DNA from: Planctomycetota bacterium
GTDB lineage: Bacteria; Planctomycetota; B15-G4
DNA: 64,000 bases
NCBI GenBank assembly: GCA_003644265.1
Contig: QNBX01000005.1
Coordinates: forward strand, 1-64,000
Direction of reading: 5' to 3'
Shown: piece by piece, positions 1-64,000 of the stretch
Position numbering within the stretch: position 1 is the stretch's first letter
How the letters are laid out: every line of letters starts with the position of its first letter
Notes under the pieces: generated by a model
What the model saw: the letters and a program-made list of their open reading frames with translations, nothing else
What the model was told of the DNA's origin: nothing
Databases searched by the model: none
Program-made: the position numbers and the translations under genes

Positions 1-559
1 ACTTGAGCAGCACCTGGTCGTCCACCGCCTCGTTGGGGATCACGATGTCGCCGCGCAGCAGATCGTGGAAGCGCGTCTCGCCGGCCTTGTCGACCGCCAG
101 GCGCACCACGTGGGTCTCGGTCTGAGCGCGCTGCGCAGACTCGGCAGCAGGGATCGAGCGGCGCTGTCCGTCGTAACCGGTCGGGCGCTTGGCCGCCTTC
201 TGGAAGGCGCGCAGCTCGGCCAGGCGCTCGGGCGTGCAGAAGCAGCGGTACGCGTGCCCGCCGTCGATGAGCTGGTCGACGTACGTGCGGTAGATGTCGC
301 GCCGCTCGCTCTGGCGGTACGGGCCCACGTCGCCGCCCGCCGCCGGGCTCTCATCGGCCTCGATGCCCAGCCAGGCCAGGGCCTCGACGATGGCGGTCTC
401 GTGCTCCTGCTTGCTGCGCGACTGGTCGGTGTCCTCGATACGCAGGATGAAGCGGCCACCGTTGCGCTTGGCCCAGGCCCAGTTGAAGAGCGAGACGTAG
501 GCGGTGCCGACGTGGGGATCGCCCGTGGGCGAGGGCGCGACGCGGGTGCAGACGGTCAT
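1..559 (-). CDS. gltX: Glutamyl-tRNA synthetase, N-terminal part (runs off window)
   Basis: Charges tRNA-Glu (or tRNA-Glu/Gln) with glutamate in the cytoplasm. Reading the minus strand from the ATG at 559 gives an uninterrupted frame to the window edge (about 186 residues). It carries the class I HIGH-type motif as SPTGDPHVG (residues 10-18), then the [13 protein letters not shown] segment and the [10 protein letters not shown] segment typical of GluRS. The C-terminal half with the KMSKS motif lies outside the window. The frame begins at the expected family N-terminus, which supports this start. A TANNNT hexamer (TACCAT, 664-669 on the minus strand) lies about 105 nt upstream and could be its promoter. 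Recognition is by motif and is firm. Confidence 0.93.
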
Positions 560-696
560 GGCTGGTGCTCGGTGCGGGGAGGCGGCGGGGATCGGCGGCG
601 CGGACCCGGCGGCGACGGGGCCTGCCGAGGGGCGCCAACCTGGGCGGCGCCGACGAGCCCTGGATGGTAGCGGATCGCCAGGACCCCGCCCCAGCG

Positions 697-1911
697 TCAG
701 CGCCCGCCGCCGCTCCTGGCCTGGGCGCGGCGCCCAAAGCCGGTGGCCCAGGGGCTGGCCGTCACGCCGTGCAGCACCACACTGAGCAGCACCGTGCAGA
801 CCACCACCGACGTGATGGTGGAGCCGTGCGGCAGGCCCGATCCGGCGACGATCACGGCGAACACGATGCTGGCCAGGCCCCGCGGACCGAACCAGCCCAT
901 GAACAGCCGGCTCTCGAGCGAGAGCCCCATCCCCGAGACCACCAAGACCACGGGCAGGATGCGCACCAGCGTCAGGCTGAGCAGGGCGTAGAGCACGGTG
1001 GCGCCGTCGAAACCCGTGAGGGCGGGACCCACCATCACCGCCCCGAACAGCGTCCAGGTCAGCAGCGAGAAGGTGTCTCCGATGCCCTCCGCGGCTCCCA
1101 GCAACTCGTCACGGTGAGGCCTGGCCAGGCCGCCGAACAGCAGCCCACCGGCGAAGGCCGCGATGAAGCCGCTGCCTCCCAGGGACTGCGCCCCGCCGAA
1201 GGCCGTGAAGGCCAGGGCGATGACCGTCACCTTGCTCCAGATGGGCGAGAGCCAGCCGCGCCCACGCGAGAGCCGGATCATCCACGCTCCCGCCGCGGCC
1301 AGCGCGAGGCCGACGGCGAGGCCGATGCCCACGTCCGCCGCGAAGAGCGAGAGCCCCGTGCTCAGCGGGCTGCTCTCTCCCGACGTCCCCGAGGCCAACC
1401 CCAGGAACAGAAACATGATCGGCACGCAGATGCCGTCATTGAGCCCGCTCTCCACGTTGAGGGCCTCGCGCACCTCGCCCGGCACGGCAGGGTTGGTGAC
1501 CACCGCCTGCCCGAGGGCGGCGTCCGTGGGGGCCAGCATGGTGGCGATGAGCGCCAGCTCGAAGAGGGTCAGCCCGTCGAACAGCGCCAGGCCCGCGCCG
1601 TAGCCCAGCAGGATCGTGAGCGGCAGGCCGAGAGCGAGCAGCCGCAGGGGCAGCGCGCGCGTGCGCCCCAGGACGTTCAGGTCAGAGCTGGATGCGTCCG
1701 TGAAGAGCACCAGGGCCAGCGTCAGCTCGGCCAGGCCCTTGAGCAGCTCGGGGTCCGACAGCGTGGACACGAGATCGAAGCCGTATGGCCCCACCGCCAA
1801 ACCAAACGCCGTGAACACGATGGGCCCGCTGATCCAGGAGCGCTCCACGACGCCCGCGAAGACGCTGTACAGCAGCGCGAACGCGGCCAACAGTGCGAGC
1901 AGCTCGTACAT
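697..1911 (-). CDS. Cation:proton antiporter, CPA1/NhaP-type
   Basis: A 404-residue polytopic inner-membrane protein predicted to exchange Na+ or K+ for protons. About 12 hydrophobic segments run along the whole length. Family landmarks are the APTDAALG segment (near residue 145) and the ESGLND motif (near residue 170), matching the NhaP/CPA1 ion-binding region. It begins [11 protein letters not shown] at the ATG at 1911; the frame is open further upstream but that part overlaps the gene ending at 2013 in another frame. The cytosolic regulatory RCK domain often fused to such transporters is absent; a separate TrkA-type gene lies 101 nt upstream on the same strand and may supply it. Ion specificity cannot be read from sequence. 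Confidence 0.85.
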
Positions 1912-2012
1912 GGTCCGGCTCCGCTGGGTGCAGGCACCAGCTTCCCAGATCGAGGCGCCGCAGCCTCGCCCCATCCACCGCAGCCGGCGCGGGCGCGGCG
2001 GGCGACCGCCCC

Positions 2013-2729
2013 CTACGCCACCACGCCCCGTCCGAGGTCGTGCAGCTCGCGCAGCTTGGCCAGGCGGCCCATGCACACCAGCACGTCGCCGGGGGCGAAG
2101 GCGCGCTCGGGGTCCGGGTTGAAGCGCGTGCTGTCGCCGGCCTTGCGCATGGCGATGACGATGATGTCCATCTTGGCCCTGATGTTGGCCTGCTTGAGCG
2201 ACTGCCCCACCAGCGAGCTGCCGGTCTCGAGCGTCACCTCGCGCACGCGCACCTCGTCGTCGGTCTCGTCCTCGGACGAGAAGATGCGCATGAGGTCCAT
2301 CACCGCGGGGCGCATGAACTCGTTGCCGATGCGGCGGCCGGTCTCCTCGAAGGGGTTGACCGTGCGATCGGCCCCGGCGCGCAGGAACTTCTCGCGGGCG
2401 TGGGCCGAGCTGTAGCGCGCGATGATGAACACGTCGGGGTTGAGCTCGCGCGCCGTCATGGTGGCGAACAGGTTGTCGCTCTCGGAGGGCAGGCCCAGGA
2501 CGATGCCGCGGGCGCGCTCGATGCCCGCCTCCTTGAGCACGTCCGGGTCGAGCACGTCGCCCAGGATGGCGGCCACGCCGTCGCCTTCCGCCAGGCTCAC
2601 ACGCTCGGTGGAGCGGTCGACGACCACCACCTGCATGCCCTCCTGGCTGAGATCGCGGGCCGTGAACTGGCCGGTGGTTCCGTAGCCGCACACGATGACG
2701 TGGTCGGCGATCGAGATGAGCTGGTCCAT
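2013..2729 (-). CDS. TrkA-N/RCK (KTN) domain protein, regulatory subunit of a cation transporter
   Basis: A 238-residue soluble protein. A Rossmann NAD-binding fold opens at residues 10-18 with VCGYGTTGQ and the typical DR segment at the end of beta-2 (VVVDRSTERV). It continues through the RCK-N domain (LGDVLDPDVLKEAGI, PSESDNLFAT) to a C-terminal RCK-C domain (about residues 165-230). No membrane segment is present, so it resembles TrkA or the cytosolic half of Kch/KefB proteins. It lies directly upstream of, and on the same strand as, the NhaP-type antiporter, suggesting it gates that transporter according to NAD(H) or nucleotide state. A GAGGA Shine-Dalgarno lies 4 nt before the ATG. Confidence 0.85.
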   Translation of the reverse strand: MDQLISIADHVIVCGYGTTGQFTARDLSQEGMQVVVVDRSTERVSLAEGDGVAAILGDVLDPDVLKEAGIERARGIVLGLPSESDNLFATMTARELNPDVFIIARYSSAHAREKFLRAGADRTVNPFEETGRRIGNEFMRPAVMDLMRIFSSEDETDDEVRVREVTLETGSSLVGQSLKQANIRAKMDIIVIAMRKAGDSTRFNPDPERAFAPGDVLVCMGRLAKLRELHDLGRGVVA

Positions 2730-2763
2730 CGTGTCCTCGCTCTAGCGCTCGTCTGGTGAGCGG

Positions 2764-5400
2764 TCAGCGCGACCGCCCGGCCAGCAACCTCAGCTCGGTG
2801 AAACGGGTGACTCCGGCGCTGGCGAGCAGGCCGGCGTCACCCTTCAGGGCCAGCATAGGATACTTGATGCCGCGTTTTGACTGGCCGTCCAGCACCACCA
2901 TCACGGGCTGCCCGTCGATGCTCACGGACACCTCGCGGTTGACGACGTCGACCCGCAGCAGCGTGCCGCCCGGTGAGGTGGGGTCGTAGTCGGCCTTGTA
3001 GCTGCCGCCGCCGCGGAAGGTCCAGCTGCCATCGAAGCTGCCAAAGTCGACCCGGTTGATGCCGTCGTTGCCGCGGCGCAGCACGATGCCCTCGAAGTGG
3101 TCGGTGTCCCGGGCGCCGAAGCACAGCCCGGCGATGGCCCAGTTGTCGCTGGTGCGGATGCGGGTCTCCATGGACCAGTCGCCATCGAAGGAGCGATCCA
3201 CGAACAGCGCCTGGTACAGGGCCGTGCCGTCGGCCTCGCTGGCCGTGTCCGTGACCCGGGAGTAGTCGGCCGTGAGCACGCCGCCGCGCACCGTGAAGGC
3301 GCCGCTGGCGCCCGCACCGAACCAGCCCTCCAGGTCGATGCCGTTGAACAGCCGCTGCCAGCGCACCACGCTGCGGCCGGTCTCGCGCTCCAGGCGCGTC
3401 ACCAGGGCGCGCGCGGCCCCGTCCCAGGGGTCGATCTCCAGCACGTCGTGGGCCACGCGCATGGCCATCAGCGGCCGCTCCTCCCGGGCGTAGCGCTGGG
3501 CCAGGCCGGCCATGCCCCCCACCAGGTCGCGCTGGGCGTCGTAGAAGGCCTTGGCGTGCGGGTCGAGGCGCTGGATCGTGGCCAGGCGCTGCGCGCGCTC
3601 AGGGGCCTCGCCGTCAGCGCCCGCCAGCCAGCGCCGCAACAGGAACACGGCCCGGTCGAGCTGCCCCGCCTGCTCCGCCGCCGCGGCCAGCCCGGCCAGC
3701 ACCTCCAGGTCGTCCGGCTCGATGTCGAAGCAGCGCTCCCAGAAGGCCAAGGCGCGCCCGTGCTCCTTGCGCAGGCTGGCCATGCGGGCCTTGCCGCGGT
3801 ACTGCTTCAGGCGCTTGTCGCTGCCCTTGAGCGAGTCCTGCAGGTCCACCAGCCACTGGCGCCAGACCCGCTCGAACTCGGCAAAGTCGGCCATCTCGGG
3901 CAGATCGAGCGGCGTCAGCACGTGCCGTTCAAAGTGCTCGACGGTGTCGCCGGGCGTGCCCTTCTTGAACTCGTAGATGTAGTGCTCGAGCTGCTCGCGG
4001 AAGACGTAGCCGCCCTGATCGTCGACGTACATGCGCAGGAAGTGGAACAGCCCCCAGCGCGGGGCGTAGAACTCGGGCTCGTTGCCGTTCTTGGGGTCCA
4101 TCACCGCCGCCAGCGAGAAGGCCGGGTCGGTCTGGATGGACTTGACCACCCCCTGCAGGCGCTGCTTGTGCGGCGCGTCGCGGCGGATGGTGCCGTTGGG
4201 CAGGATCTCAATGGACTCGAACTGGCAGGCGATGCCCTCGTTTACGAAGGACGGCACGCTGCCCACGGCCTCACGCATGAACTGATGCGAGGCCTCATGA
4301 AAGAGCGTCGCGAGCGTGTCGCGCCAGCTGCCCCCGTCGGCGTGATCGAACGTGGCCACCTCGCTGCCCAGGAACACGCCCCCGGACCAGTCGGGAGACC
4401 CGGTGCGCTTGAGGTACTCCTCCCGGGTGGCGTAGATGTTCACGGCGATGGGCGTGATGTTGATGGGGCGCAACGACGGATCGGGATGGGCCGGCGGCGG
4501 ATCGGGGATCAGGCCCCAGACCTCGCGGTAGTAGTCGGCCACCTGCTCCATGACCCGGGCCGTGGCCTCGCCCAGACGCCAGTTGCCCGCCACCTTGATG
4601 CGGTAGTGCGGCGTCTGCCACTCGCCGGCGCGGCTGAACTTCATTGTCTTGGCGTCGAACGCGGCGATCCACTGGGCGTCGTGTCCGCCGTCGCTCAGAT
4701 CGGGCGCGATGTTGAGCCCGGCCACGTAGTTGGCGCCCTCAGCCAGGCAGCGGGCGATGGCGAGGCGCGCCTGGTCTGCTTCCGCGCTGCGGGCGGGCAG
4801 GCTCATCAGGCGCTCGGTCCAGCAGCCCAGGGCGCAGGCGTGGAAGCCGGCCTCCAGGTAGGCGGCGCCCAGCTCGGCCATGGCGGCGCTGTGATCGGCC
4901 AGCAGCTGACTGGCCTCGCCTGCCAACGGATCGAGCTCCGCCCGGCGCGCCTCGCTCTTGTCGAGCTTGCGCTTGAGCCTGCTCTCGCCGGCGGCCACCC
5001 GGGCCGCGTAGACCGTTCCGAGTTCGCGTCGGTGCAGCGCCTCGGCGTCGTCGTCGCCGCGCTTGGAGGCCACCTCCACCATGCCTTCCAAGGCCGCGAG
5101 ATTGACCGGGTCGAGCTCGAGCACCGCAGTCCAGGCGGCCCCGGCGCTGTCGTAGTCGTGGCTGCGCAGGGCCTTCTCGGCCCGCGCGGCGTGGGTCTTG
5201 AGGAAGGCCGCATTGCCGCTGTCGGCGCCGCGCGCGGCGGGCGCGGCAGGGCGCTTGGGCGAGGCTGCCGGCGCGGGCGCAACGGGCGGCGTGGCCACGG
5301 CTCCTGCGCCCAGCGCAATCACCCAGACCGACAGCACCGCGGCCGCTGCGAGGGCCCTGGGCCGGCCAGAGCGCGCCCGCGTACTGATCGCCATCGTCAT
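2764..5400 (-). CDS. Secreted gluzincin-like peptidase (DUF1570 type) with TPR region and C-terminal DUF1080/LamG-like domain
   Basis: An 878-residue protein with an N-terminal signal or anchor (hydrophobic residues 16-37) followed by an Ala/Pro-rich linker. TPR-like helices follow at about 70-240. A peptidase-MA/DUF1570-like domain carries the zinc motif HEASH at residues 368-372 with a downstream NEGIA (388-392) offering the third ligand. More TPR helices span about 540-640. The C-terminal about 185 residues (WQRLFNGIDLEGWFG onward) look like the DUF1080 (3-keto-disaccharide hydrolase, concanavalin-like) fold common in Planctomycetota. The ATG at 5400 was chosen because GAGG sits 8 nt upstream; a second ATG follows two codons later. 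Zinc peptidase activity is inferred from HExxH only. Confidence 0.72.
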   Translation of the reverse strand: MTMAISTRARSGRPRALAAAAVLSVWVIALGAGAVATPPVAPAPAASPKRPAAPAARGADSGNAAFLKTHAARAEKALRSHDYDSAGAAWTAVLELDPVNLAALEGMVEVASKRGDDDAEALHRRELGTVYAARVAAGESRLKRKLDKSEARRAELDPLAGEASQLLADHSAAMAELGAAYLEAGFHACALGCWTERLMSLPARSAEADQARLAIARCLAEGANYVAGLNIAPDLSDGGHDAQWIAAFDAKTMKFSRAGEWQTPHYRIKVAGNWRLGEATARVMEQVADYYREVWGLIPDPPPAHPDPSLRPINITPIAVNIYATREEYLKRTGSPDWSGGVFLGSEVATFDHADGGSWRDTLATLFHEASHQFMREAVGSVPSFVNEGIACQFESIEILPNGTIRRDAPHKQRLQGVVKSIQTDPAFSLAAVMDPKNGNEPEFYAPRWGLFHFLRMYVDDQGGYVFREQLEHYIYEFKKGTPGDTVEHFERHVLTPLDLPEMADFAEFERVWRQWLVDLQDSLKGSDKRLKQYRGKARMASLRKEHGRALAFWERCFDIEPDDLEVLAGLAAAAEQAGQLDRAVFLLRRWLAGADGEAPERAQRLATIQRLDPHAKAFYDAQRDLVGGMAGLAQRYAREERPLMAMRVAHDVLEIDPWDGAARALVTRLERETGRSVVRWQRLFNGIDLEGWFGAGASGAFTVRGGVLTADYSRVTDTASEADGTALYQALFVDRSFDGDWSMETRIRTSDNWAIAGLCFGARDTDHFEGIVLRRGNDGINRVDFGSFDGSWTFRGGGSYKADYDPTSPGGTLLRVDVVNREVSVSIDGQPVMVVLDGQSKRGIKYPMLALKGDAGLLASAGVTRFTELRLLAGRSR

Positions 5401-5528
5401 CTGCAGTCCCTCATCGGAGACCCACGATAGCAGGCACCCGCGTGCCGGGAACGCGGGCAGGGCACGCGGGCGCGTCTGCCAGCCTGCGGCCCGAGCGCTC
5501 CCCGCCGGACGACCACCGTCACACGCTG

Positions 5529-6659
5529 CTAGCGGCCCAGATCCGCGGCGATGCCCGGGGCGATGGCCTCGGCCAGGTAGCGCGCGGCCAGAGCGTTGGC
5601 AAGGCCATTGGGGTGGCGATCGTGGGCGTGAGCCTGAAGCTGACCCGGGCGGTAGCCCTGCAGCGCCGGCAGCAAGTGGGTGAAGGGCACGGCCAGCTCC
5701 GTACACATGTTGGACATGCGGCCCGCCTCGGCCGTGAAGGGGTAGTCGCCGTCGAGCCCGGCCAGGAACGGGAACATGGCCACGTGCAGCCGCATGCCCC
5801 GACGCTCGGCCAGGGTCTTGATCACCCCCAGCCCCCGGCGCACCGAGCGCACGCCGGGCGAGTCCGGCTTCCAGCAGTCGCGATAGTTGATCAGCAGCGA
5901 GCGGCCGTACAGGTGCCGAAAGGCCTGATGCGCCGCCAGGTCCGCCAGGGCCGACACGCGCCGGACGGCCATGGTGCGCTGCACGGCGGGCGGCAGAGAC
6001 TCGGCCTCGACCAGGCCCGACGTGAGCCCCAGCGCCCGCACCCAGCGGGCGGCCTCGGGCGGCTCATGCCCCGGCCCCCGGTGGATGCCGTAGCCCGAGG
6101 CGTCGACGATCGTGCTGCACAGCAACACCATGTCGGGCTCCAACGCCATCACCCGGCGGCGCAGGAAGGCCGCTTGCTGACCGGTGTTGGTGCCGGGCAC
6201 GCCGCAGTTGAGCACCTCGATCTGCGCGCCGGGAAAGCGCTCGGCCAACAGCGGGCGCAGCTGGTGCGCCATGGTCTGTTCCAGCGCGATGCCGGTGCCG
6301 TAGGTGATGGAGTCACCCAGCATGACGATGCGGTAGCTGCCCGCCGGCTTGGCCTCGGGGAAGGGGTCCTCGCGGTAGCCCAGCTCGTTGATGACGTAGG
6401 TCACCGTGCGGTCGCCCTCGTCGCCGTGGCCGGGGTAGACGCGGGTGACCGCGCCCCCTGCCTTGAGCATGTGTCCCACGCCGGGCAGCTCGTCCTCCGA
6501 GACGTTCCAGATCAGGCTGTGATCAGCGCGGGGCGAGCGCGGCGGCGGGCGCAGACCTGCCACACGCACGGCCAACTCGGCCAGCAGCAGCGCCAGCACC
6601 AGCGCCGCGCCCAGGCGCAGGCCAACGCGCAGCAGTCGACGGAAACGGGAGCGGAGCAT
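5529..6659 (-). CDS. Membrane-anchored SGNH/GDSL hydrolase family protein
   Basis: A 376-residue protein with an N-terminal membrane anchor (about residues 14-33) and an extracytoplasmic SGNH-hydrolase fold. Block I is MLGDSITYG with the nucleophile Ser, block II is LNCGVPGTNTG, and the C-terminal Asp-His block is DRHPNG. The usual Asn of block III is not obvious: the equivalent strand reads LLCSTIVDA. Acyl- or acetyl-ester hydrolysis of a surface carbohydrate is plausible but the substrate is unknown. It is divergent from a second SGNH gene (7031-8767), with a small membrane-protein gene between them. Confidence 0.75.
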   Translation of the reverse strand: MLRSRFRRLLRVGLRLGAALVLALLLAELAVRVAGLRPPPRSPRADHSLIWNVSEDELPGVGHMLKAGGAVTRVYPGHGDEGDRTVTYVINELGYREDPFPEAKPAGSYRIVMLGDSITYGTGIALEQTMAHQLRPLLAERFPGAQIEVLNCGVPGTNTGQQAAFLRRRVMALEPDMVLLCSTIVDASGYGIHRGPGHEPPEAARWVRALGLTSGLVEAESLPPAVQRTMAVRRVSALADLAAHQAFRHLYGRSLLINYRDCWKPDSPGVRSVRRGLGVIKTLAERRGMRLHVAMFPFLAGLDGDYPFTAEAGRMSNMCTELAVPFTHLLPALQGYRPGQLQAHAHDRHPNGLANALAARYLAEAIAPGIAADLGR

Positions 6660-6850
6660 GGAGAGCTGACCGGACGGGGCGCGGCAGACAGACTAGCAGC
6701 CCCCTCCGTCCTCCCTTGCCGTCGCGCGGGCGCGCTCCGCGCGTGCATATGCACGGACTATTCGCCGGAACGCCGGAAGGAAAGAACGAGCCCCATGCCC
6801 GACGGATCGCGGTGCTCCATGGGGTTGCTGTACACCTGCACGTGTCAGGG

Positions 6851-6856
6851 TACGAT
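6851..6856 (+). promoter_or_regulatory. Candidate -10 hexamer of a leaderless or near-leaderless gene
   Basis: TACGAT ends 8 nt before the ATG at 6865. This spacing would place transcription start at or next to the start codon. No convincing -35 box or Shine-Dalgarno is visible. It is one of seven such cases in the window. Confidence 0.4.
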
Positions 6857-6864
6857 CCACGCCC

Positions 6865-7023
6865 ATGGGGGACGACAGCCAGAGCGACGAGCAAGGCGGC
6901 GGCCTCAAGGGCTTCGCCATCCTGGTGCTGGTGTTCTTCGTGATCATCGTGGCGGTCGTGGCGGCGCTGGCCACCTTCGGCCCCGACAGCGGTCTGCTGC
7001 CCTTTGACTACGAGGGCGCGTGA
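6865..7023 (+). CDS. Small single-pass membrane protein (52 aa)
   Basis: A short frame starting ATG at 6865 and ending TGA at 7021-7023. It encodes a polar, acidic N-terminus (GDDSQSDEQGGG), one strong hydrophobic segment of about 24 residues (AILVLVFFVIIVAVVAALATF) and a short tail. The same-strand SGNH gene begins 7 nt after its stop (GTG at 7031) or overlaps it (TTG at 7004), suggesting cotranscription and coupling. I do not recognise the family. Support comes from membrane-protein composition, the tight junction with the next gene and the promoter-like hexamer upstream. Confidence 0.6.
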   Translation: MGDDSQSDEQGGGLKGFAILVLVFFVIIVAVVAALATFGPDSGLLPFDYEGA

Positions 7024-7030
7024 CACCGCC

Positions 7031-8767
7031 GTGGACGGATCGCCTCCCTCTTCATCCGCCCCCCGACGCCGGCGCAAGCGCGGCAACCGAGCGGCGCTGA
7101 TCCTGGGCCTGGTGCTGGTGCCGCTGGCGATGCTGGCGGGCCTTGAGCTGGCCCTGCGCGCGGGGGGTCTGGGCGACTTGCCGCCGGGCCAGGCCAGCAA
7201 GCTGAGCTACCAGCAGGTCTACCCACCCATGCTGCAGCCGGGTCAGCGCCCGGACGGCAGCCCGGCCTGGATCAGCAACGACGCGCGCGTGCCCTGGCAG
7301 GCGCTGGATCGACCCAAGGCCCCGGGCGGCCTGCGCGTGGTGGTCGTGGGCGGCTCGGCCACGGCGGGCCTGGGTTTCAGCCTCAACGTGACCTTTGCGC
7401 GCGAGCTGCAACGCATGTTGCAGGCCGCGACGCCCGGACGACAGGTCGAGCTGCTCAACCTGGGCATCGTGGCCCTGGGCTCGTCGCAGGTGCGCTGGAT
7501 CGTGGACGACGTCTGCCGGCGGCTCGAGCCCGACGTGGTGCTGGTCTACTCGGGCAACAACGAGTTCCTGGAGATCCACGCCGCGAAGTTCGCGGCCGCA
7601 GGCGAGGCGGGCGGCGGGCTGTCCGCGCAGCTCAACGACACCAACCTGTTCCGGCTGCTGGGCGGCCTCAAGCGCAGCGCCGCGCGCGGGCGCGACGTGA
7701 CCGTGTTCGACATGGCCTCGGCAAAGGCGCGCGTCTCCGAGACCGAGATGATGCGCACGGTGACGCTCAGCGCCGACGAGCACGCCGGCGTGGTCGACAC
7801 CTACGAACGCAACCTGCGCGCCATGCAGCAGAGCGCCGCGCAGAGCGACACCGAGCTGGTGCTCATGACCGTGGCCAGCAACTGGCAGTGGCAGGGACGC
7901 CACGACCTGCCCGAGGACTGGATCGCGGAGCTGCTGGGCGCGCCGCCCGCCGGATCAGCGGAGCTCGAGGCCGCGCTGGCCCTGGCCGAAGCGCAGCTCA
8001 GCGCCGCCTCCGAGCGCGAGCGGCACCGCTGGCTGTTCAAGCGCGGGCTGCTGCAGTGCGAGCTCTCGCGCTGGGACGAGGGCCGCCAGGACCTGCGCGC
8101 GGCCATGAACGCCGACCCGCGCCTGCGCCGCGCCACCGACGAGCTGGCCGAGCGCGTGCGCGCCGTGGCCGCCGACACCGGCACCCCGCTGCTGGACACC
8201 ATCGAGCAGCTCGCGGCCCGCAGCGCCCACGGCATCGTGGGCGACGACGTGTTCTACGACTACGTGCACTTCTCACCGCGGGGCACGGTGCTGGTGGCCG
8301 CCGCCGCCTATCAGACCCTGCGCGAGCGCGGGCTGGTGCAGCCCGTGGCCGGCTTCGAGCTCGCGGCCCACACACAGGCGCGCCTGGCGTGGTACGCAGG
8401 CCTGCGCGAGGACCCGCTGGCCATCGATCAATGGCTGGGCATCGGCGACCTCGAGCTGGCCTCCGACCGCGACCTGTGGAAGCACCAGGCCCACGTGCGC
8501 ACCCTCGACGCGCTGATCGCGGAGCTCACGCCGGCCACTGGTGCTGAGCCCACCGAGCCGTCCGGCCCGAGCAGCTCACACGCCGCGGCCCTGGGCGACG
8601 CCCATCTGCGCCGGGCCAACGCGGCCTTCTTCATGCGCGATGGCTACGACGACGCCGTGGCCGGATACGAGGCGGCGCTGGCGCTGCTCGGCGACGCGCC
8701 CGACTCACCCATCGGTCGGACGGCCGCCGCCAACCTGCAGCGCCTGCAGACCACGCGTCGGCCCTGA
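7031..8767 (+). CDS. SGNH/GDSL hydrolase-like protein with membrane anchor and C-terminal TPR-like helices
   Basis: A 578-residue protein. An Arg/Lys-rich N-terminus and one membrane segment (about residues 20-40) are followed by an SGNH fold: VVVGGSATAG (block I, Ser in GGSA), LNLGIVALGSSQ (block II), VYSGNNEF (block III Asn) and YDYVHFSPRG (Asp-His block). Helical repeat-like stretches lie inside and after the hydrolase domain, and the end (DAHLRRANAAFFMRDGYDDAV) resembles a TPR. GTG at 7031 is preferred: GAGGG lies 14 nt upstream, and the alternative TTG at 7004 has no ribosome-binding site. The 3' end is one base from that of the convergent lipoprotein gene. Confidence 0.75.
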   Translation: MDGSPPSSSAPRRRRKRGNRAALILGLVLVPLAMLAGLELALRAGGLGDLPPGQASKLSYQQVYPPMLQPGQRPDGSPAWISNDARVPWQALDRPKAPGGLRVVVVGGSATAGLGFSLNVTFARELQRMLQAATPGRQVELLNLGIVALGSSQVRWIVDDVCRRLEPDVVLVYSGNNEFLEIHAAKFAAAGEAGGGLSAQLNDTNLFRLLGGLKRSAARGRDVTVFDMASAKARVSETEMMRTVTLSADEHAGVVDTYERNLRAMQQSAAQSDTELVLMTVASNWQWQGRHDLPEDWIAELLGAPPAGSAELEAALALAEAQLSAASERERHRWLFKRGLLQCELSRWDEGRQDLRAAMNADPRLRRATDELAERVRAVAADTGTPLLDTIEQLAARSAHGIVGDDVFYDYVHFSPRGTVLVAAAAYQTLRERGLVQPVAGFELAAHTQARLAWYAGLREDPLAIDQWLGIGDLELASDRDLWKHQAHVRTLDALIAELTPATGAEPTEPSGPSSSHAAALGDAHLRRANAAFFMRDGYDDAVAGYEAALALLGDAPDSPIGRTAAANLQRLQTTRRP

Positions 8768-8768
8768 C

Positions 8769-9242
8769 TCAGCCGCGTCTCACGCCGCTGGCCAGGAAGC
8801 TGAACTCGCGCGAGGGCTCGCTGACGGCCTCGGCCTCTTCGTAGCGCCCGGCGTCCTCGAGGTAGTGCCGCGCCTCATCCACACTGACCATCTTGATGGC
8901 GAAGGTGCCCTCGATCACGACCTCGCCGGTGAGGTCCATGGGTACGAAGAAGGCGTAGTCGACGAAGCGCACGCGCATGCTGCGCTCGCCGTCGGAGAGC
9001 ACCATCCAGCAGCCCTTGCTCTGGCAGACCTCGATCACCTCGCCACGCACGACGAGCGGCTGCCCGTCGAGCTCCTCGGCGCGATCGAACAGATCCGCCA
9101 CCGTCAGCGTCGAGCTGGCCATGACGGGCGCGCCCCAGGACGAGGCCGGCGCGTCGACCTCCGGCGTACCGCTGCAGGCGGTCAGGAGCAGGGCGGTCAG
9201 GAGCAGGGCGGCCAGGGCCAAGGCGGTGATGCGGTCTGTCAC
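8769..9242 (-). CDS. Small lipoprotein, DUF4920-like (OB-fold type)
   Basis: A 157-residue protein starting at GTG 9242, which overlaps the stop of the upstream gene as GTGA (translational coupling). A lipoprotein signal peptide ends LLLTACSG (lipobox Cys near residue 23). The core VRGEVIEVCQSKGCWMVL followed by MRVRFVDYAFFVP matches the DUF4920 pattern, with two conserved Cys in the CQSKGC segment. Function is unknown; the Cys pair may bind metal or be redox-active. It is the third gene of the nifJ operon, so a link to low-potential redox metabolism is possible but only inferred. Confidence 0.72.
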   Translation of the reverse strand: MTDRITALALAALLLTALLLTACSGTPEVDAPASSWGAPVMASSTLTVADLFDRAEELDGQPLVVRGEVIEVCQSKGCWMVLSDGERSMRVRFVDYAFFVPMDLTGEVVIEGTFAIKMVSVDEARHYLEDAGRYEEAEAVSEPSREFSFLASGVRRG

Positions 9243-10270
9243 GCTGAGTCTCCGGGGAAGGAATGCAGGTTGCCGTGCCACGAGTGCAGCACGTCCATGT
9301 AGTTGGCTCGGGAGTAGACGTCGGGGTCGGGGCAGCGGGTCACATCCATGCACCCACGCAGCTGCGCGAGGTTGTCGTAGCCCTTCTCCTCCATCCAGGA
9401 CGACAGGCCGTCGAGCAGCGAGCGCACGCTCGCCGGTCCACCGCGCAGCACGGCGCTGACCATCTGCACCACGTGGGCTCCGGCCATGATGGCCTTGGTA
9501 GCACCGGTGCTGTCGTGCACGCCGCCGCTGGCCGCCAGGTCCACGCCGCCCTGGCCGCTCAGCACCGCCAACCAGCGCAGGCGCAGGCGCAGCTCGTCGG
9601 GGCGGCTGGGAGTCAGCGCCCGCGCGGCCTCCAGCTCCTCGGGGTCGATGTCGGGCTCGAACAGGCGGTTGAACAGCACCACGCCCACGGCCCCGGCCTG
9701 CACCAGGCGCAGGGCCAGATTGGGCAGCGAGGTGTGGAACGCCGTGAGTTTGACCGAGACCGGGATGGTCAGGTCGTCAGCCAACTCGCGCACCATCGCC
9801 AGCAGGCGTGCCTCGATCTGATCGGCCGTGACACGGGGGTCGTCGGGCAGGTCGTACACGTTGAGTTCGATGGCGGACGCGCCCACGTCCTGCAGCAGCC
9901 GACCATAGCGCAGCCAGCCGCCGGGCGTGACGCCGTTGAGCGACGCCACCACCGGCACGGGCACAGCCTTCACCAGGGCCTGCACCGCGGCCAGGTGCTC
10001 CTCGGGGCCGAAGCGCAAATCGTCGCGCAGGGGCTGGTAGCTGGTGGCCTCGGCGTCGCAGTCCGCGTGGCTCTCGTAGTGGTACATGACGCCGCCCTCT
10101 TCACGCAGGATGCGCTCCTCGAAGAGCGAGTCGGTCACGAAGGCCGACACGCCGGCGTCGGCCAGGGCGCGGGCCAGCTCGGGGTCGCGGGCCACGGGAC
10201 CGGCGCCACACACCACCGGCGACGACAGCTCCAGTCCCAGCCAGCGGGTGCTCAGGTCGGGGCGGGTCAT
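9239..10270 (-). CDS. Dihydroorotate dehydrogenase-like flavoprotein
   Basis: A 343-residue (beta/alpha)8-barrel protein of the DHOD/PreA superfamily. Landmarks: the N-terminal LGLELSSPVVCGAGP, VVASLNGVTPGGW, ASAIELNVYDLP (equivalent of the DHOD ELNxxCP region but lacking that Cys), IPVSVKLTA, and the C-terminal FMN-phosphate region ASGGVHDSTGATKAIMAGAHVVQMV. It starts with ATGA overlapping the nifJ stop. DHOD-like genes next to nifJ are a known arrangement in anaerobe-type genomes; true pyrimidine synthesis is less likely than an oxidoreductase role using ferredoxin. No Fe-S motif is present. The substrate is unknown. Confidence 0.8.
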   Translation of the reverse strand: MTRPDLSTRWLGLELSSPVVCGAGPVARDPELARALADAGVSAFVTDSLFEERILREEGGVMYHYESHADCDAEATSYQPLRDDLRFGPEEHLAAVQALVKAVPVPVVASLNGVTPGGWLRYGRLLQDVGASAIELNVYDLPDDPRVTADQIEARLLAMVRELADDLTIPVSVKLTAFHTSLPNLALRLVQAGAVGVVLFNRLFEPDIDPEELEAARALTPSRPDELRLRLRWLAVLSGQGGVDLAASGGVHDSTGATKAIMAGAHVVQMVSAVLRGGPASVRSLLDGLSSWMEEKGYDNLAQLRGCMDVTRCPDPDVYSRANYMDVLHSWHGNLHSFPGDSA

Positions 10271-13200
10271 GACGCGGTCTCCGGCTCAGGCTTGACGGGG
10301 CGAGTGGCTGGCGCGGCCGCAGACATGCCGGTGGCCAGCTGCGCCGCCGTGCCCACTTCGGGCACGGTCATGCGCGAGAGCTGCTCGTACAGCGCGTGAC
10401 GCCTGTGCACGTCCTCCTGGGCGCGGCGTTGCAGCCGGGCGTAGCGCTGCGGGTCGAGCCGCTCCACCATGCGGAAGCGGGTCTCGTTGGCCATGAACGC
10501 CTTGACCGGTGTGCGCGGCGCCGGGCTGTCGAGCTGCAGCGGCGGCAGCCCCTTGCGCGCTCGCGCGGGGTCAAAGCGGTACAGCGGCCACACGCCCGAG
10601 CTCACGATCAGGCGCTGCTGCTCCACGTTGTGCGAGAGGTCGTAGCCATGGGCCACGCAGGGGCTGTAGGCGATGATCAGCGACGGCCCGCGGTGGGCCT
10701 CGGCCTCGCGCATGGCGGTCACGGTCTGGTTGGGCTTGGCGCCGAAGGCCACCCGCGCCACGTACACGTGGCCGTAGCTCATGGCCTCGAGCCCCAGGTC
10801 CTTCTTGGCCGTGGACTTGCCGGCCGTGGCGTACTTGGCCGCGGCTCCCAGCGGCGTGGCCTTGGAGGCCTGCCCGCCGGTGTTGCTGTAGACCTCGGTG
10901 TCGAGCACCAGCACGTTCACGTCGCGGTGGCTGGCCAGCACGTGGTCCAGGCCGCCGTAGCCGATGTCGTAGGCCCAGCCGTCGCCGCCGATGAGCCAGA
11001 TGGAGCGCGCCGACAGGTGCTCGGCCAGGCGCTCCAGGCGCCGGGCGTCGTCGCCCTGCATGCCCGCCAGACGCTGACGCAGCTGCTCGATCTGCTGGCG
11101 CCGTTGCTCGAGCTCGGCGCCCTCCGGTTCGCACAGGGACACAGCCAGCTCCAGGCCGATGTCGTCCGCCAGCCGGGTCACCAGCGCGCGCGCCTGCGCC
11201 GCCGCTTGATCCTCGGCCAGGCGCATGCCCAGCCCGAACTCGGCGTTGTCTTCGAACAGCGAGTTGGCCCAGGCCGGGCCGCGGCCGTCCGGGCCCGTGG
11301 TGTAGGGCGTAGTGGGCAGATTGCCTCCAAAGATGGAGGAGCAGCCCGTGGCGTTGGCGATCAGCATGCGCTCGCCGAAGAGCTGCGTGGCCAGCTTGAT
11401 GTAGGGCGTCTCGCCGCAACCGGCGCAGGCCCCACTGAACTCGAACAGCGGACGCCGCAGCTGGCTGGTGCGCGCGTCGGGCACGCCCTCCGGCAGCAAC
11501 CCCGTGAGCCCGTCGAAGAACGCGAAGCGCTCGGCCTCCTTGGCGACATGCTGCGCGTGGGGCTGCATGTCGATGGCCTTGTGGCGCGGATTGCTGCGGT
11601 CCTTGGCGGGGCAGACGTTGACGCACAGCGAGCAGCCGGTGCAGTCCTCGGGCGCCACCTGCACGCTGAAGCTGGCCTGCTCCAGGCCACCGATGCGACA
11701 GGCAGTGGTCGGGAAGTCCGCGGGGGCGTCGGCCAGCGCCGCCGGCTCGTAGGCCAGGGTGCGGATGGCGGCGTGGGGGCAGACCAGCGCGCACTGGTTG
11801 CACTGCACACACACCTCGGCATCCCAGATCGGGATCGACGCGGCGATGTTGCGCTTCTCGAAGCGGCTGGTGCCCGTGGGCCAGGTGCCGTCGGGCGCGA
11901 AGGCCGACACGGGCAGCTCGTCGCCGCGGCCCGCCAGCATGAGCCCGGTCACGGCCTGCACGAAGTCGGGCGCGTTGCTGGGCACGGCCGGGGGGCGATG
12001 GCGTGGCGAGTCGGCGCTCGCGGGCAGCGTCACCCGCTCCAGCCCCGCGCGGGCGGCGTCCACCGCGGCGTGGTTGCGCGCCACGATCAGCTCGCCACGC
12101 TTGCCGTAGCTCTTGGTGATGGCGTCCTTGATGGCCTTCAGCGCTTCCTCCACCGGCACCAGCTCGGCCAGGGCAAAGAAGCAGGTCTGCATGACGGTGT
12201 TGATGCGCCCGCCCAGGCCCTGCTCGCTCGCGACCATGTCGGCGTCCACCACCCACAGCACCAGCCGCCGGTCGAGGATCTCCTGCTGGGCCTCCTGCGG
12301 CAGGTGCGACCACAGCTCGTCGGCGGCATAGGGCGCGTTGAGCAGCAGCGTGGCGCCGTCGGCCGCGCGCGCCAGCACATCGTGCCGGTCGAGGAAGGCG
12401 AGCTGATGCACGCCCACGAAGTCCGCCAGGGCCACCAGGTACGGCGCGCGGATGGGCTGTTTTCCGAAGCGCAGGTGGCTCACGGTCATGGCCCCCGCCT
12501 TCTTGCTGTCGTAGACGAAGTAGCCCTGCACCGACAGGTCCGTGAGCTCGCCCAGGATCTTGATGGAGTTCTTGTTGGCGCCCACGGTGCCGTCCGAGCC
12601 CAGGCCGAAGAACACGGCGCCGCGCGTGCCCGCGGGCAGCACGTCGAGCGAGGGCTCGTAGTCGATGGAGCTGCCCGAGACGTCGTCGACGATGCCCACG
12701 GTGGCGTGGCGCCGGGGCGCCTCGCGGCAGAGCTCGTCGAACAGACCGGCCACCATGCCGGGCGTGAACTCCTTGCTGCCCAGGCCGTAGCGCGCACCGT
12801 ACACGTCGGGGCGCCCGGCGCTAGGCAGAGCCGCCGCGTCGGCTTCGGAGAGCGCGCAGACCACGTCCTGATAGAGGGGCTCGCCCGCCGCGCCGGGCTC
12901 CTTGGTGCGGTCCAGCACCGTGATCTGCCGCGTGCTGGCCGGCAACGCCGCCACCAGATCCTGCATGGGGAAGGGCCGGAACAGGCGCAGCGTGATCACG
13001 CCCACCTTGCGACCCTGCTCGGCCAGGCGCCGCGCGGTCTCGGAGGCCGTCACCGCGCCCGAGCCCATGGCCACCAGCACCTGCTCTGCCTGGGAGTGTC
13101 CGGCGTAGCTCACCAGCTCGTGCCGGCGCCCGGTGCGCTCGGCCAGGGTGTCGAGCGCCTCGCGCAGGTGGCCGCTGAGCGCCGCGTGGTATGGCGCGCC

Positions 13201-13896
13201 GGCCTCACGCGCCTGGAAGAACACGTCGGGGTTCTGGGCCGTGCCGCGCAGCACCGGCCGCTCGGGCGTGAGCCCGCGCTCGCGGTGCTGCTGCACCAGG
13301 CGCTCGTCCACCAGGGCGCGCAGGTCGTCGTCCGACAGCAGCTCGATGCGCTGCAGCTCGAGGCTGGTGCGGAAGCCGTCGAACACGTGCAGGATCGGCA
13401 CGCGCGCGGCCAGGGTCGCGGCGTGGGCCACGGCCGCCAGATCGTGGGCCTCCTGCACGTCGGTGGACACCAGCTGCGCGAAGCCGCTGGAGCGCACGGC
13501 CATCACGTCGCTGTGGTCGCCGAAGATCGACAGGGCGTGGGTGGCCACCGCGCGCGCCGCCACGTGCAGGCAGCAGGGCAGCAGCTCGCCGGCGATCTTG
13601 AGCATGTTGGGCAGCATCAGCAGCAGCCCCTGACTGGCAGTGAAGCTGGTGGTGAGCGCGCCGGCGGTGAGGCTGCCGTGCACCGCGCCCGCCGCGCCGC
13701 CCTCCGACTGCATCTCCACCACCTCGGGCACGGAGCCCCAGATGTTGGTGCGCCCGGCGGCGGCCCACATGTCGGCAAACTCGCCCATGGGAGAGCTGGG
13801 CGTGATGGGGTAGATGGCCACCACCTCGCTCAGCCGGAAGGCCACCGAAGCCGCCGCCTCGTTGCCGTCCAGCACCTTGACCTTGCGCGCTGTCAT
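10267..13896 (-). CDS. nifJ: Pyruvate:ferredoxin (flavodoxin) oxidoreductase
   Basis: A cytoplasmic enzyme oxidising pyruvate with CoA to acetyl-CoA and CO2 and reducing ferredoxin or flavodoxin. At about 1209 residues it has the full single-chain PFOR length. Visible in order: N-terminal pyruvate-binding region (DGNEAAASVAFRLSEV, YPITPSSPMGE), domain II (YGLGSKEFTPGM), two 4Fe-4S motifs (CVQCNQCALVCP near residue 695; CTGCSLCVNVCP near 752), the CAGCGETPY proximal-cluster region, and the TPP motif GGDGWAYDIG followed by DTEVYSNTGGQ. The ATG at 13896 has GGAG 6 nt upstream and matches the family N-terminus; starts at 13968 (ATG) or 13989 (GTG) remain possible. The stop overlaps the next gene. 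Confidence 0.95.
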   Translation of the reverse strand: MTARKVKVLDGNEAAASVAFRLSEVVAIYPITPSSPMGEFADMWAAAGRTNIWGSVPEVVEMQSEGGAAGAVHGSLTAGALTTSFTASQGLLLMLPNMLKIAGELLPCCLHVAARAVATHALSIFGDHSDVMAVRSSGFAQLVSTDVQEAHDLAAVAHAATLAARVPILHVFDGFRTSLELQRIELLSDDDLRALVDERLVQQHRERGLTPERPVLRGTAQNPDVFFQAREAGAPYHAALSGHLREALDTLAERTGRRHELVSYAGHSQAEQVLVAMGSGAVTASETARRLAEQGRKVGVITLRLFRPFPMQDLVAALPASTRQITVLDRTKEPGAAGEPLYQDVVCALSEADAAALPSAGRPDVYGARYGLGSKEFTPGMVAGLFDELCREAPRRHATVGIVDDVSGSSIDYEPSLDVLPAGTRGAVFFGLGSDGTVGANKNSIKILGELTDLSVQGYFVYDSKKAGAMTVSHLRFGKQPIRAPYLVALADFVGVHQLAFLDRHDVLARAADGATLLLNAPYAADELWSHLPQEAQQEILDRRLVLWVVDADMVASEQGLGGRINTVMQTCFFALAELVPVEEALKAIKDAITKSYGKRGELIVARNHAAVDAARAGLERVTLPASADSPRHRPPAVPSNAPDFVQAVTGLMLAGRGDELPVSAFAPDGTWPTGTSRFEKRNIAASIPIWDAEVCVQCNQCALVCPHAAIRTLAYEPAALADAPADFPTTACRIGGLEQASFSVQVAPEDCTGCSLCVNVCPAKDRSNPRHKAIDMQPHAQHVAKEAERFAFFDGLTGLLPEGVPDARTSQLRRPLFEFSGACAGCGETPYIKLATQLFGERMLIANATGCSSIFGGNLPTTPYTTGPDGRGPAWANSLFEDNAEFGLGMRLAEDQAAAQARALVTRLADDIGLELAVSLCEPEGAELEQRRQQIEQLRQRLAGMQGDDARRLERLAEHLSARSIWLIGGDGWAYDIGYGGLDHVLASHRDVNVLVLDTEVYSNTGGQASKATPLGAAAKYATAGKSTAKKDLGLEAMSYGHVYVARVAFGAKPNQTVTAMREAEAHRGPSLIIAYSPCVAHGYDLSHNVEQQRLIVSSGVWPLYRFDPARARKGLPPLQLDSPAPRTPVKAFMANETRFRMVERLDPQRYARLQRRAQEDVHRRHALYEQLSRMTVPEVGTAAQLATGMSAAAPATRPVKPEPETAS

Positions 13897-14214
13897 GGAC
13901 ATCTCCAGGGCTCGGGTGCCCGTCACCAGGGCCGCGAGCGGCTCGTTCTCGTGAGTCGAGTGATCCATCAGAATATCAACTCTCCCCACGCTCCGCTCTG
14001 AGGCTAGCAGTCGGCGGCCGTACGGATCCGCTGTGGCAGAGGTTCTCTTGCTGACAGGGTCGCTCCACGCTGTCGGCGAGCTACACCAGTGCCCATGCGA
14101 ACCCTCGTCCTGTTGACCTCCGCGGCCCTGCCACCGGCGCGGCCCACCACGAGCTGCGCGCGGCCTTCAGCGCCCTGATCGAAAAGCTGCTGGCCGAGGA
14201 GAGCTGAGGCACCC
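13897..14214. other. Gene-poor stretch upstream of nifJ
   Basis: This 318-base stretch holds the nifJ leader and upstream region, including a possible -10 hexamer TAGCCT (minus strand) in the region about 14000-14020, and a decayed gene remnant at 14095-14207 on the plus strand. I see no RNA gene, repeat or strong hairpin in it. Confidence 0.5.
14095..14207 (+). pseudogene. Possible gene remnant (signal-like start plus out-of-frame C-terminal end)
   Basis: An ATG at 14095 opens a short frame beginning MRTLVLLTSAALPPA, which looks like the start of a signal peptide or flavodoxin-type strand but ends after 27 codons. In a different frame the same stretch ends AHHELRAAFSALIEKLLAEES and TGA at 14205-14207, a helical sequence resembling a natural protein C-terminus. 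The combination suggests an internally deleted and frameshifted gene. The parental family cannot be named. Support is weak, as high-GC DNA gives such frames by chance. Confidence 0.25.
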
Positions 14215-14493
14215 TCAGGCGTCGACCAGGTGCACCACGCGCTCGATCGAGTCGCCCGGCACCAGCAGCTGGGCGTGGTCGTTGGGCACGCCGAACTTCT
14301 TGGTGCGCGCGACCCAGTCGTCGCGGCTCTCGTCGCCGACGCCCTGCTCGTGGCGGCAGCAGTTCAGTATGCGCACCTGCTCACCGACGCGCGCGTCCCA
14401 GCGACCGATGACCGTTTGCGAGCCTGAGGTGTAGAGCACGACCGTGAGGCCGTGATAGTCGTCGTGCCCGGGATGAAAGACGTGTCCGCTCAT
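14215..14493 (-). CDS. Small conserved-looking hypothetical protein (92 aa)
   Basis: Begins MSGHVFHPGHDDYHGLTVVLYT at the ATG 14493 and ends VVHLVDA. Composition is compact and protein-like (beta-rich, with ILNCCRHEQG and WVARTKKFGVPNDH segments). I do not recognise the family. It is in frame with the truncated nitrilase upstream, but TACACT lies 6 nt before its ATG, the spacing seen at other genes in this window. I therefore infer an independent gene whose promoter region became fused to the nitrilase by deletion. A genuine fusion domain is the alternative. Confidence 0.5.
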   Translation of the reverse strand: MSGHVFHPGHDDYHGLTVVLYTSGSQTVIGRWDARVGEQVRILNCCRHEQGVGDESRDDWVARTKKFGVPNDHAQLLVPGDSIERVVHLVDA

Positions 14494-15135
14494 GCGCCGA
14501 GTGTAGCGACGGCGTGCGCGCGAGGCGAGGCGTCTTGGCGCGACGTCCTGGAAGGCCGCCACCCGCAGCTCGGCTTCATAGAGCCCGTCGGGCCACTCGT
14601 CTACAGCGCCGGCCTGCGGCACCAGCACCAGCTCGGCGCCGGCCAGGGCCAGGGCGCGCATGGCCTCGGGGAAGTGCCGGTCGTAGCAGATGGCCACGCC
14701 GAGCTTGCCGTGCGCCGTCTCGAACACCGGCAGGCCGCGATCGCCGGGGGTGTAGTAGCCGCGCTCATGGAAGCAGGCGTAGTCGGGTACGTGCAGCATG
14801 CGCGTCTTGCCCAGCAGCGAACCGTCGGCGTCGATCACGGGCGAGGTGTCGAAGGTGGCGTCGCCGTCGCGCTCGAACAGGTTGGGGATCACCACCACGC
14901 CGTGACGCCGCGCGAGCTGGCACAAGGCGTCGCTGGTGGGGCCGGGGATGGGCTCGGCCCACGCGGACACGTCAGCGGGAGCCGGCTCAGCCGGGTGAAA
15001 GGGCTCGAAAGCCAGCTCCGCAAAACACAGCACCTGGGCGCCGTCGCGGATGGCCGCGGTCGCTGCCGCCAGACCCCGGGCCAGGTTCTCGGCGCGGTCA
15101 CGCGTGGCGTGCTGTTGGATCAGGGCCAGCTTCAT
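14215..15135 (-). CDS. Carbon-nitrogen hydrolase (nitrilase superfamily), C-terminally truncated and read through into a downstream gene
   Basis: The ATG at 15135 begins MKLALIQQHA, as in N-carbamoylputrescine amidase-type enzymes. The catalytic triad is visible: Glu in CFAELAFEPF, Lys in GKTRMLHVPD and Cys in AICYDRHFPE. Homology stops after VAAFQ at about residue 205: the NGYF...NRVG strand and all that normally follows (roughly 90 residues) are missing, replaced by Arg-rich intergenic-looking sequence that reads in frame into the small gene at 14493. The 306-residue product thus has about normal length by accident. It is probably inactive or misfolded. The missing end was probably lost by deletion. 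Confidence 0.6.
   Translation of the reverse strand: MKLALIQQHATRDRAENLARGLAAATAAIRDGAQVLCFAELAFEPFHPAEPAPADVSAWAEPIPGPTSDALCQLARRHGVVVIPNLFERDGDATFDTSPVIDADGSLLGKTRMLHVPDYACFHERGYYTPGDRGLPVFETAHGKLGVAICYDRHFPEAMRALALAGAELVLVPQAGAVDEWPDGLYEAELRVAAFQDVAPRRLASRARRRYTRRMSGHVFHPGHDDYHGLTVVLYTSGSQTVIGRWDARVGEQVRILNCCRHEQGVGDESRDDWVARTKKFGVPNDHAQLLVPGDSIERVVHLVDA
14500..14505 (-). promoter_or_regulatory. Candidate -10 hexamer 6 nt before the ATG at 14493
   Basis: TACACT on the minus strand, with a 6-nt gap to the start codon and no Shine-Dalgarno. It fits the leaderless pattern seen repeatedly in this window. Confidence 0.4.
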
Positions 15136-15232
15136 GCGTCTCGCTCCGGTCGCGCCGGCGCGAGCCCTGACGGTGCGCACCAAGCCCCCCCGCTCGAGGC
15201 CGCGTGACCGGCGCGAGTGCGGGCGCGCAGCC

Positions 15233-15730
15233 TCACTTCGCGTTGAGCATCCAGGCCGAGAACGACGCCAGGAAGTCGCGAAAGCCGTCGAGATGTTCGG
15301 CCGGGAAACCGTAGCTGCGCTCAGCCTGACTCAGCACGCGATCGAAGCACGCCAGCCAGACGGCGCGCGCCTCGTCGTCGATCTCGAAGGGCTCGTGCCG
15401 CTGACGCATCTGCGGCTTGCCGTAACGCTGCGAGTAGAGCGCGGGACCGCCGAGCAGCTGCACGAAGAAGGCCCCGGACTTGCGCGACGAGGCGCGCATA
15501 TCGTCCGGGAACAGCGCCCGGATGCTGCTGGCCTCGAGCAGCGCGTAGACATCCTCGAGCATGGAGAAGACGCCCTGCTCCCCCATGGCGACGAGGATCT
15601 CTGGCGACGGCGGCATGCCCGCGGGCGGCGCGCCGACGGGGATGTGGATCGGGCGCTGCCGCGGGCGGGGACCCGCACCGGAGCCTGCGTCGGGGCGAGG
15701 CGTGGAGCCAGCTGTGGGGCGATCAGTCAT
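15233..15730 (-). CDS. Truncated haemoglobin (group II/YjbI-like globin)
   Basis: A 165-residue cytoplasmic haem protein, expected to bind O2 or NO or to act in redox protection. A Pro-rich N-terminal extension of about 35 residues precedes the globin core: FSMLEDVYALLEAS, IRALFPDDM, FFVQLLGGPALYSQRYGKPQMRQRH (the His here is the expected proximal F8 ligand), then the WLACFDRVL helix. The core length matches truncated globins; the extension is not typical. The start is the ATG at 15730, with TATGAT 6 nt upstream and no Shine-Dalgarno, suggesting a leaderless message. Its 5' end is divergent from the small gene at 15967. Confidence 0.85.
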   Translation of the reverse strand: MTDRPTAGSTPRPDAGSGAGPRPRQRPIHIPVGAPPAGMPPSPEILVAMGEQGVFSMLEDVYALLEASSIRALFPDDMRASSRKSGAFFVQLLGGPALYSQRYGKPQMRQRHEPFEIDDEARAVWLACFDRVLSQAERSYGFPAEHLDGFRDFLASFSAWMLNAK

Positions 15731-15736
15731 ACCCGG

Positions 15737-15742
15737 ATCATA
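15737..15742 (-). promoter_or_regulatory. Candidate -10 hexamer 6 nt before the globin ATG
   Basis: TATGAT on the minus strand, close to the TATAAT consensus, separated from the ATG at 15730 by 6 nt. Transcription would start at the start codon. No clear -35 is visible. Confidence 0.5.
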
Positions 15743-15966
15743 GCGATGCGTGCGGCCGGAGCGAGCCGCCTGCCCAGAGCCCGTCACGCCCGCCGCCTGC
15801 CCACGCGCCCGGAACGCCGCCCCGCGCCAACCACCACACCCGCCCTCGCGCTCGAACCGCCGGACGAACGCCGCGCGGGGATTGAGAGCCGCGTGCGTGG
15901 GGCTCCCGCGCTACCATCGCCGCGCGCGCACGCCGCGTGTCGGATCGACATCAGGGAGCGCAGGCC

Positions 15967-16212
15967 ATGAGCAACAGCGAGGACGACTTCCGGCAGCGGC
16001 TCGAGGCCGCCATGCCCATCGACGACATCGTGGCCTGGCTGCTGCAGCAGTATCCGGCGGCCAGCGAGCCCGAGATCATGGGACTGCTGCAGCGCGTCTA
16101 CGGGCGCGGCTACAAGATCTCGCCGGCCGCGCGCGAGCAGCGCAACTACAGCGTGGGCGGCCAGGACTGGAGCGCCTTCCCCCAGCGCGTCGAGGCGACC
16201 AAGCCGGCCTGA
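15967..16212 (+). CDS. Small hypothetical protein (81 aa)
   Basis: Begins MSNSEDDFRQRLEAAMPIDDIVAWL and continues with a helical region (SEPEIMGLLQRVYGRGYKISPA), ending EATKPA. No family is recognised and no signal or membrane segment is seen. A good Shine-Dalgarno (GGGAG, 8 nt before the ATG) supports translation. A TACCAT hexamer about 55 nt upstream may be the promoter. It is followed by a 12-bp tandem repeat and then the convergent tsaD operon end. Confidence 0.65.
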   Translation: MSNSEDDFRQRLEAAMPIDDIVAWLLQQYPAASEPEIMGLLQRVYGRGYKISPAAREQRNYSVGGQDWSAFPQRVEATKPA

Positions 16213-16231
16213 CGCTGTGCTCGCGCGCAGC

Positions 16232-16298
16232 GAGCGGGTGTGCAAGCGGGTGTGCAAGCGGGTGTGCAAGCGGGTGTGCGAGCGGGTGTGCGAGCGAG
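16232..16298. repeat. Short tandem repeat, 12-bp unit
   Basis: About five copies of a GCGGGTGTGCAA-type 12-bp unit, with the last copies reading GCGGGTGTGCGA. It sits between the convergent ends of the 81-aa gene (stop 16212) and tsaD (stop 16335). There are no spacers, so it is a minisatellite rather than CRISPR. Confidence 0.85.
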
Positions 16299-16334
16299 AC
16301 GATCCCCGCGCACGGCAGCCGTCAGCCGCTGCAG

Positions 16335-17465
16335 CTAGTCGGCGCGCGGCGCGGCGTCGACCTCCAGGCCGGCCACGGCGCCCTGCTCAAACAGGTGCTG
16401 GCCCAGTCCCGCGATCATCATGGCGTTGTCTGTGGTGAGGCGCATGCTCGGCAGGTAGAGCGGCAAGCGCTCCTCGGCGGCCAGGGCGGTCACGCGCGCG
16501 CGCAGGGCCGAGTTGGCCGCCACGCCACCGCTCACCACCAGGGCCTGGGCCTCGATCTGTCGCGCCGCCTCCAGCAGGCGCGCGCCCAGCACATCCACGA
16601 CGGCGGCCTGGAACGACGCGGCCACGTCCGCGGGCCGCACGCCCGGCAGCAGCGGCGCCTTGCGAGCGGCGTTGGGTCCGCGCGTGCCGTAGAGCACCGC
16701 CGTCTTGAGGCCGCTGAACGAGAAGTCGAGCCCACCCGGTCGGCTGCGCGGGAAGGCAAACGCCGTGGCGTCGCCCTGCTGCGCCAGGCGGTCGATGACC
16801 GGCCCGCCCGGGTAGCCCAGCTTCAGCAGCGCAGAGACCTTGTCGTAGGCCTCGCCCGCGGCGTCGTCGATGGTGGCGCCCAGCAACTCGTGCTGCGTCG
16901 GAGAGCGACTCGCGTAGAGCGACGTGTGCCCGCCCGACACCACCAGCGAGGCGATGGGCCGGCCCGGGTCGACCCAGGCCGCGGCGCCCAGGGGCAGCGG
17001 CACTCCCGTCGGCGGCCCCACGGGCGACTCCGCCGACGGATCCTCCAGCTCCCCGGCCGGCGTCTCTTCCGATGACCCCGACGAGCGCCCCACCGGCTCC
17101 ATCAGCGCGGCCCAGATGTGCGCGTGCACGTGGTTCACGGGCACCAGCGGCAGGCCCGTCACCAGCGACAGCCCCTTGGCCACGTGCAGCCCCACCAGCA
17201 GGCAGCCCACCAGCCCCGGCGTGGTGGTCACGGCCAGGGCGTCGACGTCACTCAGCGTGACGCCGGCCTCGGCCAGAGCGTCCTCCAGCAGCGGGAAGAT
17301 CGCCTCCAGGTGACTGCGACTGGCCACCTCGGGGATCACGCCGCCGAAGCGCGCGTGCAAGTCGATCTGGCTGGCGAGGGCGTGGCCGCGCACCACCAGC
17401 CCGTCCTGCACCAGGGCCACCGCGGTCTCGTCGCAGGACGACTCGATGCCCAGCACGAGCGTCAC
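16335..17465 (-). CDS. tsaD: tRNA N6-adenosine threonylcarbamoyltransferase TsaD
   Basis: Transfers the threonylcarbamoyl group to A37 of ANN-decoding tRNAs (t6A) together with TsaB and TsaE. 376 residues. Begins MTLVLGIESSCDETAVAL; metal-binding NHVHAH gives H112 and H116; LVVSGGHTSLY follows. Further family landmarks are DDAAGEAYDKV, FDFSFSGLKTAV-type LDFSFSGLKT, and VVSGGVAANSALR near the C-terminus. Between HVHAH and SGGHT there is an insertion of about 45 residues (about 122-168), rich in Ser, Glu, Pro and Gly, absent from typical TsaD. GTG at 17465 overlaps the upstream stop (GTGA), so it is coupled to the pseudouridine synthase gene; two tRNA/rRNA modification genes thus share an operon. 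Confidence 0.95.
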   Translation of the reverse strand: MTLVLGIESSCDETAVALVQDGLVVRGHALASQIDLHARFGGVIPEVASRSHLEAIFPLLEDALAEAGVTLSDVDALAVTTTPGLVGCLLVGLHVAKGLSLVTGLPLVPVNHVHAHIWAALMEPVGRSSGSSEETPAGELEDPSAESPVGPPTGVPLPLGAAAWVDPGRPIASLVVSGGHTSLYASRSPTQHELLGATIDDAAGEAYDKVSALLKLGYPGGPVIDRLAQQGDATAFAFPRSRPGGLDFSFSGLKTAVLYGTRGPNAARKAPLLPGVRPADVAASFQAAVVDVLGARLLEAARQIEAQALVVSGGVAANSALRARVTALAAEERLPLYLPSMRLTTDNAMMIAGLGQHLFEQGAVAGLEVDAAPRAD

Positions 17466-18517
17466 GCCAGCGGCTCCAGTCCATCGGTGAAGGCCGTCAG
17501 GTCCGGCGGCCAGGGCGACTCCAGCCGCATGGCGCCGGCCTCGGGGTGATCGAACTCCAGCGCGTGGCTGTGCAGAGCCTGGCGCGGCAGCTCCAGAAGT
17601 TCGAGGTCGGCCTCAGTCAGCGTGCGCGCGTGGTGCCGGATGAAAAGCTCGGGGTCCTTGCCATAGATCTTGTCGCCCACCACCGGGTGGCCGATGGCGG
17701 ACATGTGGACGCGGATCTGGTGGTGGCGCCCGGTGAGCAGTTCGATGTGCAGGCGTGTGTAGCCCTTCCAGCGGGACTCGACGCGCCAGCGCGTGCGCGA
17801 GGCCTGGCCCACGTCGTGGCGGATGGCGCGGGCGTTGCGGACCTCGCCGGAGATGGTGGGGCCGATGGGCAGGTCCACCAGTCCCGACTCGTCCACCAGC
17901 TCACCGTGCACCAGCACCAAGTACTCCTTGCCCACGGTGCGGCGCTCGAACTGCTTCTGCACGTGCAGCAGCGCGCGCTGGTTCTTGGCCACCACCAGCA
18001 CGCCCGAGGTCTCCAGGTCGAGCCGGTGACAGAGCTTGGGCACCACGTCCTTGGTCGGGTCGTCAAAGTCGCGGTAGGCGCGGTGCAGCGCGGTGATGAC
18101 CGTGAGGTGCAGCAGGCGCCCGGAGGGATGCACGGGCACGCCGGCCGGCTTGTCGATGCCGATCAGGTGGGCGTCCTCGAACAGCCGCGGCAGCTCCATA
18201 TCGTCCTGTTGCGACTGGACCAGATACTCGTCGCGCACGGGGCGTGGCAGGGTCACGCTGACGATCTCGCCCACCTTGAGCCTGCGGCTGGCGCGTGCGC
18301 TGCGTCCCTCCAGACCCACCAGCCCGTCGTCCAGCAGGCGCCGTGCCGAGGTGCGCGAGCGCCACGACAGACGCTTGGCCAGGAACTGATCCAGGCGCAG
18401 GTGCTCCTCGCCGTCCGCCACGCGGTATCGGAGGCTCTCGCGCCGGCCGTCCAGCAGCCGCACGTCGAAGTCCTCGCCCCGGCGGGCCCGCGCGGGACGG
18501 GCCTTGCGGGAGCCCAC
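17462..18517 (-). CDS. RluA-family pseudouridine synthase with S4 domain
   Basis: Isomerises specific uridines in rRNA or tRNA. 351 residues from the GTG at 18517, which lies 2 nt after the stop of the upstream gene. An S4 RNA-binding domain occupies about residues 40-90 (LRLDQFLAKRLSWRSR, RLLDDGLVGLEG). The catalytic motif HRLDLETSG has Asp167, followed by VGKEYLVLVHG and TGRHHQIRVHMSAIGHPVVGD, all classical for RluA/RluC/RluD. The target site cannot be assigned. Its end overlaps the tsaD start by 4 nt, indicating coupled translation. Confidence 0.9.
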   Translation of the reverse strand: MGSRKARPARARRGEDFDVRLLDGRRESLRYRVADGEEHLRLDQFLAKRLSWRSRTSARRLLDDGLVGLEGRSARASRRLKVGEIVSVTLPRPVRDEYLVQSQQDDMELPRLFEDAHLIGIDKPAGVPVHPSGRLLHLTVITALHRAYRDFDDPTKDVVPKLCHRLDLETSGVLVVAKNQRALLHVQKQFERRTVGKEYLVLVHGELVDESGLVDLPIGPTISGEVRNARAIRHDVGQASRTRWRVESRWKGYTRLHIELLTGRHHQIRVHMSAIGHPVVGDKIYGKDPELFIRHHARTLTEADLELLELPRQALHSHALEFDHPEAGAMRLESPWPPDLTAFTDGLEPLA

Positions 18518-18519
18518 GC

Positions 18520-20382
18520 TCAACGCCCCCGGTCGGGCTTCTTCTTGGGATGGGCGCGACCAGGCGGCAGCTCGGGCAGGTCGTCGGCCGGCTGGACGCG
18601 CACGGAGAAGCGCAGACCCAGCACGGCGTCGGGCAGGATCACCAGCTCTGCGGAGTGCTCGTCGAGCAGTTCGACATAGCCGCCTTCGGGCGTGGGCTTC
18701 ACCATCTTGAGGCCTTCCGACGGGGCAAAGTACATCACGATGCGCTCGGGCCAGCGCGGCATGCGCAGCAGCACCCGGCCCCCTACCAACCTCTTGCCCG
18801 AGTGAAACTGCTGCAGCTTGAGCCAACCGAAGCGCGTCGCCATGAACTGCGTCTCGATGCCCAGCTCGTCCGAGATCAGGCCGCGATCGGAGCCGGGCAG
18901 CAGGTGCAGCTCGTCGCCGTGGTCATCAAACAGCACCTCCCTCAGCAAGCTGCCCATGGCCAGCGCCCAGGCGCCGTCGGCCTCCCCGTCGGGGGACAGG
19001 CTACCGAAGCCCCAGCGCGACGTGCGATCGAGCAGTGAGGAGCACTGGGCCCAGGCCGTCACGTTGTCGCGGTCGTGGATCGCTCTGGAGAGCTGCTGCA
19101 TGCTGTCCTCGATACTGCCGGGCTGCACCGCCGCCCACGAGAACTCCGGCAGCAGCTCGGCGCCGCCCTGGCCGGAGCGATCCAGCACCGCCTTCAGGTC
19201 GAGGCGTACATTCTCGGGGTGCAGCCAGGGATCGACGGGCAGGCCCTCCGCCACGCCCGAGACCAGGAAACCCCTGAGCACATCGCCCAGGCTGATGGAC
19301 TGCATGTCGACCATGGACAGCCGGGCCACGCGCGCCAAGCCGTGCAAGAACATGAGCTGGCGTGCGGGCTCCAGTTCGGCCATGAGCTCCGGCGCCTGCT
19401 CCATCAGCTCGTTGAAGTAGGGCCCGGCGATCTCGTGCATGCCGACCTCGAAGATGACACCCAGCATCTGGGCCGAGACCGCGGCGTCCGTCGCCCGGCG
19501 GCCGTAGGGCTGGTCGGACAGGTGCGTGACCGCCTGGTAGGCAGAGCCCAGCGTGCGGATCTGAGCGACGGCGGCGACGTACGCGTCGCGGAAGCGCTCG
19601 TCCCCCATGACCATGCCGGAGAACTCGCCCAGGGCCCTGCCCTCCCAGCGCTGCTGATCGTCCAGGTCGCGGAAGCCGCGCCTGGCGACGGCGCGCTGGA
19701 AGCGCTCCTCGTTCACGGCGCCCGTGCTGGGCTGGCCAAACAACAAGGCCTCGACGTAGCGCTTGTTGCGCGGCGGCAGCGTGATGCGCCAGGCCAGACG
19801 CAGCGCCGGAGCGCTGGGCCCGTCGGGCGAGAGCACCTCGACGTCGGGGGCCAGGCCGGCCCACTGGGCCACGAGCTGACCGTCGCGCAAGATCGTGTGC
19901 TCGTTCTGCTCCCAGCGCTCGCCCACGGCGTAGGCGTGGGTCAGAGCGGGTCGCATGCCGTCACCCGCCGGCTCCGGATACAGCTCCAACCCGATGCGCA
20001 CGGTGATCGGGTCGCTCTCCTCGTTATGCAGCAGCACCCGCAGCCCCGTGGCCAGGCGCACGTCGGCCCCGGAGTTCTGGGTCACGCCCACGATCTCTCC
20101 CTCCGCCCGCCAGGACTCCGCCTGGTGACGCCAGACGTACTTGAGCCCCGGCCCCTTGGAGAACACGGGCCGCGTAAACGCGATCGGCTCACCGCTGTCG
20201 AGATCGACGAAGCGCGCCACCAGCGAGCCCACGTCGACCAAGCCGTCCGGCGTGACGCGAGCACCCAGAGGGGAGCCGTAGGAGCCCACGTGGACCGCAG
20301 CGGGAGGACCCTCGTGGGAGCCGGGGGCGACCGCCGGAGCGGCCAGAAACAGGAGTGAGGACAGCAAGAAGGTGGCAAGCAT
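18520..20382 (-). CDS. Secreted protein of unknown function (possibly glycoside-hydrolase-like)
   Basis: 620 residues with a signal peptide (MLATFLLSSLLFLAAPAVA). The first about 240 residues are beta-rich (VHVGSYGSPLGARVTPDGLVD ...), the middle is alpha-helical with many conserved-looking aromatic and acidic residues, and the C-terminal about 120 residues are again beta-rich, ending in a Lys/Arg-rich tail. This beta-sandwich plus alpha-barrel plus beta layout recalls six-hairpin glycosidases, but I see no decisive catalytic motif. First gene of an operon with rluA-type and tsaD genes; TATCAT lies 6 nt before its ATG. The link to RNA modification is probably just cotranscription. Confidence 0.65.
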   Translation of the reverse strand: MLATFLLSSLLFLAAPAVAPGSHEGPPAAVHVGSYGSPLGARVTPDGLVDVGSLVARFVDLDSGEPIAFTRPVFSKGPGLKYVWRHQAESWRAEGEIVGVTQNSGADVRLATGLRVLLHNEESDPITVRIGLELYPEPAGDGMRPALTHAYAVGERWEQNEHTILRDGQLVAQWAGLAPDVEVLSPDGPSAPALRLAWRITLPPRNKRYVEALLFGQPSTGAVNEERFQRAVARRGFRDLDDQQRWEGRALGEFSGMVMGDERFRDAYVAAVAQIRTLGSAYQAVTHLSDQPYGRRATDAAVSAQMLGVIFEVGMHEIAGPYFNELMEQAPELMAELEPARQLMFLHGLARVARLSMVDMQSISLGDVLRGFLVSGVAEGLPVDPWLHPENVRLDLKAVLDRSGQGGAELLPEFSWAAVQPGSIEDSMQQLSRAIHDRDNVTAWAQCSSLLDRTSRWGFGSLSPDGEADGAWALAMGSLLREVLFDDHGDELHLLPGSDRGLISDELGIETQFMATRFGWLKLQQFHSGKRLVGGRVLLRMPRWPERIVMYFAPSEGLKMVKPTPEGGYVELLDEHSAELVILPDAVLGLRFSVRVQPADDLPELPPGRAHPKKKPDRGR

Positions 20383-20388
20383 GGCGGG

Positions 20389-20394
20389 ATGATA
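20389..20394 (-). promoter_or_regulatory. Candidate -10 hexamer 6 nt before the ATG at 20382
   Basis: TATCAT on the minus strand, 6 nt upstream of the start codon of the three-gene operon that ends with tsaD. No Shine-Dalgarno is present, which fits a leaderless message. Confidence 0.5.
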
Positions 20395-20508
20395 CTCAGG
20401 GTGCGGCCTGGGTGTGAGGACGGGCGTCCCGCCAAACGCCTGGCTGCGCCGGCGGGCGCCGAGGCCCTGACCTCCGATGCCGGATCGTCGGCGCCCCCGC
20501 GGCGGGGC

Positions 20509-20514
20509 TAGAAT
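20509..20514 (+). promoter_or_regulatory. Candidate -10 hexamer 6 nt before the radical SAM gene
   Basis: TAGAAT on the plus strand, 6 nt before the ATG at 20521. It is arranged back to back with the TATCAT of the divergent gene, about 115 nt away. Confidence 0.5.
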
Positions 20515-20520
20515 GGTCCC

Positions 20521-21402
20521 ATGCGCTATGAAGGCAAGATCTACCGCCCGCCCAGCGAGGCCGACAGCCTGATCCTCCAGGCCACCATCGGCTGCAGCTA
20601 CAACCGCTGCAGCTACTGCGCCATGTACCAGGAGAAGCGCTTCCGCCCGCGCAAGCCGGCCGAGCTGCGCGAGGACATGGACCTGGCGGCCCGCTACCAC
20701 GGCCCGGAGAACGTGCGCCGGATCTTCCTGGCCGACGGGGACGCCCTGATCCTGCGCACCGCTCGCCTGCTCGAGATCTGCGATGAGCTGCGCCAGCGCT
20801 TCCCGCGGCTGCAGCGCATCTCGGCCTACGCCTCACCCCAGAGCCTGCTGGCCAAGAGCGTGGCCGAGCTCGAGCAGCTCAAGGCCGCGGGCCTGAGTCA
20901 ACATTACCTGGGCGCCGAGACCGGCCACCCCGAGGTGCTCGAGCTGATCGACAAGGGCGTCACGCGGGAGCAGTTGATCGACGGCGGGCGCCGGGTGGTG
21001 GACGCCGGCGCCAAGCTGAGCGTGATCCTGCTGCTGGGCATCGGCGGAGTGGAGCTGTCGCGCGAGCACGCCGAGGCCAGCGGCTCGCTGATCACGCAGA
21101 TCGACCCGCGCTTCGTGAGCACGCTGACCATCACGCCCGTGCCGGGCACACGCTTCCATGACGACGTGCAGGCCGGCCGCGTCGTGCTGCCGGACGAGCG
21201 CGGCATGCTGGCCGAGCAGCGTGACATGCTGGCGCACATGCAGCCGTCGCGCGCCATCTACCGCGGCAACCACGTCAGCAACTCGCTGCCTGTGGGCGGC
21301 AACCTGCCCCGTGACCGGGACAAGCTGCTGGCCCTGCTGGACCGCGCCCTGAGCGACGAGCGCGTGCCCCTGCGACGGCGGCCGAGCCCGGGGTCGCTGT
21401 AG
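20521..21402 (+). CDS. Radical SAM enzyme with Cx4Cx2C cluster motif
   Basis: A 293-residue, cytoplasmic, (beta/alpha) partial-barrel radical SAM protein. The cluster motif near the N-terminus reads GCSYNRCSYC: C25, C30 and C33, that is Cx4Cx2C instead of the usual Cx3Cx2C. It is followed by YRE-type AMYQEKRFRPR. Later segments include IFLADGDALIL, RISAYASPQSLLAKS, HYLGAETGHPEVL and ILLLGIGG, as in the Elp3/MiaB-like family often annotated simply as radical SAM protein. No auxiliary cluster or TRAM domain is visible. The substrate is unknown. The gene stands alone and converges on the next gene. Confidence 0.88.
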   Translation: MRYEGKIYRPPSEADSLILQATIGCSYNRCSYCAMYQEKRFRPRKPAELREDMDLAARYHGPENVRRIFLADGDALILRTARLLEICDELRQRFPRLQRISAYASPQSLLAKSVAELEQLKAAGLSQHYLGAETGHPEVLELIDKGVTREQLIDGGRRVVDAGAKLSVILLLGIGGVELSREHAEASGSLITQIDPRFVSTLTITPVPGTRFHDDVQAGRVVLPDERGMLAEQRDMLAHMQPSRAIYRGNHVSNSLPVGGNLPRDRDKLLALLDRALSDERVPLRRRPSPGSL

Positions 21403-21425
21403 CGGCGCATGCTGAGCAGCCCGGG

Positions 21426-22733
21426 CTACTTCGCCTCGGCCTCTGGCTCGGCAGCCTGCCAGCGGGGCTGGGGCGGCAGCCGCGGCGCCAGCAACGCCAG
21501 CACGGCCATGGCGGTGGAGTAGCTCTCGGTGCGCGGGAACACGCGGTCGTTCCAGCCGCCGCGCTGCTCCAACGTGCGCCAGAGCAGCACGCGCATGCGC
21601 TCCCGCCGCGCCGCGCGTGACGGCTCGGGCAGGTGCTCGGCGGCCACGGCCGCGTAGGTGTGTCCGAAGAAGAAGTAGTAGGGCGCCACGCCGAAGGGCG
21701 GCTTGTGCGTGCCCTGCTGGCTCTTGCGTTGAAGCAGGGCCTGCCAGTTCTGCTCGGCCAGGAAGCCGTCCACTGTGGCGGCCAGACGCTCGGCGTCGGA
21801 GCGACCGCCCAGGAACAGGGCCAGCTCGGCCATGGCGGAGCGCGCCGCGGCGCCCTGCATGGGCTCGGGCCGCTTGCCCGACGATCCACTGTAGGCGTAG
21901 GCAGAACTGGCGCCGCGCCCCGCCTCCAGGGCGTCCAGCGCCCGCGCCACCATGCCCGCGTCGACGTCGTGGCCCGCGGCCCGCGCGCTGAACAGCGCCA
22001 GCAGCGTCGCGCCGGTCATGAAGGGGCTGGAGCTCGAGCGCCCGGCGTAGTTCCAGCCGCCGCCCTTGAGTTGACCCGCCGCCAGCCTGCCGATCAGCTC
22101 CGGGATGGCCTCGCCCACCCGCGTCGCCAGCTGCTCGTCGCCCGCGAACAGGCCCTGGCCGCCCGCGCGCACGAAGAACGAGAGCGCGTAGGCCTGCCCC
22201 CAGCCGCGCACGTCATACGCCGTCTGAGCCCGAGCGGCCAGGCCGGGATCGTCCGCGATCATGTCGAGCATGAAGACCACTCCTCGCAGCACCGCCTGCC
22301 GACGCGCGTCGTCGAAGCCGGGCGCAGCGAACAGCGCCTCACACACGATGGCTGTGCCCCCTACGCGGTAGCCGGGCGGGATGCGGCCGTCGGGACCCAC
22401 GCGGTAGACGCCCTCGTAGGGCCACTCACGGCCCTCACCCGCGGAGGCGCTGCGCAGTCCCGCCAGGCGCCCACCTTCCTTGGCCTGCCAACCGGTCAGC
22501 TCATCGTCGGGCAGCACGCCCACAGGTGGATCCGGGACGTACAGCTCCTGGTTGGACAGCAACAGCGCGCAGGCCTTCTGCACGGCCGCGTCCACCAAGG
22601 CCTGAGAGGGAGCATCGTCGGCGAGAACCGCGGGCGCAGCACTCGCGACGGGCGTGACGGCCACGGCGTTCGCGGCGGACGCGAGCGCCACCCAGGCCAA
22701 CGACATCCAGAGGTGCGGCTTCACGGACTGCAT
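21426..22733 (-). CDS. Secreted protein with terpene-cyclase-like (alpha/alpha barrel) repeat pattern
   Basis: 435 residues with a signal peptide (cleavage probably near SAAPAVA, residues 30-36). The body is helical, with repeated Gly/aromatic segments (GGTAIVCEALF, GWGQAYALSFF, GGGWNYAGRSSSSPFMTGATLLAL, RGGWNDRVFPRTESYSTAMAVLAL) reminiscent of the prenyltransferase/squalene-oxidase repeat family widespread in Planctomycetota. No catalytic DxDD motif is seen, so cyclase activity is not implied. GGGAG lies 6 nt before the ATG at 22733. It is adjacent to, and on the same strand as, the carbonic anhydrase gene. Confidence 0.65.
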   Translation of the reverse strand: MQSVKPHLWMSLAWVALASAANAVAVTPVASAAPAVLADDAPSQALVDAAVQKACALLLSNQELYVPDPPVGVLPDDELTGWQAKEGGRLAGLRSASAGEGREWPYEGVYRVGPDGRIPPGYRVGGTAIVCEALFAAPGFDDARRQAVLRGVVFMLDMIADDPGLAARAQTAYDVRGWGQAYALSFFVRAGGQGLFAGDEQLATRVGEAIPELIGRLAAGQLKGGGWNYAGRSSSSPFMTGATLLALFSARAAGHDVDAGMVARALDALEAGRGASSAYAYSGSSGKRPEPMQGAAARSAMAELALFLGGRSDAERLAATVDGFLAEQNWQALLQRKSQQGTHKPPFGVAPYYFFFGHTYAAVAAEHLPEPSRAARRERMRVLLWRTLEQRGGWNDRVFPRTESYSTAMAVLALLAPRLPPQPRWQAAEPEAEAK

Positions 22734-22760
22734 GCGGGACTCCCGGAGAGATGTGCGCGG

Positions 22761-23567
22761 CTAGCGTACGGAGCTCATGACCACGCGGCCGTTGAGCGGC
22801 ATGACCGGGCGGTTGTTGCGCCCCAAGATGGACGCGATCTTGCGCAGCACGCGCGGCGTGACCCGAAGCCTCTCGCGCAGCACGATCCAGGTCACGCCCT
22901 CGGTGCAGGGCGGCGTGGTGAATGAGCCGGCGTACTGCCAGTAGCTGCGGTCGTCCGGGAAGAGCTCGAGCGGGTCGCGCCAATGAAGCAGGTCAGCCTC
23001 GTCGCCGGCGTGCAGCGGCAGGTCATCCACGTCCAGCTCCAGCTCCTCGTGAGCATCGCCGGCGCTGACGAGCACGGCCACCACCAGCACGCGGCCGCTG
23101 GCGTCGCGATGCACGTAGTGCATCTCAGCCGGCGCGTGCAGACCGTCGATGGTGTGCTCGCTCGGCGTGTGCAGGTGGTACTGCATCAGGTCGTAGCGCA
23201 GACCGCCAAAGAGCAGGTGGTTGTCCTCGTTCTCCGAGTGCTCGAGCGTGTGGCCGTCATTCACCCAGTGGGCGTTGGTGGCGTGGTAGCGCAGATCGAG
23301 GCTGGGCAACACGCCGCCCGGCGCGTCGGCCGGCACGATGTCGACGGGAGACTGCTCGCGGCCCTCGTCCGCCAGGCGGTAGTCGAGCGAGAGGCTGCCC
23401 CAGTGCTCCGGGCCGATCTCGCCCTCATAGCCCCAGTCGTGCTCGTGCTCGTCGGCCGAGAAGTACCAGTGGCCGTCCGCGGCGCAGCCCGCGCCGGCCA
23501 ACATCACGACCAGGCCCAGCGCCAGGGAGCTGGCCCGGGCTCGCAGCGCGGAGTAGCAAGCCTGCAT
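22761..23567 (-). CDS. Alpha-type carbonic anhydrase, lipoprotein
   Basis: Hydrates CO2 to bicarbonate in the periplasm or at the cell surface. 268 residues with a lipoprotein signal (VMLAGAGC, lipid-attachment Cys28). Zinc ligands H131 and H133 lie in QYHLHTPSEH, and H150 in APAEMHYVH; the substrate-pocket Thr region appears as SFTTPPCTEGV. These are the classical alpha-CA signatures. The start at 23567 has GGGAG 8 nt upstream. A His/Asp/Glu-rich stretch follows the lipobox. It ends 27 nt before the secreted repeat-protein gene, so the two may be cotranscribed. Confidence 0.93.
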   Translation of the reverse strand: MQACYSALRARASSLALGLVVMLAGAGCAADGHWYFSADEHEHDWGYEGEIGPEHWGSLSLDYRLADEGREQSPVDIVPADAPGGVLPSLDLRYHATNAHWVNDGHTLEHSENEDNHLLFGGLRYDLMQYHLHTPSEHTIDGLHAPAEMHYVHRDASGRVLVVAVLVSAGDAHEELELDVDDLPLHAGDEADLLHWRDPLELFPDDRSYWQYAGSFTTPPCTEGVTWIVLRERLRVTPRVLRKIASILGRNNRPVMPLNGRVVMSSVR

Positions 23568-23808
23568 CTCGAGGTCTCCCACGGGTGTGTCGGTTGTGAG
23601 CCGGTGCGCAGGGCGGTGCGGACCTCGCTCCGGAGGGTTCATGGCACCGATCTGCCGCGCCCCGGTCAAGGCCGGGCCTGCCCTCGCCGGTGCCCGCGCT
23701 GCTACGGTAGCCGGGCCCGCAGCTGGCGGCGCCGGCCTGCAGCTCGACCACGGGCAGCCTTGGCGCGCGCCCGCGCAACACCCATCTACAGCCCACGCCG
23801 AGGTTCCC

Positions 23809-25116
23809 GTGCGCACGCTCCTGCCCATCGCCCTCGCAGCACTCACGCAGCTCGCCTGCGCCACGACGGGCCAGTCGCCGCCCGTGGCGTTCACCGGCGC
23901 GCACCTGATCCCCGTGTCCGGTCCCGAGCTCGACGACGGCGTGCTCGTCGTGCAGGACGGGCGCATCCTGGCCGTGGGCGGACCGCGCACGGCCATCCCG
24001 GACGGCGCGCGCGTCATCGACGTGTCGGGCAAGGTCATCATGCCGGGGCTGGTCGACACACACAGCCACATCGGCGAGCCCTGGGGCGGCGACCAGAGCG
24101 GCCCCCTGCACCCTGACGCGCGCGCGCTCGACGCCATCAACGTGCGCCACCCATCCATCCAGCGCGCCCAGGCCGGCGGCGTCACCATCGCCAACCTCAT
24201 GCCCGGGTCGGGGCACCTCATGAGCGGTCAGACGGCGTATCTCAAGCTGCGCGACGGCCGCACCCTGGACGACCTGCTGCTGCGCGATGAGAGCGGCCGG
24301 GCCCTGGGCGGCATGAAGATGGCCAACGGCACCAACAGCCAGGATGATCCGCCCTTCCCCGGCACGCGCAGCAAGTCGGCGGCGCTGGTGCGCGAGCTGT
24401 TCAACCGGGCCCTGGCCTATCGCGCCAAGCAGCAGCGCGCCGGCGACGACCCCGACCAGGCGCCTGACCCCGACCTGGGTCTGGAGGCCGTGCTGGAGGT
24501 GCTCGACGGACGCCGCGTGGTGCACCACCACACCCACCGGCACGACGACATCATGACCGTGCTGCGCCTGCGCGAGGAGTTCGGCTTCCGATTGGTGCTG
24601 CAACACGCCTCGGAGGCCTGGCGCGTGGCCGACGAGATCGCCGCGGCCGGCGTGCCCTGCTCGGTGATCCTGATCGACTCCCCCGGCGGCAAGCTGGAGG
24701 CGCTGGACATGAGCTGGCAGACGGCCGGCATCCTGGAGCGCGCCGGCGTGGCCGTGGCCATGCACACCGACGACGCCATCAACGACAGCCGCCTGTTCCT
24801 GCGCTCGGCGGCCATGGCCCATCGCGCCGGCCTCTCGCGCGCGGGCGCCCTGGCGTCGGTCACCCTGGCGGGCGCGGCCATGCTCGATTTAGAGCAGCGC
24901 ACCGGCTCCCTGGAGGTGGGCAAGGACGCCGACTTCATCGTGCTCAGCGCCGACCCGCTGAGCGTCTACGCCCTCATCGAACAGACCTGGATCGACAGCG
25001 TCCAGGTCTTCGATCTCTCCGACCCGACCGACCGGCTCTGGGCCACGGGCGGCTGGGGCGCCAACGACGGCCCCGACAGCCCGGCCTTCCTCTGCTGCTA
25101 CGGGAGCGCACGCTGA
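23809..25116 (+). CDS. Amidohydrolase (imidazolonepropionase-like), lipoprotein, metal site intact
   Basis: 435 residues from the GTG at 23809 (GAGG 5 nt upstream), with a lipoprotein-like signal (LTQLACATTG). It is a typical composite amidohydrolase: N-terminal beta-sandwich (DDGVLVVQDGRILAVGG), barrel opening with PGLVDTHSHIG (HxH metal ligands), then HHHTHRHDD, LVLQHASE and VAMHTDD supplying further His and the catalytic Asp, and a C-terminal SLEVGKDADFIVLSADPL. Expected to hydrolyse a cyclic amide, imide or peptide-like substrate outside the cytoplasm. The stop overlaps the next paralogous gene as TGATG; a DASS transporter follows, suggesting a catabolic unit. Confidence 0.88.
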   Translation: MRTLLPIALAALTQLACATTGQSPPVAFTGAHLIPVSGPELDDGVLVVQDGRILAVGGPRTAIPDGARVIDVSGKVIMPGLVDTHSHIGEPWGGDQSGPLHPDARALDAINVRHPSIQRAQAGGVTIANLMPGSGHLMSGQTAYLKLRDGRTLDDLLLRDESGRALGGMKMANGTNSQDDPPFPGTRSKSAALVRELFNRALAYRAKQQRAGDDPDQAPDPDLGLEAVLEVLDGRRVVHHHTHRHDDIMTVLRLREEFGFRLVLQHASEAWRVADEIAAAGVPCSVILIDSPGGKLEALDMSWQTAGILERAGVAVAMHTDDAINDSRLFLRSAAMAHRAGLSRAGALASVTLAGAAMLDLEQRTGSLEVGKDADFIVLSADPLSVYALIEQTWIDSVQVFDLSDPTDRLWATGGWGANDGPDSPAFLCCYGSAR

Positions 25117-26420
25117 TGACGACCGCACTCATTCGGCGCACGCGCTGCGCGCAGACCCTGGCGCAGCGGGCATCGATGTACAGAACCCGAGCCACTGCGA
25201 CGACGCTGCCCATGGCGCTGCTCGCGCTGGCCCTGCTGAGCGGCGGCTTGCGGGCGCAGGACCTGGCCGTGCGCGGCGACGTGTTGCACACCATGGCCGG
25301 GGCGCCCATCAGCGACGGCGTCGTGGTCATCCGCGGCGGCCGCATCCAGGCCGTGGGCCCGGCCGCGAGCACGCCCGTGCCCGAGGGCATGACCGTGCTG
25401 CGCGCGCCGGTGGTGGTGCCCGGCCTGATCGACGCTCACACCACCGTGGGCCTCACCGGCTGGAGCAACCAGGATCAGGATCAGGACCAGCTCGACGGCA
25501 GCGACCCGATCCAGCCCGAGCTGCGCGCGCTGGACAGCTACAACGCGCGCGACCCGCTGGTGGCGCACCTGAACGGGCTCGGCATCACGACGGTGCACAC
25601 CGGCCACGCGCCGGGCGCCGTCATCTCCGGGCAGAGCATGATCGTGAAGACGCGCAGCGGCACGGTGGAGAGCGCGCTGGTGGTGGCCGAGGCCATGGTC
25701 TGCGCCACCCTCGGCGACCAAGCCAAGGCGTCCGGCAAGCAGAGTCCGGGCACCCGCAGCAAGGCCGCGGCCCTGCTGCGCCAGGCGCTGGTGGACGCGC
25801 GCATCTACGCCGAGGGCATAGCCCACGACGACCCGGCCGAGCGCCCCGACCGCGACCTGCGCAAGGAGACCCTGGCCCGCGTGCTGAGCGGCGAGCTGCC
25901 GCTGCTGGTGACCGCGCAGCGTCACCACGACATCGCCACCGCCCTGCGCATGGCCGCGGAGTTCGGCTTTACGCTGGTGCTGGACGGCGCCGCGGAGGCG
26001 CACCAGCTGCTGCCCGAGATCAAGGCCGCGGGCGTGCCGGTCATCCCGCACCCCATGATGGCTCGCGCCTGGGGCCCCAGCTCGCCCTTCGCCAACGCCA
26101 GCTTCGAGACGCCGCGCCTGCTGCTGGAGGCCGGCATCCCCATGGCGCAGCAGAGCGGCTTCGAGGACTACGTGCCCAAGGTGCGCGTGCTGCACCTGGA
26201 GGCGGCCATCGCCGGGCGCTGGGGCCTGAGCTGGGAGGACAACCTCGCGTCGATCACGCGCGAGTCCGCGCGCCTGCTGGGCCTGGGCGACACCCTGGGC
26301 ACGCTCGAGCCCGGCAAGCACGGCGACGTGGCGCTCTTCGACGGCGACCCCTTCGAGTACACGACGCACTGCCTGGGCACCGTCATCGAGGGCGTCGTGA
26401 CCAGCGACGGCGAGCGCTGA
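25116..26420 (+). CDS. Amidohydrolase paralogue with degenerate metal site
   Basis: 434 residues, same architecture as the upstream gene, with a signal sequence around residues 30-50 (MALLALALLSGGLRAQ). Every metal or catalytic position differs: PGLIDAHTTVG instead of DTHSH, TAQRHHD instead of HTHRHDD, LVLDGAAE instead of LQHASE, and MAQQSGFED instead of MHTDD. The rest of the barrel and the C-terminal LEPGKHGDVALFDGDPF are retained. It is probably a non-catalytic partner subunit, or an enzyme with altered chemistry. Translation is coupled to the first gene by TGATG, and the transporter gene starts 4 nt after its stop. Confidence 0.82.
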   Translation: MTTALIRRTRCAQTLAQRASMYRTRATATTLPMALLALALLSGGLRAQDLAVRGDVLHTMAGAPISDGVVVIRGGRIQAVGPAASTPVPEGMTVLRAPVVVPGLIDAHTTVGLTGWSNQDQDQDQLDGSDPIQPELRALDSYNARDPLVAHLNGLGITTVHTGHAPGAVISGQSMIVKTRSGTVESALVVAEAMVCATLGDQAKASGKQSPGTRSKAAALLRQALVDARIYAEGIAHDDPAERPDRDLRKETLARVLSGELPLLVTAQRHHDIATALRMAAEFGFTLVLDGAAEAHQLLPEIKAAGVPVIPHPMMARAWGPSSPFANASFETPRLLLEAGIPMAQQSGFEDYVPKVRVLHLEAAIAGRWGLSWEDNLASITRESARLLGLGDTLGTLEPGKHGDVALFDGDPFEYTTHCLGTVIEGVVTSDGER

Positions 26421-26424
26421 GCCC

Positions 26425-27822
26425 ATGCCACGCAGCGCCCGCCTGCTCCCGCTGCTACCCGTGGCCCTCGGCGCCGGGCTGTGGTTCGCGCCGCTGCCGA
26501 GCGGGCTGAGCGAACAGGCCTGGCATCTGTTCGCGCTGTTCGCGGCCACCATCTTCGCGGTGGTCATCAACGCCCTGCCGATCCTGCTGGCGTCGTTGAG
26601 CGGCCTGGCCCTGTCGGTGGTGACCGGCACGCTGCCGCCGCCGGTGGCCTACGCCGGCTTCGGCGAGGGCTTCGTGCTGCTGATCGTGGTGGCATTCCTG
26701 GCCGGACGCGCCGTGGTCAGCTCGGGCCTGGGCCTGCGCATCGCCCACGTGCTGGTGGCCCTGTTCGGGCGCTCCACCCTGGGGCTGGGCTACGCCATGC
26801 TGGCCACCGACGTGCTCATCGCGCCGGCCTTCCCCAGCAACACCGCGCGCTCCGGCGTGCTCTACCCCATCGTCTACGCCCTGGCGGAGAGCAACGGCAG
26901 CCACCCCGAGGGCGTGACGCGCCGGCGCCTGGGCGCGTTCCTGATGCTGAACAGCATGGCGGGCATCGGCCTCAGCTCGGCCTTCTGGCTCACGGCCATG
27001 GCGGCCAACACGGTGGGCGTGGCGCTGGTGGGCGAGCGCGGCCTGGAGATCACGTTCCTGTCGTGGCTGGTCGCGTCCAGCGTGCCCTGTCTGGTGGCCA
27101 TGGTGGTGGTGCCCTGGCTGCTCTACAGGTTGTTTCCGCCGGAGCTCACCCGCACGCCGGAGGCGCCCGCGCGCGCGCGTCAGACCCTGAGCGAGATGGG
27201 CCCCATGTCGCGCCACGAGTGGATCACCGCTGTGACCTTCAGCGCCATGGTGGGCGGCTGGGCGCTCGGCGGGCCCTTGGGCGTGGACCCCACCGCCGTG
27301 GCCATGCTGGGCCTGTGCGCGCTCATGCTGGGCGGCGTGTTCACCCTGTCGGACCTGCGCAAGTCAGGCGCCGCGCTCGAGACGCTGCTGTGGTTCGGCG
27401 CGCTGTTCACCATGAGCCGCGCCCTCGACCAGCTGGGCTTCATGGCCTACGTGGGCGAGCACCTCGGCGTCGCGGTGCAGGGACTCTCGTGGCCTGTCAC
27501 CTACGTCGTGGTGCTGCTGATGTACGTCGCGCTGCACTACGTCTTCGTGAGCCAGACGGCGCACCTGCTGGCGTTGTTCCCGGTCATGCTGGGCGTGGCC
27601 ACCCCGGTGGTGCCAGCGCCCTTGATGGCCTTCAGCCTGCTGTTCGCCACCAACTACTTCTCCGTGCTGACGCCCCAGGGCTCCAGCGCCAACGTCCTGT
27701 TTGCCGGCAGCGGATACCTGACCACGGGCGAGATGTACCGCTTCGGCGGCCTGGTGACCCTGGTCAATCTGCTCATCTTCCTGGGCGTGGGTACGCCCTG
27801 GCTGATGTTCGTGACCGGCTGA
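26425..27822 (+). CDS. Divalent anion:sodium symporter (DASS/SLC13 family)
   Basis: A 465-residue inner-membrane protein with about 12 hydrophobic helices. The two inverted-repeat signature loops are visible: PSNTARSGVLYP in the first half and TPQGSSANVLFAGSGY in the second, which bind Na+ and carboxylate in DASS carriers. Imports di- or tricarboxylates or sulfate. It starts 4 nt after the second amidohydrolase, so the likely substrate is a carboxylate related to the amidohydrolase product; that link is inferred from position only. Confidence 0.87.
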   Translation: MPRSARLLPLLPVALGAGLWFAPLPSGLSEQAWHLFALFAATIFAVVINALPILLASLSGLALSVVTGTLPPPVAYAGFGEGFVLLIVVAFLAGRAVVSSGLGLRIAHVLVALFGRSTLGLGYAMLATDVLIAPAFPSNTARSGVLYPIVYALAESNGSHPEGVTRRRLGAFLMLNSMAGIGLSSAFWLTAMAANTVGVALVGERGLEITFLSWLVASSVPCLVAMVVVPWLLYRLFPPELTRTPEAPARARQTLSEMGPMSRHEWITAVTFSAMVGGWALGGPLGVDPTAVAMLGLCALMLGGVFTLSDLRKSGAALETLLWFGALFTMSRALDQLGFMAYVGEHLGVAVQGLSWPVTYVVVLLMYVALHYVFVSQTAHLLALFPVMLGVATPVVPAPLMAFSLLFATNYFSVLTPQGSSANVLFAGSGYLTTGEMYRFGGLVTLVNLLIFLGVGTPWLMFVTG

Positions 27823-27852
27823 GGCCGCGCGGCAGGTGCGCGCGGCGGGGCA

Positions 27853-27912
27853 GAAACCGTATCCTGGGCTGCGGGAAGCATGGTGCTGACAGCATTCGTC
27901 GGAGAAGTAGAT
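27853..27912 (+). promoter_or_regulatory. Leader of first small lipoprotein, duplicated copy 1
   Basis: About 60 nt running from the AAACCGTATCCT segment to the ATG at 27913, closely matching 28386-28445 (about 80% by eye). It contains TATCCT as a possible -10 and GGAG 8 nt before the ATG as the ribosome-binding site. An in-frame ATG at 27880 could extend the protein by 11 residues, and that extension is also conserved in the second copy. Confidence 0.5.
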
Positions 27913-28335
27913 ATGACACTCGCACGCGCATGCATCGGCGTGTCACTTCTGATCGGATCCCTGGCCTGTCAAAGTCTCAGTGAGCTGGAGCCTGTGCCCG
28001 AGCCGGACCCACCCAGTGGGTTGATAGCCAGCTCGGTGATTGCGCCGGCCATGGTCCCGTCGATCATGGTCCTGAACATCAGCTCTCCGACCCAGGGCGA
28101 GCTGGCCTTTGACATCCAGGTGATGCACACCGAATTCGCTGGGGAGACGGTCACGCTCAGGGCCTCGAGCCCTGGCTCTGGATTCGCTGAGCGAGTCGTC
28201 ACGCTCGACAAGAACGGATCCTGGTCCGGCTCGATGCGGAGTTCCTGTAGCGGCACGGGCACGCTGACAATCTCGCTGTTCTACGGCGACACGCAGCGCT
28301 CCATGAGCATGATGTACCTGGTGGACTGCCACTGA
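27913..28335 (+). CDS. Small lipoprotein, tandem-duplicate family, copy 1 (140 aa)
   Basis: Signal peptide MTLARACIGVSLLIGSLAC with the lipobox Cys at residue 19, a short acidic Pro-rich linker, then a beta-rich domain of about 100 residues with two Cys near the end (RSSCSGTG and YLVDCH), likely disulfide-bonded. It shares the core LAFDIxVxHxEY and TVTLxxSSPGSG with the gene at 28446. No known family is recognised. GGAG 8 nt before the ATG decides the start; a longer start at 27880 is less likely because it puts acidic residues before the signal helix. Confidence 0.68.
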   Translation: MTLARACIGVSLLIGSLACQSLSELEPVPEPDPPSGLIASSVIAPAMVPSIMVLNISSPTQGELAFDIQVMHTEFAGETVTLRASSPGSGFAERVVTLDKNGSWSGSMRSSCSGTGTLTISLFYGDTQRSMSMMYLVDCH

Positions 28336-28385
28336 GTAGCGGCCCCGCATCCACGTCAGGCCCGTGGTCACCTCACTCCGTCGGC

Positions 28386-28445
28386 GAAAACCGTATGCTG
28401 CGCGCGGGAAGCATGGCGCTGACAGCCTTCATCGGAGAACTGGAT
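28386..28445 (+). promoter_or_regulatory. Leader of second small lipoprotein, duplicated copy 2
   Basis: Counterpart of 27853-27912: AAACCGTATGCT, GGGAAGCATGG, CTGACAGC and a GGAGAA ribosome-binding site are shared. Conservation of non-coding sequence beside diverged coding sequence suggests that the promoter and leader were duplicated with the gene and kept. Confidence 0.5.
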
Positions 28446-28814
28446 ATGACACCTGCCCGATCACTCATCGTGCTCTCGCTGCTGGTCGGAACCCTGGCCT
28501 GCGCGGCCCCGAAGGACTCGGGCTACGACTTCGTGCAATCGATCATGCTCCAGAACATAGGCCACCCGGTGAAAGGCCAGCTGGCGTTTGACATCGCCGT
28601 CGTGCATGAGGAGTACGCCAGCAAGACGGTCACGCTCAAGGTGTCGAGCCCGGGCTCGGGCGTGGGCTCGATCGATGTCGTCCTCAACGCGGCCGGCAAG
28701 TGGAACGGCTCGATGCGGGGCAAGTGCGAGGGCATGGGCGCGCTGCGGGTCCGGCTGGTCTACGACGGCATGACACGGCATTGGAGCGCCAAGTACCCCG
28801 TCGCTTGCGACTGA
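28446..28814 (+). CDS. Small lipoprotein, tandem-duplicate family, copy 2 (122 aa)
   Basis: Signal peptide MTPARSLIVLSLLVGTLAC with the lipobox Cys at residue 19. The mature part has the same beta-rich fold pattern as copy 1, including KTVTLKVSSPGSG and terminal Cys residues in GKCEGMG and YPVACD. It lacks the Pro-rich linker of copy 1. The function is unknown. The start is set by GGAG about 8 nt upstream. It converges on the kinase gene ending at 28838. Confidence 0.68.
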   Translation: MTPARSLIVLSLLVGTLACAAPKDSGYDFVQSIMLQNIGHPVKGQLAFDIAVVHEEYASKTVTLKVSSPGSGVGSIDVVLNAAGKWNGSMRGKCEGMGALRVRLVYDGMTRHWSAKYPVACD

Positions 28815-28837
28815 GAGCCGGCCTCGTTCCCGGGGAC

Positions 28838-31363
28838 TCAGCCCCGGCAGCGCTCGACCCAGGCGCGCACGAAGGCGCGGCTCTCGGGCGCGAGCGACGA
28901 CGCCTCGTAGGCCGGGCTGGCTTGGAGCGCCTCGGCCCAATCGCAATCGCGCACCGACTCCAGCTCGCAGGCGGCCAGCGCCAGGATGAGATTGGCCAGG
29001 TCGACGCCGCTCAATGAGGGGTCACCTTCAAGCAAGGCGCGCACGGCCTCCCGGGCCGCGGTCGCTCGCGGCTCATCCCGGCAGCCGCAGCCCGAGAGCA
29101 GCTTCCCGATGGCCAGGCGCTCCGCCGAGACGGCGGCGCGCGCGACGGCCCACGGCGCCAGCCTGCTCGCAACGGGGGCAGACGTCTCGGCCATCAGCCT
29201 GGCTGCCTGCTCGAAGGCCGCGTAGGCCTGCTCGTACGCCTCGAGGTCGTTGAGGCAGTAGGCCAACTCGATCCAGGCCGCCACGAAGCCCGGCTCCGCC
29301 GCCACGCAGCGCTCGAACAGCGCCTGCGCCTCGGCCAGGCGCCGCGGCCCCTGGCCCCTCAGGTCGCGACCCTCCAGCAGGTCGATTCGCACCAGGGCCT
29401 GCTCGCGATCCGCGGCACTCACGAACCCGGATGCCACGGCGCGGGCCTCTGCGAATCGCCGCTGCCCAGTGAGCGCGCTCACCAGCGCGCGCAGCCCCCC
29501 CGGCGCCGACGGATCCTGCGCCAGGAGTTCCCGGGCCCACTCACCGGCCCGCTCGAAGCGACCCAGTACCAGCTCAGCCCCGCTGAGATTGGCGAGGGCC
29601 TGCACGTCGCGCGGGTTGTGGCTGACGGCTTGCTCGAGCGCGTCGACGGATGCCTGAGCCGCACGCTGCCGCTCCGGGTCGGCTTCTGAGCGCGTCAGCG
29701 CCAGGCCCAGCAGGATGCGCCCGCGGTGCCGATGGACGCCGTGATGAGGCGAGCGCGCATACTCGGGCGAACGCTCCAGTTCGTCCAACTCAGCGAGGGC
29801 TTCGGTCAACTCGCCGCGCAGTTCGCTGATCAACGCCGCGTTGATGCGCGAGCGCGGGTTGGCGGGTCGCAGCCCGCGCTGCGCGCGTTCCAGCGTGGCG
29901 CTCAGGTCGGCGCTGGACGCACCCAGCGCGCGCCCCACCTGCGCCAGCGGCTGGTGCGCCTCGTACAGCGACGGGTCCAGGCGCAGGGCCTCGACCAGGT
30001 AGGCCTCTGCCGCGCGCCAGTCATGGTGCAGCACAGCGGAGACGCCGGCGTGGAACTGATCGACACCGCTGTCCGGACGCGGGGCCGCGCCTCCCGAGCC
30101 GCGCCCATCGGCGCGCTGCATGGCCTCCTGCGCGTCGAGCCAGCGATCGAACAGCAGATACGCCGTGGCCGTCCAGCGCTCCCCGCGCGGCTCATGCGGG
30201 CGGATCTCCGTGGCGCGGGCGAACGCTGCCAGAGCGCCGTCCAGGTGGCCCAGGTCGAGCTGAGCGCGGCCCGCACGCACGGCGACATCCACGGCGCGGG
30301 AGTCCAGCTCACGCCGCGCGAGCATCAGCCCGGCCACCAGCAGCAGGATCACCAGCGAGGCGATCAGCATGCGCCCGCGACGCACGCGCCGGAGCTCCCG
30401 CCTCAGCAGCGTCCCGGCGCGGGGGCCCGGAGTGCCCGCGCCCTGCGCCACCCGCTCCAGGTCGCTGGCCAGCTCGTCCGCGTCCTGGTAGCGGTGGGCC
30501 GGGTCCTTCTCCAGCGCGCGCTGGATCACGCCCTCCAGGCCCGGCGGCGCGTCGACCAGCCAGCGCCCCAGGCGCGGGGGCTCGTCGCGCACGATGCTGC
30601 GCATGAGGCTCATGCGCGTGGTGCCGTCAAACGGCCGCCGCCCCGTGGACAGCTCGAACACGACCACCCCCAGGGACCAGATGTCGCTGCGCGCGTCCAC
30701 GTCCTTCAGGTCATGGTAGTGCTCGGGCGACATGTAGGCCGGAGATCCGCCCACCTCGCCCGTGTGCGTGATGGTGCTGTCCGCGTCGCCCTGACGCGCC
30801 AGGCCGAAGTCGATCAAGTACGGGTGTCCGTCCGCGCCCACCAGGATGTTGCTCGGCTTCACGTCGCGGTGCACCACGCCCGCGCGGTGGGCGTGGCCGA
30901 GGGCGGAGGCCACGCGCGACAGGGCCAACAGCCGCTCGCTCAGCGTCGGCACGGCGCAGCTCCCCGCGCCAGCGCCTGGCGCCTTGGCCCGGTGCTCGCC
31001 GGCGTCCCGCAACGCACCCGGCGTCGCGCCGCCGGGAAGCTCAGCACCCTCAGTACCCGGGCGCCAGGCCTCCAGCGTCGTGCCCTGCACGAGTTCCATG
31101 GCCAGCACGGGAGCGTCGTGCCACTCGAACACGTCGAGCATGCGCACGATGTGTGCGTGCTCCAATCGCTGCACCAGACGACACTCACGCAGAAAGCGTC
31201 GGCGCGACGCGGGCTCGTCGCCCAGGTGGGCGTGCAGGATCTTGAGCGCCAGCTCTCGCCCGTCTGAGTCACGGACCGCGCGGTAGCTGACCCCGCTGGC
31301 GCCCACGCCGAGGCGCGCGAGCACACGGTAGCCAGGGATCTGAGGCAACTCCTCGATCGGCAT
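28838..31363 (-). CDS. Membrane Ser/Thr protein kinase with extracytoplasmic TPR domain
   Basis: An 841-residue eukaryotic-type (Hanks) kinase. Kinase domain at residues 10-305: glycine loop GVGASG, Lys46 in ALKIL, HRDVKPSN at 166-173, DFG at 186-188, SPAYMSPEH activation segment. An insertion of about 35 Gly/Ala-rich residues lies near 100-140. A transmembrane helix (332-349) precedes a C-terminal region of TPR-like repeats of about 490 residues, outside the cytoplasm by topology. The start was chosen at 31363 because GGAGG precedes it by about 6 nt; ATG 31381 lacks such a site. Probably senses an envelope signal; targets are unknown. Confidence 0.88.
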   Translation of the reverse strand: MPIEELPQIPGYRVLARLGVGASGVSYRAVRDSDGRELALKILHAHLGDEPASRRRFLRECRLVQRLEHAHIVRMLDVFEWHDAPVLAMELVQGTTLEAWRPGTEGAELPGGATPGALRDAGEHRAKAPGAGAGSCAVPTLSERLLALSRVASALGHAHRAGVVHRDVKPSNILVGADGHPYLIDFGLARQGDADSTITHTGEVGGSPAYMSPEHYHDLKDVDARSDIWSLGVVVFELSTGRRPFDGTTRMSLMRSIVRDEPPRLGRWLVDAPPGLEGVIQRALEKDPAHRYQDADELASDLERVAQGAGTPGPRAGTLLRRELRRVRRGRMLIASLVILLLVAGLMLARRELDSRAVDVAVRAGRAQLDLGHLDGALAAFARATEIRPHEPRGERWTATAYLLFDRWLDAQEAMQRADGRGSGGAAPRPDSGVDQFHAGVSAVLHHDWRAAEAYLVEALRLDPSLYEAHQPLAQVGRALGASSADLSATLERAQRGLRPANPRSRINAALISELRGELTEALAELDELERSPEYARSPHHGVHRHRGRILLGLALTRSEADPERQRAAQASVDALEQAVSHNPRDVQALANLSGAELVLGRFERAGEWARELLAQDPSAPGGLRALVSALTGQRRFAEARAVASGFVSAADREQALVRIDLLEGRDLRGQGPRRLAEAQALFERCVAAEPGFVAAWIELAYCLNDLEAYEQAYAAFEQAARLMAETSAPVASRLAPWAVARAAVSAERLAIGKLLSGCGCRDEPRATAAREAVRALLEGDPSLSGVDLANLILALAACELESVRDCDWAEALQASPAYEASSLAPESRAFVRAWVERCRG

Positions 31364-31403
31364 GGCTCCCTCCAGGTTCATCCCTGCCTGTGTGCGGGCG
31401 CCG

Positions 31404-31409
31404 ATCATA
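31404..31409 (-). promoter_or_regulatory. Candidate -10 hexamer of the kinase gene
   Basis: TATGAT on the minus strand, about 40 nt upstream of the preferred kinase start. It leaves a short leader that contains the GGAGG ribosome-binding site. No -35 is evident. Confidence 0.35.
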
Positions 31410-31412
31410 CAG

Positions 31413-31460
31413 CAGCGGGCCCGGCACACCGCCCCGAAGGACGGCACACCGGGCCCGCTG
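31413..31460 (-). terminator. GC-rich inverted repeat between the P-domain gene and the kinase gene
   Basis: A perfect 12-bp stem, CAGCGGGCCCGG at 31413-31424 and CCGGGCCCGCTG at 31449-31460, with a 24-nt loop. It lies 37 nt after the stop of the P-domain gene and before the kinase promoter. No T-run follows. It could be a terminator or transcript-end stabiliser. Confidence 0.5.
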
Positions 31461-31461
31461 G

Positions 31462-31483
31462 GACGACCCAGGATCAGGTCGTC
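31462..31483 (-). terminator. Small hairpin downstream of the P-domain gene
   Basis: A 7-bp stem GACGACC/GGTCGTC with an 8-nt loop, 14 nt after the stop codon. With the larger repeat beside it, it forms a double hairpin that may end transcription. Confidence 0.4.
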
Positions 31484-31497
31484 AACATCACCTCAGA

Positions 31498-33402
31498 TCA
31501 GAACCCCGGGATGGCGAAGGGGAAGCTGATGACGCGGGTGCCGTCCGGCAGCCGGTCGATCTGCGCTTCCAACGTCAGCCCACCGAGGGCATCACCCATG
31601 CTCGACGTCTTGACCTTGCCGTTGGGCAGGATCTCGACGTCCAGCGCCGCGGTGAACTGCTCGGGCAGCCACGGGAACACGTTCGGGTTCCACATGACGA
31701 CCTGCACCGCAAAGTGACCGTCCTCCATCCACGGCTCAAGCGCGCTGCCACCCTGGGTGGCAACCTGCGCGCTGGCGCCGCTGCCACGCCGGGTCATCGG
31801 CGGCAGCACGAACGACGGAATCTGGGTCATGAGCACGGCGTAGCTGTCCTCGATCTCGGGACCCACCTGGGTCTCGAACTCGTGGTCAGCACCGGTAAAG
31901 ACGCTCGTACCAGGACCGTCACCGATGACCAGGAAGCACTCAGCAGGCTCACACGTGGGCGCGCCGGCGCCCGACACTGACATGGACCAGCTGACCAGGC
32001 TCCCGGTGTCGGCCGCGGCGTTGTCCGAGATGTTGAGCGTCCAGGTCCCTGCCAAGTCCTCACCGTCGAAGGCGCTGAGCGCCTCCGCAGGCGTGTAGTT
32101 GGGCGGAGACGACAGATCGGGCTGGCACTGATCCTCGATGGCGTCGCCACCCTCATCGTCAAGCACGGCGCCGGCGAAGTTGTCCTCAGGGCAGCCGAAC
32201 GTGCTGATGACGGGGACGCCGATCTGGTCGACGATCACTGCGGAGGTGCCCGTGTCCTCGTGGGTCAGGGTGACGATCAGGTCGCCCACCCAGGTGTGGT
32301 CCACGAACAGTTCCACGTCGATGTCGCCGATGGTCGCGCTGTCACCGATGACAAGCGAGTCAGACAGACCGGCCGGAGTGTTGTCCGGGATCGCCGCGTT
32401 GGGGGCCGAACCGTAGCTACCGATGGGGGCACCCGCTCCGAAGCAGTCCGCACCGTCGCCGGAGTAGGAACCGCCGGCAGCTTCACAGGCCGCGGCGGTG
32501 AGCTGCTCGCAGCTCCCGTCGGCGAAGCAGCAAGCGCCCGAACCCAGGCAGGCAACGGCGCCGGTGCACTCGGCACCGTCGTCACTGACCAGCAGCTCGA
32601 AGTCGCCCGTAGCGCTGCTGAAGCCGTGCACCAGGATCAGGTAGCTGGCACCGGCTTGTGAGCACCAGCTGGTGGTGCTGAGCAGGCCGGAGCTGCCTCC
32701 GCTGCAGTTGTCATCGTTGCCACCGATGCAGTTCAGGTCATCGCAGCCACCACAGAAGACCGAGAGCTTGGTGTCGTAGCCGGCGGCCGCGGTGCAGGTC
32801 GTGGCCGTCATCGTGTTGCCCGTGCCGGTCACGCTGTACCAGACGCCAGGAGCGGTGTTGGCCGTACCGCAGGTGCCCACGCCGTCAACGCTCGCGCCGA
32901 GGGTCGAACCGCTGGCGACCACGCCGACCTCCGCGGCAGCAGCGTTGGCGCAATCATCGTTGCCCGGAGCGCCGTCACCGGGGCCCGGCGCGGGGCCGGT
33001 GGTGGCCTGCGGACTGAACGAATCCACTTCGCCAAGGCCGGTGAAGACCAGCTCGATGCGGGCCATCGGAACGGCCGTCAGAAGCATGTCGCTGGTGTCC
33101 GTGCCCCAGACGGAGTGCTGGACCGAAAGGGAGACCTTGACGAGGTCGGCGTACGTCGTACCGGCACCGTCCAGCAGGTAAATTCCGCTGCCCTGCTCGA
33201 TGGCTTTGACGCCGTCAGCCTGGTTGGTCGCGGTCACGACGGCCCCTTCGAGCGGGGCGCCATTGGCGTCCCACACAGCGACCATCATGGTGGAGCCCAG
33301 AGGGCTGGGAGCGGGCGCGAAGCCCAGAGTCGACGTGGCAAGGCACGCGGCGAGGGCCAGCCCAGTGCAGAGGCCGGTGAGTCTTGGGTGAGTGATCGAC
33401 AC
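31498..33402 (-). CDS. Secreted multi-domain protein with PPC-like domain, Cys-rich segment and proprotein-convertase P-domain
   Basis: 634 residues from the GTG at 33402 (GGAGG 10 nt upstream), with a signal peptide. In order: a short beta domain (STMMVAVWDANGAPLEGAVVTA), a PPC-like domain starting GNDDCANAAAAEVG and including VWYSVTG and YDTKLSVFCGGC, a Cys-rich segment GACCFADGSCEQLTAAACEAAGG of a type common in Planctomycetota, then a P/Homo-B domain (IGDIDVELFVDHTWVGDLIVTL ... GTWTLNISDNAAADTGSL). The C-terminal about 120 residues are unassigned. No peptidase domain is present although P-domains usually accompany one. Surface adhesion or a structural role is possible. Confidence 0.75.
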   Translation of the reverse strand: MSITHPRLTGLCTGLALAACLATSTLGFAPAPSPLGSTMMVAVWDANGAPLEGAVVTATNQADGVKAIEQGSGIYLLDGAGTTYADLVKVSLSVQHSVWGTDTSDMLLTAVPMARIELVFTGLGEVDSFSPQATTGPAPGPGDGAPGNDDCANAAAAEVGVVASGSTLGASVDGVGTCGTANTAPGVWYSVTGTGNTMTATTCTAAAGYDTKLSVFCGGCDDLNCIGGNDDNCSGGSSGLLSTTSWCSQAGASYLILVHGFSSATGDFELLVSDDGAECTGAVACLGSGACCFADGSCEQLTAAACEAAGGSYSGDGADCFGAGAPIGSYGSAPNAAIPDNTPAGLSDSLVIGDSATIGDIDVELFVDHTWVGDLIVTLTHEDTGTSAVIVDQIGVPVISTFGCPEDNFAGAVLDDEGGDAIEDQCQPDLSSPPNYTPAEALSAFDGEDLAGTWTLNISDNAAADTGSLVSWSMSVSGAGAPTCEPAECFLVIGDGPGTSVFTGADHEFETQVGPEIEDSYAVLMTQIPSFVLPPMTRRGSGASAQVATQGGSALEPWMEDGHFAVQVVMWNPNVFPWLPEQFTAALDVEILPNGKVKTSSMGDALGGLTLEAQIDRLPDGTRVISFPFAIPGF

Positions 33403-33623
33403 GTGAATACATCCTCCTGACACAGTGTGGGCCCCTTGTCGCGGACACAGCATCCGCACTACCGCCAGCTTCAATCCCGAGTTGCTTCCCAAGCTAGCGA
33501 CAGCTAGTCACGTCATCCCGAACGACGTGAGGGGTTGTCGAGCCGCATGGTAGACCGATCTCGCCGATCCGTGGGTTTTTAGTCAGCAGAATGCGGGCAG
33601 CGGCTTGCCCGACCCGCCGACGG

Positions 33624-33629
33624 TACACT
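33624..33629 (+). promoter_or_regulatory. Candidate -10 hexamer 10 nt before recD2
   Basis: TACACT on the plus strand, 10 nt before the ATG at 33640, with no Shine-Dalgarno. It allows at most a leader of a few nucleotides. Confidence 0.4.
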
Positions 33630-33639
33630 CGCGCGACCC

Positions 33640-35895
33640 ATGGACGAGCTGCTGCCATTTACCGACGAGCCCCCCCAGGGGGACGGGCCTGCCCGGGTCA
33701 GGCTGCTGGGCACGCTGGCCTCGATCACCTTCCGAAACGACGACAACGGCTGGACCGTCGCGCGCCTCGAGACGGACGAGAGCGGCGAGCGCGTCACGCT
33801 CGTGGGCGCCATGCCCGGCGTCGAGGAGGGCGACAGCGTGGCCGTGGAGGGCCGCTGGACCCAGCACCCCAACTTCGGGCGCCAGCTCAGCGTGGAGACC
33901 TGCCGGGTGCAGCTTCCCAGCGGGCGCAAGGGCGTGGTGCGCTTCCTGGGTGGCGGGCGCATCAAAGGCGTGGGGCCCGCCACGGCCGACAAGATCGTGG
34001 ACGCCCTGGGGCTGGACGTGCTGTCGCGCCTGGAGCGCAACCCCGAGCTGCTGCACACCGTCCCCGGCATCGGACGGGCCAAGGCCGGCGCCATCCTGGA
34101 ACAGCTCGCCGAGCAGCGCGATTCGTCTGATGCGCTCGTATTCCTGGCCGACCTGGGCCTCGGGCCGGCGCTCTCCCTGCGCGTCTGGCGCCTTTACAAG
34201 ACCGACACCGTGGCCATGGTGCGCACCGATCCCTTCCGTTTGGCGGAGGAGGTCCCCGGCGTCGGCTTCCGCACCGCCGACAACCTGGCGCGCGAGCTGG
34301 GTCATGAGCCCGACTCCGCCTATCGCGTCGCCGCCGGGTTGCTGCACCTCTTGTCGCAGGCCGCGCTCGAAGGCCACGTGGGCTTGCCGTCCGAGGAGCT
34401 GCTGGAGCGCAGCGCCGCCTTCCTCGAGGTGAACGAGCAGCGCGTCGAGCAGGTCTTCGTGGAGACGCTCGAGGCCGGACGCCTGACCGAGGACGAGCTG
34501 GTCTACCGCCCTGAGCTGCTGGCCGCCGAGCGCGACGTGGCCGCGGCCGCCGCACGGCTGCTCACCCGCGGCCGCCCGCCCACCGACCTAGCCCCCGCCG
34601 CCGCCGTAGCCCGCGCCAGCTCACGCCTGGGCTTCGAGCTGGCCGACGATCAGCGCGCGGCGCTCGAGCTGGCCATCGCGGCGCCGCTGTCGGTCATCAC
34701 CGGCGGTCCGGGCGTGGGCAAGACCACCCTGGTGCGCGCCGTGGTCGAGGTGCTGGAGGAGCAGGGCTGCCGCCTGGCTCTGGCCGCCCCCACCGGCCGC
34801 GCCGCCCGACGCCTGGCCCAGGCCACCGGGCGCGACGCCGCCACCCTGCACCGCCTGCTGGGCCTGCGCCCCAGCGGCGACTTCACGCCGTTCATGCCGC
34901 AGGAGCAGCTCGACGCCGACGTGCTGGTGATCGACGAGGTCTCCATGGTGGACGTGACGCTCATGGCCGTGACCCTGGCGGCCCTGCCCGAGACCTGCGC
35001 CGTGGTGCTGGTAGGCGACGTCGATCAGCTGCCGTCCGTGGGGCCGGGCGACGTGCTGGCGGCGTTCGCCCGCAGCGGCGTGGTGCCGGTGGCGCGGCTC
35101 ACGACCGTCTTCCGCCAGGCCGAGGGCAGCGGCATCGTGCGCGTGGCCCACGACTGGAACGCCGGCCGGGCGCCCGAGTTCGACGTGGGCGACAGCGGCC
35201 AGGCCTACTGGATCGAGCGCCGCGACGCCGCCAGCGCGCTGCAGACCCTGCTCACCATGGCCACCGAGCGCATCCCCCAGCGCTTCAGCCTCGACCCCCT
35301 GCGCGACGTGCAGGTGCTGACGCCCATGCACAAGGGCCCCCTGGGCACCGTGGCGCTCAACGAGGCCCTGCGCGCCCGGCTCAACCCGCCTGGCAAGCAG
35401 AAGGCCGAGCTGCAGCGCTTCGGCCGCACCCTGCGCGAGGGCGACAAGGTCATGCAGGTCAAGAACAACTACGACCTCGACGTGTTCAACGGCGACGTGG
35501 GCGTGCTCACCTCCATCGACGAGGACGCAAGCCAAGCTTGCGTCGACTTCGAGGGTCGCCACGTGACCTACGGCCTCGACCAGCTCGACCAGCTCGAGCC
35601 TGCCTTCGCAATCACCTGTCACAAGAGCCAGGGAAGTGAGTTCCCTGCGGTGGTGCTGCCGCTGGTCATGGGCCAGCGCATGATGCTGCGCCGCAACCTG
35701 GTCTACACCGCCTTCACCCGCGCCAAGCAGGTGTTGGTGGCCCTGGGCGAGACCGCGGCCCTGCAGCGCGCGCTGTCCACGGTCGACACGGGCACGCGCC
35801 ACGGACGCCTGGCCCAGCGGCTGGCGGCGGCGGCCGGCGTCGAACAGGACGGGCCGGATGGTGTGGTCGACCCGGCGTCGGAGGGCTTGGCGTGA
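33640..35895 (+). CDS. recD2: RecD2-type ATP-dependent DNA helicase (SF1B, 5'-3')
   Basis: 751 residues, the usual size for RecD2 acting without RecBC. An N-terminal OB-like region (ARVRLLGTLASITFRND) is followed by helix-hairpin-helix segments (RIKGVGPATADKIV, TVPGIGRAKAGAIL, EVPGVGFRTADNLA), Walker A GGPGVGKTT (about 355-363), Walker B VLVIDEVSMVD (about 428-438), GDVDQLPSVGPGDVL (motif III), TTVFRQAE (motif IV region), AITCHKSQGSEFPAVVLP (motif V) and LVYTAFTRAK (motif VI). Acts in DNA repair and replication-fork processing. It is followed by cutC on the same strand. Confidence 0.92.
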   Translation: MDELLPFTDEPPQGDGPARVRLLGTLASITFRNDDNGWTVARLETDESGERVTLVGAMPGVEEGDSVAVEGRWTQHPNFGRQLSVETCRVQLPSGRKGVVRFLGGGRIKGVGPATADKIVDALGLDVLSRLERNPELLHTVPGIGRAKAGAILEQLAEQRDSSDALVFLADLGLGPALSLRVWRLYKTDTVAMVRTDPFRLAEEVPGVGFRTADNLARELGHEPDSAYRVAAGLLHLLSQAALEGHVGLPSEELLERSAAFLEVNEQRVEQVFVETLEAGRLTEDELVYRPELLAAERDVAAAAARLLTRGRPPTDLAPAAAVARASSRLGFELADDQRAALELAIAAPLSVITGGPGVGKTTLVRAVVEVLEEQGCRLALAAPTGRAARRLAQATGRDAATLHRLLGLRPSGDFTPFMPQEQLDADVLVIDEVSMVDVTLMAVTLAALPETCAVVLVGDVDQLPSVGPGDVLAAFARSGVVPVARLTTVFRQAEGSGIVRVAHDWNAGRAPEFDVGDSGQAYWIERRDAASALQTLLTMATERIPQRFSLDPLRDVQVLTPMHKGPLGTVALNEALRARLNPPGKQKAELQRFGRTLREGDKVMQVKNNYDLDVFNGDVGVLTSIDEDASQACVDFEGRHVTYGLDQLDQLEPAFAITCHKSQGSEFPAVVLPLVMGQRMMLRRNLVYTAFTRAKQVLVALGETAALQRALSTVDTGTRHGRLAQRLAAAAGVEQDGPDGVVDPASEGLA
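35523..35543. repeat. Perfect 8-bp inverted repeat inside recD2
   Basis: GACGCAAG, 5-nt spacer CCAAG, CTTGCGTC. It lies in codons for the EDASQACVDFEG segment near residue 630. It may be a chance or coding-neutral hairpin. Confidence 0.5.
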
Positions 35896-35965
35896 GCACC
35901 ACTCGATACGGCCTGCGAGCGACGGACATGCGCACGCCACGCCGCCTGAGCGCCGAGCCGCGGGC

Positions 35966-36703
35966 GTGAGCACGCTGCTCGAGATCTGCGTCGACACCCC
36001 CGAGGGCGCGGCCCTGGCGGCCGCCGCCGGCGCCGACCGCGTGGAGCTGTGCGCCGAGCTGGCGCTGGGCGGCGTCACGCCCAGCACGGGCGCGGTGGCC
36101 GTGGCGCGGGCCAGCGTCGAGCTGCCCCTGATGGTGCTGGTGCGTCCGCGCGCCGGGCACTTCTGCTATGGGCCTGTGGAGGTGGCCACCATGGCCGCGG
36201 ACATCGAGGTGCTCAAGGCCTCGGGCGTGGAGGGCGTGGTGCTGGGCGCGCTCACGGAACAAGGCGACGTGGACGTCGAGGTCATGACGCGCCTGATCGA
36301 CGTGGCACGCCCGCTGAGCGTGACCTTCCACCGCGCCTTCGATCAGACGCGCGACCCACATGAGGCCCTGGCGGCGCTGGCGGCCCTGGGTGTGGAGCGC
36401 GTGCTCACGTCGGGCCAGGCGCCCTCGGCGCTGGAGGGCCTGACGCTGCTCAAGCAGCTCGTGGCGGCAGCCGGCGACGGGCTGAGCGTCATGCCCGGCG
36501 GCGGCGTGCGCGCCGACAGCGCGGCCACGATCGTGTCGGCCACGGGCTGCCGCGAGCTGCACGCCGGGCCCAGCGTGCTGACCAACGGCCCCCTGCCCGC
36601 GCGCGACGGCCACGTGGGCGGCGCCGCCCTGCCCGCCGACCATCAACGCCGCATGACCGACCTGGCCGGCGTGCAGGCGCTGCGCAGCGTGCTCGACACC
36701 TGA
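35966..36703 (+). CDS. cutC: CutC family protein
   Basis: A 245-residue TIM-barrel protein historically linked to copper homeostasis, role still unclear. Family landmarks: LEICVDTPEGAALAAAAGADRVELCAEL, GVTPSTG, VLVRPRAGHFCY, VLGALTEQGDVD, TFHRAFDQTRDP, RVLTSGQAPSALEG, VMPGGGVRADS and the C-terminal LHAGPSVLTNG. Full length for the family. GTG at 35966 is preferred because homology begins there; the frame is open upstream to 35858 inside recD2. It lies 70 nt after recD2. Confidence 0.92.
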   Translation: MSTLLEICVDTPEGAALAAAAGADRVELCAELALGGVTPSTGAVAVARASVELPLMVLVRPRAGHFCYGPVEVATMAADIEVLKASGVEGVVLGALTEQGDVDVEVMTRLIDVARPLSVTFHRAFDQTRDPHEALAALAALGVERVLTSGQAPSALEGLTLLKQLVAAAGDGLSVMPGGGVRADSAATIVSATGCRELHAGPSVLTNGPLPARDGHVGGAALPADHQRRMTDLAGVQALRSVLDT

Positions 36704-36760
36704 AGGCACGAGACAGGAGCGGAGCGGGTGGCGCCCGGCCTGCTCCGCCGGACCTGGCCC

Positions 36761-36840
36761 CGCTCGCCCCCGCTCGCCCCCGCTCGCCCCCGCTCGCCCC
36801 CGCTCAGCAGCGCTCAGCAGCGCTCAGCGGCGCTCAGCGG
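36761..36840. repeat. Short tandem repeat, 10-bp unit, eight copies
   Basis: Four copies of CGCTCGCCCC, then CGCTCAGCAG twice and CGCTCAGCGG twice, exactly 80 bp. It lies between the convergent ends of cutC and the MauG-like gene and contains the stop codon of the latter (TGA at 36834-36836 on the minus strand). Each CGCTCAGC unit can supply a TGA on that strand. Confidence 0.9.
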
Positions 36841-38249
36841 CGCTTGACGCTCCCCTGCGGCAGGTACGGCGTCGCCGGCGCCACGGTCAGCTCCTGCGGC
36901 AGCTGCTCGTCCGTCAGCGCGCGCAGGAACGCCAGCAGGTCGGCCTGCTCGCCCGCGCTCAGGTGCAGCGGCTGCAGGATCTTCTCGTCGTGCATGCCGG
37001 GCGGCGCGGCGCCCTCGAGGCTCGAGTAGAAGGCGATGACTTGCTCCAGCGTGGCCAGCTGGCCCTCGTGCATGTACGGCGCGGTCACGGCCACGTTGCG
37101 CAGCGAGGGCGTCTTGAACACGCCCGGCAGCTCCCAGCCCACGCGCGGGAACGAGAGCTTGGTGCGCGCCAGCAGCCCGCCGTCGTCCGCGTGCTCTGAG
37201 CTGCCGTTGAAGGGATCCTCCAGCAGGCGCACGATGCCGAGCGCGCGGCCGGGGTCGACGCCCTCGCCGGTGGGCACGCGGTTGGCGTGGAACTCGCGGT
37301 CGCTGAAGAGCGGGCCGTCGTGGCACAGCAGGCAGCGCGCCTTGCCGGCGAACAGCGCGAAGCCCCGCTGGGCGGAGGGCGAGATGGCGGCCAGCGAGCG
37401 CTCGTCCCCCGTGCGCAGACCCTCGACGAACACGTCGAAGGGTGCGCGATCCGAGCTGATGCGACGCTCGAACGCGGCGATGGCCTTGCCCACGTTGACG
37501 AAGACCTGGTCGACCAGCCGCTGGTCGGCGGCGTCCATGGAGGCCCAGGCGCGCGCGTGCTCGTGGCCCTCGTCGCCGGGCACCGGGCGCCCGCGGGGCG
37601 GGAAGCGCGCGCTGTCGCTCAGGTCGGGTAGCGCGCCGAAGACGTCAGCGTAGGCCCGGGCGTAGCCGCGGTCCGACGCCAGGCTGTGCGCGATCTGCAG
37701 CCGGCTGGCCGCGTGCTCGCGTGGGTCCTCCAGCGGCGCCAGCGCCTGGGACCAGAGCGAGTCCTTGCGCCCGTCCCAGAAGAACCAGCGGTTGTGGGCC
37801 ACGTTCCAGAGGGTCATGGAGTGGCGCGGGTGCTGCGCCACGCCCTGGGCCAGCTTGCGGCCGTCGCCCCAGCCGAGTTCGGGCTGGTGGCAGCTGGCGC
37901 AACTGATCTCGCCCGGGCCGGAGAGGCGTTGATCGAAGAACAAGGCCTGACCCAGGCGCGCGGCGGCGGCGTCATCGGCCACGGCGTTGGTGGGGTCGGG
38001 CGGCGGCGCGGGCAGGGGCGAGAACTCGAGCGCCAGGGAGATCTCGGCGGGGGTCAGCACCAGGGCCGACGCGCTCGCGTCGCCACCGCCGTGATCGTCG
38101 TTCTGCGCGGGAACTGCTGCCAGCGCAGCGCCGGCCCCAGGCGCAGCCCCCGCGTCCCGCGAGACGCTCGCGCCCAGCGCACAGGCGGCGGCCAGCAAGA
38201 CCGTCAGCGCTGATCGGCACGGCGCGCCCCACCTGAGCCCGGCCGCCAT
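36834..38249 (-). CDS. Di-haem cytochrome c peroxidase, CcpA/MauG family
   Basis: 471 residues with a signal peptide. Two c-type haem motifs: CASCH at 117-121 and CLLCH near 306. Other family segments are LGQALFFDQRLSGPGEISC, GDGRKLAQG, NVAHNRWFFWDGRKDSLWSQA, FKTPSLRNVAVTAPYMHEGQL (distal Met/His loop) and FLRALTD near the C-terminus. Periplasmic, reduces H2O2 or oxidises a protein cofactor. Starts with TGATG overlapping the preceding lipoprotein gene, so it is the third gene of a coupled operon. The stop codon lies inside a 10-bp repeat array. Confidence 0.9.
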   Translation of the reverse strand: MAAGLRWGAPCRSALTVLLAAACALGASVSRDAGAAPGAGAALAAVPAQNDDHGGGDASASALVLTPAEISLALEFSPLPAPPPDPTNAVADDAAAARLGQALFFDQRLSGPGEISCASCHQPELGWGDGRKLAQGVAQHPRHSMTLWNVAHNRWFFWDGRKDSLWSQALAPLEDPREHAASRLQIAHSLASDRGYARAYADVFGALPDLSDSARFPPRGRPVPGDEGHEHARAWASMDAADQRLVDQVFVNVGKAIAAFERRISSDRAPFDVFVEGLRTGDERSLAAISPSAQRGFALFAGKARCLLCHDGPLFSDREFHANRVPTGEGVDPGRALGIVRLLEDPFNGSSEHADDGGLLARTKLSFPRVGWELPGVFKTPSLRNVAVTAPYMHEGQLATLEQVIAFYSSLEGAAPPGMHDEKILQPLHLSAGEQADLLAFLRALTDEQLPQELTVAPATPYLPQGSVKRR

Positions 38250-38755
38250 CAGACGTTCAGCTCGAAGCGCACGCTGTCGCTGGCCGTGCTGTCCGTCACG
38301 TCGAAGACGAGCACCCAGAGGCCGCGCATGTGCAGCAGCATGGCGTCCACGCGGTAGCGCCCGTGGCCCAGCTCCGTCACCACGGGCGCGCGCACCAGGC
38401 CGTGGCCGTGCGCGGGCATGGAGGCTCGCAGCACCAGCCGCGGCCCGCCGTGGGGTCGGCCCTCGCGCAGCAGCAGCACCTCTAGGGAGAAGTCCTGGTT
38501 GCGCGGGACCACGCCGCCCACGGGACGCCACGCCAGCTGGTAGCGGCCCGCGTCGCCGCTGGCCACGAACCAGTCGCTCAGGTCGGGCAGCGCGGCGCCG
38601 CTGGCCCCATCGACGGCCACGCCCGCCTCGCCCGGCGCCGCGGCCGAGCGGCAGGCGCACACTGACGCCAGCAGCAGCGCCGCGAGGGCGAGCCCCCGCG
38701 AGCTCCACCCGCGGCTCATGACCTGATCGACGGGCTCAGCACACGCGCGCGTCAT
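38249..38755 (-). CDS. Small lipoprotein/exported beta-sandwich protein (FixH/YtkA-like)
   Basis: About 168 residues. A hydrophobic signal ends SVCAC/RSAA, giving a possible lipobox. The mature region has the pattern YQLAWRPVGGVVPRNQDFSLEVLLL, then MPAHGHGLV and HGRYRVDAMLLHMRGLWVLVFDV, resembling the immunoglobulin-like FixH/YtkA domain with its MPxHxHG motif, possibly a metal-binding site. ATG 38755 overlaps the upstream stop as TGATG; ATG 38719 would give a more standard signal peptide. It sits between the choice-of-anchor-B and MauG-like genes, an association suggesting a shared envelope redox or metal function. Confidence 0.72.
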   Translation of the reverse strand: MTRACAEPVDQVMSRGWSSRGLALAALLLASVCACRSAAAPGEAGVAVDGASGAALPDLSDWFVASGDAGRYQLAWRPVGGVVPRNQDFSLEVLLLREGRPHGGPRLVLRASMPAHGHGLVRAPVVTELGHGRYRVDAMLLHMRGLWVLVFDVTDSTASDSVRFELNV

Positions 38756-41220
38756 CACGGGCCGAACTGGATCTCCAGCGCGTTCGAGAGCGCCGCGCCG
38801 TGGATCTGATTGCCGTCAGCGATGACGAACTGAGCGTACACCGTGACCGGTCCGCCGCCGCCGGGGATGGGAAACTCGAGCCCGCCGACGCCGTCCGTGC
38901 TGAACGCCACGTCCATCAGGATCGGGAGGGTCGCCAGCGTGCCGCCCTTGAACGGAACGGGGTTCAGGCCGAGCGAGATGAACAGCACCGCCAAGGCGTG
39001 GGGAGCCGCGCCGGTCAGGCTGAGCGTGGCGGTCTTGCCCGAGTCGAGCACCTCGCCACAGATGGACAGACCGGCCGTGCCCGGGCCGCCGAAGCCGAGA
39101 TCAGCCTGACAGACCTCGTCGCAGTCGAAGCGCCGCACCTCGAAGTCATCGATGGCGGCCTCCACGATGGAGGGGCTGCCCAAGTCCGACGCGACAAAGC
39201 GCAGCTGCATCTGGGACGTGGGCGCGAGCAGGTCGCTGACTCGGAACGCGTGCTGGAACCAGCCGCCCACGGCCTCGGAGCCCGCGGGGCCCACCACCTC
39301 GACGGGAATCCAGCTGGCGCCGCCGTCGTTGGAGACGTCGACCTCGAGGATGTCCGCGCCCGGTCCAGCGGAGGTCGAGTTGGAGTACCAGCGCCAGTAG
39401 CTCACCGTGGCGTCGCCGCTGGACAGATCGAAGATGTCGGTGCGCAGGGTGGTGCCGCCGTTGTCCACGTCGTCGTCGCCCAGGCCGCCGCCGAAGAAGC
39501 CCTGGCCCGTGACGTAGCAGTCGCTGCCGCCGGGCGTGTGGTCGTCCTCGGGCTGGGCCGCGGTGCCGAAGGGGTTCACGCGGGTCCAGATGCCGGTACT
39601 GGCGGTGTCACCCGGGGCGCCCACGCTCCAGCCCGCGTTGGACTCGAGCTCGGTGCTCAGCAGCGTCTGCACGCTGTTGCCCACGGACGCGCCGAAGACC
39701 GCGCTGGGCGCGCCCGACGGCAGCTGCCAGGTCACGCCCTCGGTGGTGCGCGCCGAGACGTACCAGCGCACCGGCTGACCGCAGGGCAGGACCGGGAAGT
39801 CCGCGCGGTAGGAGCTGCCGCCCAGGGCCGTGAGCGCTGAGACCACGAAGCCCGCGCCGGAGTCGACGTACAGGCGGCCGCTGCCCGGCATGACGCTGAA
39901 GCCGGGCTGCGCCGTGATGCTGATGTCGAGGCTCGCACCGCCGGCACTGAGCAACTCCGGCACCACGGGCGGCGACAGAATCAGCTCGGCTCCGCCCAGG
40001 CGCCAGACGAACAGACCCTTCTCGAGGTCGCTGCCGACGATGGTGGCGCTGTCAAAGTACGGGAACACGCTCCACAGGCCGTTGAACTCGGCGTTGTCGT
40101 CCGCCTCGTAGGTGTCGAAGAACGCGGTCTCCACCGGGCTGGTGGGGTCGCTGGCGTCGAACACGCGCAGGCCGCTGCGGTAGTTGGCCTCGTAGATCAG
40201 GTCGCCCTTGGTGTAGAGGTTGTGATCGATGGCCGTGGAACCCGACGTGAAGGTCGAGACCTGGACCGGAAAGTCCAGGTCGCTGATGTCGATCACGCGC
40301 GTGGTGGTGAGCGTGCCGAAGGACGACTCATCGAGCTCGTCGTTGATGTAGAGCGTCTGCTTGTCCGGCGAGACCCAGCCCTGGTGACTGAACACGGGGG
40401 TCGAGTAGGTCAGCTGAGAGATCGACACGATGTTGTTCTTGTTGGTGACATCCAGGATGTCGACGCCCGGCGCCCCACCGCCCGGCTCGTTCTCCGAGAA
40501 GCAGAACGCAATCTCCTTTCCGGCCCAGGGACCGCTGGTGTAGGTCACGATCTGGGCGTCGTGGATGTAGCGCTGATCCCACTCACCCACCAGCACCGGG
40601 TTGTCCTTGTCAGCCAGGCTGTAGATGCGCATGCCCTCCACCGGGAAGCCGCCGCCGCCCAGCTGATAGAGGAAGCCCGAGTCCGCGTTGATGGCCACGT
40701 TGTGGCTGGCGCTGGTGCCGGCGGCGTTGACCGAACCCACCAGGCTCAGCACGCCCGAGTCGATGGCGCTCATGTCGACGATCTGGACGCCGTCGCCGCC
40801 CTCGCTGACGAAGTACGCGTGGTCCTGGTAGACCTTGACGTCACGCCAGAGGCTGCTGACCGCCGGGAAAGTCTCGATCACGACGGGCTGGCCCGGGTCG
40901 CTCAGTTCGACGAAGGCCACGCCGTCGGACAGGCCGATGATGGCGTACTCACGGCCCGAGGGCGCCACGTAGCCCCAGCAATCGGCCGCGCTCGAGTGCG
41001 AGCCCGCAAAGTCCGACAGCGGCACCCAACCCAGCAGCGAGATGCCGTTGGAGGCGAAGGCGCTGGTGCTGGCGTACGAGCCGCCGGCCAGCACCAGCGG
41101 CGTGGCCAGAGGCGCCTGCCGGTGGCGCATGAAGTCCGCGCTGTCGTGGGCCCACAGCACCGGAGCGAGGACGAGGCACAGCAGCAGGTTGGTCGCCGAG
41201 ACCAGGGGCAAGCGGGGCAT
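38755..41220 (-). CDS. Choice-of-anchor B family secreted protein (LVIVD-type beta-propeller)
   Basis: 821 residues with a signal peptide ending near LWA. Residues about 40-420 form a propeller of LVIVD-like repeats (YAIIGLSDGVAFVELSDPGQPVVIETF, AYFVSEGGDGVQIVDMS, GVDILDVTNKNNIVSI, LRVFDASDPTSPVE), the hallmark of choice-of-anchor-B proteins. HQGWVSPDKQTLYINDE and DHNLYTKGDLIYEANYRSGLRVFD are near-signature segments. A further domain (about 540-700) resembles a MAM/concanavalin-like beta-sandwich with paired Cys, and a final beta domain follows. First gene of a coupled three-gene operon with a FixH-like lipoprotein and a di-haem peroxidase. Function is unknown; probably surface-exposed. Confidence 0.82.
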   Translation of the reverse strand: MPRLPLVSATNLLLCLVLAPVLWAHDSADFMRHRQAPLATPLVLAGGSYASTSAFASNGISLLGWVPLSDFAGSHSSAADCWGYVAPSGREYAIIGLSDGVAFVELSDPGQPVVIETFPAVSSLWRDVKVYQDHAYFVSEGGDGVQIVDMSAIDSGVLSLVGSVNAAGTSASHNVAINADSGFLYQLGGGGFPVEGMRIYSLADKDNPVLVGEWDQRYIHDAQIVTYTSGPWAGKEIAFCFSENEPGGGAPGVDILDVTNKNNIVSISQLTYSTPVFSHQGWVSPDKQTLYINDELDESSFGTLTTTRVIDISDLDFPVQVSTFTSGSTAIDHNLYTKGDLIYEANYRSGLRVFDASDPTSPVETAFFDTYEADDNAEFNGLWSVFPYFDSATIVGSDLEKGLFVWRLGGAELILSPPVVPELLSAGGASLDISITAQPGFSVMPGSGRLYVDSGAGFVVSALTALGGSSYRADFPVLPCGQPVRWYVSARTTEGVTWQLPSGAPSAVFGASVGNSVQTLLSTELESNAGWSVGAPGDTASTGIWTRVNPFGTAAQPEDDHTPGGSDCYVTGQGFFGGGLGDDDVDNGGTTLRTDIFDLSSGDATVSYWRWYSNSTSAGPGADILEVDVSNDGGASWIPVEVVGPAGSEAVGGWFQHAFRVSDLLAPTSQMQLRFVASDLGSPSIVEAAIDDFEVRRFDCDEVCQADLGFGGPGTAGLSICGEVLDSGKTATLSLTGAAPHALAVLFISLGLNPVPFKGGTLATLPILMDVAFSTDGVGGLEFPIPGGGGPVTVYAQFVIADGNQIHGAALSNALEIQFGP

Positions 41221-41480
41221 GGAGAGCCGATTCCAGGGCGGCCGGGGGAGGGCCGAGCACCCATTCAGGGGGGAGAGACGGGCCGGGGAACGGACTTCGG
41301 GGGCGCTCACCGGCTGCAACGAGAGACCGCGCGAGGCCGGCAAAGAGCGCCGACCGACACCCCCTGAAGAAACACCCTGGGCGCGAAACCGTCAATGCTT
41401 GGCGCCAGCGAACCCTCTTCGAGCGAGCGGGTCACGGTCGCTCGGGCGGGGCTCCGGATCTGCCGCCCCTCAGGGGTACC

Positions 41481-44219
41481 ATGCCGCCCGCCCCCCCCCT
41501 CGGACGCCCGCCCGCCCCCGTGCCGCCCCCCGACGACAGCACTCCTCTGGATGTCGAGCGCGTACAGGAGCTGTTGTGGCAGCTGCTTCAGCAGCCCCCG
41601 GACGGGCAGGCAAGCTGGCTGGCGGCCCAGGACATCAGCGACGCCGAACGCGACGAGCTGCGCTCCCTCGCGAGCCACCACACGGCGGCGGGCACGCGCT
41701 TCGAGCGTCCGCTGGTCGCTCGCCCCACCGAGTCGGGCCAGCGCCTGCTGGCCGTGGCCCAGGGCGAGCTGCCCGAGCGCATCGGCGGCTACCGCATCCT
41801 GCGGCGCCTGGGCAGCGGCGGCATGGGCAGCGTCTACGAGGCCGAGCAGGAGCACCCGCGCCGCACCGTGGCGCTCAAGGTCATGGATCGTGGGCTGACG
41901 TCGGCGAGCGCCCGCCGGCGCTTCGCGTTCGAGTCGGAGGCCCTGGCGCGCCTGCGCCATCCGGGCATCGCCCAGGTGTACGAGGCCGTGGCGCCCGATG
42001 AGGGCGGCGCCGGCGCGCCCTGGTTCGCCATGGAGTTCGTACCCGGCGCGCGCTCCCTGATCGACTGGGCCGCGGCCGGCGAACGCAGCCTGCCCGAGCG
42101 CCTCTGCTTGTTTGCTGAGGTCTGCGACGCCGTGCACCACGGCCATCAGCGCGGCGTCATCCACCGCGACCTGAAGCCTGCCAACATCCTGGTGACCGAC
42201 GAGGGTCGGCCCAAGGTCATCGACTTCGGCGTGGCGCGCATGTCGGAGCCGGGGGCTGGCACGGGCAGCGAGACCATGGCCGGGCAGCTCATGGGCACCC
42301 TGGGCAACATGGCGCCCGAACAGATCCTGGGCGACCCGGACGAGATCGACACGCGCGCCGATGTCTACGCTCTCGGCACGGTGCTGTACGAGCTGCTCAC
42401 GGGCCGCCCGGCCTACGCGCTGTCGGGCAAGAGCGTGCCCGAGGCCACGCGCATCGTCACCAGCGAGGTCCCGCCGCGCCCTTCCAGCCTGGACGCGCGC
42501 CTGGCCGGCGACCTCGACGCCATCGTGCTCACGGCCATGGAGCGCGACCGCGACCGGCGCTACAACTCCGCCGCCGGGCTGGCGGCGGACATCCGCAGGC
42601 ACCTGTCCGACGAACCCATCTTGGCTCGCCGGCCCACCCTGGGCTATCAGTTCCAGCGCTTCGCCCGACGCAACAAGGTGGTCGTAACCGCCAGCGCGGT
42701 GGTGCTGCTGGCGCTGATCGCGGCCAGCGCGGTGAGCCTCGCGTTCGCCTGGCGCGCGGAGGAACAGGCCCGGGCCGCCGAGCTGGCCCGCGGGCACGAG
42801 TCCCTTGCGCGCACCGCCGCCGAGAGCGCCTTGGACGCCGAGGCCGACGCCCGCTTCAGCGCCGAGGCCGCGCTGGCAGAGGCCCGGGCCGCGCGTCGCG
42901 ACGCCGAGGCGGCCCACACCGAGGCCCTGCTCGCACGCGACGACGAGCGCGTGCAGCGGGAAGCCGCCCAGACCGCGCAGGCCCAGGCCGAGCAGTTCAG
43001 CACGCGCCTGGACGCCACGATCCAGTTCCTGCTGGAAGACGTCTTCAGCAAGCCCTACGAGGAGTTCGCCAGCCTGGGCCGCAAGGTCACCATCATGGAC
43101 GCGCTGGACCTGGCCGCCGCGGACGTGGGCGACATCGGCGACCCCTGGACCGAAGCCGAAGTGCGCACCTTCTTCGGCCATGCGTACATCGCCGTCGGGC
43201 GACCGCTCGACGCCGCGCAGCACCTGCGCCGCGCCCTGGCCCTGCGCGCCGGCCTGGAGGGCGTCCCCCAACCGCGGCCACTCCAGACGCTGCACGACCT
43301 GGCCGAGGCCGAGCAGTTTGCCGGCAACTACGAGACCGCACGCGAGCTGCACGACGAGATCCTGGCCCGGGTGGAGGGCGAGGGCCGGGCCGGCTCACTC
43401 GACCACGCCGAGGCCCTGGAGGCCTGCGCCATCCTGCTGCGCGATCTGGGCCAGATCGAGGAGGCGCTCTCGCGCCGCCAGCACGCGGGCGAGATCTTCA
43501 CCCGGATCTACGGGCCAGATCACCCCAAGGCCGTCTCGAACACCATCGGCCGGGCCGTGCTGCAGCGCCTGCGCGGCGAGCCCGCTCGGACCGCGGAGCT
43601 GCTGCCACAGACCATCACGGCCATGCTCTCCTGGTCGCCCGTACCGCAAGAGGAGCTGGCCCACGCCGCGACGGAGCTGGGCTCGGCGTTGATCCAGCTC
43701 GGGCGGCTCGACGACGCCCAGCCCCTGCTCGAAGAGGCCCTGGCCATCCGGCGACGCATGCTCGAACCGGACCACCCCTCGGTGGCCCACGGCATCGTGG
43801 CCCTGGGCGGGCTGCACCACGCGCGCGGCGAGTTCGATCGCGCCGCCGCGCTCTACGACGAGGCCATCGTCATTTACCGCGAGCGCTTCGGCGCGGGCCA
43901 CATCTTCCTGGCGGTGGTGCTCTCGAACCGCGGCAAGGCGCTGCTGGCGGGGGGCCGGGTCGAAGAGGCCGTCACGCCCCTCGAGCAGTCGCTGGCGGGC
44001 CTGCGCGAGGGCGGGCTCCTGCTCCAGGACCAGGGCCGGGAGGCGTCCGATTCCCTGGCCCAGGCCTACCTGCAACTGGACCGTCGCGACGACGCGGCGC
44101 GGCTGCTGGGCGAGCTGCTGGCCGCGATCAAGGCGGCAGACCAGCCCCAGTACAACGAGTGGAAGGCCTCCCTCGAGCGGGCCATCGCCGGGCTGCGCCG
44201 CGAGTCCGGGGAGCCGTAG
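41481..44219 (+). CDS. Membrane Ser/Thr protein kinase with coiled coil and TPR sensor region
   Basis: 912 residues. A Pro-rich start and small helical region come first, then the kinase domain at 104-375: GSGGMGSVY glycine loop, Lys in VALKVMD (about 134), HRDLKPANI (228-236), DFG (248-250), GTLGNMAPEQ and DVYALGTVLYELLTG. Then come a transmembrane helix (400-423), an Ala/Glu/Arg-rich coiled coil (425-505) and tetratricopeptide repeats to the end (pairs such as HTFFGHAYIAVGRP, LEEALAIRRRMLEPDHPSVAHG). ATG 41481 lies within a TACCAT hexamer; if that is the -10, the real start could be GTG 41520. Upstream gene is divergent. Ligand and targets are unknown. Confidence 0.9.
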   Translation: MPPAPPLGRPPAPVPPPDDSTPLDVERVQELLWQLLQQPPDGQASWLAAQDISDAERDELRSLASHHTAAGTRFERPLVARPTESGQRLLAVAQGELPERIGGYRILRRLGSGGMGSVYEAEQEHPRRTVALKVMDRGLTSASARRRFAFESEALARLRHPGIAQVYEAVAPDEGGAGAPWFAMEFVPGARSLIDWAAAGERSLPERLCLFAEVCDAVHHGHQRGVIHRDLKPANILVTDEGRPKVIDFGVARMSEPGAGTGSETMAGQLMGTLGNMAPEQILGDPDEIDTRADVYALGTVLYELLTGRPAYALSGKSVPEATRIVTSEVPPRPSSLDARLAGDLDAIVLTAMERDRDRRYNSAAGLAADIRRHLSDEPILARRPTLGYQFQRFARRNKVVVTASAVVLLALIAASAVSLAFAWRAEEQARAAELARGHESLARTAAESALDAEADARFSAEAALAEARAARRDAEAAHTEALLARDDERVQREAAQTAQAQAEQFSTRLDATIQFLLEDVFSKPYEEFASLGRKVTIMDALDLAAADVGDIGDPWTEAEVRTFFGHAYIAVGRPLDAAQHLRRALALRAGLEGVPQPRPLQTLHDLAEAEQFAGNYETARELHDEILARVEGEGRAGSLDHAEALEACAILLRDLGQIEEALSRRQHAGEIFTRIYGPDHPKAVSNTIGRAVLQRLRGEPARTAELLPQTITAMLSWSPVPQEELAHAATELGSALIQLGRLDDAQPLLEEALAIRRRMLEPDHPSVAHGIVALGGLHHARGEFDRAAALYDEAIVIYRERFGAGHIFLAVVLSNRGKALLAGGRVEEAVTPLEQSLAGLREGGLLLQDQGREASDSLAQAYLQLDRRDDAARLLGELLAAIKAADQPQYNEWKASLERAIAGLRRESGEP

Positions 44220-44252
44220 CGGCTCACTCAGGCGCGTGGCGGCCGACGCGGC

Positions 44253-47093
44253 CTACTCGCCGACGCGCCCCCGGGCCGGGCCGTCCACCGCGTAGCAGCT
44301 GCCGGGGAACACGGGCGCCCCCGCGCCAGCAGCGTCGCCGGCGCCGGCAGCACCCGCCGGCAGCTTGCGCACCTCGGCGGCGCAGACCTTGAACTCGGCG
44401 GTCTGGGTCACAGGGTCACCCTCGTCGTTGGTGAGCAGGTTGGCGCGGGCCTCGGCGAAGTGCAGCGGCATCCAGAGGCAGCCCTTGCGCACCTGGCGCG
44501 AGACGTGCGCGCGCACGGTGATGGCGCCGCGGCGGGTGGACACCTCGACCAGCTCACCTTCGGCGATGCCGCGCTGGCCGGCGTCCTTGGGGTGGATCTC
44601 CACGAAGGCCTCGCCCTGCTTGGCCACCAGGCCCTGCTCGCGGCGCGTCTGGGTGGCTGCGTTGTAGTGGTAGAGCGTGCGCCCGGTGCTGAGCAGCAGG
44701 GCGTACTGCTCGCAGGCCTGCTCCAGCGGCGGGCGGTAGCTGACGGCCTGAAACAGGCCCTTGCCGCGCAGCACGCCGCCTTCGTGCAAGAAGCCCGTGC
44801 CGGGGTGCTCAGGCGTGGGGCAGGGCCACTGCAGGCCGCTCATGCCTTCGTGCAGCTCGGTGTCCACGCGCGCGTGGCTGATGCCGGCGAATTTGGGCGT
44901 GTCGCGCACGAACTCGTCGTAGACCTCGGACGCGCTGTCGAAGTGCCAGTCGGCGCCGGACGCGTTGGCCAGGGCGATCAGGATCTGCCAGTCGGCGCGG
45001 GCGCCGGTCGGCGGCTCCACGGCCTTGCGCACGCGCTGCACGCGGCGCTCGGAGTTGGTGAAGGTGCCCTCCTTCTCGGCAAACACGGCGCTGGGCAAGA
45101 CCACGTCGGCAAAGCGCGCGGTCTCGTTCAGGAACGGCTCCTGGATCACCAGGAACTCCACGTCGTTCATGCGCTGCTCGAGCGCCGCCACGTTGGGCTC
45201 CGACAGCAGGATGTCCTCGCCCATGACGTACATGCCGCGGATCTGGCTGCCCACGGCCTTCATCATCACGTTCAGGTTCATGCCGGGGTTGGGGTCGAGC
45301 TTCACGCCCCAGCTGGCCTCGTACTTGGCGCGGGCCTCATCATCGTCCACGCGCTGGTAGCCCGGCAGGTAGATCGGCGTGGCGCCGGCGTCGTTGGCGC
45401 CCTGCACGTTGTTCTGGCCGCGCAGGGGGTTCATGCCCGACGAGGGCTTGCCCAGGTGTCCGGTCATGAGCACCAGGTTGGCCAGGGCGTACACGTTGTC
45501 CGTGCCGTGGCTGTGCTCGGTGATGCCCAGGGTGTAGTAGATGCCGGCGCGCTCGGTGGTGGCGTACTTGCGCGCGGTCCAGCGGATGTCCTCGGCGCTA
45601 ACGCCGGTGATCTCCTCGGCCGCCTCGGGCGAGTAGCTCTTGACCGCCTCGCGCACGGCCTCGAAGCCCTCGGTGTGATCGCGGATGAAGGCCTCGTCGC
45701 ACAGGCCCTCCTCGATGATCGTGTGGGCCATGGCGTTGAGCAGCCACACGTCCGCGCCCAGCTTCAGGCGCAGGTGCTTCTCGGCCATGGTCGTCATCCA
45801 GATGGCGCGCGGGTCGGCCACGACCATGCTGGCGCCGCGCTTGACCGCGCGCTTCATCTCCATGGCGATGATCGGGTGGGCCTCCGACGTGTTGGAGCCG
45901 ATCACGAACAGGAAGTCCGCGTCGCGGATCTCCCCGATCGAGTTCGTCATCGCGCCGGCGCCGAAGGTGGTGACCAGACCGGCCACCGTTGGAGCGTGTC
46001 AGGTGGCCGCGCATTGATGCACGTTGTTCGTTCGGAACACCGCGCGCGACAGCTTCTGCACCAGGTAGTTCTCCTCCATGGTGCAGCGGCTGCTGCTCAC
46101 GAAGCCCAGGGCGTCGTGGCCGTGACGCTCGCTCACGCCCGCCAGGCCCTCGGCCGTGCGGGCCAGGGCGTCCTCCCAGCTGGTCTCGTGCAGCTCGCCA
46201 TCGTCGCCGCGCACCAGGGGCGACGTGAGCCGATCCTCGTGGTGGATGAACTCGTAGGCAAAGCGGCCCTTCACGCACAGGTTGCCGTCGTTGGTGGTGC
46301 TGCCCGGGTCGGGGCTGGTGACCTTGACCACGCGCCCGCGGCCATCGTTGCCGTCGGGGTCGACGTTCAGGTCGAGCTGGCAGCCCACGCCGCAGTAGTT
46401 GCAGGTGGAGCGCACCTTGGTCAGCTCGCGCTCGGGCAGCGCGCCCGCCAGCAGCGGACCCTTCTCGCCCATGGCGCCCGTGGGGCAGGTGTCGATACAG
46501 CCGCCGCACATCTCGCAGGTTGTGTCCAGCAGCGAGAGCTGATCGACGGTGCTGATGGTGGTCTCGATGCCGCGCCCGGCCAGGGTGATGGCGGAGACGG
46601 CCTCGACCTCGTCGCAGTAGCGCACGCAGCGCGCGCAGGCGATGCAGGTGTCGGGGTCAAAGTGGATGAACGCGTTGCGGTCGTCCGGGCGACCCGCGCG
46701 GCGCGCCGGCACGCGGCCCCAGTCGGTGGGCGCCTCGTAGCGCGCCACCATGTCCAGCAGCTGGTTGGGCGCGCCCTTCTCCGCCTCCTCGCGCTCGGCC
46801 GGATGGTCGGTCATGTAGAGCGACAGCAGCGTCTTGCGGTGGCGAGTGATGCGCTCGCTCTCGGCGCTGACCTCGCTGCCGGCGCTGGCCTTGGTGGCGC
46901 AGGCGGGCACCAGCCGGCGCTGGCCCGAGACCTCCACCAGGCAGGTGCGACAGGCGCCGGCGGGCTTGAGCCGCGGGTCGTGGCACAGGGTGGGGATGTG
47001 TACGCCCTCGCGCCGCGCCACCTCCAGGATCGTCTCGCCAGGTGCGAAGCTGACCTCGCGACCCTCCAGCGTGAGCGTGGTGCGAGCGATCAT
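44253..47093 (-). CDS. fdhA: Selenocysteine-containing NAD-linked formate dehydrogenase, alpha (molybdenum/tungsten) subunit
   Basis: Oxidises formate to CO2, or the reverse. 946 residues when the in-frame TGA at 45999-46001 is read as Sec365. Order: 2Fe-2S ferredoxin domain (C37, C48, C51, C65), two 4Fe-4S motifs (C150/153/156/160 and C193/196/199/203), a further 4Fe-4S (C231, C234, C238, C273) and the bis-MGD catalytic domain. The active site reads NNVHQCAAT-Sec-HAPTVAGL, aligning with the CARV-Sec-HGPSVAGL site of E. coli FdhF. Sequence on both sides of the TGA is intact and in one frame, and a SECIS-like hairpin follows. AGGAG lies 9 nt before the ATG at 47093. The N-terminal domain is that of NAD-dependent soluble enzymes. 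The diaphorase partner is at 49727-51529. Confidence 0.9.
45969..46001 (-). promoter_or_regulatory. Bacterial SECIS element with Sec UGA codon
   Basis: On the minus strand TGA (46001-45999) is followed after 11 nt by GGTGGCCGGTCTGGTCACC (45987-45969). This folds as a 7-bp stem, GGUGGCC pairing with GGUCACC with one G-U pair, around a GGUCU loop. The apical GGUCU and its distance from UGA match the E. coli fdhF SECIS, which binds SelB. It lies within coding sequence (HAPTVAGLVTT). Confidence 0.85.
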
Positions 47094-47227
47094 GGGCGGC
47101 GGCTCCTGTGAATTGCAGCGACGGGAGCCGGCCGTTGCGCGCATGCATCACGCCGGCCCCGGGAGGGCTGAGCATTGTAGGCCAACTCGGCCCGTGGCTC
47201 GATGGCCCTGCGCGCCGCGGCGCGGGA

Positions 47228-48124
47228 TCAAACGTCGTGGCGCTCGTGATACGGCACCTCGCGTGCGGCTTGGCGCAGCCGCGCCAGGCGCGCCACGTAG
47301 CCATCCACGGAGTGATTGGCCGTGTCCAGGCTGGCAGGCAGCTCGGTGATCAGCATGACATCGGGGTCGAGCAGGATCTGCCGGGACTCCAGGTAGCTGT
47401 AGATCGCATCGGTCCAGAGCAGGATCTCCGGGCCCACGTGGGCGTAGAGCAGCACGTCGTCGTCCGGGATGTAGGGCGGCATGTCGGCCACGGGGTCGCC
47501 CCGATACACGACCCGGTCCACGCGCAGGCCGGTACCGCCGTTGGTGAGTTGCAGGGCCCCGTCCAGGGTGGTCACCTTGGGCTGGCCAAAGGTGACGGCC
47601 TGCACCTCGTAGCCGGCTTGATCCAGGTACAGGCCCGCCACCACGGCCAAGGCCCCTCCCATGGAGTGCCCCGTGAGCACCACCGGCTGATCGGCGTCCA
47701 GCTCCGCCAAGAGCACGAAGCCCAGCTGCTGTCCGACCCGCAGGAAGCCCTCGTGCATGTCGATCTCGATGAATTCGGCACGCTCCAGGTCCACCACCGC
47801 GTCCACCGCCAGATTGGGCAAGGAGGACGTGCCACGAATGGAGACGACCTGGCGTCCGCCCTCGTTCGTCACGTGGTAGCGCACATCGCTCAACGGCAGG
47901 ACGCCGTGTTGCACGCTCGCGCCGAAGCGCGCCTCGATCTCGGCCTCGCTTTGATAGGCCAGCTGGGAGTGCTCGGCCAGCGTGTGCAGCTCGTCGAAGT
48001 CGACCGGGTGGTTCGTCTGGGTCGGCGGCGGCACGAAGGCGTCGCCCAGCGACGCGCAGGCACCCAACAGGCTCGAGACCAGCAGCGCCAACGAGACGTA
48101 CGACAACGGACGGACGGACAGCAT
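47228..48124 (-). CDS. Lipase class 3-like lipoprotein (alpha/beta hydrolase)
   Basis: 298 residues with a lipoprotein signal (VSSLLGAC, Cys23). The nucleophile elbow is TGHSMGGAL with Ser154, preceded by QVVSIRGTSS (oxyanion strand) and followed by VTFGQPKV and YRGDPVADMPP, where Asp in GDPV is the expected acid; a His appears in YAHVGPE. This pattern matches fungal-type (class 3) lipases. It acts at the envelope on lipids or esters. GGGAGG lies 6 nt before the ATG. It lies 134 nt downstream of the fdhA start on the same strand and is divergent from the MscS gene. Confidence 0.87.
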   Translation of the reverse strand: MLSVRPLSYVSLALLVSSLLGACASLGDAFVPPPTQTNHPVDFDELHTLAEHSQLAYQSEAEIEARFGASVQHGVLPLSDVRYHVTNEGGRQVVSIRGTSSLPNLAVDAVVDLERAEFIEIDMHEGFLRVGQQLGFVLLAELDADQPVVLTGHSMGGALAVVAGLYLDQAGYEVQAVTFGQPKVTTLDGALQLTNGGTGLRVDRVVYRGDPVADMPPYIPDDDVLLYAHVGPEILLWTDAIYSYLESRQILLDPDVMLITELPASLDTANHSVDGYVARLARLRQAAREVPYHERHDV

Positions 48125-48377
48125 GCTTGGCCTCCCCCTCTTGTGCTCTGGTTCACGCCGCGCGTGCACTGATGCAGATCACGGTGAGACATCCCCTGCG
48201 CGGCTCTCGGATGGTGCGCTTCCTCACGGGGGCGGTCAAATGCACCGCCCTTGATGGCGCCGCCCTGCGCGGCCTCGCCCTGCACCTGGTCTGCAGGTAC
48301 GCTGACCCCGTCGTGACCAGCGCCCCCCACGAGCAACGCCGCCGAGCGAGCAGCCCCTCGGGGCTGGCGGGTCGCCT

Positions 48378-49726
<1,349 letters not shown>

Positions 49727-49730
<4 letters not shown>

Positions 49731-51529
49731 CCGACCGCGAACTCGTCCCCGAAGTGCTTCAGCGCCGTGGTCAGCGGCAGGCTCGCGGCCTGGCCCAGCC
49801 CGCAGATGGAGCCCTCGTTCATCTGCCAGGCGGCGTCGGCCACCTTGTCGAGCGGCTTGGGATGGTCCTTGCCGTTGCCGCCGGTCGCGCCGCCCGTGGC
49901 AGCGCCCGCTGAACTCGCGCTGACGCTGCCGCTCGCGCCTCCAGCATGCGCGTCGCTCGCCGCGGACCGATGGCGCTTCAGCATCGTGTGCAGATAGAAC
50001 GTGCCGATGCGGCAGGGCGCGCACTGGCCGCAGCTCTCGTCCTCGAAGAACTTGAGCTGCTGCTCCACGGCCCAGGGCATGGAGACGCTGTCGTTGAGCA
50101 CGACCACGCCCGACGAGCCGAGCATGGAACCCACGCCGCCCAGGGTCTTGAAGTCGAGCGGGATGGCGCGCATGTCGGCCGGCAAGAAGCCGCTGCTGGC
50201 GCCGCCGGGCGAGAAGGCCTTGAGCGTGCCGACGTAGCCGCCGGCCGCGGCCACCAGCTCGTCGAGGGTCACGCCGAGGGGCAGCTCGTAGGTGCCGGGG
50301 CGCACGACGTGGCCGCTCACGCAGTAGAGCTTGGTGCCCGCCTCGGCGCGCCCGAGCGCAGCGAACCACGGCCCGCCGCGCTCCACGATGGAGGGCACGC
50401 AGGCGATGGTCTCCACGTTGTGCATCAGCGTGGGCATGCCCCAGAGGCCGTTCTCGACGGGGAAGGGAGGCTTGAGCCGCGGCATGCCGCGCTTGCCCTC
50501 CAGCGCCTCGATCAGCGCGGTCTCCTCGCCGCAGATGTAGGCGCCCTGGCCGGCGTGCATGTGAAAGCGCACGCCCGGGAAGCGATCGCTGGCCTCGGCG
50601 TCGGCGATCTCGCGCGCGATCACATCCCAGGGCACGCCGAACTCGCCGCGCAGATAGAGGTAGACGTCCGCGGCGCCGGTGGCCGCGGCCGCGATGGCCA
50701 GCCCCTCCAGCACGCGGTCGGGGCGGCGCATGAGCAGCTCGCGGTCCTTGAAGGTGCCGGGCTCGCCCTCGTCGCCATTGAGCACCACGTAGCGGCGCGT
50801 CTCGGGCTGGCCGTGCACCGCGCGCCACTTGATGTGCGCGGGGAAGCCGGCGCCGCCACGGCCCTGCAGGCCCGAGGTCTCGAGCTGCTCGAAGAGCGCC
50901 TCGGGGCCCAGCTGCTGCGCCTGGCGGAAGGCGGCGCCGCTGCGATCGGGCGCGCCATACAGGTTCAGGGCCAGCTGCTCGGGGTCGTCGCGCTCGGGGC
51001 CGACGTGGCCGCGCCACTCGACGGCGGGCGCGGTGGACTCGCTGGTCGGTCCGGCGTCGGCGGCGGAAGCGTCGGCCGCCGAGTTGCCGCCCGCGCCCCC
51101 CGGCGTCATGCCCTGCGCTGCCTCGGACTCCAGCTGCTCCCACTGTCCGTCGGCGCGCTGTACGTCCTGCACCGTCAGCTTCGGCAGCACGCGGCGCTCG
51201 CGCAGCACGGCGGGCGGCACGTCGCATCCGGCCAGGCACGACACGCCCTCGCAGGGCATGCCCGCGTCCTGCGCCGCCGCCAGCACGTCGTCGGCGCCCG
51301 CCAGCCGGCACGACAGCCCGGTGCACACGCGCACCTTCTGCTGAGGGCGCGACAGCAGGTGGTAGAAGCTGGCCACGCCGTACACCTCGGCCTCCGGCAC
51401 GCCCGTGTCCCGGGCCACCTGCCGCGCCACGCCCGCGTCGATGCCGCCGAGCTGCTCCAGACGCTCGTGGACCTCGGCGCGGCGCGCGTCGCCCTCGCTG
51501 GGAGCCGGGTGATGCTGGTCGGGGGTCAT
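49727..51529 (-). CDS. NuoE-NuoF fusion: diaphorase subunit of NAD-dependent formate dehydrogenase
   Basis: 600 residues. The N-terminal about 130 residues are NuoE/FdsG-like thioredoxin-fold 2Fe-2S (C69, C74, C98, C102; VYGVASFYHLLS). A Gly/Ala/Ser linker (about 140-165) joins a NuoF/FdsB domain: FMN/NADH-binding GRGGAGFPAHIKW, NGDEGEPGTFKDR, GAYICGEETALIEALEGKRG, and 4Fe-4S ESCGQCAPCRIGT with the fourth Cys in SICGLGQ. An Ala/Gly/Ser insertion of about 35 residues separates the last two. Transfers electrons from formate dehydrogenase to NAD+. It starts with ATGA overlapping the upstream hydrolase stop. It is separated from fdhA by a lipase and a channel gene. Confidence 0.87.
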
Positions 51530-53481
51530 GGGTCGTTCCTCAAGACGGCCAGATGCTCGCGCAGAATGCGCCGCACCTCCTGGATCACCAGCGGGTTCTC
51601 CTGGCAGGAGTGGCCCAGGGACACCAGCAGCTCCGACTCCACGCCGGGCATCCAGGCGGCGGTGTACTCCACCACGCCGTCGTCCGCATGCACCACCTGC
51701 TCGGGGTCGTCGGGGTCGGCGTCGCCGATGGCGATGATCGAGTGCATGCTCACCCAGGGCGCGATGGGCGCCTTGGACAGGCGCTCCAGCAACGGGCTGG
51801 ACGGGTCCATGTTGTCGAGCGAGGTGGGTACGCGGTTGCGCAGCACCTTCGGCACCTGCTGGCCGCTCTGGCCCACCATGTTCGTCACCATCCCCTGGAT
51901 TTGCCCCGGCACCGAGATGAACTTGGCCATCATGCGCGAGTACCAGGCGGCGGCCCGATAGCTGCCGCGGTGGGGAGTCGAGATGAACACCGCCCGGCTC
52001 ACCTCGGGCGAAGCCCGATAGTCGATGGCATCGCGCACCAGCTGTTCCTGCTCCGCGGGCAGATCGAAGTCCTCCAGTGACTTGCCGAGCTCCGCTTCGA
52101 ACCAGTCCATGTTGCCGTCGGAGATCAGCATGCGCACCAGCAGGCCGCCCTGGCTGTGCCCCACCAGCACGACGTTGTTGAGACCCGGGTCCGTGCCCTC
52201 GGGGTCGGCCGCCTCGATCTGCTCGGCGAGTTGCTGACGCAGCGTGAGCGCCGAGAAGCCGATGGGGTTGCCGCTGGCGTACTGGAAGAACATGAACTGC
52301 GCCCGCTCGCGCAGCTCCGGATCGCCCAGCAGGGTGTTGAGCATCTCGGCCCAGTAGGCCGGGTTGGAGGCGGTGCCGTGGATGAAGACCACCGGGGTGC
52401 GACCCTTGACCAGCGGGCGCACGGCCACCAGCCGGTTCTCGCGCACGGCCCGGCTGCCCTCGAACAGCCCGGCCAGGCTGAACTTCCAGAGCGGCGAGTC
52501 GTGCAGGGAGTAGGCCAGCAGCGCGGACAGGTCGGCCTCCAGTGGCACCACGCTGTCGCCCACGATCACGTCGCTCGGGTCGTAGGCCGAGTGCAGCTCG
52601 AGCGTGGCGTCGACGCCCGTCGACAGATCCTCCAGCCCCCCGTGCAGGCGCAGCAGCGCGGTGGCCGGCACGAAGCCACGTGATCCGTCGGCCCTGATCC
52701 CCACCAGCGGCACGCCCAGGCCCGAGTCGCGCATGCGCAGGCTGAGCCCCTCCAGCAGGAACTCGTCGCCGGGCACGTAGCGATCGAACTCCGCCTGCGT
52801 CCAGGGCGTGCCGGTCGTGTCGAGCTCGATCTTCAGCCGCCCCACGGGCAGCTCGCGCTCATGCGGCGCGAAGGGCTGGTAGGCGCCGTCCACCTGGCTG
52901 AAGGCGCGCTGCAAGCCGCTGTTGTAGAGATCGCAGGCCCAGCGGAAGCGCCGGTCGTAGGGGTTGGGAGGCACCGGGTCCTCGTCGCCCATCAGGTACA
53001 GCCAGGCGTAGACGGCCGAGGCCAGAAAGCCGTAGGTACACTCGTCGTGCTGGCGCCCGTGATGGAACGACAGCTCGGCCAAGGCAAACAGGTTCTCACG
53101 CGTGGGCTCGTCCAGGCTCACCTCGTGCAGGGCCTGGACGGCCTCCCAGCTGCTGTAGTGCGACAGCTCGGTCAGGCTGTACTGGTGCAGCACCGCGCCG
53201 GTGGCCGCGCTGACCTCGTCGCTCACCAGGGCGGTGCGGTTGAGCGTCGCGTAGACCCTGTCGGAGCCCACGCGGTCCACGGCGATGGTGGGCTCGAAGA
53301 TGCCGCAGCCCCCCACCAGCAGCGCGAGCATCGGCAGGGCGCGTCGCACGCACGACCAGCCCGGCCAGCAAGCTGCGCCCACACGAGCAGGTGCGGGCGC
53401 CGGGCGGTCAGGCGCAGAGCCTTCGGCGCCGAACGTCACAACAAGCGGAAAGCCACGTCGGGCGGGCGCGGGCGTGGGCAT
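51526..53481 (-). CDS. Exported alpha/beta hydrolase (PGAP1/lipase-like)
   Basis: 651 residues. A long N-terminus precedes a lipoprotein-like signal (RRALPMLALLVGGCG). The central region is unassigned; the hydrolase domain is near the C-terminus: VVFIHGTASNPAYW, NNVVLVGHSQGGLLVRM (nucleophile Ser near 438), VFISTPHRGS, and HADDGVVEY with SLGHSCQEN supplying likely Asp and His. Esterase or lipase activity is expected. ATG 53481 lies 2 nt after the upstream stop with AAGGA 6 nt before it; GTG 53349 would give a standard short signal peptide. It is coupled to the diaphorase gene below by ATGA, an odd partnership. Confidence 0.78.
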   Translation of the reverse strand: MPTPAPARRGFPLVVTFGAEGSAPDRPAPAPARVGAACWPGWSCVRRALPMLALLVGGCGIFEPTIAVDRVGSDRVYATLNRTALVSDEVSAATGAVLHQYSLTELSHYSSWEAVQALHEVSLDEPTRENLFALAELSFHHGRQHDECTYGFLASAVYAWLYLMGDEDPVPPNPYDRRFRWACDLYNSGLQRAFSQVDGAYQPFAPHERELPVGRLKIELDTTGTPWTQAEFDRYVPGDEFLLEGLSLRMRDSGLGVPLVGIRADGSRGFVPATALLRLHGGLEDLSTGVDATLELHSAYDPSDVIVGDSVVPLEADLSALLAYSLHDSPLWKFSLAGLFEGSRAVRENRLVAVRPLVKGRTPVVFIHGTASNPAYWAEMLNTLLGDPELRERAQFMFFQYASGNPIGFSALTLRQQLAEQIEAADPEGTDPGLNNVVLVGHSQGGLLVRMLISDGNMDWFEAELGKSLEDFDLPAEQEQLVRDAIDYRASPEVSRAVFISTPHRGSYRAAAWYSRMMAKFISVPGQIQGMVTNMVGQSGQQVPKVLRNRVPTSLDNMDPSSPLLERLSKAPIAPWVSMHSIIAIGDADPDDPEQVVHADDGVVEYTAAWMPGVESELLVSLGHSCQENPLVIQEVRRILREHLAVLRNDP

Positions 53482-53483
53482 AG

Positions 53484-54488
53484 TCAGTCCTTGGGTGGCG
53501 CGGGCCGACCAGGCAGCTCGGCGCGGATGCGTGCGGAGAAGTCGGCGGCGTCGCCAGCGGCGTGGGCCGTCTGTGTCACCTCGCTGGCGGCGCGCAGCTG
53601 TTCGAACGTCAGGGACGTGTTGATCGAGCCGCGGTCGTAGAGCAGCTCGTCGATGCGCCCGTTGATCAGCATGCGCATGTCGAAGGGGATCTCCCCCATG
53701 ATCGGCCGCACGTGGTCGAAGATGACCGTGGTGCAGTTCTTGCTGAAGGCGTTGTACCAGGCGGGCGAGTCGTTCAGCCCGTCCACGCGGCGCAGGTATT
53801 GCTCAAGCAGCGCGCGGGCGCGCTCGGGCGGCGCGGCCAGTCGGTACAGGAAGACCTCCTCGCCGCGCTGCTCGCTGCGCACACGGATCACGTCGCGCTC
53901 GTCGGCCACCACGTAGTACAGCTCGAACTGCCGGAAGAAGCCGCGCAGCGCCGAGTACTCCTCGCCCAGCTCCTTGCGGGTCTCGATCGAGATGGCCAGG
54001 TGCTGCCCGTCGGCGAACTCCCAGCTCATGATCGTGTGGGCGATCTCGCGCGGACCCCAGTAGCAGAGGAACAGGTCGATGCCGCGAATCTGGCTCAGGT
54101 CGTAGCGACGGGTCTCCCAGCGCGCGTCGAAATCGGTCTCGCTGCGGTAGGCGAAGTCGCGCACGTTGGTGAGCGTGACCACGTCGCCGTCGAAGCGAGC
54201 CGACGGCAGCTTGGCCACGTCCTCCAACCAGACGCGGTCGTTGCGGGCCGGGATGCTGAGCCACCAGCCCACCAAGCCCGCGAACAGCAGCGCCACCAGG
54301 GCCAGCTTGCGCGCTCCGGGGCGCGTCGGACGGTGCCACAGCAGCGCCAGCGACAGCAGCACGTAGCCGCCGGCCAGGGCCCCCGCCAGCCCGCGTGAGG
54401 CCGGGCCGTCGAACCACAGCGCCGCCGAGCCCCAGACCAGGAACGGCAAGCACAGGACCCGCAGCAACAAGCGCGCGATCATCGCCAT
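53484..54488 (-). CDS. DUF4105 (Lnb N-terminal-like) membrane protein
   Basis: 334 residues with three hydrophobic helices in the first 80 residues, then an extracytoplasmic domain. The DUF4105 pattern includes DLFLCYWGPREIAHTIMSWEF, YRSETDFDARWETRRYDLS and NAFSKNCTTVIFD, where Cys and an upstream His suggest a papain-like (NlpC-like) thiol hydrolase or acyltransferase site. The family is related to the Lnb lipoprotein N-acyltransferase, so lipoprotein or lipid remodelling is possible. First gene of a tightly packed operon with the alpha/beta hydrolase and the diaphorase gene. Confidence 0.78.
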   Translation of the reverse strand: MAMIARLLLRVLCLPFLVWGSAALWFDGPASRGLAGALAGGYVLLSLALLWHRPTRPGARKLALVALLFAGLVGWWLSIPARNDRVWLEDVAKLPSARFDGDVVTLTNVRDFAYRSETDFDARWETRRYDLSQIRGIDLFLCYWGPREIAHTIMSWEFADGQHLAISIETRKELGEEYSALRGFFRQFELYYVVADERDVIRVRSEQRGEEVFLYRLAAPPERARALLEQYLRRVDGLNDSPAWYNAFSKNCTTVIFDHVRPIMGEIPFDMRMLINGRIDELLYDRGSINTSLTFEQLRAASEVTQTAHAAGDAADFSARIRAELPGRPAPPKD

Positions 54489-54579
54489 GACGACGTGTCC
54501 GTCGCTGCACCCAGCGGGCGAGCGGTCAAGAGACGCCGTGCGTCGGTGCCGCGGCTCGCGCGGCGCGTCGAACGCTGAC

Positions 54580-55629
54580 TCACTCGGCGCGCCCCAGCAG
54601 CTCGGGCAGCAGGATCTCGAGCTGGCCGCGCGCCTTCACGCTGACCAGGCTGCCGTCGCGATCAACCACGAACAGCGCCGGGATCGAGTTGATGCCCCAC
54701 GACGTGCTGAACTCACCCTCCCAGCCGAAGCCCTGGTAGTACTGCGGCCAGGGGATCTCGTGCTCGGCCACGTAGGCCTTGAGCTTGTCGAGACCGCCGT
54801 CTGCCTTGCTGCTGTCGAGGCTGACGCCCACGAACTCCACACCCTGGGGCGCGAACTCGGCGTACAGCTCCTGCATGTGAGGCATCTCCGCCACGCACGG
54901 CCCGCACCAGGTGGCCCAGAAGTCGACCACCACCAGCTTGCCGCGCAGCTCGGCCAGATCGACGCGGCGCCCGGTGGTCGCGTCGTCGAAGGCCAGCTCG
55001 AAGGGCTGACCGAGCTGCTCGATCTGCCGCACCTTGCCGCGCATGTAGCCGATGCTGCGGTACTCGGGGTAAGCCTCGATCAGCGCGTTGTAGGTGGCGA
55101 CCGCCCGCTCGGGCTCCTCGGCGTACAGCGACGCCAGGTCGCTCAGCATGCGCGCGCCCTGCTCGTCCTCGGGAAAGGCGCGGCGGAACGCCCCGGTGGC
55201 GTGGGCCATGGCCTCGGCGTCGCGCCCGGGCATGGCGGCCCGGCCCTTCCAGTAGTAGGCCAGGTTGACCAGCGGGGCCGAGGCATACCCGGTGATGACG
55301 GCGTCCATCTCGGACACGGCGGCGTCCGTCTGCTCACCCAACAGACGACCCCAGCGCGCGGGCAGCAGCTGGAGCAGGTCTGCGTGGCCCGGCTCCAGCG
55401 CGAACAGCTCCCCCGCGAGCGCGTCACGCTCGGCATCGACCAGGGCGCGCTGCGCGAAGTACTCGTCCCGGTAGCCCTCCTCGTCCCGGCGGTCGCGGTC
55501 GTAGCTGGGCAGCTCGATGGCCTCGATGGCGGCCAGCACCGCGTCGACGTCGCGGGCCTCCTGGGCGCTGATCGCGGGCACGGCGCTCAGCAGCACGGCC
55601 AGCGCGAGGGTGACGGAGAGGGGCGCCAT
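54580..55629 (-). CDS. TlpA/ResA-like exported thioredoxin with helical N-terminal domain
   Basis: 349 residues, signal peptide ending near AISAQ. Residues about 25-200 are helical (TPR-like, e.g. AEEPERAVATYNALIEAYPEY). The C-terminal thioredoxin domain carries DFWATWCGPCVAEMP with C242 and C245, followed by GVEFVGVSLDSSKADGG and the cis-Pro region WGINSIPALFVVD. Reduces or isomerises disulfides outside the cytoplasm, for example during cytochrome c maturation. AGGAG lies 8 nt before the ATG at 55629. Confidence 0.9.
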   Translation of the reverse strand: MAPLSVTLALAVLLSAVPAISAQEARDVDAVLAAIEAIELPSYDRDRRDEEGYRDEYFAQRALVDAERDALAGELFALEPGHADLLQLLPARWGRLLGEQTDAAVSEMDAVITGYASAPLVNLAYYWKGRAAMPGRDAEAMAHATGAFRRAFPEDEQGARMLSDLASLYAEEPERAVATYNALIEAYPEYRSIGYMRGKVRQIEQLGQPFELAFDDATTGRRVDLAELRGKLVVVDFWATWCGPCVAEMPHMQELYAEFAPQGVEFVGVSLDSSKADGGLDKLKAYVAEHEIPWPQYYQGFGWEGEFSTSWGINSIPALFVVDRDGSLVSVKARGQLEILLPELLGRAE

Positions 55630-55692
55630 GGCATCTGCTCCTGCTGGGGACCGCGGGGCCGCCGTCTGCGGCTCCCCCGAGCGGCCACCGTA

Positions 55693-56250
55693 TCACTCAT
55701 GCATGCGTCGGCGCAGGCGCAGCAGCGCCACGGCGTCATAGACCGCGTGCACCGCCATGGGCGCGAACAGCCCGCCCGTGTGAGCCGACAGCCAGCCCAG
55801 CAGCAGCCCCATGCCGACCGCCAGCCCGAAGTACGCCGGCGTCAGCGCATGGGCCAGACCGAAGACCAACGCCGTGGGCCACAGCCCCCAGAGCGGCTGG
55901 AGCACGCCTCGAAACAGCAGCTCCTCCCCCACGCCGGCCGCCAGCGACACCAGCAGCAGGTCGCTCACGGAAGCCGCCCCGATGGCCGGGCCCAGGCTCT
56001 GCGTCACGCCGCGGTTGATGCCCTCAATCCAGCCCACGCGGCGAGCGGCCCGGGAGGTGATGCCCAGCGCCGCCAGAGTGAGCGCCAGCGAGCCCCCCAG
56101 CGCCCACCACAGCCCGCGCTGATCCGGCCACACCGGGCTCGGCAGCGGGTCGTCCAGAAACCACCAACCCAGCCCCAGCGCGAACAGCGCCAGGGCACCC
56201 TCCAACACCAGGGCCAGGGGCAACAGGCGCAATCCGTCGGGAGCTCGCAT
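55693..56250 (-). CDS. CPBP-family intramembrane metalloprotease
   Basis: 185 residues with about five hydrophobic helices. Motif 1 is GVGEELLFRGVLQ with the Glu pair E109-E110 and Arg; motif 2 is VFGLAHALTPAYF with H134; a further His appears in MAVHAVYD. These are the ABI/CAAX-protease residues. Role in this organism is unknown. TATCCT lies 7 nt upstream of the ATG with no Shine-Dalgarno. Confidence 0.88.
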   Translation of the reverse strand: MRAPDGLRLLPLALVLEGALALFALGLGWWFLDDPLPSPVWPDQRGLWWALGGSLALTLAALGITSRAARRVGWIEGINRGVTQSLGPAIGAASVSDLLLVSLAAGVGEELLFRGVLQPLWGLWPTALVFGLAHALTPAYFGLAVGMGLLLGWLSAHTGGLFAPMAVHAVYDAVALLRLRRRMHE

Positions 56251-56257
56251 GGCGCAG

Positions 56258-56263
56258 AGGATA
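56258..56263 (-). promoter_or_regulatory. Candidate -10 hexamer 7 nt before the CPBP gene
   Basis: TATCCT on the minus strand with a 7-nt gap to the ATG at 56250; fits the leaderless pattern. Confidence 0.45.
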
Positions 56264-56335
56264 GCGGGCGAGGAGGCCCAGACTCACGGCGACGGCGAGC
56301 GACTTGGTCGTGGAGACGACCCGCAAGGGAGCGGC

Positions 56336-57637
56336 ATGATCATGTGGCGAGGACGCCTGCGGCCCTCCGACGCGACGTGCGCCAACCTGCCGTGGCCCCG
56401 CGCCACTCGCCACTCACCCACAGCGCCCACCGACACGGACCTCCAGCCCGGGACGCCTCTGTTGTCTCCATCCGCCTGGCTCATGACGCTGCTGCTCGGG
56501 TTGCCGTGTGCGCTGCTGCTGCTGGCGCCGTGGCTGTGTTGGCGCTTCGTGCGGGCCGTGCCGCAGCTGCGCGAGCTGCCGTACGAGCCGCTGCCCAGCT
56601 GGCCCGCCGTGTCGATCCTGGTGCCCGCGCGCGACGAGCAGCACAGCCTGCGCGAAGCCAGCCTCAGTCGCCTGGCGCTGGACTACCCGGACCTGCAGCT
56701 GGTGCTGGTGAACGACCGCAGCGAGGACGACACGGGCGCCATCGTGGACGAACTGGCGGCGGCGGACGAGCGCGTGACGGCCGTGCACGTCACCCGGCTG
56801 CCCCCCGACTGGCTGGGCAAGAACCACGCCTTGAAGCTGGCCAGCGAGGCCGCCCGCGGCGAGTGGCTGCTGTTCAGCGACGCGGACGTGCACTTTGCGC
56901 CCGACGTGCTGCGACGCGCGCTGGCCCACGCAGAGGCCCGCGGTCTGGACTTCATGACGTTGATCCCCGACATGTGGTCCACGGGCTTCTGGCAGGACTG
57001 CGCCCTCGCAGCCTTCGGGCGCCTGTTCACCCTGACCCAGAGGCCGTGGCGCATGCAGGACCCACAGAGCGAGGCGGCCATGGGCGTGGGCGCCTTCAAC
57101 CTGGTGCGGCGCTCGGCGCTCGACGCCAGCGAGGGGCTGCAGTGGCTGGCCTACGACGTGGTGGACGACGTGGCGCTGGCGCGCCTGCTCAAGCGCAGCG
57201 GCGCGCGCTGCGCGGCGGTGTCCGGGCGCGGCCTGGCAGGGCTCCGCTGGTACGACAGCCTGCCCGCCATGGTGCGCGGCCTGGAGAAGAACACGTTTGC
57301 CTCCTGCGGCTGCAGCCTGCCGCGACTGCTGTTCTACGCCACGCTCGTGCTGTGGATGGAGCTGTCGCCCTTTGCCGCGCTGTTCGCGCCCGTGCCGGCG
57401 TGGCTGCCGTGGCTGGCGGGCGCCGGCCTGCTCGTGGGCGGCGGCTGCTCCGCCGTCATGGCGCGATTCATGGGCCGGCCCGTGCTGCCGAGTCTGCTCA
57501 CGCCGGTGGGCACGCTGCTGATGGCGTACACGCTCGCGCGCGCCGGCTGGCTGGGCTGGCGCCGCGGCGGCGTGGTCTGGCGCGACACCTTCTATCCCAG
57601 CGAGAAGCTCAGGCAGCGGGCGCGGGTGCGCTTCTGA
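56336..57637 (+). CDS. Membrane family 2 glycosyltransferase (CrtQ/HpnB-like)
   Basis: 433 residues. An N-terminal membrane segment (MTLLLGLPCALLLLAPWLCW) is followed by a GT-A domain: VSILVPARDEQ, LVNDRSEDDT, GKNHALKLASEAARGEWLLFSDADVHF (DxD), DDVALARLLKRSG and the QxxRW-like RGLEKNTFAS region. Three hydrophobic helices follow at the C-terminus. The layout resembles carotenoid (CrtQ/CruC) or hopanoid-associated (HpnB) glycosyltransferases; the acceptor is unknown. ATG 56336 is preceded at 4 nt by GGGAG; ATG 56342 or a later start at MTLLLG is possible. Confidence 0.82.
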   Translation: MIMWRGRLRPSDATCANLPWPRATRHSPTAPTDTDLQPGTPLLSPSAWLMTLLLGLPCALLLLAPWLCWRFVRAVPQLRELPYEPLPSWPAVSILVPARDEQHSLREASLSRLALDYPDLQLVLVNDRSEDDTGAIVDELAAADERVTAVHVTRLPPDWLGKNHALKLASEAARGEWLLFSDADVHFAPDVLRRALAHAEARGLDFMTLIPDMWSTGFWQDCALAAFGRLFTLTQRPWRMQDPQSEAAMGVGAFNLVRRSALDASEGLQWLAYDVVDDVALARLLKRSGARCAAVSGRGLAGLRWYDSLPAMVRGLEKNTFASCGCSLPRLLFYATLVLWMELSPFAALFAPVPAWLPWLAGAGLLVGGGCSAVMARFMGRPVLPSLLTPVGTLLMAYTLARAGWLGWRRGGVVWRDTFYPSEKLRQRARVRF

Positions 57638-57659
57638 GCGGCCCTCGCTGCGCGCGGGG

Positions 57660-60221
57660 CTACTCGGACAGGCTCAGCAGCGGCGGCTGACGCAACGCGC
57701 CGCGACACGCCAACACACCACACAGCGCCGCCAACGCGCCGGTCAGCCCGGCCGCCAGGGGCACCAGACCCCAGGGCATGTCGAGGCTCAGCTCGGCCAC
57801 CTCGATCAGGAAACCGCGGGCCAGCAGCAGACCGGCCAGCCCGCCCACGGCGCCCGCCACCGCTCCCAGCATGGCGTGCTCCACGGCGATCAGTCGCGCC
57901 ACGCCGGCCCGGGTGAGGCCCAGGGTCTTGAGCAGGGCCGCCTCGCGCCCGCGACGCAGGCTGGTGCTGGCCACGGAGCCCGCCAGCACGGCCAGCCCCG
58001 TCAGCACCGTGAGCGCCCCCAGGGCGCCGATGCCGGAGGCCAACAGAGAGAGCAGCTCGGCCACCTGCTCCAGGATGGCGCGCACGTCGAGCAGCGTGAT
58101 GTTGGCGTAGCGCGCGGCGATCAGGTCCTGCACCTGCCGCTGCGCATCGGGGTCCATGCGCGCCGTGGCGATGCGGAAGTGCGGCGCGTCGTCCAGCACA
58201 CCCGGCTCCACCAACACGAAGAAGTTGATGGCGAAGGAGCGCCACTCGACGCTGCGCAGCGAGGTCACGCGCAGGGGCACGGCCACGCCCTGCACGTCGA
58301 ACACCAGCTCGGCGCCCAGCTCTACACCCAGCGATGCCGCAAAGCCCTCCTCGAGGCTGACTTCGTCCAGCTCGGGCTCGGACCACAGGGCGCCGGCCAC
58401 GATCTGGTTGTCGTCGCCGAGCTGCTCGACCCAGGTCAGGCGCTGCTCGCGGGTGAGCACCCAGCGGCTGCGCCCTTCGGAGCGGGAGTCGTCGTCGCCG
58501 CGGCGTCCGGCCAGCATGTCGGCCACGCGCACGCCGTCGATGACGGACAGGCGCGCCATGATCACGGGCACGGAGCGCACGGCGCCCGGCGCGCGCGCCT
58601 CCAGCTCGGCGCTCAGCGACTGCCACTGATCGGGCTGCACGTCCACCAGAAAGGCGGTGGGCGCGTTGTCGGGCAGGGCCGAGCGCAGGCTGTGGGACAG
58701 GCGCTCGGCCACCACCGCCACCGAGAGCACCACGAACACGCCCAGCCCCAGGGCCGTGACGGCGCCGGTGGTGCCCGCGCCCGGTCGCGCCAGAGCCGCC
58801 AGCCCGTGACGCAGGGTCGGCCCCACGCGCTCGCGCGGCAGGCGCCCCACGGCCCACATGACCAGGCGCGCCGCGCCCATCAGCGCCAGGGACGCGGCGG
58901 CGAGTCCCAGCGTGAAGCCGCCCGCCAGGTCGAGCCGCTCTCCCAACGAGAGCGCGGAGAAGAACACGCCCAGCAGCAGCGCCAGGCCGCAAGCCACGCG
59001 GACGCCGCGCGGCGCGGGCAGCGGGCTGGCCTCGGCGCGCAGCACGCGCGCGGGCGACACGCGCCAGACCGCGGTGAGCGGAGGCAGGGCAAACACCAGC
59101 GACAGCCCCAGCCCCAGGCCGATGCCTCGCAACCAGGCCAGGGGCTGGGCGGCCTGGATCAGCTCGACGGGCATGCTGTCGGGCAGCAGGCGCGGCAACA
59201 GCCAGGGCACGCTGGCCCCCACCGCCGCGCCCAACACGCAGCCCACCGAGGCCAGCACCAGCACCTGCCCCAGGAACATCACCAGGATCTCGACCGGGCG
59301 CAGACCCAGGCAGCGCATGACCGCCACGCTGAGCGTGCGCGCGCCCAGCCACGCGCGCACCACCTGGCTCACGCCGATGCCCCCCAGCACCAGCGAGAGC
59401 AGGGCCATCAGGCCCAGGGCGCGCTCCACGCGTTGCAGTTGACGGCTCACGCCGGGCTGGCTGTCGGCGCCGGAGTCGACGTCGCGGATCAGCCCCGGGC
59501 GCTCCAGTTCGCTGCGCAGACGCGCCACCAGCGCCTGCACCTGAGCCGCACCGGCCTGGTCCGGCGGCAGAGCCAGCATGAGCTTGTGCTCGACGCGGTT
59601 GCCGGCGGCGCCGAGGTCCGTGCGCGCGAAGCCCTGCCGGCTCACGAACACCCGCGGCCCGAGCGTGAACGAGAACCCCAGCCGGTCAGGTTCGGCCAAG
59701 ACCTCGCCCGCGATCGTGAAGGCCGCGCCGCCCACCAGCAGCTGATCGCCGCGGGCCAGGCCCAGGGCCGACAGCAGGGCCGGCGCCACCACCACGGAGC
59801 GCTCGTCCAGCAGCTGATCCAGCGCTGCGGGCGGGTCGAGGGTCAGCTGGCCGTAGAACGGAAACGTGCCGTCCACGACCTTCAGCTCCACCAGCATGCT
59901 GGCGCCGGGCACGCCGCCGCGCGCGGGCAAGGCAGCCATGGAGCTCAGCTCCAGGATCTGCGTGCGTCGGGCGTCGGGTGCCAGCTGCGCCAGCAGCGCG
60001 TCCACTTCGGGCGGAAACGGCGTGCGGTTCTCCAGCACGACATCGGCCCCCAGCAGCTGTCGCGTCTTGCCGGCCAGGCCCTGCTGAATGGCGTCCACCG
60101 AACCCGTCACGGCCACGACGGCCGCCACGCCCAGCGCCAGACAGGCGGTCAGGGCCAGCAGCCGCCCGCGCGCGCCACGCGACTCCCGCAGCGCCCAGCG
60201 CAGCAACAGCGTCGGGTTCAC
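57660..60221 (-). CDS. ABC transporter permease, FtsX/YbbP-type
   Basis: 853 residues, beginning NPTLLLRWALRESRGARGRLLALTACLALGVAAVVAVTGSVDAI as in YbbP-like permeases. A large periplasmic domain (about 40-245) precedes a first FtsX core of helices (about 250-400), another soluble segment (about 490-715) and a second FtsX core (about 720-853). Family MacB/LolE-like; probably extracts or exports a lipid, lipoprotein or hydrophobic product. GTG start overlaps the stop of the ATPase gene (GTGA). Downstream of a peptide synthetase, so peptide export or resistance is possible but not shown. Confidence 0.88.
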   Translation of the reverse strand: MNPTLLLRWALRESRGARGRLLALTACLALGVAAVVAVTGSVDAIQQGLAGKTRQLLGADVVLENRTPFPPEVDALLAQLAPDARRTQILELSSMAALPARGGVPGASMLVELKVVDGTFPFYGQLTLDPPAALDQLLDERSVVVAPALLSALGLARGDQLLVGGAAFTIAGEVLAEPDRLGFSFTLGPRVFVSRQGFARTDLGAAGNRVEHKLMLALPPDQAGAAQVQALVARLRSELERPGLIRDVDSGADSQPGVSRQLQRVERALGLMALLSLVLGGIGVSQVVRAWLGARTLSVAVMRCLGLRPVEILVMFLGQVLVLASVGCVLGAAVGASVPWLLPRLLPDSMPVELIQAAQPLAWLRGIGLGLGLSLVFALPPLTAVWRVSPARVLRAEASPLPAPRGVRVACGLALLLGVFFSALSLGERLDLAGGFTLGLAAASLALMGAARLVMWAVGRLPRERVGPTLRHGLAALARPGAGTTGAVTALGLGVFVVLSVAVVAERLSHSLRSALPDNAPTAFLVDVQPDQWQSLSAELEARAPGAVRSVPVIMARLSVIDGVRVADMLAGRRGDDDSRSEGRSRWVLTREQRLTWVEQLGDDNQIVAGALWSEPELDEVSLEEGFAASLGVELGAELVFDVQGVAVPLRVTSLRSVEWRSFAINFFVLVEPGVLDDAPHFRIATARMDPDAQRQVQDLIAARYANITLLDVRAILEQVAELLSLLASGIGALGALTVLTGLAVLAGSVASTSLRRGREAALLKTLGLTRAGVARLIAVEHAMLGAVAGAVGGLAGLLLARGFLIEVAELSLDMPWGLVPLAAGLTGALAALCGVLACRGALRQPPLLSLSE

Positions 60222-61045
60222 GGGGCGCGTTCCGGGGCACCGGGAGCGGCCGCGCGCGAGGCGCTGGGTGACGCGGCAGGCGCAGCAGGCGCAGCAGGCG
60301 CAGCGGGCGCGGCAGGCGCAGCGGGCGCGGCAGGCGCGGCAGCTGCGCTGGCGGCCAGCGAGGCGCCGCCCTCCACGATGCGCCCGTCGGCCATGGCCAC
60401 TGCGCGACCGGCGCGGCCAGCCAGGGCCGGGTCGTGGGTCACCAGCACGAGCGTCGCGCCCTCGCCTTCGCGCAGGCCGAAGATCAGGTCGAGGATGCGT
60501 CGCCCGGTGTCGCCGTCCAGGTTGCCTGTGGGTTCGTCGGCCAGCAGGATCGGAGGCCGCGGACCGAACGCCCGCGCGATGGCCACGCGCTGCTGCTCCC
60601 CGCCCGAGAGCTGACTGGGAAAGTGGTGCCCGCGCACCGCCAACCCCACGGCGTCCAGCAGCTCGTCGGCGCGATCGCGGGCGCCCGGCGTTCCCACCAG
60701 CTCCAGCGGCAGCAGCACGTTCTCGCGCGCGGTGAGGTTGCCCAGCAGCTGGAAGCTCTGGAACACGAAGCCGATGCTGTGCCGCCGCAGCAGCGCCAGG
60801 CCGTCCTCGTCCAGCTCCGACAGATCGGTGCCGTCGATCAGCACCTGGCCCGAGGTGGGTCGATCGAGCCCCGCCAGCAGCCCCAGCAGCGTGGATTTGC
60901 CGCTGCCCGACGGCCCCAGGATGGCCAGCGACTCGCCCGCCTCGATGGTCAGGTCCACGCCATCCAGGATCGTGAGCAGCTGCTCACCGGAGGACAGCCG
61001 CTTGACCAGCGAGCGGCAGGCGATGCGAGGACAGGTCATGGGCAT
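60218..61045 (-). CDS. ABC transporter ATP-binding protein, LolD/YbbA-type, with Ala-Pro repeat tail
   Basis: About 275 residues. Walker A GPSGSGKST, Q-loop FVFQSFQLLGNLTARENV, signature LSGGEQQRVAIARA, Walker B ILLADEPTGNLD and VTHDPALAG are all present. After the usual end (VEGGASL) there is an extra tail of about 45 residues made of AAP triplets, then a basic end, coded by a 9-bp repeat. It partners the FtsX-type permease, whose start overlaps its stop. ATG 61045 or 61039; neither has a clear Shine-Dalgarno. Confidence 0.9.
   Translation of the reverse strand: MPMTCPRIACRSLVKRLSSGEQLLTILDGVDLTIEAGESLAILGPSGSGKSTLLGLLAGLDRPTSGQVLIDGTDLSELDEDGLALLRRHSIGFVFQSFQLLGNLTARENVLLPLELVGTPGARDRADELLDAVGLAVRGHHFPSQLSGGEQQRVAIARAFGPRPPILLADEPTGNLDGDTGRRILDLIFGLREGEGATLVLVTHDPALAGRAGRAVAMADGRIVEGGASLAASAAAAPAAPAAPAAPAAPAAPAAPAASPSASRAAAPGAPERAP
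60273..60345. repeat. 9-bp coding tandem repeat in the ABC ATPase tail
   Basis: About eight copies of GCGCAGCAG/GCGCAGCGG/GCGCGGCAG-type units on the plus strand, coding for the AAP triplets on the minus strand. Unit length is a multiple of three. Confidence 0.85.
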
Positions 61046-61119
61046 GCCAGGCGAGAGGGGCGGGGTCGACGCGGCGGATAGAGCGAGCGCGGGAGCGAGG
61101 GTAACCGGGGCGCCGCGCC

Positions 61120-64000
61120 TCACCCTGCCCCGGGCGAGCCCGCGCTGGCGTCCCAGAGGATTCGTTCGTAGTCATCGAGCAGGCGCTGGATCGTCCGCTC
61201 TTCGTACAGGTCCGTGCTGTACTCCAGACAGGCGCTCAGGCCGTCGCGGCGCTCGCAGGTCGTCAGCATCAGATCGACCTTCGCGCTGCCTGTCTCGCCC
61301 GCCTCCACGCGCAGACCCACGGCGCCCATGCGCTCCGGCACGTGCGCGAGGCTACGATGGGCGAAGGCCACCTGGAAGATCGGATTCCGGCTCGCGTCGC
61401 GGGGTGGCTGGAGCCGCTCGACCAGCCGGTCGAAGGGGACGTCCTGGCTCGCGAGCGCATCCAGGGTCGCGGCGCGCGTCCGTCGCAGCACGTCGACGAA
61501 CGGGTCGTGCCCCCCCACCTCGATGCGCAGCACGAGCGTGTTGGAGAAGAAGCCGATCAGGCGCTCCAGCTCCCGTCGCTCCCGCCCGGCGAAGGCGGTG
61601 CCGATGAGCAGATCACGCCGGCCGGAGTGCCGCCGCAGCAGCAGCGCGAAGCCTGTGGCCAGGACCATCATCAGCGTCGCGCTGTTGCGCGCCGCGAGGG
61701 CCTTCAGCTGCTCTCGCAGCAGCGCGGGCACGTCCGCGATCACCCGAGCGCCGCGAAACGTCTGCTGCTCAGGCCGCGGCTTGTCCGCAGGGATCTCGAG
61801 CACGGCGGGCGCGTCGGCCAGGCGCTCGCACCAGATGTCAAGCTGCGCCGCCACCTCCGGTTGCTTGAGATGGCCTGCGTGCCACGCTGCGAAGTCCGCG
61901 TACTGGAACGGCAGCTCGGCCAGCGCTGAGCGACGCCCCGCGCAGCGCGCCTCGTAGTGCTCAGCGAGCTCGGACAACAAGACCTCGACCGACCATCCGT
62001 CGAACACGAGGTGATGCAGGGTCAGCAGCAGGACGTGCCGGTCGCTGGCCAGCTCGATCAAGCCCGCGCGGATCAACGGCCCGCAGGCGAGGTCGAAGGG
62101 AGCGCGGGCCTCACGCGACGTGATGGCATCCAGCACCGCGTCGCGCTGCTGCGCGGGCACCCCAGACAGGCTCACGCTGCGTGTGTGCAGCTCCAACTGC
62201 TCGATGACCCTGTACTCGGGACGCCCGCCGGCGTCTGGAAACACGGTCCGCAAGACCTCATGGCGCCGCACGACCTCGTTCAGGGCATGCCCCAACGCGC
62301 GGCCGTCGAGCGGCCCCTCCAAGCGAATGAGCAGCGGGACGTTGTAGAACGCGCTGTCCGGGTCCAGCCGCGCCAGGAACCAGAGCCTGCGCTGTGCGGG
62401 CGCGAGGGCGCTGGCATCAGCCCGGGACACCGGCACGATCACGGGCTCACCGGGCTCACCGAAGTCGGCGCGTGCATCCAGCGTGACGGCCAGGACATGC
62501 ACAGTCGCCTGGTCGAACAGATCCCGGACCGAGACATCGAGGCCCAGGACCTGCTTGATCCGGGCACAGATGCGCACAGCCAGCAGCGAGTCGCCGCCCA
62601 ACTCGAAGAAGTCGTCGCGGAGCCCCACGCGATCGAGACCCAACACTTCGGACCAGATCGAGGCCAGCGCCCGTTCGGTCTCGCTGCGTGGCGGCGCGTA
62701 GCCCGTGGCAAGCTCCGGGCGAGTCTCCGCGAGCGCGGGCAGCGCGCGGTGGTCCAGCTTGCCGCTCGGCGTCAGCGGTAGCGAGTCCACGCGCACAAAG
62801 CGCGCCGGGATCATGGATCCCGGCAACCGGGCCGCGAGCGCCGACCGCAACGCGCTGACCGTCGGGACCGGTTCGACAGTCGTGACGAGGTACGCGACCA
62901 GGCGCACGCCGGCGTGCCGCGCATCGGCATCAGGCGCGGCGCCGTCGTCACTGCCGTCGTCACCGGCGTCGTCACCGGCGTCGTCACCGGCGTCGTCACC
63001 AGCGTCACCAGCGTCACCAGCGTCACCAACGTCGTCGTCATCGGCGACGGCGACGGCCGCCTCGGCCACGCCCGGGATCAGCCGCAGCTCGGCCTCGACC
63101 TCCGCGAGATCCACCCGGAAGCCCCGCACCTTCACCTGCGAGTCCCGGCGACCGAGATGCAGCAGACAGCCGTCTGGCCGCAGCAGGCCGAAGTCGCCGG
63201 TGCGAAACCTGCGGGCGGCGGCGTCCTGGGGGTCGATCGAGAAGCTGGCCGCCGTCAGCTCGGGTCGTCGCCAGTAGCCGCGGCCCAGGTAGCGGCTGCG
63301 AACGACGATCTCGCCGACGCGGTCGAGGCCGACATCGTCCCCGTGTTCGTCGAGCAGCAGCACGTCGATGTCCTCGAGCGCATACCCGGCCGGCAAGACC
63401 CCGCCGCCCGCAGGCGACGCCCCATCGCCGAAGAAGCAGCAGATGGTGCCGGTCTCCGTCGTGCCGAACGAGTTCACAAAGCGGCACGAAGCCGCGAAGT
63501 GGCGCTTGCACAGCTCCAGGTCGGAGCGCGTGACCGGCTCTCCGCCCACCTGGATCAGCCGCAGTTCGGGAAACACGCGCCCTGCAGCCAGCGTGCTCAC
63601 GAATTGCCGGTAGACCGAGGCCGCCGCGGTCAGGATCGACACGCTGTGCTGGAGCAACCAGTCGGACATAGCCGTCACGCCCCGCTCGCGCAGGTCAAAC
63701 GGGCAGACCGTCGCGCCGTTGAGTAGCGGCACGAACATGTCGCGCACGGCGCCGATGATGCCGAACGAACGCACGAGGGAGCCCCTGTCGTCAGGGACTA
63801 CGTGCAGCGCGTTCGTGAGCCGAAGAGTCGAGTGCAACACGTTGCCGTGGCTGTCAGCAAAGCCCTTGGGACGGCCCGTGGATCCAGACGTGTAGATCAC
63901 GTACGCGAGATCATCACGGCCCGAGGAGCTCGGCGGGTCTCGATCGAGGCCTGTCGGATCCAGCGCGTCGACATCGACGATCGGAGTGCCACGCCCCGCG
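61120..64000 (-). CDS. Nonribosomal peptide synthetase, C-terminal part: A (partial)-PCP-C
   Basis: The frame is open from the window edge to the stop at 61120 (at least 960 residues). Adenylation: YTSGSTGRPKG (A3), VNSFGTTETG (A5), RTGDFG (A7), GRRDSQVKVRGFRVDLAEVE (A8), TPSGKLDHRAL (A10, catalytic Lys). The A4 region reads SFGIIGAVRDMFVPLL, without the Asp that binds an alpha-amino group. Carrier: FFELGGDSLLAVRI (pantetheine Ser). Condensation: LAPAQRRLWFL, HHLVFDGWS (active HHxxxDG), IGFFSNTLVLR, VPFDRLVERL. An Asp/Gly/Ala repeat insertion interrupts the A domain C-terminal subdomain. The protein ends directly after the C domain, with no thioesterase. An ABC transporter follows 74 nt downstream on the same strand. 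Confidence 0.92.
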   Translation of the reverse strand, partial: AGRGTPIVDVDALDPTGLDRDPPSSSGRDDLAYVIYTSGSTGRPKGFADSHGNVLHSTLRLTNALHVVPDDRGSLVRSFGIIGAVRDMFVPLLNGATVCPFDLRERGVTAMSDWLLQHSVSILTAAASVYRQFVSTLAAGRVFPELRLIQVGGEPVTRSDLELCKRHFAASCRFVNSFGTTETGTICCFFGDGASPAGGGVLPAGYALEDIDVLLLDEHGDDVGLDRVGEIVVRSRYLGRGYWRRPELTAASFSIDPQDAAARRFRTGDFGLLRPDGCLLHLGRRDSQVKVRGFRVDLAEVEAELRLIPGVAEAAVAVADDDDVGDAGDAGDAGDDAGDDAGDDAGDDGSDDGAAPDADARHAGVRLVAYLVTTVEPVPTVSALRSALAARLPGSMIPARFVRVDSLPLTPSGKLDHRALPALAETRPELATGYAPPRSETERALASIWSEVLGLDRVGLRDDFFELGGDSLLAVRICARIKQVLGLDVSVRDLFDQATVHVLAVTLDARADFGEPGEPVIVPVSRADASALAPAQRRLWFLARLDPDSAFYNVPLLIRLEGPLDGRALGHALNEVVRRHEVLRTVFPDAGGRPEYRVIEQLELHTRSVSLSGVPAQQRDAVLDAITSREARAPFDLACGPLIRAGLIELASDRHVLLLTLHHLVFDGWSVEVLLSELAEHYEARCAGRRSALAELPFQYADFAAWHAGHLKQPEVAAQLDIWCERLADAPAVLEIPADKPRPEQQTFRGARVIADVPALLREQLKALAARNSATLMMVLATGFALLLRRHSGRRDLLIGTAFAGRERRELERLIGFFSNTLVLRIEVGGHDPFVDVLRRTRAATLDALASQDVPFDRLVERLQPPRDASRNPIFQVAFAHRSLAHVPERMGAVGLRVEAGETGSAKVDLMLTTCERRDGLSACLEYSTDLYEERTIQRLLDDYERILWDASAGSPGAG
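62944..63053. repeat. 9- and 12-bp coding tandem repeat in the NRPS adenylation domain
   Basis: Runs of GTCGTCACCGGC (12 bp) and GTCACCAGC (9 bp), coding on the minus strand for repeated GDDA and GDA units. About ten units. They insert an acidic, flexible loop between the A8 and A10 motifs. Confidence 0.85.

What the first reader, a model, noticed from the sequence alone, without database searches (positions are those of the whole stretch)
44253..47093. In-frame TGA in formate dehydrogenase is a selenocysteine codon with a visible SECIS element
The TGA at 45999-46001 falls exactly at the catalytic Sec/Cys position (QCAAT-Sec-HAPTVAGL). The frame is intact on both sides for 364 and about 580 codons. 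It is followed after 11 nt by a 7-bp hairpin with the GGUCU loop that SelB recognises in E. coli fdhF. Automated callers would split this into two genes or call it a pseudogene. If the host is a planctomycete-like bacterium, Sec use there would also be worth recording.
Basis: partly seen in the sequence, partly recalled or inferred. Interest (0 to 1): 0.82.

Follow-up and report, generated by a model that had tools for sequence, protein, structure and literature searches.

The report
Selenocysteine formate dehydrogenase in a planctomycete
A stop-looking codon in the middle of a formate-oxidising enzyme gene is almost certainly read as the rare amino acid selenocysteine; the case is solid, but this is a well-known use of selenocysteine and the same gene family has been reported before in related bacteria.

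Summary
Confirmed, and ordinary. The minus-strand gene 47093..44253 encodes a formate dehydrogenase alpha subunit (TIGR01591, over cut-off) with an in-frame TGA at 45999-46001 at the catalytic Sec/Cys position, QCAAT-U-HAPTVAGL. Eleven nt downstream starts a 7-bp hairpin with a GGUCU loop that meets the published bacterial SECIS model. The TGA is kept in 50 of 50 relatives from genome contigs that reach the site. The hairpin shows synonymous compensatory changes (one pair is G-C in 35 and C-G in 12 of 48 distinct sequences). selA, selB and tRNA-Sec are over cut-off in 33 of 33 relatives' genomes searched, selD in 20 of 20. Of 120 protein hits listed, the 89 longer than 650 residues all have cysteine there. 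The protein database holds a C-terminal piece of the window gene.

The window's own genome is not held, so its sel genes could not be tested. The fdhA-nuoEF selenoprotein family, in a planctomycete and the myxobacterium Plesiocystis, with horizontal transfer, was described in 2016 (PMC4807772). New member of a known kind. Side findings: a Cys relative with a SECIS-like hairpin, a planctomycete subclade with a shifted hairpin, and a split fdhA/nuoEF pair here.

The parts
44253..47093 (-). fdhA: formate dehydrogenase alpha subunit, selenoprotein; ATG at 47093, 364 codons, TGA, 581 codons, TAG stop
   Evidence: translate with TGA=U; stop codon; TIGR01591 774.6 bits against cut-off 666.25; Pfam Molybdopterin, Molydop_binding, Molybdop_Fe4S4, Fer2_4, Fer4_Nqo3
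45999..46001 (-). TGA read as selenocysteine (codon 365 from the ATG at 47093; residue 382 of P0001, which starts at 47144)
   Evidence: TGA at the same place in 50 of 50 relatives that reach the site
45969..45987 (-). bSECIS hairpin: 7-bp stem (45987-45981 with 45975-45969), loop GGUCU at 45980-45976, starting 11 nt after the TGA
49727..51529 (-). NuoE-NuoF fusion (FMN/NAD-binding diaphorase partner), upstream of fdhA and parted from it by two other genes
   Evidence: Pfam Complex1_51K, 2Fe-2S_thioredx, SLBB, NADH_4Fe-4S; next to fdhA in 39 of the 41 relatives that show it (51 loci examined)
47228..48169 (-). class 3 lipase gene lying between nuoEF and fdhA; not part of the enzyme
   Evidence: Pfam Lipase_3; no match at E 1e-5 in the loci searched
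48378..49730 (+). MscS-type mechanosensitive channel gene lying between nuoEF and fdhA on the other strand; not part of the enzyme
   Evidence: Pfam MS_channel_2nd and MS_channel_3rd; no match at E 1e-5 in the loci searched

Best explanation
The gene makes a soluble NAD-linked molybdenum (or tungsten) formate dehydrogenase alpha subunit whose metal ligand is selenocysteine. During translation a SelB-type factor carrying Sec-tRNA binds the GGUCU-loop hairpin just downstream of the UGA and inserts Sec there instead of letting the chain end. The alpha subunit has a NuoG-like N-terminal iron-sulfur arm, which passes electrons from formate to the NuoEF-type FMN/NAD subunit encoded 2.6 kb upstream. 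Shown here: the gene, the TGA, the hairpin, their conservation and covariation, the partner gene, and sel genes in relatives. Inferred: that this organism has the sel genes, that the chain is made full length, which metal is bound, and the reaction and its direction.
For: Both halves are 72-78% identical to the five closest planctomycete loci L001-L005. TGA in 50 of 50 relatives that reach the site, found with search peptides that do not include it. The hairpin meets the bSECIS limits quoted in PMC13188914 (passage): loop 3-9 nt, stem 4-16 bp, G in the first two loop positions, 16-37 nt from UGA to loop (18 here), energy at most -7.5 kcal/mol (-10.7 for the hairpin alone). Loop GGTCT in 48 of 51 rows. 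Covariation: 22 cells changed on both sides against a shuffled mean of 11.1, covariation score 0.220 against 0.112, each reached by 0 of 500 shuffles; sliding the partner gives 0.007-0.116. The main switch is a pair of synonymous third-base changes in two valine codons. selB, tRNA-Sec and selA over cut-off in 20 of 20 genomes and in 13 of 13 more; selD in 20 of 20. All 89 listed homologues over 650 residues have Cys there, and the two PDB alignments shown have Cys there. TGA serves as the stop of 19 of 27 family-supported or neighbouring genes of the window, so it is not recoded everywhere.
Against: The window's own genome is not held, and the window has no tRNA gene or Rfam match, so Sec machinery in this organism is unproven. 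The 45-nt fold is no better than shuffles. On the alignment the number of further pair types is not above shuffles (8 against 8.1), pairs changed on both sides only slightly (3 against 2.0, reached by 11 of 500), and kinship of the rows inflates the shuffle control; the two outermost stem pairs are unpaired in 27 and 10 of 48 distinct rows. Some selB matches over cut-off cover the N-terminal part of the model only (for example 2-259 of 581). No expression or mass-spectrometry data. FdhD and molybdenum-cofactor genes were not looked for.
Confidence: 0.96

Rival explanations
1. The TGA is a real stop or a sequencing error in a cysteine enzyme: the gene is a broken or mis-sequenced fdhA.
For: Cys homologues exist, including in planctomycetes (P0004 and L082); the own genome could not be checked for sel genes.
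Against: TGA at the same codon in 50 of 50 relatives that reach the site, from assemblies labelled with several phyla; both halves conserved alike; covarying hairpin in register.
Confidence: 0.02
2. The organism reads TGA as a plain amino acid throughout (a recoded genome), so the site is not selenocysteine.
For: None found.
Against: TGA is the stop codon of 19 of 27 genes examined in the window, RecD2 and the pyruvate:ferredoxin oxidoreductase among them; relatives carry tRNA-Sec and SelB.
Confidence: 0.002
3. Two products are made on purpose: the 364-residue N-terminal piece when selenium is short, and the full enzyme when selenium is present.
For: The N-terminal piece holds the whole NuoG-like iron-sulfur arm and the Fe4S4 domain; some termination at Sec UGA is usual in known systems (recalled).
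Against: The break falls inside the molybdopterin domain (residues 305-727 of P0001), not at a domain border; nothing here shows a use for the piece.
Confidence: 0.018

Closest known systems
fdhA-nuoEF selenoprotein operon of planctomycete P1 and Plesiocystis pacifica SIR-1 (PMC4807772, selenoprotein section read)
   Same: Sec-FDH alpha subunit with NuoEF partner. The Plesiocystis pacifica SIR-1 locus L028 is in our set: 58% (N part) and 67% (C part) identical, TGA at the same codon with the C-G form of the hairpin, nuoEF next to fdhA. The authors infer horizontal transfer with planctomycetes.
   Different: In the window nuoEF and fdhA are 2.6 kb apart with two unrelated genes between. The paper found the operon in P1 and Plesiocystis only; here 50 TGA loci were found.
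FDH alpha subunits of PDB 6tg9 (Rhodobacter capsulatus FdsA, organism recalled) and 9wxb
   Same: Same architecture over residues 20-927, 721-729 bits.
   Different: Cysteine at the metal-ligand position; no UGA.
E. coli formate dehydrogenase H, FdhF (PDB 1aa6)
   Same: Sec-FDH catalytic part, matched at residues 242-928; GGUCU in its SECIS loop (recalled; one search did not show it).
   Different: No NuoG-like N-terminal arm (match covers the catalytic part only); works with a hydrogenase, not NAD (recalled).

Membership tests
Formate dehydrogenase alpha subunit (TIGR01591) | Score over NCBI's curated cut-off | tested here: met
   774.6 bits, cut-off 666.25, profile 2-672 of 672
Formate dehydrogenase-N alpha subunit (TIGR01553) | Score over NCBI's curated cut-off | tested here: not met
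   273.2 bits, cut-off 814.2: not the membrane-bound FDH-N type
Formate dehydrogenase alpha subunit (TIGR01591) | Sec or Cys followed by His at the metal site (UHxP) | tested here: met
   U-H-A-P; motif as tabulated for Sec-FDH in PMC13188914 (passage)
Bacterial selenoprotein gene | In-frame TGA with conserved coding sequence on both sides | tested here: met
Bacterial selenoprotein gene | bSECIS: loop 3-9 nt, stem 4-16 bp, G in loop positions 1-2, UGA-loop 16-37 nt, energy at most -7.5 kcal/mol | tested here: met
   5 nt, 7 bp, GG, 18 nt, -10.7 kcal/mol for the hairpin alone (limits)
Bacterial selenoprotein gene | selA, selB, selC, selD in the same genome | not testable with these tools
   own genome not held; in relatives selA, selB, selC 33 of 33, selD 20 of 20 over cut-off
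NAD-linked soluble FDH (FdsABG type) | NuoG-like arm on alpha and a NuoE/NuoF-type partner gene | tested here: met
   Fer2_4 and Fer4_Nqo3 on FdhA; NuoEF fusion at 49727-51529
NAD-linked soluble FDH (FdsABG type) | NAD-dependent formate oxidation or CO2 reduction | not testable with these tools
   needs an enzyme assay

The most novel reading that the evidence does not exclude
The fdhA-nuoEF enzyme is a selenocysteine-keeping gene that passes between Sec-decoding bacteria of several phyla (labels Planctomycetota, Myxococcota, Latescibacterota, Calditrichota, Acidobacteriota, Verrucomicrobiota are mixed in the tree; the Gemmatimonadota label of L010 sits among Latescibacterota on a very short branch and may be a wrong bin), holds on to its UGA and hairpin through synonymous compensation, and is now and then turned to cysteine, at times leaving the SECIS hairpin behind (L082). 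Transfer between phyla was not tested formally here.
Probability: 0.35. Interest if true: 0.3.

Novelty: new member of a known kind. Interest (0 to 1): 0.15.

Why it matters
It corrects a gene of which the protein database holds a piece, and adds a clear case to what PMC13188914 calls the most widely distributed selenoprotein family in bacteria (passage). The related loci give a clean record of compensatory synonymous change in a coding-region RNA hairpin, and of Cys forms inside a Sec clade, a direction that the same paper calls rare and mostly limited to FdhA and SelD.

Tried and rejected
Own-genome search for tRNA-Sec failed because no genome is held; relatives' genomes were searched instead. 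Rfam at gathering thresholds and ARAGORN found nothing in the window. Fold stability alone was rejected as evidence. The minus-strand frame 48153-49472 between nuoEF and fdhA matches no family; the plus-strand frame 48378-49730 is an MscS channel and is the likelier gene. General recoding of TGA was rejected from the stop codons of 27 genes. PMC3834832 was searched for the E. coli fdhF loop and held none of the terms, so the E. coli comparison stays recalled. A paper search for fossil SECIS with bacteria gave 3 papers (listing only): on Tetrahymena, on viral infection and on insects. The tRNA-Sec model also scores other tRNAs near its cut-off (control over cut-off in 5 of 14 genomes), so only the top match of each genome, 61-80 bits, is taken as tRNA-Sec; the controls over cut-off were 2 of 14 for selB, 1 of 14 for selA and 2 of 14 for selD. 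Left out of the tree: L051 (does not reach the site); L068, L069, L072, L076, L086 (same genomes as L001, L002, L004, L023, L043); and 69 of the 89 Cys proteins over 650 residues (20 used).

Full report
Observation. The minus-strand frame 47093..44253 has one in-frame TGA at 45999-46001 and is otherwise open for 364 codons before it and 581 after it, ending in TAG. The joined protein is a formate dehydrogenase alpha subunit: TIGR01591 at 774.6 bits against a cut-off of 666.25, with molybdopterin, molybdopterin-dinucleotide and Fe4S4 domains and a NuoG-like N-terminal arm. In the two PDB alignments shown, cysteine aligns with the TGA residue. Eleven nucleotides after the TGA a 7-bp hairpin with loop GGUCU begins.

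Is it more than chance? The fold energy of the 45-nt stretch is not unusual (z -0.74, 43 of 200 shuffles as good), and I do not lean on it. The position is: among 127,880 positions of the window on both strands, only this one has seven of seven pairs and a GGTCT loop at this offset, and synonymous recodings of the same peptide with the gene's own codon usage give both in 1711 of 200,000 trials. Against the bSECIS limits quoted in PMC13188914 (passages) the hairpin passes every point: loop 5 nt, stem 7 bp, G in the first loop positions, 18 nt from UGA to loop, -10.7 kcal/mol.

Relatives. A scan of genome contigs with the protein returned 51 loci; the six search peptides (YMTDHPAE and others) do not touch the TGA site, so the scan was blind to it, though it reaches close relatives only (44-78% identity). 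In 50 of 50 loci that reach the site the codon is TGA; L051 does not reach it. On the alignment of 51 sequences (48 distinct, window included), the pair of columns 18 and 30 is G-C in 35 and C-G in 12, through paired synonymous third-base changes in two valine codons. The covariation score is 0.220 against a shuffled mean of 0.112, reached by 0 of 500 shuffles, and 0.007 to 0.116 when the partner is slid. Against it: the number of further pair types equals that of shuffles (8 against 8.1), pairs changed on both sides are 3 against 2.0 (reached by 11 of 500), and kinship of the rows inflates the shuffle control, as the tool warns. The outermost two pairs are less kept (27 and 10 of 48 not paired), so the conserved core is five pairs plus the loop. 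The loop is GGTCT in 48 of 51 rows, GGGCT in 2 and GGACT in 1.

Machinery. No genome is held for the window. Of the 51 related loci I searched the genomes of 20: selB, tRNA-Sec, selA and selD were over cut-off in 20 of 20. In 13 further genomes met in the phylum scan, tRNA-Sec, selA and selB were over cut-off in 13 of 13 (selD was not searched there). In 14 of the 20 genomes the best selD match itself carries one TGA, as Sec-containing SelD does. The selB model also matches other proteins below its cut-off; some matches over cut-off cover its N-terminal part only.

Cysteine forms. A protein search scored the 8000 candidates that share most words and listed 120; the first is the window's own C-terminal piece of 577 residues on a contig of 83,634 bases, so the database holds the gene cut near the TGA. 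Of the 120, the 89 longer than 650 residues all have Cys at the site; the other 31 do not reach it. In a phylum scan, 168 of 294 genomes matched at 1e-100; loci were returned for the best 30 matches, of which 29 have TGA and one (L082) TGC at the site; the other matches were not checked codon by codon. In a quick tree of 96 rows (75 Sec, 21 Cys; SH-aLRT support, midpoint root for drawing only, 21 of 92 inner branches open), the label needs 5 changes and well-supported branches force at least 3. Two Cys groups (P0003 and P0004 with L082; P0005 and P0006) lie inside a clade of 71 Sec and 5 Cys rows; the other 16 Cys rows lie with 4 Sec rows on the other side. The window groups with Planctomycetota L002 (support 97).

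Mechanism. Most likely SelB with Sec-tRNA binds the hairpin and inserts Sec at the UGA; Sec then binds Mo or W at the active site, and electrons go through the N-terminal iron-sulfur arm to the NuoEF partner and NAD. The partner gene lies at 49727-51529. Of 51 loci, 41 show nuoEF; it lies within about 250 nt of fdhA in 39 of them, L034 and L044 being exceptions; 10 loci show none, some because they are short. In the window the two are 2.6 kb apart, with a lipase gene and an opposite-strand MscS gene between them, so fdhA probably has a promoter of its own (inference).

Known or new. FdhA is called the most widely distributed selenoprotein family in bacteria (PMC13188914, passage). A Sec-FDH in a planctomycete in an operon with nuoEF, shared with Plesiocystis pacifica and with inferred horizontal transfer, is in PMC4807772 (selenoprotein section read). 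The 2006 survey PMC1794560 (passages) lists 103 Sec FdhA with 7 Sec-to-Cys events. The window gene is a new member of this known kind.

Host. The window has 71.5% G+C. Of the 7 organism-named RecD2 (33640-35895) hits at 60% identity or more, 6 are Planctomycetota and 1 is labelled Pseudohongiellaceae. A planctomycete is likely but not proven. TGA ends 19 of 27 genes examined in the window, so it is an ordinary stop elsewhere.

Noticed in passing
L082 (genome G075), site of the Sec codon: A planctomycete relative has TGC in place of TGA yet keeps a 7-bp hairpin with a GGUCU loop in the same register, in a genome that still has selA, selB and tRNA-Sec: a possible SECIS left over after a Sec-to-Cys change. 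The fold is no better than shuffles (z -0.52), and peptide constraint could account for part of it.
   Followed up: partly
L087-L092, just after the TGA: In six planctomycete loci (peptide U-HFPTEQALVKSFG) the usual hairpin is absent by eye. In the three of six that I folded (L087, L088, L090) a 7-bp stem with loop CGUGA or GGUCA sits 5 nt further downstream; folds are no better than shuffles. Their six genomes have selA, selB and tRNA-Sec over cut-off.
   Followed up: partly
window 47228-49730: A lipase gene and an opposite-strand MscS channel gene part nuoEF from fdhA, which are neighbours in 39 of the 41 relatives that show nuoEF.
   Followed up: partly
genomes G001-G020, selD: The best selD match carries one in-frame TGA in 14 of 20 genomes, so SelD is itself probably a selenoprotein there.
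   Followed up: no
window 22761-24221 and 36834-38708: A eukaryotic-type carbonic anhydrase domain and a MauG-type di-haem peroxidase domain are encoded in the window.
   Followed up: no
window 10267-13989: A single-chain pyruvate:ferredoxin/flavodoxin oxidoreductase, which would fit an organism that handles low-potential electrons (inference).
   Followed up: no
P0007 and P0148: Two database proteins named Pseudohongiellaceae match window genes at 78% and 60%; they may come from a wrongly named planctomycete bin.
   Followed up: no
L010: A locus labelled Gemmatimonadota sits among Latescibacterota on a branch of 0.013 in the fdhA tree: either a recent transfer or a wrong bin.
   Followed up: no
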